Positions 1 to 37,023 of a stretch of 37,023 nt of DNA are shown piece by piece. The stretch is from contig NZ_RJTM01000074.1 of NCBI RefSeq assembly GCF_003725735.1, forward strand, positions 1-37,023, in the 5' to 3' direction. Under the pieces are notes generated by a model. It worked only from the letters and a program-made list of their open reading frames with translations. It searched no databases and was not told the DNA's origin. This DNA comes from Sinomicrobium pectinilyticum. Lineage in GTDB: Bacteria > Bacteroidota > Bacteroidia > Flavobacteriales > Flavobacteriaceae. Numbering within the stretch: position 1 is the first letter of the stretch; each line of letters begins with the position of its first letter. The position numbers and the translations under genes are program-made.

Positions 1-86
1 TGAAAGTTACGGATTACAAGGGTTTCAAAGAACGTATATTAATTTTTAGTGGACACTAGTGTGTTTAACTATTAATGAAATAAACT

Positions 87-500
87 ATGAAACGTAAAGC
101 ACAAGCCGTATGGAACGGTAGCATCAAAGAAGGAAAAGGACATCTAACCACCGGTAGTACTGTCCTGGACAAAACCCGGTATTCATTTAACAGCCGTTTT
201 GCCGAAGGTAAAGGCACCAATCCCGAAGAACTTCTGGCCGCAGCCCATGCCGGATGTTTCACCATGAAACTGAGCCTGGACCTCACCGAAGCGGGATATG
301 AAGTGGAAGAACTGAGCACTTCCTCTACCGTGACCCTGGACAACGGAAAAATCACAAAATCCTTACTTCAACTTCAGGCCAAAGTTCTGGGAATTGGCAA
401 CGATACTTTTCAGGACATCGCCAAAAAAGCCGAAGAAACCTGCCCCGTAGGTCAGGCCTTTAATTTTGAGATTGAATTACAAGCGCAACTAATTTCTTAA
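87..500 (+). CDS. OsmC family peroxiredoxin
   Basis: This 137-residue protein matches the small OsmC/Ohr fold used for thiol-dependent reduction of organic hydroperoxides in the cytoplasm. Two cysteines typical of the family are present: Cys57 in an AHAGCFTM context at the start of the central helix, and Cys119 in ETCPVGQAF. The N-terminal KAQAVWNGSIKEGKG strand and the later NPEELLAAAHAGC segment are also characteristic. The length is normal for OsmC. The start at 87 is supported by good N-terminal family similarity from residue 1. It lies 18 bp upstream of a secreted esterase on the same strand, so the two may be cotranscribed, although no functional link is obvious. The family call is secure; whether the substrate is organic or inorganic peroxide cannot be read from the sequence. 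Confidence 0.93.
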   Translation: MKRKAQAVWNGSIKEGKGHLTTGSTVLDKTRYSFNSRFAEGKGTNPEELLAAAHAGCFTMKLSLDLTEAGYEVEELSTSSTVTLDNGKITKSLLQLQAKVLGIGNDTFQDIAKKAEETCPVGQAFNFEIELQAQLIS

Positions 501-518
501 TCACTAAAAACAAAAATC

Positions 519-1568
519 ATGAAAACGTTCATTAAAACCAAACAAAGCCTTATCTTACTTACCTTAACCTTAACAACATCAGCCATGGCACAGGAAAAAC
601 GTCCTTATGAAGGACAAAAAGACCCCGAGATTTTCACTGAAGTACGTTCTTTTCTGGACGCATTAAACTCCGGCGACGGCAAACCATTGGAAACCCTCAG
701 TCCGGAAGATGCACGGGAGGTACTGATCGGTGCACAAAAATCCGTATCCGTAGATTATTCCGGCATAGAAGAATCCGAACGCGTCATTTCCCAAAACGGG
801 CATGAAGTAAACATTCACATTACCAAACCCAAAGGGGTTAAGAAAAATGCACCGGTGTTTATTTTTATCCACGGTGGCGGATGGGTGCTGGGAGATTATC
901 CCACACACCGCCGGTTAGTTCGCGACCTGGTGGTAAACAGCGGTGCCGTCGCAGTCTTCCCTGACTATACACCTTCTCCGGAAGCACAATACCCCACAGC
1001 TATTAACGAGATTTACGCTGCAACCCAATGGGTAGCCGAAAACGGTAAAGAAATAGGCGTGGATGGTGAAAACCTGGCCCTAGCGGGGAACAGCGTTGGT
1101 GGAAATATGGCTGCCGTTACTGCCCTGATGGCTAAAAATAATAACGGACCGAAAATCAAGTTGCAGGTACTCCTGTGGCCGGTGACCGATGCCAATTTTG
1201 AAACCGCGTCTTACAACCTCTATGCCGAAGGAAGGTTCCTTACAAAAAATATGATGAAATGGTTCTGGGACAATTACCTGCCCGACACCAAAAAACGCAA
1301 AGATATCTACGCATCTCCTTTGCAGGCTGGTCTCAGCGAACTGAAAGGATTACCTCCTGCACTGGTACAAACTGCCGAGAACGATGTACTGAGAGACGAA
1401 GGTGAGGCTTATGCCAGGAAACTCAACGAAGCCGGTGTTCCCGTAACCTTAACGAGATATAACGGACTTATACACGACTATGGCCTGCTCAACCCTATTG
1501 CGGATGTTCCTGCGGTACAGACTGCAATACTCCAGGCTGCTGCCGTAATCAAAGCTTCATTGCAATAG
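519..1568 (+). CDS. Secreted alpha/beta hydrolase (HSL-type esterase)
   Basis: A 349-residue alpha/beta hydrolase of the hormone-sensitive-lipase type, expected to hydrolyse carboxylic esters. Residues 1-24 form a signal peptide ending SAMA before Gln25, so the protein is exported. The oxyanion-hole motif HGGGW is at 118-122. The nucleophile elbow is GNSVGG with Ser192, a slight variant of the usual GDSAGG. The acid is probably Asp289 in the ENDVLRDEG segment and the base His319. Residues 30-80 form an N-terminal region before the fold. There is no Shine-Dalgarno sequence, as usual in Bacteroidota. It follows the OsmC gene by 18 bp and is followed by a hairpin terminator. The natural substrate is unknown. 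Confidence 0.9.
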   Translation: MKTFIKTKQSLILLTLTLTTSAMAQEKRPYEGQKDPEIFTEVRSFLDALNSGDGKPLETLSPEDAREVLIGAQKSVSVDYSGIEESERVISQNGHEVNIHITKPKGVKKNAPVFIFIHGGGWVLGDYPTHRRLVRDLVVNSGAVAVFPDYTPSPEAQYPTAINEIYAATQWVAENGKEIGVDGENLALAGNSVGGNMAAVTALMAKNNNGPKIKLQVLLWPVTDANFETASYNLYAEGRFLTKNMMKWFWDNYLPDTKKRKDIYASPLQAGLSELKGLPPALVQTAENDVLRDEGEAYARKLNEAGVPVTLTRYNGLIHDYGLLNPIADVPAVQTAILQAAAVIKASLQ

Positions 1569-1602
1569 ATTTATCATTCCCCTCCCCGCTCGGGGAGATC
1601 AT

Positions 1603-1631
1603 AAAAGGCTGCTCCGAAAGGGCGGTCTTTT
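1603..1631 (+). terminator. Rho-independent terminator after the esterase gene
   Basis: The arms AAAAGGCTGC and GCGGTCTTTT pair with two G-U wobbles around a short CGAAAG-type loop and are followed by TATTTTT. A smaller perfect hairpin (CTCCCC/GGGGAG, 1582-1597) precedes it. The position 35 bp after the esterase stop fits the end of the OsmC-esterase transcript. The rest of the gap to 1787 shows nothing else recognisable. Confidence 0.7.
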
Positions 1632-1787
1632 ATTTTTGGATGGTTCCGCCGGGGTCCGGTAAAGAACACCATTTTTTTAAGGCTCCAATATTCGGCTTCG
1701 GGAGCAATAATTCCCCTCTCATCATTTTATACGCTGCTCCACAGCTTTCTCCATATAATTTTGTCCGAAAAATAAACGTAACGAGCA

Positions 1788-2759
1788 ATGAAAAAAATCG
1801 GTTTTATACTTCTCATTTTACTGGCATGCTTTACGGTCGCCCAGTTTTTCGGGCCTGATCCGGAAAATATTTCCGGGGAGAAAAGTCACTCCCGCTCTAA
1901 ACTACTGACCAATGTACCGGACCACGTAGAAAACATTTTACGAAATTCCTGCTTTGACTGCCACTCCTCTCAACCGGACCTCAGCTGGTTTGACCGGATC
2001 ACCCCGGCTAATTACCTGGTAGCTTCTCATATACGGGAAGGACGGGAAGCCCTCGACTTTTCGAAATGGGACAGCCTGCCTACCCCACAACAGAACGCTA
2101 AGTTATATTATGCACTGAACAAGGTCCTTGCCGGTGAAATGCCGCTTCCCTCCTACACGCTGCTACATCGGGACGCCGAATTGACCACAGAAGAGATACG
2201 TACGTTAAAAACCTACATAAATTCACTCACCCCCAGAAAATATGCCGAAAGGGAAACGAAAACAATGGAAAACAAACCCCCGGAAATGCTTCCTCCGGGG
2301 AAAAAAGATACGGGTATAGCCCCGTCACCGAATGGTATAAACTATGTTCCGGGGTACAGGGACTGGAAAGTAATCAGTACAACCGATCGTTTTGATAACG
2401 GCAGTATGCGCATCATTTACGCTAATGACATAGCTGTAGAAGCCATTCGTTCCGGGCATACCAACCCCTGGCCCGACGGGAGCATTTTTGCCAAAACCGC
2501 CTGGAAACAACAACCGGTAAAAGACGGTGTTGTACGCACCGGGGACTTCATCCAGGTCGAGTTTATGATCAAAGACTCCCGGAAATACAGAGATACGAAA
2601 GGCTGGGGCTGGGCAAGATGGCGTGGCGATAACCTGGCTCCTTATGGTGAGAACAAAAATTTCGCAGAGGAATGTATTACCTGCCACAGACCGGTAGAAA
2701 ACAGCGACTACGTATTTACCACCCCGCTAAACCCGGCAATCTTTACAAAACCCGAATAA
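1788..2759 (+). CDS. Haem-binding domain plus cytochrome P460 domain protein
   Basis: A 323-residue exported protein with two c-type haem motifs. An N-terminal hydrophobic segment (about 3-20) serves as signal peptide or anchor. The first domain (about 40-150) resembles the small Bacteroidota haem-binding domain, with CFDCH at 55-59 and a downstream MPLPSY segment. The second domain (about 170-320) matches the cytochrome P460 family: NPWPDGSIFAKTAW, then GWGWARW and APYG, and finally CITCH at 296-300 followed by DYVFTTP. The protein is therefore likely a periplasmic di-haem redox protein. The donor, acceptor and substrate are unknown; characterised P460 cytochromes oxidise hydroxylamine, but that cannot be assumed here. 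It lies 8 bp before a lipoprotein gene that resembles its own C-terminal domain. Confidence 0.85.
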   Translation: MKKIGFILLILLACFTVAQFFGPDPENISGEKSHSRSKLLTNVPDHVENILRNSCFDCHSSQPDLSWFDRITPANYLVASHIREGREALDFSKWDSLPTPQQNAKLYYALNKVLAGEMPLPSYTLLHRDAELTTEEIRTLKTYINSLTPRKYAERETKTMENKPPEMLPPGKKDTGIAPSPNGINYVPGYRDWKVISTTDRFDNGSMRIIYANDIAVEAIRSGHTNPWPDGSIFAKTAWKQQPVKDGVVRTGDFIQVEFMIKDSRKYRDTKGWGWARWRGDNLAPYGENKNFAEECITCHRPVENSDYVFTTPLNPAIFTKPE

Positions 2760-2767
2760 ATTTTAGA

Positions 2768-3241
2768 ATGATGAAAACATTAAAATTGATATTCCTGCTA
2801 AGTATAACCTGGCTGACCGGTTGCAGCTTCTCTCCTTCCAATATCAATACCGACGCCTCTGTAAGCACAGAAGACCGGCTACCGGAAAATCCGCTGGCGG
2901 AAAAAGCCATTACCTCATCCATCAACCCGGCTAAAGGTACCATGTCTACTTTATACGGTAACCAAACCGCATATGCTTACGCCGGGGCAAACAGGGATAA
3001 ACAATACCCGAAAGGCAGTATTCTTTTCGAAGTCACCTGGAAACAGAAAGCGGACTCACTGTGGTTCGGAGCCAATATTCCCCGGGAAATATTCTCCGTA
3101 GAAAGGGTCTTTTTCCCCGAAAAAGGAAAGCCTGTCTACGAGTTGTATATTGGTAATCCCCTGAGAAAAAAGGCAGAACCGGTACAATCCGTAAAAAGAC
3201 TTGCATTTATACTTTCCGAAAACATGGCCCCATCGCCCTAG
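2768..3241 (+). CDS. Cytochrome P460-like lipoprotein lacking a haem motif
   Basis: A protein of about 157 residues starting with a clear lipoprotein signal: a positively charged start, a hydrophobic core and a lipobox ending LTGC. I chose the ATG at 2768 (2771 is equally possible) because an upstream in-frame extension would run into the preceding gene and spoil the signal peptide. The body (MSTLYGN, then YPKGSILFEVTWKQK and WFGANIP) looks like the cytochrome P460 family and parallels the second domain of the upstream gene. It has no CxxCH, so covalent haem attachment is not expected. It may be a divergent paralogue that pairs with the upstream haem protein. Its function is unknown. Confidence 0.75.
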   Translation: MMKTLKLIFLLSITWLTGCSFSPSNINTDASVSTEDRLPENPLAEKAITSSINPAKGTMSTLYGNQTAYAYAGANRDKQYPKGSILFEVTWKQKADSLWFGANIPREIFSVERVFFPEKGKPVYELYIGNPLRKKAEPVQSVKRLAFILSENMAPSP

Positions 3242-3322
3242 TAGCGGTATCCGGAAAGTAAGGCAGCGTCGGGAGCATATTTCTGGCCTGTTTATTGGTC
3301 TCTGTTTTAGGTTTAAAACCCT

Positions 3323-3457
3323 GCCTGCCTTCGGCAGGCCTGCAATTTATTGCAGAGACTTTAGTTTCTATAAATTTTTGGCGGTATCCTGTGGTTATTA
3401 GGTTACTGAGTGATTCAGTTATTGCGTATTGACTAAATAACCCAGTAACCTAATAAC
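3323..3457. repeat. Cluster of intergenic hairpins
   Basis: The gap between the converging genes ending at 3241 and 3529 is built from inverted repeats. There is a 7-bp perfect stem with a 3-nt loop at 3323-3339 (GCCTGCC/GGCAGGC), then a perfect 15-bp inverted repeat GTTATTAGGTTACTG (3394-3408) and CAGTAACCTAATAAC (3443-3457). The latter encloses a smaller ACTGA/TCAGT repeat. Further weak stems continue to about 3528. The cluster may serve as a bidirectional terminator, or be a REP-like mosaic of the type common between flavobacterial genes. Confidence 0.6.
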
Positions 3458-3528
3458 TATGGCAATTTCCCCGCCGGACGGGCAGGATTGCCGCTTCCTA
3501 GCCTCCGGACTTGTAGTCCAGGAATAGT

Positions 3529-4440
3529 TTATTTATATGCCTCGTCTATAAGTTCCTTATTTATAAAGGCGCCTGCCTTTGTCCCGGCTGCCACAGCCAC
3601 GGAAACCGCCCGCATGGGAGTGGTGTTATCTCCTGCAGCAAAAACACCCTCTATCGTAGTCTTTCCGAAGAAATCCACTTCGATGTGCCCCTGTTCGGTT
3701 AATTGGCACCCCAACTGTTCCGGGGCTTTGCAATGCTGTTCGTAATCCGCATGGTGATATAAGGCGTCCAGCACAAAATCAGTCCCGTCCGCAAAATCAA
3801 TATGTTTTAACATACCTGTGTCATGCGTCAACCCGGAGATTTTCTTTTCCACGACCTCGACGTGCAGTTTTTTCAACAGTTCTCTTTGTTCCTGTGTCAA
3901 CCCGGCCTCACCATTGGTAAACAAGGTAAGGTCATCCGTCCAGTGCCGGATCATCTTACTAAAATCAAAAGCCTTTTCTCCATGAGCCAGTATTCCCGTT
4001 CTGGCATTCCGTACTTCATAACCGTGACAATAAGGGCAATGGATCACAGTAATGCCCCAACATTCCTTAAACCCAGGAATGGGAGGCATAATATCGCGGA
4101 CACCGGTGCTAAAAAGTACTTTTTGGGCAGTGCGGAACTCCCCGTTGTCCAGTTTCACTGTAAATCCGGTGCCCTCCTTTTCTACCTGTGTTACCAGCCC
4201 CTTCTCATAAATAACCGTATCGTATTGCAGAACCTGTTCTTTGGCCTTTTCCGCAATAACCGCAGGAGGCGTTCCGTCCAGGGTTATAAAATTATGTGAA
4301 TAAGGCGTCTGCCTGTTACAGGGTTTACCGCTGTCTATAATAAGGGTTTTACGCAGTGATCTTCCCAGGGCCATCGCTGCCGACAGACCGGCATAACTTC
4401 CCCCTATAACAATAACTTCAAACTGATTCCTGTTTTTCAT
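3529..4440 (-). CDS. FAD/NAD(P)-dependent oxidoreductase, thioredoxin reductase-like
   Basis: A 303-residue soluble flavoprotein of the thioredoxin reductase-like family. The FAD-binding Rossmann motif GGSYAG is near residues 13-18, a CPYC redox pair lies at Cys135/Cys138 in HCPYCHGYE, and the C-terminal FAD motif GVFAAGDN is near 265-272. This layout places the redox cysteines as in bacterial TrxR and holothin/gliotoxin-type oxidases. The second nucleotide-binding glycine motif is poorly conserved (GILAHGEKA instead of GxGxxA), so electron acceptor use may differ from classical NADPH:thioredoxin reductase. There is no signal peptide. It is a single gene with a well-formed promoter overlapped by a long palindrome, suggesting dedicated regulation. 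Confidence 0.88.
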   Translation of the reverse strand: MKNRNQFEVIVIGGSYAGLSAAMALGRSLRKTLIIDSGKPCNRQTPYSHNFITLDGTPPAVIAEKAKEQVLQYDTVIYEKGLVTQVEKEGTGFTVKLDNGEFRTAQKVLFSTGVRDIMPPIPGFKECWGITVIHCPYCHGYEVRNARTGILAHGEKAFDFSKMIRHWTDDLTLFTNGEAGLTQEQRELLKKLHVEVVEKKISGLTHDTGMLKHIDFADGTDFVLDALYHHADYEQHCKAPEQLGCQLTEQGHIEVDFFGKTTIEGVFAAGDNTTPMRAVSVAVAAGTKAGAFINKELIDEAYK

Positions 4441-4495
4441 AAATTAATTTTTTACTGGAAATGGTATTGCCATTCATCCACCTCATTTTTTATTA

Positions 4496-4524
4496 CAAAG
4501 ATAAACGTTTTTTATTAAATGCAA
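4496..4524 (-). promoter_or_regulatory. Bacteroidota-type promoter of the flavoprotein gene
   Basis: Read on the minus strand there is a TTG (-33 element, 4522-4524), an 18-nt spacer and TATCTTTG (-7 element, 4496-4503). This fits the flavobacterial consensus TTG-N17-19-TAnnTTTG exactly. The -7 box lies about 55 nt before the start codon at 4440. The -33 box falls inside the left arm of the palindrome at 4509-4545. Confidence 0.75.
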
Positions 4525-4545
4525 CATAATTGCATTTAATAAAAA
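4509..4545. promoter_or_regulatory. Perfect 16-bp inverted repeat, candidate operator
   Basis: The arms are TTTTTATTAAATGCAA (4509-4524) and its exact reverse complement (4530-4545), with the 5-nt spacer CATAA. The repeat covers the -33 element of the minus-strand promoter, so a bound dimer would block or recruit RNA polymerase. The core ATTAAATGCAA / TTGCATTTAAT resembles operator shapes seen with winged-helix regulators, but no regulator gene is adjacent. The remaining gap up to nrdB at 4840 is AT-rich; I see only a weak TACTTTAA near 4712 that might be the nrd -7 box. Confidence 0.65.
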
Positions 4546-4839
4546 GGGAGAATAAGTGCCCTCGGATTGTCTGTTGAAAACATGGGATATACGGCTGTTA
4601 TTCCGCGATTTAATAAAGAAAAGGGTAAAACAGATAAAGGTATAAAAACTTAAATAATAGAACATTAACTAAGTGTTAATAACCTTTTCAAATCTTTTTT
4701 GTACTTTAAGAAAAACCAAACTGATCTTGACTTAATTTAGTTTTCTCATAGAAAAAGATAAAGGAATTCTCCTTTGTTTTTCCAGGAATCTGATTTCAAA
4801 CTTATTACTTAAATCTAAGAAATACTAAACACGAGTATT

Positions 4840-5814
4840 ATGGGAATTTTTGACAGAAGAGTGAACTATAAACCGTTTGAATACCCCGATGTGTTAAAAT
4901 TTACCGAGGCTATTAACAAGTCTTTCTGGGTACACAGTGAAGTAGATTTTACTGCGGACACGCAGGACTTTCATTCGTACCTGAACCAGGCGGAAAGAAC
5001 CGCAATAAAAAACAGTTTACTGGCCATTGCCCAGATAGAAGTTGCCGTAAAAACGTTTTGGGGAAATATCTACCTGCACTTCCCGAAACCCGAGTTCAAC
5101 GGACTGGGAAGTACCTTTGCCGAATGCGAATTCCGGCATTCCGAAGCCTATTCCCGCTTGCTGGAAGTACTGGGATATAACAACGAATTCCGGAACCTGC
5201 TGGAAGTCCCGGTGATCCGCGACCGTGTGGAATATCTTTCCGGGGCGCTTAAAAATGCCAATTCGCAGGACGATAAACAATATGTAGTATCACTGATCCT
5301 GTTTTCTATCCTTATAGAAAACGTATCGCTCTTCAGCCAGTTTGCCATAATCCTCTCCTTTCCCCGTTTTAAGGGACTGATGAAAAACGTCAGCAATATT
5401 ATTGCCTGGACATCTGTTGACGAGCAGATACATGCTAATGCAGGGATCTATATCGTAAACAAGATCCGGGAAGAATACCCGGATTTCTTTGATGAGGAAA
5501 CCGTTTCGCATATCAGAGAAACCGTAAAACACTCCCTGGATGTCGAAGGAAAAATACTCGACTGGATCTTTGAGGACGGCGAGTTGGAAACCATCCGTAA
5601 AGAAGACCTGATCAACTTTATGAAATTCCGTATCGACGACAGTATGGAAAAGATAGGGTTGGGCAGGATATACGATATCACGGCTGCAGAATATGCTCCC
5701 ATGCGCTGGTTCGAAGAAGAAGTTTTTGCAAACAGTCTGGACGACTTCTTTGCCAAGAGACCGGTGGATTATACCAAACATGACAAAAGTATTACCGCAG
5801 ACGATTTATTCTAA
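4840..5814 (+). CDS. nrdB: Ribonucleotide reductase class I small subunit (class Id-like NrdB)
   Basis: A 324-residue radical-generating subunit that, with NrdA, makes deoxyribonucleotides. The metal ligands are readable: Glu67, Glu97, His100, Glu160, Glu195 and His198, the last two in DEQIH. Tyr104 sits four residues after His100, at the place of the radical tyrosine of classical NrdB. Lys71 lies one turn after Glu67. The size, the ligand numbering and the lack of an ATP-cone closely resemble the Flavobacterium johnsoniae enzyme, described as class Id with a dimanganese cofactor activated by superoxide. The cofactor assignment here is an inference from that similarity. The gene precedes nrdA by 19 bp, and no nrdI is nearby. 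Confidence 0.95.
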   Translation: MGIFDRRVNYKPFEYPDVLKFTEAINKSFWVHSEVDFTADTQDFHSYLNQAERTAIKNSLLAIAQIEVAVKTFWGNIYLHFPKPEFNGLGSTFAECEFRHSEAYSRLLEVLGYNNEFRNLLEVPVIRDRVEYLSGALKNANSQDDKQYVVSLILFSILIENVSLFSQFAIILSFPRFKGLMKNVSNIIAWTSVDEQIHANAGIYIVNKIREEYPDFFDEETVSHIRETVKHSLDVEGKILDWIFEDGELETIRKEDLINFMKFRIDDSMEKIGLGRIYDITAAEYAPMRWFEEEVFANSLDDFFAKRPVDYTKHDKSITADDLF

Positions 5815-5833
5815 ACACTAAACGAATGTACGC

Positions 5834-7528
5834 ATGATCACAAAAGAATTACCGCTGACCAGCGAGAACGATATTACGCTGAGAGAAAAGCTTTGGTGGA
5901 AAAACGAAGAAAGTGAACAAATACTCAACCGGGGATATTTACTGAAAGGAGAAACGGTTGAAGGCGCTATTGACCGGATCACCACTGCCGCGGCCAAAAG
6001 ACTGTACAAACCGGAATTAAAGGAATCTTTCCAGGAAATGATAGAACGCGGCTGGATGAGCCTCAGCTCTCCCATATGGGCCAACATGGGTACGGAAAGA
6101 GGATTGCCCATTTCATGTTTTAACGTACATATACCCGACCATATAGAAGGAATAACCCATAAACTCGGCGAGGTTATCATGCAAACCAAGATCGGGGGAG
6201 GTACTTCCGGTTATTTCGGTTCGCTCCGTGCCCGGGGAAGTGCGGTTACCGACAACGGAAAAAGCAGTGGTGCCGTTAGCTTTATGAAGCTGTTCGATAC
6301 CGCGATGGATACCATCTCCCAGGGAGGTGTACGCCGCGGTGCCTTTGCCACTTACCTGGATATAGATCATCCGGATGTAGAAGAATTCCTGAAGATCAAA
6401 GATATAGGGAATCCCATTCAGAACCTGTTCTTCGGTGTTTGTGTGCCCGATTACTGGATGCAGGAAATGATAGACGGAGATATGGACAAGCGGAAAGTCT
6501 GGGCTAAAGTACTGGAGAGCAGGCAGCAAAAAGGTTTGCCGTATATCTTTTTCAGCGATAACGTAAACCGTAACAAGCCACAGGTATACAAAGACCACGA
6601 TATGCGGATCAACGCCAGCAACCTCTGCTCGGAGATCATGCTGCCTTCCTCCCAGGACGAATCCTTTATCTGCTGCCTGTCTTCCATGAACCTGGAACTA
6701 TATGACGAGTGGAAAAATACCGAAGCGGTAAAACTGGCCATATTCTTCCTCGATGCCGTCCTTCAGGAATTCATAGTAAAGACGGAAGGAAATTATTACC
6801 TGGCTTCGGCAAACCGTTTTGCAAAACGTCACAGGGCCCTTGGGCTCGGAGTACTCGGCTGGCATTCCTACCTGCAAAAAAGTATGATCCCGTTTGAAGG
6901 CATGGAAGCTAAAATGAAGACCACCGAGATCTTTAAACATATCAGGGACAAAGCGGACAAGGCCACCGAAGAATTGGCGAGGATATACGGCGAACCCGAA
7001 GTACTGAAAGGATACGGACGAAGGAATACCACAACCCTGGCCATTGCGCCTACAACCTCTTCTTCCGCCATTCTCGGGCAGATCTCTCCCGGAATAGAAC
7101 CTTTTAGCAGTAACTATTATAAAGCGGGACTTTCCAAAGGAAATTTTATCCGTAAAAACAAGTACCTGAAAAAACTGTTGCAGGAAAAAGGTCTCGACAA
7201 CGAGGATACCTGGAGGAACATTATGCTCGACAGCGGAAGCGTTCAGAAACTGGAAGGCCTGGACGAAAGGGAAAAAGCAGTCTTTAAGACATTTAAGGAA
7301 ATCAGCCAGCTGGAGATCATCCAACAGGCATCTATCCGGCAAAAATATGTAGACCAGTCCCAGAGCCTGAACATAAATATCCCTTCTGCCGTGCCTATCA
7401 AGGAAGTTAACAAACTCCTTATCGAAGCGTGGAAACTGGGAGTGAAAACACTGTATTACCAAAGAAGTCAGAGTGTTTCCAAAGAAATGGTAAACAACCT
7501 GGTGAATTGCAGTAGCTGCGAATCCTGA
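5834..7528 (+). CDS. nrdA: Ribonucleotide reductase class I large subunit, short form (NrdA)
   Basis: The catalytic subunit of ribonucleotide reductase, 564 residues, well below the roughly 750 of enterobacterial NrdA. It lacks the N-terminal ATP-cone, so overall activity regulation by dATP through that domain is not expected. The active site is intact: Cys95 in PISCFN, the Asn263/Cys265/Glu267 triad in NLCSE, Cys280 as the second redox cysteine, the radical-transfer pair Tyr541/Tyr542, and the C-terminal reducing pair Cys559/Cys562. Specificity-site segments around GGGTSG (121-126) are also present. It is cotranscribed with nrdB (19-bp gap) and ends at a strong terminator. The length is normal for the short flavobacterial group and is not a truncation. 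Confidence 0.95.
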   Translation: MITKELPLTSENDITLREKLWWKNEESEQILNRGYLLKGETVEGAIDRITTAAAKRLYKPELKESFQEMIERGWMSLSSPIWANMGTERGLPISCFNVHIPDHIEGITHKLGEVIMQTKIGGGTSGYFGSLRARGSAVTDNGKSSGAVSFMKLFDTAMDTISQGGVRRGAFATYLDIDHPDVEEFLKIKDIGNPIQNLFFGVCVPDYWMQEMIDGDMDKRKVWAKVLESRQQKGLPYIFFSDNVNRNKPQVYKDHDMRINASNLCSEIMLPSSQDESFICCLSSMNLELYDEWKNTEAVKLAIFFLDAVLQEFIVKTEGNYYLASANRFAKRHRALGLGVLGWHSYLQKSMIPFEGMEAKMKTTEIFKHIRDKADKATEELARIYGEPEVLKGYGRRNTTTLAIAPTTSSSAILGQISPGIEPFSSNYYKAGLSKGNFIRKNKYLKKLLQEKGLDNEDTWRNIMLDSGSVQKLEGLDEREKAVFKTFKEISQLEIIQQASIRQKYVDQSQSLNINIPSAVPIKEVNKLLIEAWKLGVKTLYYQRSQSVSKEMVNNLVNCSSCES

Positions 7529-7547
7529 CGGTTTTCCCCGATATCAT

Positions 7548-7596
7548 AAAACAGCGCATCCGAATATTTTCTGCAAATATTCGGATGCGCTGTTTT
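7548..7596. terminator. Strong terminator hairpin after nrdA
   Basis: A perfect 21-bp inverted repeat (AAAACAGCGCATCCGAATATT at 7548-7568 and its complement at 7576-7596) has a 7-nt loop. The stem ends in A and T runs on both sides, so it could stop transcription in either direction. It lies 19 bp after the nrdA stop codon. Between 7597 and the GH92 gene I see only AT-rich sequence and no clear promoter consensus. Confidence 0.85.
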
Positions 7597-7794
7597 AAAG
7601 GAAGCTGTTCGTCAGCACTTTACATCCCGGTCATGAAAAAAGAAGAAAAAATTATTTCGAAACCAACATTTTTTTTAACTTGCAACATGTTCAAACATAT
7701 GAACTTTTAATTAAAATATTTTCCAACATAATATTACTTTAAAATGACCATCCCCGGCCCTGCCCCCTCACCCCAAGTATCTCCATTAAAAAAA

Positions 7795-10700
7795 ATGATT
7801 CTTCCTTTTTTTATTCTGAACTCCTTATTGTTGTTTGCGCAGCAAAATGTGGTATGGGAAATAGGGCAACCGGACAATTCCGCCCGGGGTCTTGCGCTGT
7901 ATCCGGACCAGTATCAGAAATTTGTGGAGAAGGATTTCGGCTTTGAAGACCGTTTTTTTGTCATTGGTCACCACAAACCGGAAGAAGACTGGCCGTTTGT
8001 GATCCCCGGACCGGAAAACTCCTGGGGAGGCACGAGTAACACCGCGGGGATACGCTCTCATGTACTCAATGCCGAATTCGGGCTGCAGAAACCAAAACCC
8101 GGTACAGCCTATACTTTACATATAGATCTGCTGGATACGGATACACTACGGGCTCCCGCACTACGAATTACTATTAACGGTCATCCGCGGTCATTTATCC
8201 TGAAAAGAGGAACGGGAATGGCCCTGACAAGTGGAAAAGCATCTCCTTCCCGGGAACAATCCCTTGATATCGATATTCCCGAAGATATGCTCCGGGAGGG
8301 AAATAATGAAATATCCTTCTCCGTGGTCGAAGGTGGATGGATCGCTTTTGACCAGGTGAAACTCATGGCAACAAAGCCCGTGGAATTACAAAAGTCCGGC
8401 TCCTTAATAATCAAAAGTGTAAAACCCGCCGCTTATGAACGTTTGAAAAACAGTAAGTCGTATCAACCATTACTGGTCCGCCTCCTCCGCCTGGAAGGAG
8501 AACCGGAACTGGAGTTTAAACTGGATGGAAAACCTGTTTTTTCCAAGACGATCACCAAAGACACTTACGAACTGGAAATTCCCATGCCTTCCGTGAAAAA
8601 TACGGTACAAAGCGATTTCGAAATATGGTCAGGGAACCTGCTGTTGCAAAAAGGTATTGTTAACCGTAGTCCACAGAAACAGGCCACTCCGGCCGATGCC
8701 GTCAATACACTTTTAGGTACGGGGCACTCCCGTTGGATGATCGCTCCCGGCCCTTGGATGCCATTCGGAATGGTAAAGCTAAGCCCGGATAATCAGAATT
8801 CCGGTTGGCAGGCAGGATACAATCCCACTTTCGAGTCCATCGGCACATTCAGTCATATCCATGAATGGACCATGGCAGGGCTGGGAACCTTCCCTACTAC
8901 CGGAACATTACAGACCACCGTCGGGGATGAAAGCAACCCGGAAAGCGGTTACCGCTCCAGGTTTGACCTTACCAGTGAGGAAGCCCCCCTCGGGTACTAC
9001 AAAGTACATCTCACGGATACCGATATTACAGCAGCCATAACAGCAACCACCAGGGGCAGTTTTCAGCAATACACCTATAACAACAGCCCGGAAGGCAGGA
9101 TTATGATAGACCTTACCATTCCAGCCGAATACGGTTATGAAGTAGTTAAGGCCGAAATCAAAAAAGTGGATGATTTCAAACTGGAAGGCTACAGCCACCA
9201 GGTCTCCCGTGACGTCTGGTCCGGCGGTGTAAACCAGGAATATATCGTTCATTTTGTTATGGAGTTCGACCGGCCGATAGCCAATTACGGTTCCTGGATT
9301 AACGATACTACAGCGAAGGATACGGACCTGAAAACGGAAAATCCGCAACAGGCCGGGATGTATGTCGAATTCGATACCCGGACAAAGAAGCAGGTGCAGT
9401 TACGAACCGGTATTTCCTATGTAAGTACAGACAATGCAGCCCTGAACCTCCGGACCGAAATAACCACTCCTTTTGACTGGGATTTTAATGCGGTGGTAGA
9501 AGCCAACCGGGCCGCATGGAACGAATTGCTGTCGCGAATACAAATTCAAAGTGATGACAAAAGGGAATACGAAAGGTTTTATACCAATATGTACCGAAGC
9601 CTCGCCGGAAGGAATATTTACAGTGATGTGGACGGTCGCTGGCGAAATGCCGACGAGGAGATCATACAATTTGACGATCCCGGCCAACTTGCCCTGGGAT
9701 GTGATGCTTTCTGGAATACCTTCTGGAACCTGAACCAGTTCTGGAACCTGGTTACCCCGGAATGGTCCTCGCAATGGGTAAAATCGCAACTGGCCATGTA
9801 TGACAACAATGGCTGGCTAGCCAAAGGCCCCGCCGGGATGGAATATATTCCCGTAATGGTGGCGGAACACGAAATACCCCTGATCGTAGGCGCCTATCAA
9901 ATGGGAATCCGTGACTTTGACGCGGACAAAGCGTTGGAAGCCATGCAAAAAATGCAAACCTCAATGCCTTCGGGAGTAGGCGGCGGATATGCCGGTAACC
10001 GGGACCTGAAAACCTATCTGGAACATCATTATGTGCCTTATGACCAGGGGCGTTTTTCCAATTCCCTGGAATACAGTTTTGATGACTGGACGGTAGGTCA
10101 GTTCGCCAAAGCCCTCGGAAAAAAGGATATATACCACACATTTAACGAGCGTGGTACATGGTGGCAAAACGTCATTGATCCGGAAACCGGTTTTGCAAGG
10201 CTGAAAGATGCGAAAGGGAACTGGATGCAGGGCTTTGACCCCTTCAAAAGCGGTGCCAACAAACATTATGTTGAAGGCAACGCCTGGCAGCTTACCTTCT
10301 TTGTTCCCCAGGATATTCCCGGGCTTATCGGTAAGATAGGAAAAGATAAATTCCTGGAACGGCTGGAATGGGGTTTTGAGGAAAGTGATAAATGGAGGTT
10401 TAACGGTCCGAATGACCAGTACTGGGATTATCCCGTAGTGCAGGGCAACCAGCAATCCATGCACTTTGCTTTTCTGTTTAACCAGGCCGGAAAACCGTGG
10501 CTCACCCAGAAATGGAGCAGGCGTATCCTGGAGCGTTATTACGGATATGGCAAGGAAAATGCTTATTTGGGAGACGAAGATCAGGGCCAGATGAGCGCCT
10601 GGTTCGTTATGAATGCCATAGGGCTTTTTCAGACGGATGGCGGAAGCAGGGTCGACCCTGTTTACGAACTGGGAAGTCCCCTGTTTTCCGAAATCACCAT

Positions 10701-10905
10701 CGATCTCGGTGAACGCTACGGCCGTGGAAAGACATTTGTCATCAGGGCGCAAAATACCAGTCACAAGAACAAATATATTCAGAAAGCTACACTTAACGGT
10801 AAGCCCCTGAACCAGCACTGGTTCCCTGCAAAAGAACTTTTGAAGGGCGGAGAACTTCTCCTGGAAATGGGCCCCGAGCCCAATAGAACATGGGAAACAG
10901 AATAA
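7795..10905 (+). CDS. GH92 family alpha-mannosidase with N-terminal accessory domain
   Basis: A secreted glycoside hydrolase of about 1036 residues. I chose the ATG at 7795 because the signal peptide (a hydrophobic run ending LLFAQ) begins there; an in-frame ATG at 7744 adds 17 proline-rich residues. After the signal comes a beta-sandwich-like region of about 190 residues with FVIPGPENSWGG near its start, resembling the C-terminal domain of family 4 polysaccharide lyases. The GH92 part begins near NTLLGTGHSRWMIAPGPW. GH92 signatures include VEGNAWQ with the catalytic Glu (residue 827 from this start) and GDEDQGQMSAW with the metal/base aspartates. GH92 enzymes are calcium-dependent exo-alpha-mannosidases acting on glycan termini. 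The usual GDxFWDT motif is changed to GCDAFWNTFWN. The gene is a single transcription unit, convergent with the hydrolase gene ending at 10930. Confidence 0.88.
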   Translation: MILPFFILNSLLLFAQQNVVWEIGQPDNSARGLALYPDQYQKFVEKDFGFEDRFFVIGHHKPEEDWPFVIPGPENSWGGTSNTAGIRSHVLNAEFGLQKPKPGTAYTLHIDLLDTDTLRAPALRITINGHPRSFILKRGTGMALTSGKASPSREQSLDIDIPEDMLREGNNEISFSVVEGGWIAFDQVKLMATKPVELQKSGSLIIKSVKPAAYERLKNSKSYQPLLVRLLRLEGEPELEFKLDGKPVFSKTITKDTYELEIPMPSVKNTVQSDFEIWSGNLLLQKGIVNRSPQKQATPADAVNTLLGTGHSRWMIAPGPWMPFGMVKLSPDNQNSGWQAGYNPTFESIGTFSHIHEWTMAGLGTFPTTGTLQTTVGDESNPESGYRSRFDLTSEEAPLGYYKVHLTDTDITAAITATTRGSFQQYTYNNSPEGRIMIDLTIPAEYGYEVVKAEIKKVDDFKLEGYSHQVSRDVWSGGVNQEYIVHFVMEFDRPIANYGSWINDTTAKDTDLKTENPQQAGMYVEFDTRTKKQVQLRTGISYVSTDNAALNLRTEITTPFDWDFNAVVEANRAAWNELLSRIQIQSDDKREYERFYTNMYRSLAGRNIYSDVDGRWRNADEEIIQFDDPGQLALGCDAFWNTFWNLNQFWNLVTPEWSSQWVKSQLAMYDNNGWLAKGPAGMEYIPVMVAEHEIPLIVGAYQMGIRDFDADKALEAMQKMQTSMPSGVGGGYAGNRDLKTYLEHHYVPYDQGRFSNSLEYSFDDWTVGQFAKALGKKDIYHTFNERGTWWQNVIDPETGFARLKDAKGNWMQGFDPFKSGANKHYVEGNAWQLTFFVPQDIPGLIGKIGKDKFLERLEWGFEESDKWRFNGPNDQYWDYPVVQGNQQSMHFAFLFNQAGKPWLTQKWSRRILERYYGYGKENAYLGDEDQGQMSAWFVMNAIGLFQTDGGSRVDPVYELGSPLFSEITIDLGERYGRGKTFVIRAQNTSHKNKYIQKATLNGKPLNQHWFPAKELLKGGELLLEMGPEPNRTWETE

Positions 10906-10929
10906 TCTCTGCGGAATAAACCATAAAAG

Positions 10930-12060
10930 CTATTTGATCGCTTTCCACCATTCCCGGAATTCCTGGCTGTCGTCATCCAGGTTTACCGCCTCTCCTATCA
11001 ATGGGGTGACCAGTGGAAAACCATAGGCTTTATTCCCCGCCGAGACCTCGTTTAAGGGTTCGTCCCAACGATGCATTCCCAGGGCGAATTTGGAGGAATG
11101 CACGGGCATCAGCCTTTTCGCATTCAGGTCTTTTGCTGCCTTGAGGGTTTCCCCGGGAAGGCAGTGAATGGCATGCCAGGCCTCATTGTACTGTCCGTTT
11201 TCCAATATAGCAAGGTCTATGGTACCAAACCGCTCTCCTATTTCGGCAAAATGTCCATCATAACCACTGTCTCCTCCCAGGAATATTTTTCTTTTCGGCG
11301 TTTCGAGCAGGTAGGAAAGCCATAACGTATTATTTCTTTTAAAAGTACGTCCCGAAAAATGCCTTGCAGTAAGTGTATGAAGTTTAGCTCCGGATGAAAG
11401 TTCCACCGTTTCGTCCCAATCCTTTTCCTCCAGCATTTCAGCCGTATAGCCCCAATGTTCCAGGTGAGAACCTGCTCCGAGTCCGCAGACCACTTTTTTC
11501 ACCCTGTCTTTCAAAGCACTCACCGTTTCGTAATCGAGATGATCGTAGTGATCGTGCGTTATTAAGAGATAGTCTATTTCCGGGAGGTCGGAAACCATAT
11601 AAACATCAGTCCCCTTAAAGGCCTTGGTCGATCCCGGTACGGGAGAGGCATTCCCGCTGAATACCGGGTCTACCAGTATCTTCAATCCGTCCACCTGCAT
11701 AAAATATGACGAATGTCCGAACCATACCAGCACATTGTCCTCAGCCGGTAATGCTTTCAGGTCAGTCCGCACGGAAGGTATACGGACATCCGGCACCAGG
11801 CCCGGTTTTTTCCTGAACAGAAAATCGAACAGTACGCCTGCAAACGAGTATCCCTCGGTCAGTGAAGGGGTAAACGTACGGTTTACAAAAGCCCCGTCCT
11901 TATAATTCGGGGATTGTTTTATTCGCTCCAGTCTTTCCCCCGAAGGGGCCTTGCCGAATTTCGGGTGCTGTATGTATATAAAAACCGAGACCAGGAACAG
12001 GATAACAACAGAAATGAGTATGAGCATAATACGTCTTAAAAGTCTGAATAATCGTTTCAC
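10930..12060 (-). CDS. Membrane-anchored metallo-beta-lactamase-fold hydrolase (UlaG/NAPE-PLD-like)
   Basis: A 376-residue protein with an N-terminal membrane helix (about 11-30, preceded by Lys/Arg), so the catalytic domain probably faces the periplasm. The metal site is complete: HDHYDH at 169-174, His234 in TARHFSG, Asp264 in GGDSGYDG and His321 in MPVHSSKF. The architecture, including WFGHSSYF near 113-120 and NGQYNEAW near 288-295, matches the group that contains UlaG lactonases and NAPE-phospholipase D-like phosphodiesterases. Its substrate is unknown. It is the last gene of the rtcB-prfH operon and overlaps the TPR gene by 4 nt (ATGA), implying translational coupling and perhaps a shared role. 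Confidence 0.87.
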   Translation of the reverse strand: MKRLFRLLRRIMLILISVVILFLVSVFIYIQHPKFGKAPSGERLERIKQSPNYKDGAFVNRTFTPSLTEGYSFAGVLFDFLFRKKPGLVPDVRIPSVRTDLKALPAEDNVLVWFGHSSYFMQVDGLKILVDPVFSGNASPVPGSTKAFKGTDVYMVSDLPEIDYLLITHDHYDHLDYETVSALKDRVKKVVCGLGAGSHLEHWGYTAEMLEEKDWDETVELSSGAKLHTLTARHFSGRTFKRNNTLWLSYLLETPKRKIFLGGDSGYDGHFAEIGERFGTIDLAILENGQYNEAWHAIHCLPGETLKAAKDLNAKRLMPVHSSKFALGMHRWDEPLNEVSAGNKAYGFPLVTPLIGEAVNLDDDSQEFREWWKAIK

Positions 12061-12590
12061 TTTTTCTTAGCCGTATTTTTCTCAGGCTTTTCGGTATCGT
12101 CTTCCCCGTAAACAATTTTTATTTTCTGTTTCAGTCTTTTTATGGTTTCGCGGATAGTTCCGTTCCAGCCGGAATCAAATGTATACAGTTTCAATTGTTT
12201 TGCCAGCTGCAATGCATTCTCCAGGTCTGTTCTCATTTCATAAAGCAATACCTCCCTCCATTTGATATCTATCTTTCGGATACCTTTTACGGTAAGGGCA
12301 AATGCGATAAGCTTTTCAGCTTCCTCGAAGTCTTCATTGAACAAGAGGGTCTCGATGTAATACGGATAAATCTCAATAGCATTGACATTTATGCTCAATG
12401 CTTTCTGAAAACAGGCTTTGGCCTCCTCGTACTGCTGCAATTGTTCGGCATACATACGACCATACAGGCACAATACCATAGTATTGTTTTCATCGTAAGA
12501 CAACGCAAAGTCCAGGGACTCCAGGGTGTCTTCCAGGTTGTACGGATAATTATCCATGGCCTGGAGCAGATATTTATGAATCGATGTCAT
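12057..12590 (-). CDS. Tetratricopeptide-repeat protein
   Basis: A 177-residue cytoplasmic protein made mostly of helical TPR-like repeats (for example [20 protein letters not shown], then [20 protein letters not shown], and [12 protein letters not shown]), ending in a lysine-rich tail. No enzymatic motif is visible. TPR proteins usually act as protein-protein scaffolds. Its start overlaps the end of prfH by 17 nt and its end overlaps the start of the metallo-hydrolase gene by 4 nt, so it is firmly embedded in the RNA-repair operon. A role as adaptor for RtcB, PrfH or the ribosome is possible but not shown by the sequence. Confidence 0.8.
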
Positions 12591-13266
12591 TTCTCAGTTT
12601 ATTTTTTAATTGTTGTCTTTGCTTTTTATAACTCTTATTGGTCTTCTGTTCTTTAAAATCGGAACCGGTAAACACCCGGACAGGAGAACCTCTTTCTACC
12701 CGCAGCCCGTTGTCTCTTAATTGCGTAAACTGTTTCCGGTACTGTTTCCGTTTTTCTTCTTCCAGTTTGCGGAACAAACGCATACGGGCAAGCTCCTTAT
12801 TGCGGTGTTGCGAACGGGAGTCCATGGCCTGAACACTTATTCCTGTTGGAATATGTGTAGCCCTTACGGCAGAACTCACCTTGTTTACATGTTGTCCTCC
12901 GGCACCCGAACTCCTGCATGCCTGGTATTTTATATCCTTTTCGGATACTTCTTCGGCATCTGTTTTTTCGATTTCAAAGATACCAATATACCAGTTTTTT
13001 CGCTTATGGTGCTTCCGGTACTGACTTTTCCCCGTCCACTGCACCGTACCGACCCAGTTTTTGCAAAAATGCCGTACATCTTTCCCTTCCAGAAGAAGGA
13101 GTACTGAGGCTACAGTACCGTTCTCTTCCCCGTTTTCTTTTTCGATAACGGTTGCTTCTATCCCCTCATTTCGCGCTTCGTCCAGGAATTTTTTCAGCAC
13201 CTGGGCCACCACCTTCGTACATTCCGCCGGTCCGTTACCGGCGGTGATCTGTATCATTGTTTCCAT
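12574..13266 (-). CDS. prfH: Peptide chain release factor homologue PrfH
   Basis: A 230-residue release-factor-like protein. The peptidyl-tRNA hydrolysis motif GGQ is at 123-125 within [12 protein letters not shown], and family residues continue through THIPTGI and [13 protein letters not shown]. Residues 1-105 replace the codon-recognising domain 2/4 of RF1/RF2 and are typical of PrfH. The tail (about 165-230) is lysine/arginine-rich. PrfH is known to be encoded beside rtcB; published work on the Escherichia coli RtcB2-PrfH pair connects it to recovery from colicin E3-type cleavage of the decoding centre. The proposed role is releasing the peptide from the damaged ribosome so the rRNA can be religated. 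Its ATG shares one base with the rtcB stop codon (TAATG). Confidence 0.92.
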
Positions 13267-14657
13267 TACTTATCCATTCTTACGATCCGGGGCCTGAAAC
13301 TTCCCAATACCTCTACAAGTTCTTCCTGAAGCCGCATTACAGTATTGATGTCCTTATAAGCCATAGGGGCTTCGTCCACACTTGCACCAATAAGGGTAAC
13401 ATCGTTTTCCTTCAGGGCCTTTTTCATTTCATTCCGGGTAAACATGCTTTTACACCTGGAACGCGAAAAAAGCCTTCCTGCACCATGTGAAGCCGAATTC
13501 AGGCTATCCGCATTTCCACGCCCTATAACAATATATCCGGGAGCAGTCATGGAACCAGGAATAATTCCCAATTGTCCTTCAGACGCAGGAGTGGCACCTT
13601 TGCGATGAACAATACATTCCTTTCCATTCACTTTTTCCTTCCAGGCAAAATTGTGATGGTTTTCTATGGTAACGGCAATTCGTTTCCCCAAAGCCCTGGA
13701 AAGCCGGAGGTGTATATTATCGTGACATGCTTTTGCATAATCACCCGCAAGGTTCATCGCGGCCCAGTATTCCTGTCCGTCATGCGTATCCATATCCAGC
13801 CAGGCCAGGTGTTGTACGTTTTTGGGTAACGGACATTGCTTGGTTGCCAGATAGGTATAGTGTTTTGCTATGGATGCTCCCAGTCCCCTGGAGCCGCTGT
13901 GCGATAACAAGGCCAGGTATTCTCCGGGCGGCAGTTTACAACCTGGTATTTCCCTCTTTATTTCCGCTATACCAAACTCTACAAAATGGTTTCCCCCTCC
14001 CGAAGTACCGAGTTGCTTATAGGCCTTATCCAAAAGTTTCTTCACCAGCGGTATCTCTACAAATTCCGGACGTGAAAAGATCTCATGGTCCATTTTTTTG
14101 TCATGGGTCTCCTTCATTCCGAATTTGGTATGGTCTTTCAGTACGCCCTGTAAACGTTCTTTTTTTCCCTGTATGTAACCTGCGGGTATATCAAACACAG
14201 ACAAACTCATTCTACAACCTATATCTACACCAACACCATATGGTATCACCGCGTTGTCTGTTGCGAGCACTCCACCTATAGGCAATCCGTAACCGGAATG
14301 CGCATCGGGCATCAGGGCTCCCTGTACGGTAACAGGCAGCTTCAGAGCGTTGTACAACTGTTGCTTTGCTTGTTCGTCTATCTCATTTTCCCCGAATATG
14401 GAAAACGGGGCTCTTTGATTTATCAGTTCATGCATACGCACTTCTACAGGAGCTATCAGCCCTTCGGCCAGTTTCCCCCAGGTACCGTGATTTTTGTACT
14501 TTTCAGGATTAAGAAGCACTTGCCCGGCTTCCTTAAGAATCGTTGATTTTTTTTCTTTCTTCCTGTATCTGTGAATTTGCCCTAAGGCAATATTGATTGT
14601 ATTATTTTTCGGGAACCCTAATTTAATCAGATCTTTCCCGGATAATTTACTTCCCAT
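13266..14657 (-). CDS. rtcB: RNA ligase RtcB (RtcB2-type, PrfH-associated)
   Basis: A 463-residue GTP- and manganese-dependent RNA ligase that joins 2',3'-cyclic phosphate or 3'-phosphate ends to 5'-hydroxyl ends. The metal and guanylate site is complete: Asp145 and Cys148 in DIGCRM, His224 in GGGNHF, His253 in SHSGSRG, His334/His335 in ENHHNFAW, and the guanylylated His391 in [16 protein letters not shown] (351-358) is also present. It lacks any intein or archease fusion. It is the first gene of a four-gene operon, and the overlap with prfH points to repair of rRNA or tRNA rather than general tRNA splicing. The leader upstream contains several hairpins. Confidence 0.95.
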
Positions 14658-14685
14658 GTCTCTTTTTTAAATATTCGATAACAAA

Positions 14686-14731
14686 CCGGTTTTTTCCATA
14701 AACCGGCATCTTGTTTTGCCCGGGGGGCAAA
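14686..14731 (-). promoter_or_regulatory. Two hairpins in the rtcB leader
   Basis: Two short perfect stems lie just upstream of the rtcB start: CCGGTTT/AAACCGG with a 7-nt loop at 14686-14706 and TTTGCCC/GGGCAAA with a 3-nt loop at 14715-14731. Both would be in the leader if transcription begins upstream. A TATAGTTTG sequence on the minus strand (14728-14736) resembles a -7 box but has one base too many between TA and TTTG. A regulatory role is unproven. Confidence 0.4.
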
Positions 14732-14787
14732 CTATAGTTCTCAAATCGTCGGGAATCTTGGAAGTTGCGGTAAAATACCGGGAACAA

Positions 14788-14817
14788 AAAAACCCGAGGA
14801 TTTCTCTTCGGGTTTTT
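14788..14817 (-). terminator. Terminator-like hairpin between the EEP gene and rtcB
   Basis: A perfect 10-bp stem (AAAAACCCGA/TCGGGTTTTT) is followed on the minus strand by a run of seven T. It lies 284 nt after the EEP-family gene stop and about 130 nt before the rtcB start. It may end the EEP transcript or act as an attenuator for the rtcB operon. The rest of the 443-bp gap (14818-15100) holds no recognisable gene or RNA. Confidence 0.7.
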
Positions 14818-15100
14818 CATATATCTGCTGTATTTCTATATCGGATTAAGACAGATAAAAACCACGAAGAAACACATCCGTGTGTACGGAAGGTTTTGCT
14901 GTGAAGTACTTTCGGATCATGAGCATTTTCTTCGTTTTTTATCAGGTTAATAATTCATTTGCGGGCACAAAATTGCATCATTTATTTGAATTATGCAATA
15001 CCCAGGCAGAAACAGGCTTGAAAATCATGGTTTTCGGGTAGACGGACAGTGTATTATTCCGTATAAAGATAAAATAACGGCACCACCTGTTTAAATCCAA

Positions 15101-16024
15101 TCAGTTCGCATTATAATGCAATACTACCAGTACCGGATAATGGTCGGAAGGCAACCTTGTCTGTGTTGCGTACAGGGATATTTCCTTCGGATAATTGCCG
15201 GTATTGACCAGTTCCTGTAACTCCTTTTCATCTGTTTTATAAGAATCGGTCAGCACACCGTGTTTATCCACCAGGAAATCATCGGTTATAAAGATATGAT
15301 CTATCCTGCTATCGGAACGTGAATCCGGTTTAAAACCGTTGTAAGTACCCTGCGCACCGTAGTGTAAAGCCGCTTTTTCAAAGGCATCGGTCAATTTATC
15401 CGACTCGTTCAGTACCTTGTAGCTTTCACTGTTTTGGTCTACATTAAAATCGCCTGTAAGGATGGCAGGAACGGTATCGTCAAATTCTTTCATCTTTCGC
15501 ATGATAAGTTTTGCGCTTTCTTTCCGTGCTTCTGTCCCTACGTGGTCAAAATGCACATTAAAAAAATAGAATTCAAAACCGGTTTCCTTTACCTTGAATT
15601 TCCCCCACGAGCATATACGCGGCAATACGGCATCCCAGCCCTTATTTGGTCTGGTGGTATCTTCGGAAAGCCAGAAATTGCCTTTGTCTTCCAGTTCAAA
15701 CTTTTCCGTGTTGTAAAATATGGCAGAATGTTCACCGGCTTCTTTTCCGTCATCACGCCCCACCCCGATAAAATCATATCCCGGCAGGTCCTCTTTTAAC
15801 TGTTCCAGCTGATGCCGCAGGCCTTCCTGCGTTCCGAAAATATCAAAATCGTGAAATTTTATTAAGTTGGTTACGGTTTCTTCCCTGTATTTCCAGTTGT
15901 TCAGAGAATCACCCGGGTTATCGTACCTGAGATTATAACTGGCTACTCTTAAACTCTGGGCGGATAATCCCAGACCGGTTAGTAAGAACATAGTAAAAAT
16001 CAAGTTTTTTCTAAATCCAATCAT
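15101..16024 (-). CDS. Secreted endonuclease/exonuclease/phosphatase family protein
   Basis: A 307-residue metal-dependent phosphodiesterase/phosphatase of the EEP (DNase I-like) superfamily. A signal peptide (1-22, ending LGLSAQ) sends it to the periplasm or outside. The metal and catalytic residues are recognisable: Asn31 in SYNLRYDN, Glu67 in GTQEGLR, the GDFNVD motif in the middle, IDHIF and the closing SDHYPV. The substrate could be nucleic acid, phospholipid headgroup or sugar phosphate; the sequence does not decide this. It is a single gene with its own promoter box and is not obviously part of the alginate locus. Confidence 0.88.
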   Translation of the reverse strand: MIGFRKNLIFTMFLLTGLGLSAQSLRVASYNLRYDNPGDSLNNWKYREETVTNLIKFHDFDIFGTQEGLRHQLEQLKEDLPGYDFIGVGRDDGKEAGEHSAIFYNTEKFELEDKGNFWLSEDTTRPNKGWDAVLPRICSWGKFKVKETGFEFYFFNVHFDHVGTEARKESAKLIMRKMKEFDDTVPAILTGDFNVDQNSESYKVLNESDKLTDAFEKAALHYGAQGTYNGFKPDSRSDSRIDHIFITDDFLVDKHGVLTDSYKTDEKELQELVNTGNYPKEISLYATQTRLPSDHYPVLVVLHYNAN

Positions 16025-16048
16025 TTTATACTAAATTTTGTTTTCCCA

Positions 16049-16056
16049 CAAAGATA
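16049..16056 (-). promoter_or_regulatory. -7 promoter box of the EEP gene
   Basis: Minus-strand TATCTTTG is an exact TAnnTTTG match, 24 nt upstream of the start codon at 16024. No TTG is found at the ideal -33 distance, so the promoter may be weaker or activator-dependent. Confidence 0.5.
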
Positions 16057-16161
16057 GGCCTCTGCAGTATTAATATCCATTATCTAACTATAATTTAAGA
16101 TTTCTTAATTCTCAATGAGATTATAACAACTTTGCTTTTCAGGTAACCCGCCCCAAAAATG

Positions 16162-16205
16162 GGAAACCCGGTCTATCTCATTCGCTTGAGATAGCCGGGA
16201 TTTCC
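16162..16205 (-). terminator. Terminator after the PL7-esterase unit
   Basis: A long stem pairs GGAAACCCGG-CTATCTCA with TGAGATAG-CCGGGATTTCC, with one bulge on each side and a 6-nt TTCGCT loop. On the minus strand it is followed by CATTTTTGG. It lies about 65 nt past the esterase stop at 16269 and probably ends that transcript. Confidence 0.65.
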
Positions 16206-16268
16206 GCTATTGAAAAAAGTCCGGTTGGTGGTGATCTTTATTCCACTTTATCCGAAACAGGATATATT

Positions 16269-17141
16269 TTATTCCACAGGAATGACACTATGGAGGAATG
16301 TCCACATTTCTTCACTGACCTTTTTCTTTTCTTCTTGGGTAAATTTGCCGTGTTGCCCTCCGGGTATGGTTATAAAACGGGTTTTTACCCTGTTCTCCGT
16401 CAGTTTTTTGTACAAAGCGACGGACTGAGCGTATGGCACGATGGGATCGGCATCTCCATGAACAATGAATACGGGCGGGCTGTTCCTGTCTACATAAAAC
16501 AAAGGAGAAACTGATTTTACGAACTCTTTGTCGTTACGACCTTCTCCCAACCAGTTCCTGGCCGATTTCCACCCGGAAAGCGGCGTAAGGTCCGTGACGC
16601 CGTATTTGTCGATGATCGCGGCAACTTTCAGGGATTTATCGTAACTGCAATTCGTATCAAACTTTTTGTCATCTGCCAGCAATCCTGCCATAAGGGCCAG
16701 ATGACCGCCGGCGGACCCGCCCATCAATACGATGTTGTCCGTGTCGATATTTATTTCTTCCGCATGTTTGTGCAGATATACCAGGGCACAGCGAATATCT
16801 TCTATGGCGCCGGGAGCAGTGGCTACGTCTACAAGACGATACTCCACATTGGCAACAGCATAACCATTCTTGAAAAACGAGCCGTAACCGCGTTGGGATT
16901 CCTTAACCCCGTGATTCCATCCGCCCCCGTGAATATTGACCACCAGCGGAACAGGGGTCTTAACATCGGTAGGGTAATAAATATCCATTCTGCCTTCCCA
17001 GCCGTCAACAACGGTATATACTACATCTATTTTTGCGGTGTAATTTTCCGGGTAATCTACCGGCAGATACTCCGCGTTCTGCCCGGACACATTATAAATC
17101 ACGGATAGAATGATTGCTAAACAAACAACTAATTTTCTCAT
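16269..17141 (-). CDS. Secreted alpha/beta hydrolase, carbohydrate-esterase-like
   Basis: A 290-residue exported esterase with signal peptide 1-20 (ending NVSG before Gln21). The oxyanion motif HGGGW is at 71-75, the nucleophile Ser143 in GGSAGG, the probable acid Asp232 in HGDADP and the base His264 in GGQHG. The family is the BD-FAE/xylanase-type esterase group frequent in polysaccharide utilisation loci, which removes acetyl or feruloyl groups. It lies 22 bp behind the PL7 alginate lyase gene, suggesting joint expression. Removal of O-acetyl groups from acetylated alginate or of side groups from cell-wall glycans is a reasonable inference. The start at 17141 gives a normal signal peptide. 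Confidence 0.87.
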   Translation of the reverse strand: MRKLVVCLAIILSVIYNVSGQNAEYLPVDYPENYTAKIDVVYTVVDGWEGRMDIYYPTDVKTPVPLVVNIHGGGWNHGVKESQRGYGSFFKNGYAVANVEYRLVDVATAPGAIEDIRCALVYLHKHAEEINIDTDNIVLMGGSAGGHLALMAGLLADDKKFDTNCSYDKSLKVAAIIDKYGVTDLTPLSGWKSARNWLGEGRNDKEFVKSVSPLFYVDRNSPPVFIVHGDADPIVPYAQSVALYKKLTENRVKTRFITIPGGQHGKFTQEEKKKVSEEMWTFLHSVIPVE

Positions 17142-17163
17142 TTTCTGCTATTATTGATTTTTA

Positions 17164-18102
17164 TCAGGGATGTGTGACCTCCAGATCGTAATATTTAACT
17201 TTTGCAAAACCGGATGTATCGGTAGTTACCAGGTAATTTCCGGCTTTGAAATAGTTTTCGAAAGGCCATTTTTCCATACTTATATCGTCAAAAACATAGG
17301 TTTCGTCATCTACGGTTACCGACAGTTCTCCGTATGAAGCTTCTATTTCCACGGTAAAAGTATCGTTCCCCACTTCTCCGAAATCGTGCTTAACGTCTGT
17401 CCAGGTCTGGCTGCTGTCGTCATACAGATCAATGCCGGAAGTGGATTCGTCCACCAGGGTTTTCTTATAGGCGAACAGGTGCCCGTCTATCCAGGTCATT
17501 TTGAGTAAAGGTGGTGCGTGATTACTGCTGAAACCATAAGTGGCCATATCTTCCTGTGAAATGATACCGTGGATCTGCATGACGATAACCCGGTGATAAT
17601 CGTACTTGGCATTCACGGTATCGGGAGAGATACTGTCTATTTTCAAAGTTCCCCTCATAGTCCCTCCTTCCGTCAGCGACCAGTTGTTATAATTATTTCC
17701 CGGGGTCATCTGTTCCCTCAGTTCGGTACGAGGATAGCTGCTGTTTGGCGTTGTGGCCCCCGCCGGATAGGTATAAAATACAATAGAAGTATCCGTAGTA
17801 TCATCATACATAAAGGGCGCTAATTCCGCAATATCCTGGTAACCGTAGTCTATCAGGTCGGACGGTTGGTATTCATCGGGTTTGCCATTATTATCGAGGT
17901 CAACGGGTAAGGTTATTTTCCAGTGGCTGAAATCAATATCAGCATACAGGGCAGTATCTGTTTCTTCCGGAATATAAAGAATGTTCTCTCCGGCAAGTCC
18001 TTCCTCTATATCCCCGGAGCATGCCAGGCATAATGAAGCGGCCATCACCAGGGTTCCTTTTAGCAGGACAGCCGTCTTTAACGTAGGTGTTTTAGTTCTC
18101 AT
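17164..18102 (-). CDS. PL7 family alginate lyase, surface lipoprotein
   Basis: A 312-residue endo-acting alginate lyase of family PL7. The three family signatures are present: RTELRE (125-130), QIHG (176-179) and YFKAGNY (284-290), supplying the catalytic Arg125, His178 and Tyr290. In this family the QIH form is associated with guluronate-containing substrate, as opposed to QVH. The N-terminus is a lipoprotein signal with lipid-anchored Cys28, followed by SGDIEEG, an acidic tail like the Bacteroidota surface-export signal, so the enzyme is expected on the cell surface. It begins the second unit of the alginate locus, separated from eda by a repeat element, and is followed by the esterase gene. 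Confidence 0.95.
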   Translation of the reverse strand: MRTKTPTLKTAVLLKGTLVMAASLCLACSGDIEEGLAGENILYIPEETDTALYADIDFSHWKITLPVDLDNNGKPDEYQPSDLIDYGYQDIAELAPFMYDDTTDTSIVFYTYPAGATTPNSSYPRTELREQMTPGNNYNNWSLTEGGTMRGTLKIDSISPDTVNAKYDYHRVIVMQIHGIISQEDMATYGFSSNHAPPLLKMTWIDGHLFAYKKTLVDESTSGIDLYDDSSQTWTDVKHDFGEVGNDTFTVEIEASYGELSVTVDDETYVFDDISMEKWPFENYFKAGNYLVTTDTSGFAKVKYYDLEVTHP

Positions 18103-18164
18103 AAATCTGCTTTTTAAAGTATTGGATTGGTTTATTGGTTATTTTAAGGTTGATACATATTTCT

Positions 18165-18319
18165 TTAGTCCATGACAAAATTCAATTCCGCAAGATTTCC
18201 CTCAATTTTTGACCCCGCCCCTAAAGGGAGAAATCGAGGGAAATCGGGTTCCCTTTAGGGCTAGGGTAAAACTGATTTTCCGACAAATAGTGCCAAAATC
18301 TAATTTTGTCATGGACTAA
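18165..18319. repeat. Dispersed inverted-repeat element, copy A
   Basis: A 155-bp element is bounded by a perfect 18-bp inverted repeat (TTAGTCCATGACAAAATT at 18165-18182 and its complement at 18302-18319). Inside is a second perfect 11-bp hairpin, CCCTAAAGGGA/TCCCTTTAGGG (18219-18229 and 18250-18260). An 8-bp direct repeat ATATTTCT lies next to it (18157-18164 and 18323-18330), three bases off on the right. A second, interrupted copy is at about 34430-34912. The element fills the gap between eda and the PL7 gene and its folded RNA may separate their expression. Confidence 0.75.
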
Positions 18320-18336
18320 TATATATTTCTCATTTT

Positions 18337-19002
18337 TCAAATCTTCACATTCAGCATTTCTTGACATCTTTTGCGGATCACTTCCGACTTCAACACAACA
18401 GCTCCGTTACCGGAAAAAAGGGAAGATCCCACACCGACACAAAAAGCGCCTGCATCCCTGTATTTTTGGTAGGTTCCGGGATCTGCATCTATTCCGCCAC
18501 TGGGCATGATCTTCAGTTCCGGGCATGGGGCCAGCACGGCTTTGATAAAATCCGGGCCTCCCAGCGCGCGCACCGGAAAAGCTTTTACTATATCCGCCCC
18601 GTACCTGTGCGCATTATACATTTCGGTGAGCGTTCCGCATCCGGGGATCCAGGCTACTTCCTGTTGTATGCAATACGCCCCTACTTCCGTATCCACAACA
18701 GGGGCTACCACAAAACCAGCCCCGGCGGCAATAAACTTTTCCGCAGTTTCCCTGTCTTTTATCGTTCCTATCCCCAGGACCAGTCCGGGGCACTCCTCCC
18801 CGGTCCATGCTACCAACTCCGTAAACACAGCAAGGGCTCGTTCCCCCCTGTTGGTAAACTCTACTGCCCGGACACCCCCGTCATAACAGGCTTTGATCCA
18901 TTGTTTACAAATCCGGATATTTTCCTCGTAAAAGAGTGGTACCAAAGGGTATGCTCCGAATGTCTGTAATACCGTCTCCTTTTTAAATTTTGTTTTTGTC
19001 AT
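18337..19002 (-). CDS. eda: 2-keto-3-deoxy-6-phosphogluconate (KDPG) aldolase
   Basis: A 221-residue class I aldolase that cleaves KDPG to pyruvate and glyceraldehyde-3-phosphate, the last step of alginate monomer catabolism. The Schiff-base lysine is Lys140 in IVKAFPV; Glu48 in VEFTNRG is the proton relay and Arg52 a substrate-binding residue. A glycine-rich phosphate site appears at PSGGI. Length and motif spacing are typical. Its ATG overlaps the kdgK stop by 4 nt (ATGA), showing coupling. It is the last gene of the ten-gene alginate operon, just before repeat copy A. Confidence 0.95.
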   Translation of the reverse strand: MTKTKFKKETVLQTFGAYPLVPLFYEENIRICKQWIKACYDGGVRAVEFTNRGERALAVFTELVAWTGEECPGLVLGIGTIKDRETAEKFIAAGAGFVVAPVVDTEVGAYCIQQEVAWIPGCGTLTEMYNAHRYGADIVKAFPVRALGGPDFIKAVLAPCPELKIMPSGGIDADPGTYQKYRDAGAFCVGVGSSLFSGNGAVVLKSEVIRKRCQEMLNVKI

Positions 19003-20012
19003 CGTATGATCCTTCCGTTAAACCCGGAGCGGATTACACCTGTTATATCATCTGCCGAAAGCAGACAGGCATCCCCGGGAATAGTATGTTTTAATGCGGA
19101 TGTAGCATTGGCAAATTGCAATGCTTCGTCCCAATTATAGTGCAGCATGCCATAAATAAGCCCGGCTGCAAAGGCATCCCCCGTCCCTATCCGGTCGACC
19201 ACCGGGGTAATTTCAATGGGATCGGATACATACAACCTTTTTCCATCCCAGCACCTGGAAGCTATTTCATGACGTGACGCGTTGACAGAACTCCTGGTCT
19301 TTTGAACCACATTTCGTATCACAGGGCATTCCGCCATCAAAAATTTTGCAGCATCTTCGAATTCCTCTTCTTCGAAATACGTACCGAACAGCATGTTAAT
19401 CTCTTCGGGGCCACCCATAAAAACCGTAGACAGGGGAACCATTTCCCGTAAAGTCGCGGACGGATCGGCATCGTACTGCCATAAATTACCCCGGTAAACC
19501 GGGTCGGTACTTACGGTTATTCCTTTGTTATGCGCTACCTGCAAAGCATCTTTCAAAGCGCGGAAAGCACCGGAAGATATGGCAGGAGTGATCCCCGTCC
19601 AGTGAAACCAGGAAGCATCGTCCAAAATCTTTTCCCAATCGAATTCATCCGGGTCCGTTTCGGCAAAAGAGGAATGACTACGGTTATATACGATCCTTCC
19701 CGGCCGGTGTACCACACCCTGTTCCAGGAAATATATGCCCAGGGGAGCATTGTTGCAGGCTACAAAGGAAGTATCTACCCCATACCTGTTCAGATGTCCT
19801 TTGGCCGAAGCTCCCGTAAAGTCATCGGGAAGGGTCGTTACGTGTGAAGTTTCACACCCCATGCGGGCAAGGGCAACAGCAACATTGGCCTCTGTACCCC
19901 CATAGAAAATATCGGCTTGCTGCGCCTGTACAAAACAGTTGTAATCCTGTGGCGACAGGCGCATCAATATCTCCCCGAAGGTTACGATCTTATGTTTTTT
20001 CTCCGGTTTCAT
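18999..20012 (-). CDS. kdgK: 2-keto-3-deoxygluconate kinase (PfkB family)
   Basis: A 337-residue sugar kinase that phosphorylates 2-keto-3-deoxygluconate to KDPG using ATP. PfkB features are clear: the N-terminal GGT-EANVAVALARMG sugar-binding region (38-52) and the anion-hole motif GTGDA (276-280) with catalytic base Asp279. I prefer the ATG at 20012, because it gives the usual family N-terminus and a 7-bp gap after the reductase; an in-frame ATG at 20033 would overlap the reductase gene by 14 nt and add seven residues. It lies between the reductase that makes its substrate and the aldolase that uses its product. Confidence 0.94.
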   Translation of the reverse strand: MKPEKKHKIVTFGEILMRLSPQDYNCFVQAQQADIFYGGTEANVAVALARMGCETSHVTTLPDDFTGASAKGHLNRYGVDTSFVACNNAPLGIYFLEQGVVHRPGRIVYNRSHSSFAETDPDEFDWEKILDDASWFHWTGITPAISSGAFRALKDALQVAHNKGITVSTDPVYRGNLWQYDADPSATLREMVPLSTVFMGGPEEINMLFGTYFEEEEFEDAAKFLMAECPVIRNVVQKTRSSVNASRHEIASRCWDGKRLYVSDPIEITPVVDRIGTGDAFAAGLIYGMLHYNWDEALQFANATSALKHTIPGDACLLSADDITGVIRSGFNGRIIR

Positions 20013-20019
20013 ATCATCC

Positions 20020-20772
20020 CTAGCTAAAGGCAAGTCCTCCGTTTATATCTATATTATTCCCGGTCAGGAACGAAGATTCTTCAGACGCCAGGTAGGTAAC
20101 CAGGTCGGCTACTTCCTCTGCTCTTCCTTCTCTCCGCAATGGTGTTCCCCCGGCAACTTTGGTCCTTACCTCAACATTGGTGAAATCATCGTGAAATTTG
20201 GTGGCGATCATTCCGGGGCACAAGGCATTTACCCGGATTCCCTCCGGCCCGAACTCTTTGGCCAGGGCACGGGTATAGGTCATTACCGCTCCTTTGGAAG
20301 TAGCATACATACTGGCGCCGGGCCCACCCCCGTCCCTGGCCGCCTGTGAAGAAAAGTTCACGATAGATGCCCCGGTCTCCATCAAGGGTTTGAATGCCTT
20401 GGTAACCAGGAATACGGTCTTCAGGTTGACATTCATCAATAAATCATAAAAAGCTTCGTCCATCTCCTCAATGGTCTTACGGGCAAAGAGTCCGCCTGCA
20501 ACATTGACGAGAATATCCACCTTATTGCCAAAAGCTTCTTTGGTTTTGGCTACCATTTGGTCTATATCCTGCTGTTTGGTCATATCCCCGTATACGGCAA
20601 TGGCCTCTCCGCCAACTTTCCGGACTTCTTCCAGCGTGGCCTCAGCATGCGATTCACTCTCAAAATAATTCACCACTACTTTAGCCCCTTCTTTGGCCAG
20701 TTTTACCGAGACTGCTCTTCCTATGTCCCGCGCTCCTCCGGTGACTACCGCAACTTTTCCTTTTAATTTCAT
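20020..20772 (-). CDS. Short-chain dehydrogenase/reductase, probable DEH reductase
   Basis: A 250-residue NAD(P)-dependent SDR. The coenzyme motif TGGARDIG is at 11-18, the structural NVAGG at 90-94, and the catalytic triad is Ser142 (or Ser141), Tyr156 and Lys160 in YATSK. Fold and length match classical SDRs annotated as 3-oxoacyl-ACP reductases, but the position between the uptake transporter and kdgK strongly suggests it reduces 4-deoxy-L-erythro-5-hexoseulose uronate (DEH) to 2-keto-3-deoxygluconate, as in other alginate degraders. Coenzyme preference cannot be settled by eye; Asn35-Tyr36 follow the second beta strand rather than an Asp, which leans toward NADPH. Confidence 0.9.
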   Translation of the reverse strand: MKLKGKVAVVTGGARDIGRAVSVKLAKEGAKVVVNYFESESHAEATLEEVRKVGGEAIAVYGDMTKQQDIDQMVAKTKEAFGNKVDILVNVAGGLFARKTIEEMDEAFYDLLMNVNLKTVFLVTKAFKPLMETGASIVNFSSQAARDGGGPGASMYATSKGAVMTYTRALAKEFGPEGIRVNALCPGMIATKFHDDFTNVEVRTKVAGGTPLRREGRAEEVADLVTYLASEESSFLTGNNIDINGGLAFS

Positions 20773-20793
20773 TTCGAATTTTGATTTTTTTAA

Positions 20794-22065
20794 TTATTTA
20801 ATGATGCTTACTGGTTTGATCTTTTTGCAAAAAATGTGTACTGCCAGGATTCCGAGAGGAACAAAAACGGCTATAATTACAAAGGCCGGGATGTAAGATT
20901 CCCTTGTAATTGCCGGGATCAGAAAATTCATGACGATTACGGACAGCACACCGGACATCCCCCCGAAACCCGCCAGCGTGCCGACGGATTTTCCATCGAA
21001 CAGGTCACTGGGCAGGGTTTGTATGTTACTGATTCCGAACTGGAACCCGAACAATACAAAAGCTACTATGATGACGAACTTCATCGGAGTATCGGCCAGA
21101 AAAATAGTGGCCAGTAACCCGAGAAACATAATGATCCCGGCAATGTTTATCGTCCGTTTCCTGCCTATATCCACCGATTTTTTCCGGGTCATCAGCCTGC
21201 CTGCATACCATCCCCCGGCGATACTTCCTAAAGCTGCGCCTACGTATGGCACCCAGGCAAACAATCCGATCTGTTTGACGTCGAAACCGTAGGTATTTTG
21301 CAGGTATATAGGCATCCACCCTACGAACAGCCACCAGATGGGCTCCAGAAAAAAACGCGACACCACCACGCTCCAGGATTCCTTATGGGACAGAATTTCT
21401 TTGAGGGACAAAGGCCTGGAAGCCTGTTTATCGGAATCCTCCATGTTTCTACCCTCTGTGATATAGGCGCGTTCTTCTTCGGTTATCCACGGGTGTTTTT
21501 CCGGGAGTTTTTTATTGACGATCAGCCAGGGAATTATCCATAACAGTCCCATTGCTCCGATCAGGATAAAAGTAACTTTCCATCCGTACCCTACATAAAG
21601 CAGGGCAATAAGCGGTGGCGCCACGACTGATCCGAGAGAAGCTCCGGCATTGAAAATTCCCTGGGCAACGGCACGTTCCTTCACCGGGAACCATTCCGCA
21701 TTGCTCTTCACAGCCCCGGGCCAGTTTCCCGCTTCGGAAATACCCAGCATCATCCGGACAAAACCGAGGGAATAAATTCCTCTTACCGCGAAGTGGAACA
21801 CAGAAGATAACGACCATACGGCTATGACAATAACATAACTCATACGGGTACCCAGCTTGTCAAACATCTTTCCCGATACGGATTGTCCTATGGCGTAAGC
21901 TATCATAAAAAGGTTGAGTATGAGTGCGTAGTCCGCATCATCCATCCCCAGGTCTTTTCCCATAGCAGGCCACATAATGGACAGGGCGGAACGGTCTATA
22001 TAATTGATAATGGTTGCCAGGCCGATAAGGGCAATGATCCACCATCGTAGTCCTTTGATCTTCAA
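20794..22065 (-). CDS. MFS transporter, hexuronate-type (anion:cation symporter family)
   Basis: A 423-residue inner-membrane permease with about twelve transmembrane segments, beginning with the RWWIIALIGLATIINYIDRSALS segment typical of the ExuT/GudP group of major facilitator proteins. The A-like loop motif GKMFDKLGTRMSY follows helix 2. In this operon the expected cargo is the unsaturated uronate monomer or DEH released by the PL17 lyase in the periplasm. It starts 3 bp after the kdgF stop and is followed 21 bp later by the reductase gene, so uptake and first reduction are coexpressed. The substrate is inferred from position and family. Confidence 0.92.
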   Translation of the reverse strand: MKIKGLRWWIIALIGLATIINYIDRSALSIMWPAMGKDLGMDDADYALILNLFMIAYAIGQSVSGKMFDKLGTRMSYVIVIAVWSLSSVFHFAVRGIYSLGFVRMMLGISEAGNWPGAVKSNAEWFPVKERAVAQGIFNAGASLGSVVAPPLIALLYVGYGWKVTFILIGAMGLLWIIPWLIVNKKLPEKHPWITEEERAYITEGRNMEDSDKQASRPLSLKEILSHKESWSVVVSRFFLEPIWWLFVGWMPIYLQNTYGFDVKQIGLFAWVPYVGAALGSIAGGWYAGRLMTRKKSVDIGRKRTINIAGIIMFLGLLATIFLADTPMKFVIIVAFVLFGFQFGISNIQTLPSDLFDGKSVGTLAGFGGMSGVLSVIVMNFLIPAITRESYIPAFVIIAVFVPLGILAVHIFCKKIKPVSIIK

Positions 22066-22068
22066 AAT

Positions 22069-22437
22069 CTATTTCTTTAAAAAGTTAATATCGAGGAAGT
22101 CCTCCCGTACGGGACTGAATACATCGATAAGCATACCGGCTTCCAGGCATACGGCACCGTGCAATACATTCGGCGGAATATAAAAGCCATCCCCTTCGGA
22201 CAATACCCTTTCTTCCCCGTCAATGGTCACCCGGAACTTTCCGGAAGCCACATAGGTGGTCTGGGCATGAAAATGCTGATGCTCATAGCCTACGGCACCG
22301 GTTTCGAATTTTACTTTTACCATCATTATCTGCGTATCGTATCCGACGAACTGGCGGGAGACCCCCTGGTCTACATTTTCCCATTCTTTACCGTCGGTCT
22401 GGAAAAAAACATCACTGATGATCTTTTGGTTTTTCAT
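22069..22437 (-). CDS. kdgF: Cupin protein, KdgF-like
   Basis: A 122-residue single-domain cupin. The metal ligands follow the cupin pattern HxHxxxQ (His53, His55, Gln59) plus His93 in VLHGAV, matching KdgF, which speeds conversion of 4,5-unsaturated uronate monomers to the linear ketouronate DEH in pectin and alginate pathways. There is no signal peptide, so it acts in the cytoplasm after uptake. It lies 11 bp behind the PL17 exolyase gene that makes the unsaturated monomer and 3 bp before the transporter. Family and context agree well; activity on mannuronate- versus guluronate-derived monomer is unknown. Confidence 0.9.
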   Translation of the reverse strand: MKNQKIISDVFFQTDGKEWENVDQGVSRQFVGYDTQIMMVKVKFETGAVGYEHQHFHAQTTYVASGKFRVTIDGEERVLSEGDGFYIPPNVLHGAVCLEAGMLIDVFSPVREDFLDINFLKK

Positions 22438-22448
22438 GAAGCTTGTTT

Positions 22449-24656
22449 TTATTTGGTTATGGTATATGCGCCTTTCCAGCGTATGATTTTATTGTCGATT
22501 GTCAATTGATGTTCCGAATTATCTTCTGTTTTTTCGTGGCATAGGACCAGGGTATATTCCTCTTGTTTCTTAAACCGGAATGTTACGGCCAGGTATTTTT
22601 TGTCCTTGTATGCCAGTTCCAGTTTTTCAATACCCGAATCGGGATTCTGTACGGTCTCCAGTTGCGGATCAAAATTTCCGTGAGGTTCTATGATGCTTAC
22701 AAACACATGTTCCCCCGCACCAGGCTGACGTACGAGATAACCTTTTTCACTTCTCAGGTTGAAATCGGGGTCGTTGGCACCCGTCTGCGTGAAAAACACC
22801 TCTGTATCGGTATCCGTAAGGGTCGTGATGGAATAGAACTTTTTGTCCTTGAGCCAGGTAAATACGGCCCGGCCACTTCCTGGTTTTCCCTGTGCTGTTT
22901 TGTACAGGTGCTGATAACCGTTTTTAGTTCCCAAAGCGGTAAGGCTATTATCCCTGGTATAGTCAAAGCTTGTACGCATTAACTGCCCGGAGTACTGAAA
23001 ATTGAGATCGTACTGATGCGGGGTATCCGATACGGCCTGAAAAACATCTATGATAAAAGGGTGCTCCGGTGCTTCGTTTGTAGTAAGCATGGCAATAGTA
23101 CGTACCAGTTTTATATCCTTATAGGCATGATCTTCTCTTGCGGAAACAATATGTATATCCTTTTGAAAATCGTAAAACAACAATTCCGGAACGTTCTTCG
23201 AACCTTCGCTTACTTTTGCCTGGTAATGCGATGTTTCGTCAGCTATGAGCGTATTGTGCGCAATGCTTTGTTTGGCGTAGGTTTTATTCTCTTTGAGATA
23301 CCTGCCGCCATCTTTGGCTTCCACATTCAGAAACCTGGCCGCACCGTAATCCTGTAAGACCTCATTCGGCCCGTCGTAGAGCAGCAGCCCCAACCTGTCG
23401 AAATGACCGTGCCCCATACCCTGCGAAGCGAACTTAAAAACGGCGTCCAGTTGTGTGCCGGATGTATTAGGCATACGAAGCAGGGCTACACCTCCTTCAT
23501 CTCCTTCCGGGCCGTCCTTTATAAGCCGGGAGAATCTCTCATACGGGATATTCTCCGCCCCGGAAGCAGCCTTTGCGGTGATAAACCCCGCATCGGAGAG
23601 ACTTACTTTTCCATACTGAAGGATTACAGGCAGCAGGCTTTTATCCCTGTATCTTTCATAGGCTATATTGGTAGCGAAAACAAGTTCTTCGCTGAAATAG
23701 GTCTTATCCTTTATGGCGTCGTTGATAGGATAAAATTCATTCTTCTGATTGGTCAGTTGTAACAATGTAGCCACCGCTTTATGCAATACGCCGTCCCTGT
23801 ATCCGAATATTTTCAGTTCGGGCTGATTCTTTTCTATGGCTTCGGCAAAGACCATAAACGGCAGTATGGCATAACGCTGGTAATACGGCCCTTCGGAATA
23901 GTACCCGTCGGGAGAGAATAATTCGTCCAGTTGCTTCAGGAAACCTGTTTTACCGTCTTTGTTACTCCCTTTTACTGCTCTTTCAGTCATATCCCTGTCT
24001 CCCAGCACATATCCTGTCATTCCTACCGATGCTACCGCCCAGGTGCCGTGGTTGTGTATTTTATTAAAAGTGTCATAAGAATCCACACTGATAAAGTGCG
24101 CTATATTCCGGAAAAGTTCCTTTTCTATTATTTCCCGGTCTTTTGTCTTTATTTCGGTCTTTACAAGATCGTAGGCCTGGATGCTGTAAAACAACCATAC
24201 CGCTTCGTTGAGTCCCTGCCAGAACAATTTCCCTGCCGGGTGGTTTTCCTTCCGTTTGGGATGTAATGGCAATCCGGGATAGAGTTCGGCATACCGCAAC
24301 AGCATATTTTTGACGAACTCCGCATATTCCGGCTTTTTGGTTATAGCAAAAACCAGGGCGGCATTGTAGATGTCCGCGTAATTCTTTTTATGCTTTTCAT
24401 GGGTATACCCACCTCCGGGATCTGCCGGGACAGGGACCTCAACCGGATGCCGGAGCGCCGCATCCGCTTTTTGTTCCGCATACCGGAATGATCTTTCCAG
24501 CAGGGGATTGTTATCTGTTTCCCTGCCGATCGCCCCCGCAGTGTCCCCGGACAATAGAAGCCGGGGATTGTTTTTGCTGGCAGACTGTGCACTGAGGACA
24601 AGGGCGAAGAACATCATCCCCAATAATCCTATACATTGAATAACTGTATTTTTCAA
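22449..24656 (-). CDS. PL17 family oligoalginate lyase
   Basis: A 735-residue exo-acting oligoalginate lyase with an N-terminal alpha/alpha-toroid and a C-terminal heparinase II/III-type beta-sandwich. The signal peptide (1-23, ending VLSAQ) sends it to the periplasm. Residues equivalent to the active site of the characterised enzyme Alg17c are present: Asn202/His203 in HNHGTW, the Tyr258/Tyr259 pair in EGPYYQRY, His416 or His418 in GMGHGHFD and Tyr460 in NKTYAKQS. The enzyme releases unsaturated monouronates from oligomers imported by SusC/D. It follows the glycan-binding protein gene by 28 bp and precedes kdgF by 11 bp. Confidence 0.95.
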   Translation of the reverse strand: MKNTVIQCIGLLGMMFFALVLSAQSASKNNPRLLLSGDTAGAIGRETDNNPLLERSFRYAEQKADAALRHPVEVPVPADPGGGYTHEKHKKNYADIYNAALVFAITKKPEYAEFVKNMLLRYAELYPGLPLHPKRKENHPAGKLFWQGLNEAVWLFYSIQAYDLVKTEIKTKDREIIEKELFRNIAHFISVDSYDTFNKIHNHGTWAVASVGMTGYVLGDRDMTERAVKGSNKDGKTGFLKQLDELFSPDGYYSEGPYYQRYAILPFMVFAEAIEKNQPELKIFGYRDGVLHKAVATLLQLTNQKNEFYPINDAIKDKTYFSEELVFATNIAYERYRDKSLLPVILQYGKVSLSDAGFITAKAASGAENIPYERFSRLIKDGPEGDEGGVALLRMPNTSGTQLDAVFKFASQGMGHGHFDRLGLLLYDGPNEVLQDYGAARFLNVEAKDGGRYLKENKTYAKQSIAHNTLIADETSHYQAKVSEGSKNVPELLFYDFQKDIHIVSAREDHAYKDIKLVRTIAMLTTNEAPEHPFIIDVFQAVSDTPHQYDLNFQYSGQLMRTSFDYTRDNSLTALGTKNGYQHLYKTAQGKPGSGRAVFTWLKDKKFYSITTLTDTDTEVFFTQTGANDPDFNLRSEKGYLVRQPGAGEHVFVSIIEPHGNFDPQLETVQNPDSGIEKLELAYKDKKYLAVTFRFKKQEEYTLVLCHEKTEDNSEHQLTIDNKIIRWKGAYTITK

Positions 24657-24684
24657 ATCGCGATTTTTATTTGGTTTTGCATCA

Positions 24685-26133
24685 TTATCCTGCGGGTTTG
24701 AACAGGTCGGTCACATCTTCCGCCCCGAATTCCGTGAGTACCTGGTCGGTTACTATAATCCAGTCGAGATTGACAATTACCGGGAAGGTAGTCGCTCCGG
24801 AACCGGTGTTCAGGCGGAATTCGAAAGCTGAACCTACGGAAGTCAGGTCCGGGATAAAGTCCTTAAGCCTGACGGCAAACAGCTTCCATGTTCCGTCCGT
24901 ATTGGTATTATCGCCGGAAAGCTCCCTCCGGTTGGCATTGGAGGTCCCGCCGATATAGAGTTTCAGTATGGGCGATGTTCCTTCGGTATTTATCCAGAAG
25001 TGCAATACGGGATTATCTCCGAAGTTCCCGGAATCCAGTATATTCTGCCAGGTATCGTTTGCCGTTTCGTTGTGCAGTCGCATCCTGGCAATGGTACTTC
25101 CGGTACCGGTATTCATCTGAAGATTATAGTAGGATTCCCCGGGGAAAGGCGGTTGTTCTACATTTCCGTTAAGCTGTTGAACAGCCAGGGGGTCCTTGCT
25201 CAGGTCAATGACGAAAACACTTTCAGGATCAGAATCGAATTCTATATAGTTTTCGTACTGCCCGTTGATATATGGCACTGCTTCACGTACCACCTGTTTG
25301 TCCGTACCGTAGTTAACTTCTATATCCCTGTACCCGGTCTGGACGCCTTCCGGTACATTAAAACTCAGTGCAGTGGGGGAAGAAGTATTTATTACGGCTT
25401 CTTCGCCGCCTATGTTAACCGAAGTGACCAGGTTCAGATCTTCCCCGGTGATAAAGACTTCATTGTCCCGGCTCATCAGTTGTGGCCAGTTGTTGATTAC
25501 CGGGGTGGGGATTGTAATTTTAAAATCATTGTTCAGGACTGCCGACGTTTCTCCCGAAGAAGTGTTGTAATACATCTTTACCTCTTGTCCTTCTCCTTCG
25601 TTATTGGGAATGGAAACCACCAGGGCCTGGGCTTCCTTAAACTGAATAATGGCTTCGGCTCCTCCAAAGGTAACCCTGGTAATCGTCTGAAGATTTGTCC
25701 CTTCAACGACAATATTTTCATTGACCATTCCTCCTTCCGGAAATTCCGAGGTAACTGCCGGCTGCGGATAGGTTACGGAAAGTTGTTCTGAAGAAGAGGC
25801 TTCCTTTTCGGCAGAGGTGGTGATTCGTAGAATACCACTCTTCGCCTCCGGGGCTACTTCTATTTCCAGGGTTTCCCCATTAATTCTCTGGGTGATCTTA
25901 CATTCGGTATCTCCGATATAAGCCTTATTGGCAAAATTCAGATAGGTCCCTTTAATAATCACTCTGGACTGAATATCCGCGGAAGCGGGACTGAACGAGG
26001 CTATGGTAGGTTGCGCGGAAAGTATTTCTTCTACCGTCTGGTCCACCTCCGTATCGGCATCGCATCCGGCAACACAGATCATAACGGCAAGCGCGTAAAC
26101 TGCTGCGATAAAGGTTGCTGATTTTATTTTCAT
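24685..26133 (-). CDS. IPT/TIG-domain surface glycan-binding lipoprotein
   Basis: A 482-residue lipoprotein (lipobox VAGC, Cys24, followed by the acidic DADTEVD export signal) occupying the SusE/SGBP position after SusD and the PL6 lyase. Three immunoglobulin-like IPT/TIG repeats are visible at about 41-120, 128-205 and 215-290, each starting with a PxI/V strand and containing a GT/GED-L-x core. The C-terminal part (about 290-482), with conserved FWINTEG and NLDWIIV segments, resembles the carbohydrate-binding domain of SGBP-B-type proteins. It has no catalytic residues. The expected role is to capture alginate at the surface for the PL6/PL7 lyases and SusCD. Ligand specificity is inferred from the operon. 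Confidence 0.88.
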   Translation of the reverse strand: MKIKSATFIAAVYALAVMICVAGCDADTEVDQTVEEILSAQPTIASFSPASADIQSRVIIKGTYLNFANKAYIGDTECKITQRINGETLEIEVAPEAKSGILRITTSAEKEASSSEQLSVTYPQPAVTSEFPEGGMVNENIVVEGTNLQTITRVTFGGAEAIIQFKEAQALVVSIPNNEGEGQEVKMYYNTSSGETSAVLNNDFKITIPTPVINNWPQLMSRDNEVFITGEDLNLVTSVNIGGEEAVINTSSPTALSFNVPEGVQTGYRDIEVNYGTDKQVVREAVPYINGQYENYIEFDSDPESVFVIDLSKDPLAVQQLNGNVEQPPFPGESYYNLQMNTGTGSTIARMRLHNETANDTWQNILDSGNFGDNPVLHFWINTEGTSPILKLYIGGTSNANRRELSGDNTNTDGTWKLFAVRLKDFIPDLTSVGSAFEFRLNTGSGATTFPVIVNLDWIIVTDQVLTEFGAEDVTDLFKPAG

Positions 26134-26165
26134 AACTGTCGGTGTTTTAGTTAGTTTTATCGGTT

Positions 26166-28562
26166 TTAGTTCATTTGAAGTAATCCAATATCTCTTTTAT
26201 CCGTCGCCGCATTTTTAAGCGGAGACTTTTCCTCCGGCTTAAAGGCCCTGGTGTCGGTCCACATGGGATTGGTCCTGAGAATATTGGCGGAAATGGCTCC
26301 CCCGGAAAGTTTAAGCTCCCCGGAATTGTAAATAACCGTATTGACCATACTGTTTTTACTTCCCTGTAAAACCACGGCCTGTTTTGCTTCCGGGCTTCCG
26401 GCAAATACGGAATTGGATATGGTTACATACACGATGCCCCTGGTTCGCAGTATCCTTCCTTTTTCATTATTATCCACATTATAGAACACGGAATGATCTA
26501 TATGCAACTGCCCTCCTACGGTAGATTCGTCATTTCCGCCCCGGTAATAATAAAGGGCAAACTGTCCCAGGTCTTTAAACAGGGTATTTTGTATATCTAT
26601 AACTTCAGCATTGTATTTTCCTTTATCCTCTTTTTCATAACTCAGGTTCAGGCCCCTGTGGCTGTCCTCTATCCGGCTGTTTGTTATACGGATGGTATCT
26701 GCAAAAGTGCCTTTATATGCCTTGAATACCGCCCCGGTTTCCTGTGTAAAACCGTGAAGGTAAACATCGTTAAGTTTCAGCCGGTATGCTTCGGAACTGG
26801 GTTCCACAGGTGAAATGATCCCGTATTTCACGGGGTTCTCCCTGCCGGCGTCTATCTCCACACCATCCAGGGTCAGGGATTTTCCTTGTTGTACCCGGAA
26901 GAAGTAATTGGGGACATCCCCGTCTTTGCTGATCCGGATCGCGGTTTTGGCACTTCCTTTTCCCCTTATAATAAGTTTGCTAGTAACAGGCATGCCTTTA
27001 TCTATTTCGTAGATACCTTCGGACAGTTGCAATACCGTGTGATCCGTAGCCTTTTTTACCGCTTTCTCCAGGGTATTCCTTCCCGGGGCAACTTCAATAA
27101 CTTTATATTCCCCGGGCACTTCGGATGCTGTTTTTACAGAAGGTTTTTCCACGGGCCAATCCACTCCCGGTTTTATGCGCAATGCCACCGGAACTCTCTC
27201 GTTTCCCGGAATTACCGCTCCTGCCCTTATCCTCGTCCTCACGGTCCCCGTAAGATCAGTTCGTACGGGCCTTACGGAGGGTGCTGCTTCCAGTAGAGAA
27301 TCGCTCAGCGGAATGGGATATGTCTCCAGGTTTTTCCATTGTAATTGTATGCGTTCTACTCCTTTTACCTTAGTGGTCACCGGACCCTGAACTTTGTTTC
27401 CGGAAAATTCAATCCCTGATATGTCATCGAGAATGCGAAATATCTCCCCTTGTTTTTCGGTGTAGAACAGGTTATTGGCAAAGACGGTGTTTACCGGGGT
27501 AGCCGTACGTTCTTCATCGCTTCCCGCACATAATTCCAGGGGGGCACAATTAATAAAAGTATTGTTCTGTATTACGGCATCCTTTACCTGGTTATAGCGG
27601 TTCAACGGGCCATCGGGCACCCCGTTCATAATCACCAGGGGCGAGCGAAAGCCGTCTCCGGTCAGTTCCATCATCAGGTTATTCTGTACTATATGTCCTT
27701 CATTGATAACACGGACCCCACCGGTATGGGGTTTATTGTTCCCGAAAAAGATATTTCCTTCCACAAGACAGCGGTTGCCGTGCCGCAAGACAAGTCCGCC
27801 TTCACTTTCTATAAAAAGATTATTCCGGTAAATATTATCGCAGGACTTACTGGAAATGATCTCCACTTCCCCGTTGCAACGTTCGAAGAGGTTTTCTTCC
27901 ACTACGGTCCCGGAAGATTCCAGGGAGGTATGGCTGGTCCCTATCCGAATGGTTTCCCCCCCGTTAGATCCCAGGGGCGGGCGATGGCCGAAGAGGTTAT
28001 TATCTATCCGGTGATGGTTTTCCAGGTTAATCCTGTTATCCTTCAGTCCCACGATAAGTACCGGGCCCTGGTTTGTTTTTCCCTGAAACGTACAGTGGTC
28101 CACCCGGTTATGCTGCCCCCAGAGCTCCACCCATTGATATTGCAACGAACGATCGTCGGGATTATAGCCGGTCACGGCACAATTGGTTACCCTGGAATAA
28201 AAAGCAGTCTCTTCTTTGTTCTTCCGGAACGATATGACCGGTTTTCCCATAGTATTTCCGTCCCTGAACCACAACCCATGGACCACAAGGTATTTACCGG
28301 ACATCATAAGTCTCGACTTTCCGTTCAGGACAACTTTCCCCGGGGTTTCCGCTTTCAGTACGATCTGTTTTCCGGGTTCTCCCCCGGCAAAAAAACGGAT
28401 CTCGGTATTGGTCCACGTTTTGTTCACCATGACAATGGTATCTCCGGGAACGGCTTGTTTTATCACCTCGTTGAGTTCTTCTTCCGTGCTAACTCTGATG
28501 CCGGTTGCGTGCAGACACTGAAAAGCCAGTATACAAAGCAGACATGTATATACATTCTTCAT
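26166..28562 (-). CDS. PL6 family alginate lyase (chondroitinase B-like)
   Basis: A 798-residue parallel beta-helix lyase with signal peptide 1-19. The catalytic pair of family PL6 is visible: Lys239 in EIISSKSCDN as Bronsted base and Arg260 in VLRHGNR as acid, 21 residues apart as in the characterised enzyme AlyGC. Glu232 and Glu234 nearby probably help bind calcium. Beyond about residue 490 a second beta-helix domain follows (TSKLIIRGKGSAKTAIRI and repeats), giving the long two-domain form of PL6. The enzyme cleaves alginate, usually MG or G-containing blocks, by beta-elimination. The gene begins one base after the susD stop, so it is part of the susCD transcript. Confidence 0.95.
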   Translation of the reverse strand: MKNVYTCLLCILAFQCLHATGIRVSTEEELNEVIKQAVPGDTIVMVNKTWTNTEIRFFAGGEPGKQIVLKAETPGKVVLNGKSRLMMSGKYLVVHGLWFRDGNTMGKPVISFRKNKEETAFYSRVTNCAVTGYNPDDRSLQYQWVELWGQHNRVDHCTFQGKTNQGPVLIVGLKDNRINLENHHRIDNNLFGHRPPLGSNGGETIRIGTSHTSLESSGTVVEENLFERCNGEVEIISSKSCDNIYRNNLFIESEGGLVLRHGNRCLVEGNIFFGNNKPHTGGVRVINEGHIVQNNLMMELTGDGFRSPLVIMNGVPDGPLNRYNQVKDAVIQNNTFINCAPLELCAGSDEERTATPVNTVFANNLFYTEKQGEIFRILDDISGIEFSGNKVQGPVTTKVKGVERIQLQWKNLETYPIPLSDSLLEAAPSVRPVRTDLTGTVRTRIRAGAVIPGNERVPVALRIKPGVDWPVEKPSVKTASEVPGEYKVIEVAPGRNTLEKAVKKATDHTVLQLSEGIYEIDKGMPVTSKLIIRGKGSAKTAIRISKDGDVPNYFFRVQQGKSLTLDGVEIDAGRENPVKYGIISPVEPSSEAYRLKLNDVYLHGFTQETGAVFKAYKGTFADTIRITNSRIEDSHRGLNLSYEKEDKGKYNAEVIDIQNTLFKDLGQFALYYYRGGNDESTVGGQLHIDHSVFYNVDNNEKGRILRTRGIVYVTISNSVFAGSPEAKQAVVLQGSKNSMVNTVIYNSGELKLSGGAISANILRTNPMWTDTRAFKPEEKSPLKNAATDKRDIGLLQMN

Positions 28563-28563
28563 A

Positions 28564-30060
28564 TCAGTATCCGATATTTTGGGCTATGGCCGGGTTCAGG
28601 TCTATTTCATATTGCGGTATGGGCAACAGCAACTGGTATTCTTCTATGGGATTGGTGTTGAACTGCGGCCTGTCCGGATCGTTATACTGGTCTTCCGTGG
28701 CAAAATGGGTGTTCATTACCGTAATGGCCCTTCCCGTACGTACCAGGTCAAACCACCTCTGGTTCTCGAAGGCGAATTCCAGTTTCCTCTCTTTTTCGAG
28801 GGCGAGTTTGAAATCAAAATAACTTCCCACTTCCGAATTGTCGTAAGCCGTCAGTCCGGCACGTTCATGTACCTTGTTGAGCAGATCAATGGCTTCGGAT
28901 GTAGGCCCGTTTACTTCATTTATGGCTTCGGCAAGCAAAAGCATGGCATCGGTAAAGCGAATTACCGGCCAGTCATTCCCGGCATCGTCTACCGTAGCGA
29001 AATCGGAATTGTATTTGATAATGTGTTTGCTCTCGTTTACTATGCCGTTATAACCTATCCATGTATCCGCCATAGAAGCTGCTTTTCGCTCATCACCGGC
29101 TTCGTAGGTCTGTGACAGACTTGTGGAAGGTACATTGAGCTCATCACCGTTTCCTCTCACCACAAAATCATCGCTTTGCATAGGGGCAAAATAATTGGCA
29201 AAGGGCGCTCCCAGGCCAACACTTCCGGTCTGGTACCTTACGGCATAGAGGATTTCGCTGTTGTATTCGTTGGATATGTCAAAAACACCGGCATAATCGT
29301 CGAGATAAGCAAAAGGGCTGTTATGCACCACGTCGGACAGTTCTGTCACCGCCCTGTTTATATTTTCCGTACCTCCGCGGGTGAGCAGGGCTTTACCGAG
29401 TTCGGTTTTCGCTGCCCACCTGGTCAGTCTTCCCAGCTCAGAACCATCGGCCGTACCGGGCAGGTTTTCGGCTGCAAATTCCAGGTCTTCCAAAAGGAAA
29501 TCATATACTTCCTCCGTGGTACTCCTGTCCATCGTTTTGGCTTCCGCCCCGGAAATGGGGCGGTCTACGAGAAAAACCCCTCCCCAGAGACGAACCAGGT
29601 TAAAATACATATGTGCACGGAAAAAACGGGCTTCCCCTTCATATCGGCCGGCGAGTTCGGGATCTTCTACCACATCGATCTGGTTGATCACGTTATTTGC
29701 CAGCGAAATGACACGATAGCACGCCCTCCAGTAATCTTCTACGTGAATATTCTGGGAGGTCAGTACAAAACGATCGACCTGGCGGAAAGGTACATTGGCA
29801 GTTTCACTGTTCCTCGGGCTCATATAGGTATTGTCCGAACGGAGTTCCGTAAGTATCCACTCCTTGTCCAGGACATCGTACATGCCGTTGTATATCCCCA
29901 CTACGGCCAGATTGATATCTTCGGCATTGTTGTAAAATTCATCGGCACTTATTTCGGAGATCGGTTGCAGGTTCAGTTCTTTATCACAGGAAACAAACCA
30001 GAAAGCCACGGACAGACTTATAAGGCTCAGTACTTTTGTATATATGCTGTTTCTTTTCAT
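28564..30060 (-). CDS. SusD/RagB family outer-membrane lipoprotein
   Basis: A 498-residue nutrient-binding lipoprotein that forms the lid of the SusC channel. The lipobox is FVSC with Cys25, followed by DKELNLQP, a standard SusD start. Helical TPR-like segments follow (AVVGIYNGMYDVL, YWRACYRVISLANNVI, RFFRAHMYFNLVRLWGGVFLVDRP), and the C-terminal SusD core contains FENQRWFDLVRTGRA and closes with PIPQYEIDLNP. The length is normal. It lies 11 bp after the susC homologue and 1 bp before the PL6 lyase gene. The expected cargo is alginate oligosaccharides, inferred from its companions. Confidence 0.96.
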   Translation of the reverse strand: MKRNSIYTKVLSLISLSVAFWFVSCDKELNLQPISEISADEFYNNAEDINLAVVGIYNGMYDVLDKEWILTELRSDNTYMSPRNSETANVPFRQVDRFVLTSQNIHVEDYWRACYRVISLANNVINQIDVVEDPELAGRYEGEARFFRAHMYFNLVRLWGGVFLVDRPISGAEAKTMDRSTTEEVYDFLLEDLEFAAENLPGTADGSELGRLTRWAAKTELGKALLTRGGTENINRAVTELSDVVHNSPFAYLDDYAGVFDISNEYNSEILYAVRYQTGSVGLGAPFANYFAPMQSDDFVVRGNGDELNVPSTSLSQTYEAGDERKAASMADTWIGYNGIVNESKHIIKYNSDFATVDDAGNDWPVIRFTDAMLLLAEAINEVNGPTSEAIDLLNKVHERAGLTAYDNSEVGSYFDFKLALEKERKLEFAFENQRWFDLVRTGRAITVMNTHFATEDQYNDPDRPQFNTNPIEEYQLLLPIPQYEIDLNPAIAQNIGY

Positions 30061-30071
30061 GTCCCTTTATT

Positions 30072-33000
30072 TTAAAAATTAATATCCAGTCCCAGGGTTA
30101 TTTGTCTCTGTATGGGATATGCTCCGCGCTGATACCCTGAAATAAGCGGTGAATTGTAGACTCCGCCAGTGGAAATGGCCTCGGGATTGATACCGAAGAA
30201 ATCATCGGCCATGAGGTACAGTAAGTTTTGTCCGGAGACAAAAAACCTCACTTTATCCAGCCGGATCTTGTTTACTACCGATTGCGGCAGGGAATATCCC
30301 AATACCACTTCCCTGAGCGAGATATATGAGGCATCCTGGATGAGATAATCGGTGAGTATCCAGTCCCTTCCGAGTTTTTCCCTGGGCTTGGTAGCCGCAA
30401 AATTTTCGTTAAACCATCGCCCTTCCACAAAATTTTTGTGCAGGTACCTGGGTTCGGTATAATACCCGTCTCCATAAAATACTTCGGCACCGTGCGACCC
30501 CTGCAAAAGAAAATACAGGTCGAATCCTTTGAATGTAAAGGTGTTACTGAAACCCCAGGTGAAGTCCGGAAAGGGGCTTCCGAGTGTTGTACGGTCATCT
30601 GCCGTGATCACCCCGTCCCCGTTCATATCCGCTACCCGGATACCTCCCACGGCATCTTCGGACGAACTGGGCAGCGAATTCAGTTCTTCGGCATTCTGCC
30701 ATATACCTACCATCTTATACCCATAGAACTGTATGGCCTCTTCTCCTACACGGGAAATGTACTGCTCATTCCGTTCTCCCTGGTTGATGAACTGTTCTTC
30801 TCCCCCGAGGGAGATCAACTTGTTCTTATTCGTGGAAAAATTAATGTTACCGTTCCAGGAAAAATTATCGGACGACAGGTTGGCGGATAAAGCGAATTCC
30901 AGTCCCTGGTTCTGTATTTTCCCCACATTATTCCAGTAATTGTCACGTCCCGTGGTAAAGGAAACATTTTGTTGCAGCAAAAGTTTGTCTGTTATGGAAT
31001 AATAGTAATCTCCGGTAAGAGACAATTTATTTTTAAAGAAACTGATATCCAGCCCGGTATCGTACTGATAGGTCTGTTCCCAGCTTATGGCACGGTTCCC
31101 CAGTGTAGGATAGGTTTCTCCCAGGCCGGAGGTGACTGATCCGCTACCTGTTCCGAAAGAGTAATTGGCGGGATACAGAAGATTGGCAAAAGCGTAATTC
31201 TCTATATTGTTATTCCCCGTCATACCAAAACTGGATCTCACTTTAAATTCATTGATAAAGGGGATCTTTTCCTTCCAGAAATTTTCCTTGTGTATATTCC
31301 ATCCTACGGAAGCGGAGGGAAAAAATCCGTATTTGTTTTCCGGCCCGAAGAGTGACGAACCGTCGTAACGCGCGGCAACGGAAGCCAGGTATTTTCCCTT
31401 GTACTCGTAGTTGATCCTGGCCAGGAAAGATACCAGGGAGATCTCTTCCTTACTGGTATACGTGTCATTGGCATCGATGACGGTAGCAGCATTGATTGTT
31501 TCTATAAGGTCGGTGGGAAATTGTGTACCGCTTATCCCGCTTCTTTTAATTCCCGTGTATTCATAGGTTGTTCCCACCAGTCCGTCCAATCTGTGATTTC
31601 CCAGTTTTTTCCTGTAGTTCAGGGTATGTTCGGTAATGACCCGGTTGCGCATATAGGTGGTGTTGATCCCGAGGGACTGTCCCGTTCTGTCTGCTATGGA
31701 TTTGCGAAACCGTTCGTAATCACGGTACTGAAAATACATCCCTACGGAGCCGCGGTACCTGAGATCGTCAGTAATATCCCAGTTCGTAAATCCATCGGCG
31801 ACCATCCGGTAATCGTATTGCATCCGCTCTTCGTTTTCCATGCGTGCAATAGGGTTATTATTACTGGACCCCCAGAGCGACGGCACGGTAAAGGTCCTTT
31901 CCTCCCCGTTTTCATCGGTATAGGTGTAGGTGGTATTATTAAAATGGCGCGGATGTGCGTAGGAACCCAGTCGCTGCCCGGTAAGTCGGGAAGTAAATTC
32001 GTTGTGTTTTACGGGGCCCCACTGCAGAGCCCGGGAAAAATCCGAAAAAGGAACGGTAGACCGTCTCATCCTGGAATACGAAGGCCGGAAGTTAAAACCT
32101 ATCTCCAGGTTTTCAGAGAGCTTGGTACTCAATCTCCCCTGCAGGTTCAGCCTGTTGTTAAAGTTGTCCTTCAGCAGCCCCTCATCTTCGATCCACTGAG
32201 AAGAGATATAATAACGGGTGTTACTGTTTCCCCCGGATACATCGAACTGATAATTCTTTATATGGGCCACTCCCCTTTGGGATTCGTCCGCCCAGTCCGT
32301 CCCCCCGGTCTTGTCGGCAATGATCCTTTGTGCCATTTCCCGGTCGGAATGCCTTAGTACCGTTGGTGCCGTGCCGTTTTGCATGGCCGTGTAATCTTCG
32401 ATCATCTGCCGCTCCCTGAGCAGCATATCCGTATATTCATAAGCATCCAGAACGTCTATCTGCTCGTAGGCTTTTTTAAACCCGGTAAAGGTTTTGAAAA
32501 CATATTTTGGCTGTAAGCTCCCGTTTTTGGTGGTGATAAGAATGACCCCGTTTGCTCCCCTGGAACCGTACAAAGCGGTAGAGCTGGCATCTTTTAATAC
32601 TTCAACGGATTTAATGCTGCTCGGGTTTATAAACTCCAGGGCGTCCGCAATGGGAAAACCGTCCACAACGATCAGCGGAGAGGTATTGGCACTGATGGAG
32701 CTGAGGCCCCGAATATTAATCTGTGGTGCGGTACCTACTTCGGACGATACGTTCTGGATCTGTACCCCCGCTATTTTTCCCTGTAAGGACTGGTCTACCC
32801 TGCTGTAAGGCAACTCGTCTAGGTTTTTATTTTCCAGGCTGGCCACGGCGCCGGTCAAACTCGATTTCTTTTGCGTTCCGTAGGCGATCACCACCACCTC
32901 ATCCAGTTGCTCCGTGTCCTCTTCCAGGGTAACGGTAATATTGTTCTGGCTGGTGACGATAATATTTTCGGTAACATATCCTATATAAGAAATGCTGACT

Positions 33001-33206
33001 ACATCGTTTTCGGAGACCGGGAGAGAAAAATTACCGTCGAAGTCGGAAGTTGTACCTCTTGACGCATTGACCACAACAATATTGGCCCCGATAACCGGTA
33101 ACCCGTCTGTCGCGGAGATAACTTTTCCGGTAAGCGTAAAGGAATCCTGGGCATGTACGGACACAATACTCAGAAAAAAGAAGAGTACATAAAATCTGGT
33201 TTTCAT
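30072..33206 (-). CDS. SusC/RagA family TonB-linked outer-membrane transporter
   Basis: A 1044-residue TonB-dependent porin for oligosaccharide import. I place the start at 33206, where a signal peptide ends VSVHAQ; an in-frame ATG at 33248 adds 14 non-signal residues. The order is: signal (1-20), a CarboxypepD_reg-like beta-sandwich (about 22-100), the TonB-box region QLDEVVVIAYGTQKK, the plug domain with LSSISANTSPLIVVDGFPI and ALYGSRGANGVILITTKNG, then the beta-barrel ending in a terminal Phe. It pairs with the SusD gene 11 bp downstream and heads the ten-gene alginate operon. No TAnnTTTG box could be found in front of it. Confidence 0.96.
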   Translation of the reverse strand: MKTRFYVLFFFLSIVSVHAQDSFTLTGKVISATDGLPVIGANIVVVNASRGTTSDFDGNFSLPVSENDVVSISYIGYVTENIIVTSQNNITVTLEEDTEQLDEVVVIAYGTQKKSSLTGAVASLENKNLDELPYSRVDQSLQGKIAGVQIQNVSSEVGTAPQINIRGLSSISANTSPLIVVDGFPIADALEFINPSSIKSVEVLKDASSTALYGSRGANGVILITTKNGSLQPKYVFKTFTGFKKAYEQIDVLDAYEYTDMLLRERQMIEDYTAMQNGTAPTVLRHSDREMAQRIIADKTGGTDWADESQRGVAHIKNYQFDVSGGNSNTRYYISSQWIEDEGLLKDNFNNRLNLQGRLSTKLSENLEIGFNFRPSYSRMRRSTVPFSDFSRALQWGPVKHNEFTSRLTGQRLGSYAHPRHFNNTTYTYTDENGEERTFTVPSLWGSSNNNPIARMENEERMQYDYRMVADGFTNWDITDDLRYRGSVGMYFQYRDYERFRKSIADRTGQSLGINTTYMRNRVITEHTLNYRKKLGNHRLDGLVGTTYEYTGIKRSGISGTQFPTDLIETINAATVIDANDTYTSKEEISLVSFLARINYEYKGKYLASVAARYDGSSLFGPENKYGFFPSASVGWNIHKENFWKEKIPFINEFKVRSSFGMTGNNNIENYAFANLLYPANYSFGTGSGSVTSGLGETYPTLGNRAISWEQTYQYDTGLDISFFKNKLSLTGDYYYSITDKLLLQQNVSFTTGRDNYWNNVGKIQNQGLEFALSANLSSDNFSWNGNINFSTNKNKLISLGGEEQFINQGERNEQYISRVGEEAIQFYGYKMVGIWQNAEELNSLPSSSEDAVGGIRVADMNGDGVITADDRTTLGSPFPDFTWGFSNTFTFKGFDLYFLLQGSHGAEVFYGDGYYTEPRYLHKNFVEGRWFNENFAATKPREKLGRDWILTDYLIQDASYISLREVVLGYSLPQSVVNKIRLDKVRFFVSGQNLLYLMADDFFGINPEAISTGGVYNSPLISGYQRGAYPIQRQITLGLDINF

Positions 33207-33324
33207 AATCTGGTTAGTTTTGAATAGTTTCGGTTTGCCGCATACCAAGCACCCCCACTATCGCAAAACATGGAATTATGAAACAGATAATTTTGTTAAA
33301 ATAATCTTTTCCTTAATTTTGCAG

Positions 33325-33356
33325 ATAATAGTAGTACTTAATATCAGCACTATTAT
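33325..33356. promoter_or_regulatory. Short inverted repeat upstream of the susC homologue
   Basis: ATAATAGT (33325-33332) and its complement ACTATTAT (33349-33356) are spaced 16 nt apart, about 120 nt before the susC start. It may be a protein-binding site or a chance AT-rich pairing. It differs from the operator motif in front of the GntR gene. Confidence 0.3.
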
Positions 33357-33384
33357 TATTCTTCTGACACAAGAAGTTTTATCT

Positions 33385-33415
33385 AAAAAGGGTGAGTAGG
33401 CGGCTCATCCTTTTT
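33385..33415 (-). terminator. Terminator of the GntR regulator gene
   Basis: The 12-bp stem AAAAAGGGTGAG/CTCATCCTTTTT has one G-U pair and a 7-nt loop. On the minus strand it ends in TTTTTAGAT, 20 nt past the regulator stop codon. It separates the regulator from the susC operon and implies that the latter has its own promoter. Confidence 0.75.
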
Positions 33416-33435
33416 AATTTCGTACTTAATATTAC

Positions 33436-34149
33436 TTAGCTGTAGCAATAGTTCTTCAGATCGGTGAAGTGCGTATCAATGGCCTCCTCCGCTTTTTCGG
33501 GATCCTTTTCTTTAATGGCGTTGAAAATATCCTCGTGTTCTTTTATCAGTTTTTTTGCTTCTACATGACTACATATTTTGTTACTCATAAAATAGGTGAT
33601 TATCTCCGGGACGATGATCAGTACCAGGGAGTGCATCACACTGTTATTACCGGCTTCCACGAGTTTGAGGTGAAACATCATATCTTCTTCCACGGCACTT
33701 TCACCGGTGAGAAGCTTGCTTTCAAAAGCTTTTAAAGCTTCTTCGATATGTTGCAGATCCTCTTCGCTCCTTCGCTGTGCTGCCAGCCATACCGCATTTT
33801 TTTCGAGCATTATCCTCGTTTCCACCAATGACTTGAAATCCGGTCTCTGCAGCTTCAGAATATCCCGCATCATTCCGTTTAATGCCGTAACCCCCAGGTT
33901 GGATACCACAGTTCCGCTTTTGGGCAGGGTCTTCAGTAACCCGTAAAATTCCAGCTTCTGTATGGCCGACCTTACCTGGCTACGGCTAACATTAAATTTT
34001 TCTGACAACTTACGCTCCGAAGGCAAACGATCCCCGGACTCCAGTTGCCGGGAAGTAATGAGGTCTTTTATCTTATTGATAATAAGTTCCTCATCTGTTT
34101 GGAATTCTTCCTGTGTCTCTGTTAAATATTCCTTTTTTAAATCCAGCAT
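33436..34149 (-). CDS. GntR family transcriptional regulator, FCD (FadR) subfamily
   Basis: A 237-residue DNA-binding protein, probable controller of the alginate locus. The winged helix-turn-helix is at about 22-85 (LPSERKLSEKF, then SRSQVRSAIQKLE and the KSGTVV wing). The all-helical FCD ligand domain (about 105-232) keeps the metal/effector ligands Asp156, His160, His205 and His227. A GntR-type repressor, AusR, has been reported to control alginate catabolism in Zobellia galactanivorans, so a role as repressor released by a pathway intermediate such as KDG or KDPG is a reasonable inference. Three tandem operators lie 17-52 nt before the start codon, arguing for autoregulation. Confidence 0.92.
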   Translation of the reverse strand: MLDLKKEYLTETQEEFQTDEELIINKIKDLITSRQLESGDRLPSERKLSEKFNVSRSQVRSAIQKLEFYGLLKTLPKSGTVVSNLGVTALNGMMRDILKLQRPDFKSLVETRIMLEKNAVWLAAQRRSEEDLQHIEEALKAFESKLLTGESAVEEDMMFHLKLVEAGNNSVMHSLVLIIVPEIITYFMSNKICSHVEAKKLIKEHEDIFNAIKEKDPEKAEEAIDTHFTDLKNYCYS

Positions 34150-34165
34150 ATTCGATTAAGTAATG

Positions 34166-34201
34166 TGGTTTACCAGATTGGTTAACCAGATTGGTTGACC
34201 A
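34166..34201. promoter_or_regulatory. Three tandem GntR-type operators
   Basis: Three 10-bp near-palindromes, TGGTTTACCA (34166-34175), TGGTTAACCA (34179-34188, fully symmetric) and TGGTTGACCA (34192-34201), are separated by identical GAT spacers, a 13-bp period. The form TGGT-N2-ACCA resembles operators of FadR-subfamily hexuronate regulators such as UxuR/ExuR. They start at the edge of the -7 box and run toward the start codon, covering the expected transcription start. Confidence 0.8.
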
Positions 34202-34229
34202 AAAGTAATAATTATTTTTAAACTTGCAA
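34200..34229 (-). promoter_or_regulatory. Promoter of the GntR regulator
   Basis: On the minus strand TTG (34227-34229), a 19-nt spacer and TACTTTTG (34200-34207) give a full match to the Bacteroidota TTG-N19-TAnnTTTG consensus. The operators begin within its last bases, so a bound regulator would directly block initiation. Confidence 0.75.
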
Positions 34230-34429
34230 GAATAAAAGATTAAAATTTTAAATATTTCATAATTATCATGTTACATAACTACGGAATAAGCATTTACAGG
34301 AACTTATAATTATTGCTTATCGAACAAAAACGAATATATGGTTAGCTTCTACTGCGGAGTTTTTGCGGAAAAACAGTGTGTAGTGATAAAAAAGGAAAAA
34401 CGGCAGGCTTATAATTTCATCCCTCTTAG

Positions 34430-34912
34430 TTTCTATAACTACAAAATGAGTTCCGATAGGTCCCCGATTTGTTACCCCCAGCCCTAAAGGCCAATGTCAT
34501 TTAGTTAAGTAAATTTGTTCATTTTTTTTGCCTTTTTAGGGCTCCCCTCTTGTGATGAAGAGGGGTGGACCGCTTTGCGGGACGGGGAGTTTTGACAAGC
34601 GCAGGCCTTGGCATACATACACAAGTGTTTACGGTTATACCAATGGTCCGGGATTTCAAACCCTCCCCCCTTCGCTATGCTCGGGTACCTCCCTTCTCCC
34701 GATAATCATCGGGATGAAGGGAGGAGCCTTTTGTTTTTTTCTAAACATACTTCTTTTTCAGTCTATTATAACACTAACTAAATGACATTGCCCTAAAGGG
34801 AGCAAATCGAGGAAAATCAGGCTCCCTTTAGGTTCTGCATTGAGCCAGTTGAAATGGCTGGGGTAAACTGATTCTCCGAGAAACCCGGTAAAAACAATTT
34901 TTATCATATACG
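34430..34912. repeat. Dispersed inverted-repeat element, copy B, interrupted
   Basis: The sequence flanking the insertion at 34491-34790 matches copy A (18165-18319). The left part (ACAAAATGAGTTCCG, then TTACCCCCAGCCCTAAAGG) and the right part (CCCTAAAGGGAGCAAATCGA, then GGGTAAACTGATTCTCCGAG) align with it in order. The internal hairpin CCTAAAGGGAGC/GCTCCCTTTAGG is kept at 34792-34803 and 34821-34832, and copy B has an extra stretch of about 28 bp after it. The outer inverted repeat is degraded in this copy. The outer limits are approximate. The stretch 34230-34429 before it shows nothing recognisable. Confidence 0.7.
34491..34790. mobile_element. MITE-like insertion, 300 bp, no transposase
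   Basis: The ends carry a perfect 16-bp inverted repeat, CAATGTCATTTAGTTA (34492-34507) and its complement (34775-34790). Directly outside are identical 9-bp copies of CCCTAAAGG (34482-34490 and 34791-34799), expected for a target-site duplication; copy A of the host repeat has this sequence only once. Inside there is no transposase, only AT-rich ends, a CCCTC/GAGGGG-type hairpin near 34545-34565 and a strong hairpin at 34688-34724 followed by T runs. It looks like a non-autonomous derivative mobilised by a transposase elsewhere in the genome. Confidence 0.75.
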
Positions 34913-34932
34913 TTAATAAAGACTTCAATAAT

Positions 34933-34977
34933 AAAAGGAGGAAAAAAACAGAACACTTCCGTTTTCTCCCTCCTTTT
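34933..34977 (-). terminator. Terminator of the GH2 gene
   Basis: AAAAGGAGG (34933-34941) pairs with CCTCCTTTT (34969-34977), and the inner A-rich and T-rich stretches extend the stem. On the minus strand it is followed by ATTATTG. It lies 48 nt past the GH2 stop codon. Confidence 0.7.
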
Positions 34978-35024
34978 ACTGTTGTTGTACTTAAAGACCT
35001 GCAGAAACAGGTCTGATATCTAAA

Positions 35025-36851
35025 TCATTTCAGCATATTAATAACTTCCTGGTTTACGTTCCGGATTCTTTTAACATCCATTTTGTCTTCTTTCCGGTCG
35101 TATGTCATCAATCCGTTCACTTCTCCCTCTACATCAGTGGTCTGGGTGTATACTGCCCCGGAAAACCCGGCCGGGATAAGCTTTTTTAGTTTTTCGGCAT
35201 ATTTTACGTATTCATCCGTAACTTCTTTGGAATTTTTGAACTGTACATATCCCCAGTTGTTGCCGGTATCCCAGAGGTGTCCTTTTAATGGCAATCCTAT
35301 ACCACCGTATTCTCCCAGTACGGTTACCCTGTTGGCATCGTAAAGGAACAGGTCCGGTTGCGGGTAGTTGTGCAGGTCGAGGATATCTCCTGTCCGGAAG
35401 TGGTTTCCGCCACTTGCGGAATTCACTAACCTGCTCGGATCATAGCTCTTGGTCCACTCCGTAATCTCCTCCGTCTTAAACTGTCCCCATGCCTCATTAA
35501 ACGGCACCCACACTACAATACTCGGGTAAGAATAGAGATAATCCATAATCCCCTTCCATTCCTTGCGGTATATCTGCTCGGACTTTGCCGTCCTCCGGTA
35601 TTCGTTACCTTCGTAATAATTTCGCATCTGCCAGTCTTTCTGCCTGTCGCCGTTGGGCATATCCTGCCATACGAGTATTCCCAGTTCATCGCAATGCGTA
35701 TACCAACGTGCAGGTTCTACCTTTACATGCTTACGGATCATATTATAGCCCATTTCCTTTGTCCTGACAATATCGTATTTCAGGGCTTCGTCAGTCGGTG
35801 CGGTATACAGCCCGTCAGGCCACCATCCCTGGTCCAACGGGCCGAAATGGAAGTAATCCTTGTTGTTCAACTGCATGCGAACCACCCCGTTCTCGTCCCG
35901 TTTCGTAGCGATCTTACGCATGGCAAAATAACTTTTAAACTCATCGGTCACATCTTTGTTCCCGCCGATCAGCTTCACTGTGGTCCTGTACAAAAACGGG
36001 GATTCCGGCGACCATAACCTGGGATTATCTATTGTAATTTCGAATTCTTCATTGGCTACGGCCTTTACGCTGGCTATTTCCGTCGTACCGTCCGATACCG
36101 TCACTTCAATAAGGTCCCCGTATTCGGCATTGGCAACATCTGCGGTGAACTTTACGGCATTTCGGTCTATATCAGGAATAACCCTCAGGTCTTTTACATG
36201 CTTTTCCGCCACGGGTTCCAGCCAAACGGTCTGCCAGATCCCGGTTACGGGGGTGTACCAGATGCCTTCCGGTTTTTTCACCTGTTTTCCCCTGGGCTGT
36301 GTTCCCTCATCAGAAGGGTCCCAAACCCGCACGGTCAGTTCCTGGTCACCGCTTTCTTTCAGGAAAGGTGTTATATCTATCGAAAAAGGTTCGAAACCAC
36401 CGGTATGCGTAGCTATCTTAATATCGTTAAGCCATATATCTGCCTGCCAGTCTACCGCCCCGAAATTCAGCCGGACCTTCTTTCCGTTCCATGCAGCCGG
36501 TACACTGAAATTCCTGTTGTACCAAAGCACATTGGCAGCCCCTACTTCCTTCATCACCCCGGACAGGCTGGATTCCACGGCAAAAGGAACCAGTATTTTC
36601 CCCTGGTGCTCTTCAGGACGTGCTTTCTCCCGCGGCGTTATGCTGTAACTCCAAAGCCCGTTAAGGTTTTGCCATTCATTACGTTCCATTATAGGTCTCG
36701 GATACTCGCTGAGTACATTCTCCGGATCTATGTTTTCCGCCCATTCCGTTTTTATTTTGTTTCCGGCAGGCTTCCATTGGGCATACGATAAATGACATAC
36801 TACCAATAAAGACAGTACCAGTACATTTCGCATACTTCTTTTGTTTTGCAT
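35025..36851 (-). CDS. Secreted GH2 family glycoside hydrolase
   Basis: A 608-residue exo-glycosidase of family GH2 (beta-galactosidase/beta-glucuronidase group) with signal peptide 1-24 ending LSYAQ. A jelly-roll domain (about 50-215, with NLNGLWSY and WYNRNFSVP) and an immunoglobulin-like domain (about 215-320) precede the TIM barrel. The acid/base is Glu453 in VPFNEAWGQ and the nucleophile Glu514 in VLGEYGG. The length is short for GH2 and lacks C-terminal accessory domains. The start at 36851 is preferred over Met7, since it supplies the basic n-region. Sugar specificity is not evident. It is separated from the alginate genes by the repeat region and terminators, so membership of that locus is doubtful. 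Confidence 0.9.
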   Translation of the reverse strand: MQNKRSMRNVLVLSLLVVCHLSYAQWKPAGNKIKTEWAENIDPENVLSEYPRPIMERNEWQNLNGLWSYSITPREKARPEEHQGKILVPFAVESSLSGVMKEVGAANVLWYNRNFSVPAAWNGKKVRLNFGAVDWQADIWLNDIKIATHTGGFEPFSIDITPFLKESGDQELTVRVWDPSDEGTQPRGKQVKKPEGIWYTPVTGIWQTVWLEPVAEKHVKDLRVIPDIDRNAVKFTADVANAEYGDLIEVTVSDGTTEIASVKAVANEEFEITIDNPRLWSPESPFLYRTTVKLIGGNKDVTDEFKSYFAMRKIATKRDENGVVRMQLNNKDYFHFGPLDQGWWPDGLYTAPTDEALKYDIVRTKEMGYNMIRKHVKVEPARWYTHCDELGILVWQDMPNGDRQKDWQMRNYYEGNEYRRTAKSEQIYRKEWKGIMDYLYSYPSIVVWVPFNEAWGQFKTEEITEWTKSYDPSRLVNSASGGNHFRTGDILDLHNYPQPDLFLYDANRVTVLGEYGGIGLPLKGHLWDTGNNWGYVQFKNSKEVTDEYVKYAEKLKKLIPAGFSGAVYTQTTDVEGEVNGLMTYDRKEDKMDVKRIRNVNQEVINMLK

Positions 36852-36982
36852 GGTTATAATTGTGTTTAAAGTTAAATAATTTTAAATGTTGACGGAAAAG
36901 GAAAAATCAAAGCCTTATGCTATCGGCCGTAATTATGAATATGTTAATAGGGCCTGATATACAATCAACTACCTCGGGGCAA

Positions 36983-37000
36983 TCCCGATAATTATCGGGA
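36983..37000. repeat. Perfect 18-bp palindrome near the window end
   Basis: TCCCGATAATTATCGGGA is fully self-complementary and is nested in a CCTCG/CGAGG outer pair (about 36972-37006). It is probably a terminator or intergenic hairpin for a gene beyond the window. A related CCCGAT-AATC-ATCGGG core occurs in the hairpin at 34688-34724. Confidence 0.55.
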
Positions 37001-37023
37001 CACGAGGTATTCAAACGAGCCAA

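Follow-up and report, generated by a model that had tools for sequence, protein, structure and literature searches.

The window analyzed here, the whole 37,023-nt stretch of contig NZ_RJTM01000074.1 from Sinomicrobium pectinilyticum, carries three overlapping genes encoding an RtcB-type RNA ligase, a predicted release factor H (PrfH, or RFH), and a small TPR-like protein (Table 1). The RtcB gene lies directly upstream of the PrfH gene on the same strand, and the stop codon of the former shares one base with the start codon of the latter in the sequence TAATG. This translational coupling was described in the initial annotation, as was the extent of the pair (12574..14657), and both descriptions are correct, with the strand being minus. 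The end of the PrfH gene is in turn overlapped by 17 bases by the TPR gene, which is the third gene of the cassette and was missing from that annotation.

Table 1. Features of the RtcB-PrfH-TPR locus and its immediate surroundings, in window coordinates.
Feature	Position	Strand	Description
Metallo-beta-lactamase-fold hydrolase	10930..12060	-	PF12706 9.9e-39; overlaps TPR gene by 4 bases
TPR protein	12057..12590	-	177 aa, Lys-rich C-terminus; TPR Pfam matches weak, all below cut-offs
PrfH (RFH)	12574..13266	-	230 aa; 24-aa Lys-rich C-terminal tail; PF00472 2.3e-25
PrfH GGQ motif, residues 123-125	12892..12900	-	From sequence and alignment
RtcB	13266..14657	-	463 aa, long type, ~75-aa N-terminal extension; PF01139 1.5e-82
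Codon of RtcB His391	13485..13487	-	Unvarying in 27/27 aligned RtcBs; within HGAGR motif
Codon of RtcB Cys148	14214..14216	-	Unvarying in 27/27 aligned RtcBs
Intergenic region upstream of RtcB	14658..15100	-	Terminator-like hairpin 14707-14685

The hydrolase gene that follows the TPR gene was considered as a fourth cassette member and rejected: it is absent from the 8 kb after the TPR gene in the congener G001, and it has no match in locus L024, so that it is probably only a neighbor. In the region upstream of RtcB, sigma-70 and Bacteroidota-type scans found no consensus promoter on the RtcB strand, and Rfam gave no match; the Bacteroidota-type pattern had 2 matches versus 1.4 expected, neither of them near. 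Elsewhere in the window are an alginate-use locus, GH92, ribonucleotide reductase, and metabolic genes. A defense island or prophage was dismissed as the setting, given these neighbors, the lack of any PADLOC match at 0.01, and the lack of long RtcBs in viral-contig loci with a clear PrfH. The ribonucleotide reductase and alginate genes make it likely that the pair is chromosomal, as initially annotated, although a 37-kb contig of a 235-contig draft is not proof. An orthologous empty site in congeners was sought as well, but the surroundings of the flanking phosphatase gene are different in G002, G003, and G005, and no copy of it was found in G004, which makes gain and loss of the cassette indistinguishable.

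Residues Asp145, Cys148, Asn223, His224, His253, His335, and His391 of the window RtcB are constant across all 27 RtcBs aligned from several lineages, and the HGAGR motif containing His391 aligns to solved RtcBs. Retention of Cys148 and His391, which we take to be a metal ligand and the guanylylation histidine, respectively, had been pointed out in the initial annotation and is confirmed by this alignment. The PF01139 domain and the catalytic residues identify the protein as an RtcB RNA ligase, for which GTP/Mn-dependent 2′,3′-cyclic-phosphate ligation is predicted. It is the sole RtcB match in its genome (E 1e-3; 5.6-Mb draft, 235 contigs). Profile searches of the same genome gave no match for archease (control matches in 6 of 14 genomes) or for RtcA (PF01137; control matches in 5 of 14). 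The N-terminal extension had no Pfam match; against PDB, its top scores were to two designed proteins, chance hits by their look, and the match to the C-terminus of the human CCA-adding enzyme was not significant (E 0.45). With TIGR03073 (release_rtcB), the model for PrfH-associated RtcB, the window ligase scored 146.8 bits, below the curated cut-off of 271.8.

The downstream protein, in contrast to its partner, scores well above the cut-off of its own family model: TIGR03072 matched it at 3.3e-73 and 245.5 bits, compared to an equivalog cut-off of 166.65. In the alignment it has GP at residues 12-13, SQYR at 81-84 (S81-x-Y83 followed by Arg84), and GGQ at 123-125, and it is missing domain 1, with the RF2 match starting at residue 130 of chain 1gqe_A. 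The definition of RFH in the available text of PMC1586002 names the same features, i.e., GP replacing GG, S-x-Y and then Arg, GGQ, and no domain 1. Among 50 PrfH rows compared, GP is present in 48 (exceptions, L024 and L215), the Arg in all 50, and S-x-Y/F in 41, while all 6 release factor (RF) rows in the same comparison have GG and none has the Arg. PrfH rows form a single clade versus RF rows with support of 100/100 in trees of both 56 and 54 rows. Among solved structures, PDB 9mor/9mq4 (Peptide chain release factor H) gave the top score (2.3e-72), with 9mor being matched over PrfH residues 2-225, taking in most of the tail; PDB 7sa4, presumably from E. coli, came behind it at 5.2e-49. Judged by sequence, the window protein is a genuine release factor H, and the GGQ motif reported in the initial annotation is borne out by sequence, alignment, and TIGR03072. 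A Lys-rich tail of 21-27 residues (24 in the window) occurs in 27 of the 37 PrfH rows with a long-RtcB partner; the 10 tail-less ones are those of the Flavobacteriaceae MAG L093, Sphingobacteriaceae, Chitinophagaceae, a Bacteroidaceae MAG, Aureibacter, G075, and G179. The tail is also absent from the 13 PrfH rows without a long partner, and tail-less rows have no more than 11 residues at this place.

To place the ligase, 105 RtcBs were collected, of which 81 were used in a tree and 24 (14 PrfH-linked, 10 solo) were omitted by kinship rather than by measured identity; the collection for this tree did not take in G113 or the broken or cut L089, L101, L104, and L108. A 55-row tree combined 46 of the 81 with 9 new rows, including E. 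coli RtcB1, an RtcB1 relative, and RtcBs labeled canonical in view of their high PF01139 scores. In the 81-row tree, the window RtcB groups with other long RtcBs of its phylum, in a clade of 27 rows with PrfH and 26 without. This clade is split from 10 short PrfH partners (E. coli, Proteus, five alphaproteobacteria, Nonomuraea, a Desulfobulbaceae MAG, and a Lachnospiraceae MAG) with support of 100/99, and of 100/95 in the 55-row tree. Forcing the PrfH-linked long RtcBs and all 10 short ones into one clade costs 72.8 log units in the 81-row tree (p-AU 0.00086), and in the 55-row tree, joining the long partners with all the short ones in a single clade is rejected as well (p-AU 5.5e-12). In the latter, E. 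coli RtcB1, the canonical RtcBs, and both short PrfH-partner types lie on one side, and the long RtcBs lie on the other with the deviant row L213 and the "CLA" rows, which lack His120 and constitute another paralog. The Flavobacteriaceae MAG L093 is a close neighbor of the window RtcB (97/91, 55-row tree), which backs the flavobacterial origin given in the initial annotation at roughly the family level. Several short rows were flagged by the tree program for long branches and unusual composition, so the deep order is uncertain, but the separation of long from short RtcBs is strong in both row sets.

These trees bear directly on the identity assigned to the pair. The initial annotation had treated it as RtcB2-PrfH, a label that does not hold for the ligase: it is below the TIGR03073 cut-off, and one clade of the PrfH-linked long RtcBs with 9 E. 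coli-type rows is rejected (p-AU 6.7e-5). By phylogeny, the window ligase is distinct from E. coli-type RtcB2 and its lineage is separate. Identity with the housekeeping ligase RtcB1 was rejected as well, with E. coli RtcB1 lying across the split and RtcA not found. The placement relative to RtcB1 and RtcB2 that the initial annotation had proposed as a check therefore came out two ways: the window ligase does not group with E. coli RtcB1, in keeping with that annotation, but its nearest PrfH-less relatives are stand-alone long RtcBs, some of which adjoin Ro60- or WYL-like genes.

The surroundings of such relatives were inspected in 32 long-RtcB loci (L174-L205, up to ~4 kb on each side), 30 of them without PrfH. 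A TROVE/Ro60 cluster (one member tested) recurs in 8 of the 32, a TatD and a WYL cluster (one tested for each) recur in 6 loci apiece, and a Band_7 cluster (two tested) recurs in 5. Ro60-type RNA-repair neighborhoods are known, and the stand-alone long-RtcB loci resemble them, which suggests a general stress-repair ligase as the source from which the PrfH-linked long ligase was recruited. The same neighborhoods, together with the single RtcB match in the genome, favor a reading in which the window locus serves general RNA repair: RtcB, as the only RtcB ligase of the cell, would mend many cyclic-phosphate breaks in tRNA, mRNA, and rRNA, and PrfH would merely free ribosomes stalled by such damage. 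This explanation is credible but unlikely, in that PrfH-linked long RtcBs form their own subclades in both the 81- and 55-row trees, a second long RtcB is present in 10 of 28 PrfH genomes (hand count), and the operon, unlike a housekeeping gene, is patchy within the genus. With only one RtcB in the genome, the window ligase may nevertheless also perform general RNA repair alongside a role with PrfH.

Patchiness extends from the genus to the phylum. The operon is present in 2 of 6 genomes of the genus and 7 of 60 relatives (own genome counted in both), and PrfH, as called by the TIGR03072 cut-off, is present in 28 of 395 phylum genomes (own included). In all 28, a long-RtcB match lies upstream of the PrfH match on the same strand at a distance of 11-1354 nt, and in 26 a TPR match lies 64-257 nt downstream of PrfH. 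Scores above 180 bits with the TPR profile come from 29 of the 395 genomes, namely, these 26 and G391, G282, and G423. In G391, a long RtcB gene precedes the TPR gene by ~40-70 bases, and PrfH is neither present in the surrounding 9.5 kb nor above threshold genome-wide, an arrangement that looks like the loss of PrfH; in G282, the distance between the TPR gene and another RtcB paralog is 2.8 kb, with one gene between; and in G423, no RtcB was found in the 17 kb around the TPR gene. Conversely, PrfH without the TPR gene is found in G075 and G179 of the 395-genome sample and in G024 and G059 of another sample. Long-type RtcB (at least 420 bits, hand count) is present in 53 of the 395 genomes, 25 of which are without PrfH above the cut-off; the long-RtcB lineage is thus an exception to the statement, in the available part of a 2006 paper (PMC1586002), that genomes lacking RFH also lack its companion gene.

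Further accessory genes were found in PrfH loci named from a contig scan, which are a sample among the matches listed. Relatives of a nucleotidyltransferase-like gene occur in 10 scanned genomes or named loci (e.g., G024, G040, G053, a Bizionia MAG, and Chryseobacterium sp. E1), with weak Pfam matches for the proteins, 1 of 3 tested being above the cut-off. A zinc-ribbon-like protein encoded in the Bizionia locus (below the Pfam cut-off) has relatives in six PrfH loci (L032, L039, L041, L044, L045, and L051). Broken copies also occur: rtcB2 and prfH of E. coli K-12 are annotated as pseudogenes, and the RtcB and PrfH frames of Chryseobacterium sp. E1 are split. Such copies might point to a decaying passenger without function, but this is very improbable for the window, where all three frames are intact, as they are in the congener G001, with 80, 79, and 85% protein identity between the two for RtcB, PrfH, and the TPR protein, respectively. 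Patchiness and broken copies elsewhere fit a conditionally useful defense trait.

The PrfH tree, computed with putative viral PrfHs (54 rows), sorts by ligase type. Ten PrfH rows whose partner RtcB is of Lachnospiraceae type make up one clade (98/92), the E. coli-type rows form another with one unlabeled row (95/87), the Flavobacteriales long-type rows form a third with Aureibacter (100/99), and Sphingobacteriaceae/Chitinophagaceae PrfHs form a fourth (100/99). The E. coli-type RtcB2 partners are found in proteobacteria, an actinobacterium, and some putative viral contigs. Among the 43 labeled rows, the minimum number of partner changes is 3, with at least 2 being needed for three states. One mismatch between the trees is the Muribaculaceae PrfH, which groups with a long-partner Bacteroidaceae PrfH (100/97 in 56 rows; 97/90 together with two viral rows in 54 rows) and is accompanied by an RtcB, cut by the contig end, of Lachnospiraceae type (39.7% identity; 100 in a quick tree). 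In the 56-row tree, the PrfHs of the phylum all fall into one clade (97/95), which dissolves when viral rows are added (54 rows), so a single PrfH entry into the phylum is a tentative reading.

Mobile and viral sequences were also surveyed for PrfH. Of 72,556 plasmid records, 47 matched the window PrfH at 1e-20; among nine regions opened, Aureibacter has a long RtcB, seven have the short type, and none was seen for Thiodictyon. The Proteus and Nonomuraea records of the plasmid set are chromosome-sized. In viral contigs, 23 of 79 loci are clearly PrfH rather than RF, several of them near-duplicates, and an RtcB is present in 16 of these 23 pieces: 11 of Lachnospiraceae type, 5 of E. coli type, and 0 long by best BLAST match; the other 7 pieces show no RtcB. 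A further 44 phage records matched (list only), most of which look like RF1/RF2 or host fragments.

Because the single PrfH clade has partners from three RtcB lineages, the ligase appears to have been exchanged. It is fairly likely that the module is built around a constant PrfH and that its ligase can be replaced, with PrfHs of a single origin having been paired with three or more separate lineages of RtcB. If this is true, either the damage is recognized by PrfH rather than by RtcB, or the opening of the ribosome by PrfH is enough for any cyclic-phosphate ligase to serve; the TPR protein may then be a targeting component of Bacteroidota that goes with the ligase. No mention of a separate ligase lineage or of ligase exchange was found in the text available from the literature searched, and no priority is claimed.

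The genes, residues, PrfH family, phylogeny, and co-occurrence observed for the window enter into a model in which the locus is probably a three-gene rescue-and-repair cassette, RtcB-PrfH-TPR, resembling E. coli RtcB2-PrfH with a ligase of a different lineage; the substrate, the order of steps, and the TPR role in it are what we infer. A nuclease leaving 2′,3′-cyclic-phosphate and 5′-OH ends would cut the ribosome, most likely the 16S rRNA at the decoding center. PrfH would enter the A site of the cut ribosome and hydrolyze peptidyl-tRNA via its GGQ motif, the subunits would separate after this release step, and RtcB would then re-seal the break, with the TPR protein probably bridging ligase and ribosome. 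Because PrfH is the conserved element, the same first step as in E. coli is expected, with the substrate of ligation being presumptive; because the ligase is not an RtcB2 ortholog, the E. coli substrate is not transferable to it.

In the E. coli system, as far as the available text of PMC9223846 goes, PrfH and RtcB2 act in sequence on ribosomes damaged by colicin E3, and the pair protects against this colicin in vivo. Overexpressed rtcB2 alone also protected, an observation that speaks against a strict need for PrfH in E. coli. According to the same text, the pair gives no protection against the tRNA-cutting colicins E5 and D, and tRNA-cutting toxins, which the initial annotation had included as a target, are accordingly disfavored. 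The other part of that proposal, i.e., that the organism meets ribosome-cutting toxins, may be correct, and the patchy occurrence in genus and phylum fits it. No cognate toxin was seen in the window, and a search of the genome with PF09000, the colicin E3 domain, gave no match, with the controls being silent too. A different role for PrfH, that of a release factor for another signal, was first proposed for RFH in 2006 (available text of PMC1586002): PrfH would act at an unusual codon or a truncated mRNA, and RtcB would alter the mRNA or tRNA behind the signal. The codon-recognition region of PrfH is indeed kept, with its motifs altered (alignment; available text of PMC1586002), but the action of E. 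coli PrfH on colicin E3-cut ribosomes (PMC9223846, in the part available) makes this alternative improbable.

Within the parts of the literature covered, ribosome repair after toxin damage has been tested for the E. coli pair only, and colicin E3 damage is a known substrate for E. coli alone. A second lineage, in which a different ligase is coupled to the same release factor, makes the damage-recognizing partner testable, and retention of the TPR gene beside RtcB in the PrfH-less G391 gives a starting point for learning how the ligase locates its substrate. Results for E. coli RtcB2 are not to be carried over to Bacteroidota unchecked.

Compared to known systems, the rescue-and-repair cassette proposed here shares parts with each of the following. 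The stand-alone long RtcBs (the 30 PrfH-less loci of L174-L205) fall on the same side of the RtcB tree as the window ligase and mostly share its N-terminal extension, but they have no adjoining PrfH and have TROVE, WYL, Band_7, and TatD clusters as neighbors. E. coli RtcB1 (rtcBA) has catalytic residues in common with the window RtcB; its clade is different, and no RtcA was found in the window genome. RFH operons, a Bacteroides example, and a TPR accessory are already published (available portions of PMC1586002 and PMC6514570). In the portion available of Burroughs and Aravind 2019 (PMC6514570), the accessories of RFH-RtcB are TPR, Pol-beta nucleotidyltransferase, and zinc-ribbon proteins; a TPR gene likewise adjoins RtcB-PrfH in the window, and relatives of the window locus show nucleotidyltransferase-like and zinc-ribbon-like proteins, mostly with weak Pfam matches, while no statement of a separate RtcB lineage was found in that portion. 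With E. coli RtcB2-PrfH, studied in ATCC 25922 and compared here in strain M-17 (L173), the window shares the PrfH family, the gene order, the overlapping genes, and the RtcB active-site residues. It differs in a ligase of another clade (463 versus 379 aa) with an N-terminal extension, in a 24-aa basic PrfH tail, and in a TPR gene after PrfH.

In genome G024 (L025), a gene for an acyltransferase-like protein (PF03417) separates RtcB from PrfH, and no such gene was seen between the two in six other relatives compared. Genome G282 (L271) lacks PrfH beside its TPR gene, yet another RtcB paralogue is encoded only 2.8 kb away, a hint that the TPR protein is a partner of RtcB rather than of PrfH. 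The N-terminal extension of the window RtcB contains a G-x-DL-x-x-LG motif common to another RtcB paralogue, and its likeness to the tail of a CCA-adding enzyme is weak and non-significant.

Positions of the features discussed (local to each locus outside the window)
Feature	Locus	Position	Strand
RtcB N-terminal extension, residues 1-85	window	14403-14657	minus
Alginate-use locus: PL7 alginate lyase, heparinase/alginate-lyase-like, chondroitinase-B-like, KDPG aldolase, PfkB kinase, SDR, MFS, cupin	window	16269-33248	minus
SusD/SusC (presumed from position)	window	28564-33248	minus
Acyltransferase-like gene	L025	7596-8537	
TPR gene; RtcB paralogue	L271	7211-7741; 10515-11927	
Two long RtcBs	L100	2107-3522; 5579-6979	
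Two long RtcBs	L185	3432-4949; 7015-8415	

Separately, the window carries an apparently complete alginate-use locus.

A clear PrfH protein is encoded on 23 putative viral contigs of up to 608 kb, several of them near-duplicates (L273-L291, L293, L294, L313, and L323); the fetched pieces include a Lachnospiraceae-type RtcB in 11/23 and an E. coli-type RtcB in 5/23.

Long RtcBs of different subclades lie close together in Edaphocola (L100) and in genome G075 (L185), the second in each case followed by PrfH, and two stand-alone RtcB types are in close proximity in genome G443 (L174). Recurrent neighbors of stand-alone long RtcBs (L174-L205) belong to the TROVE/Ro60, WYL, Band_7, and TatD clusters, and these loci possibly represent a Ro-type RNA-repair locus of the phylum.
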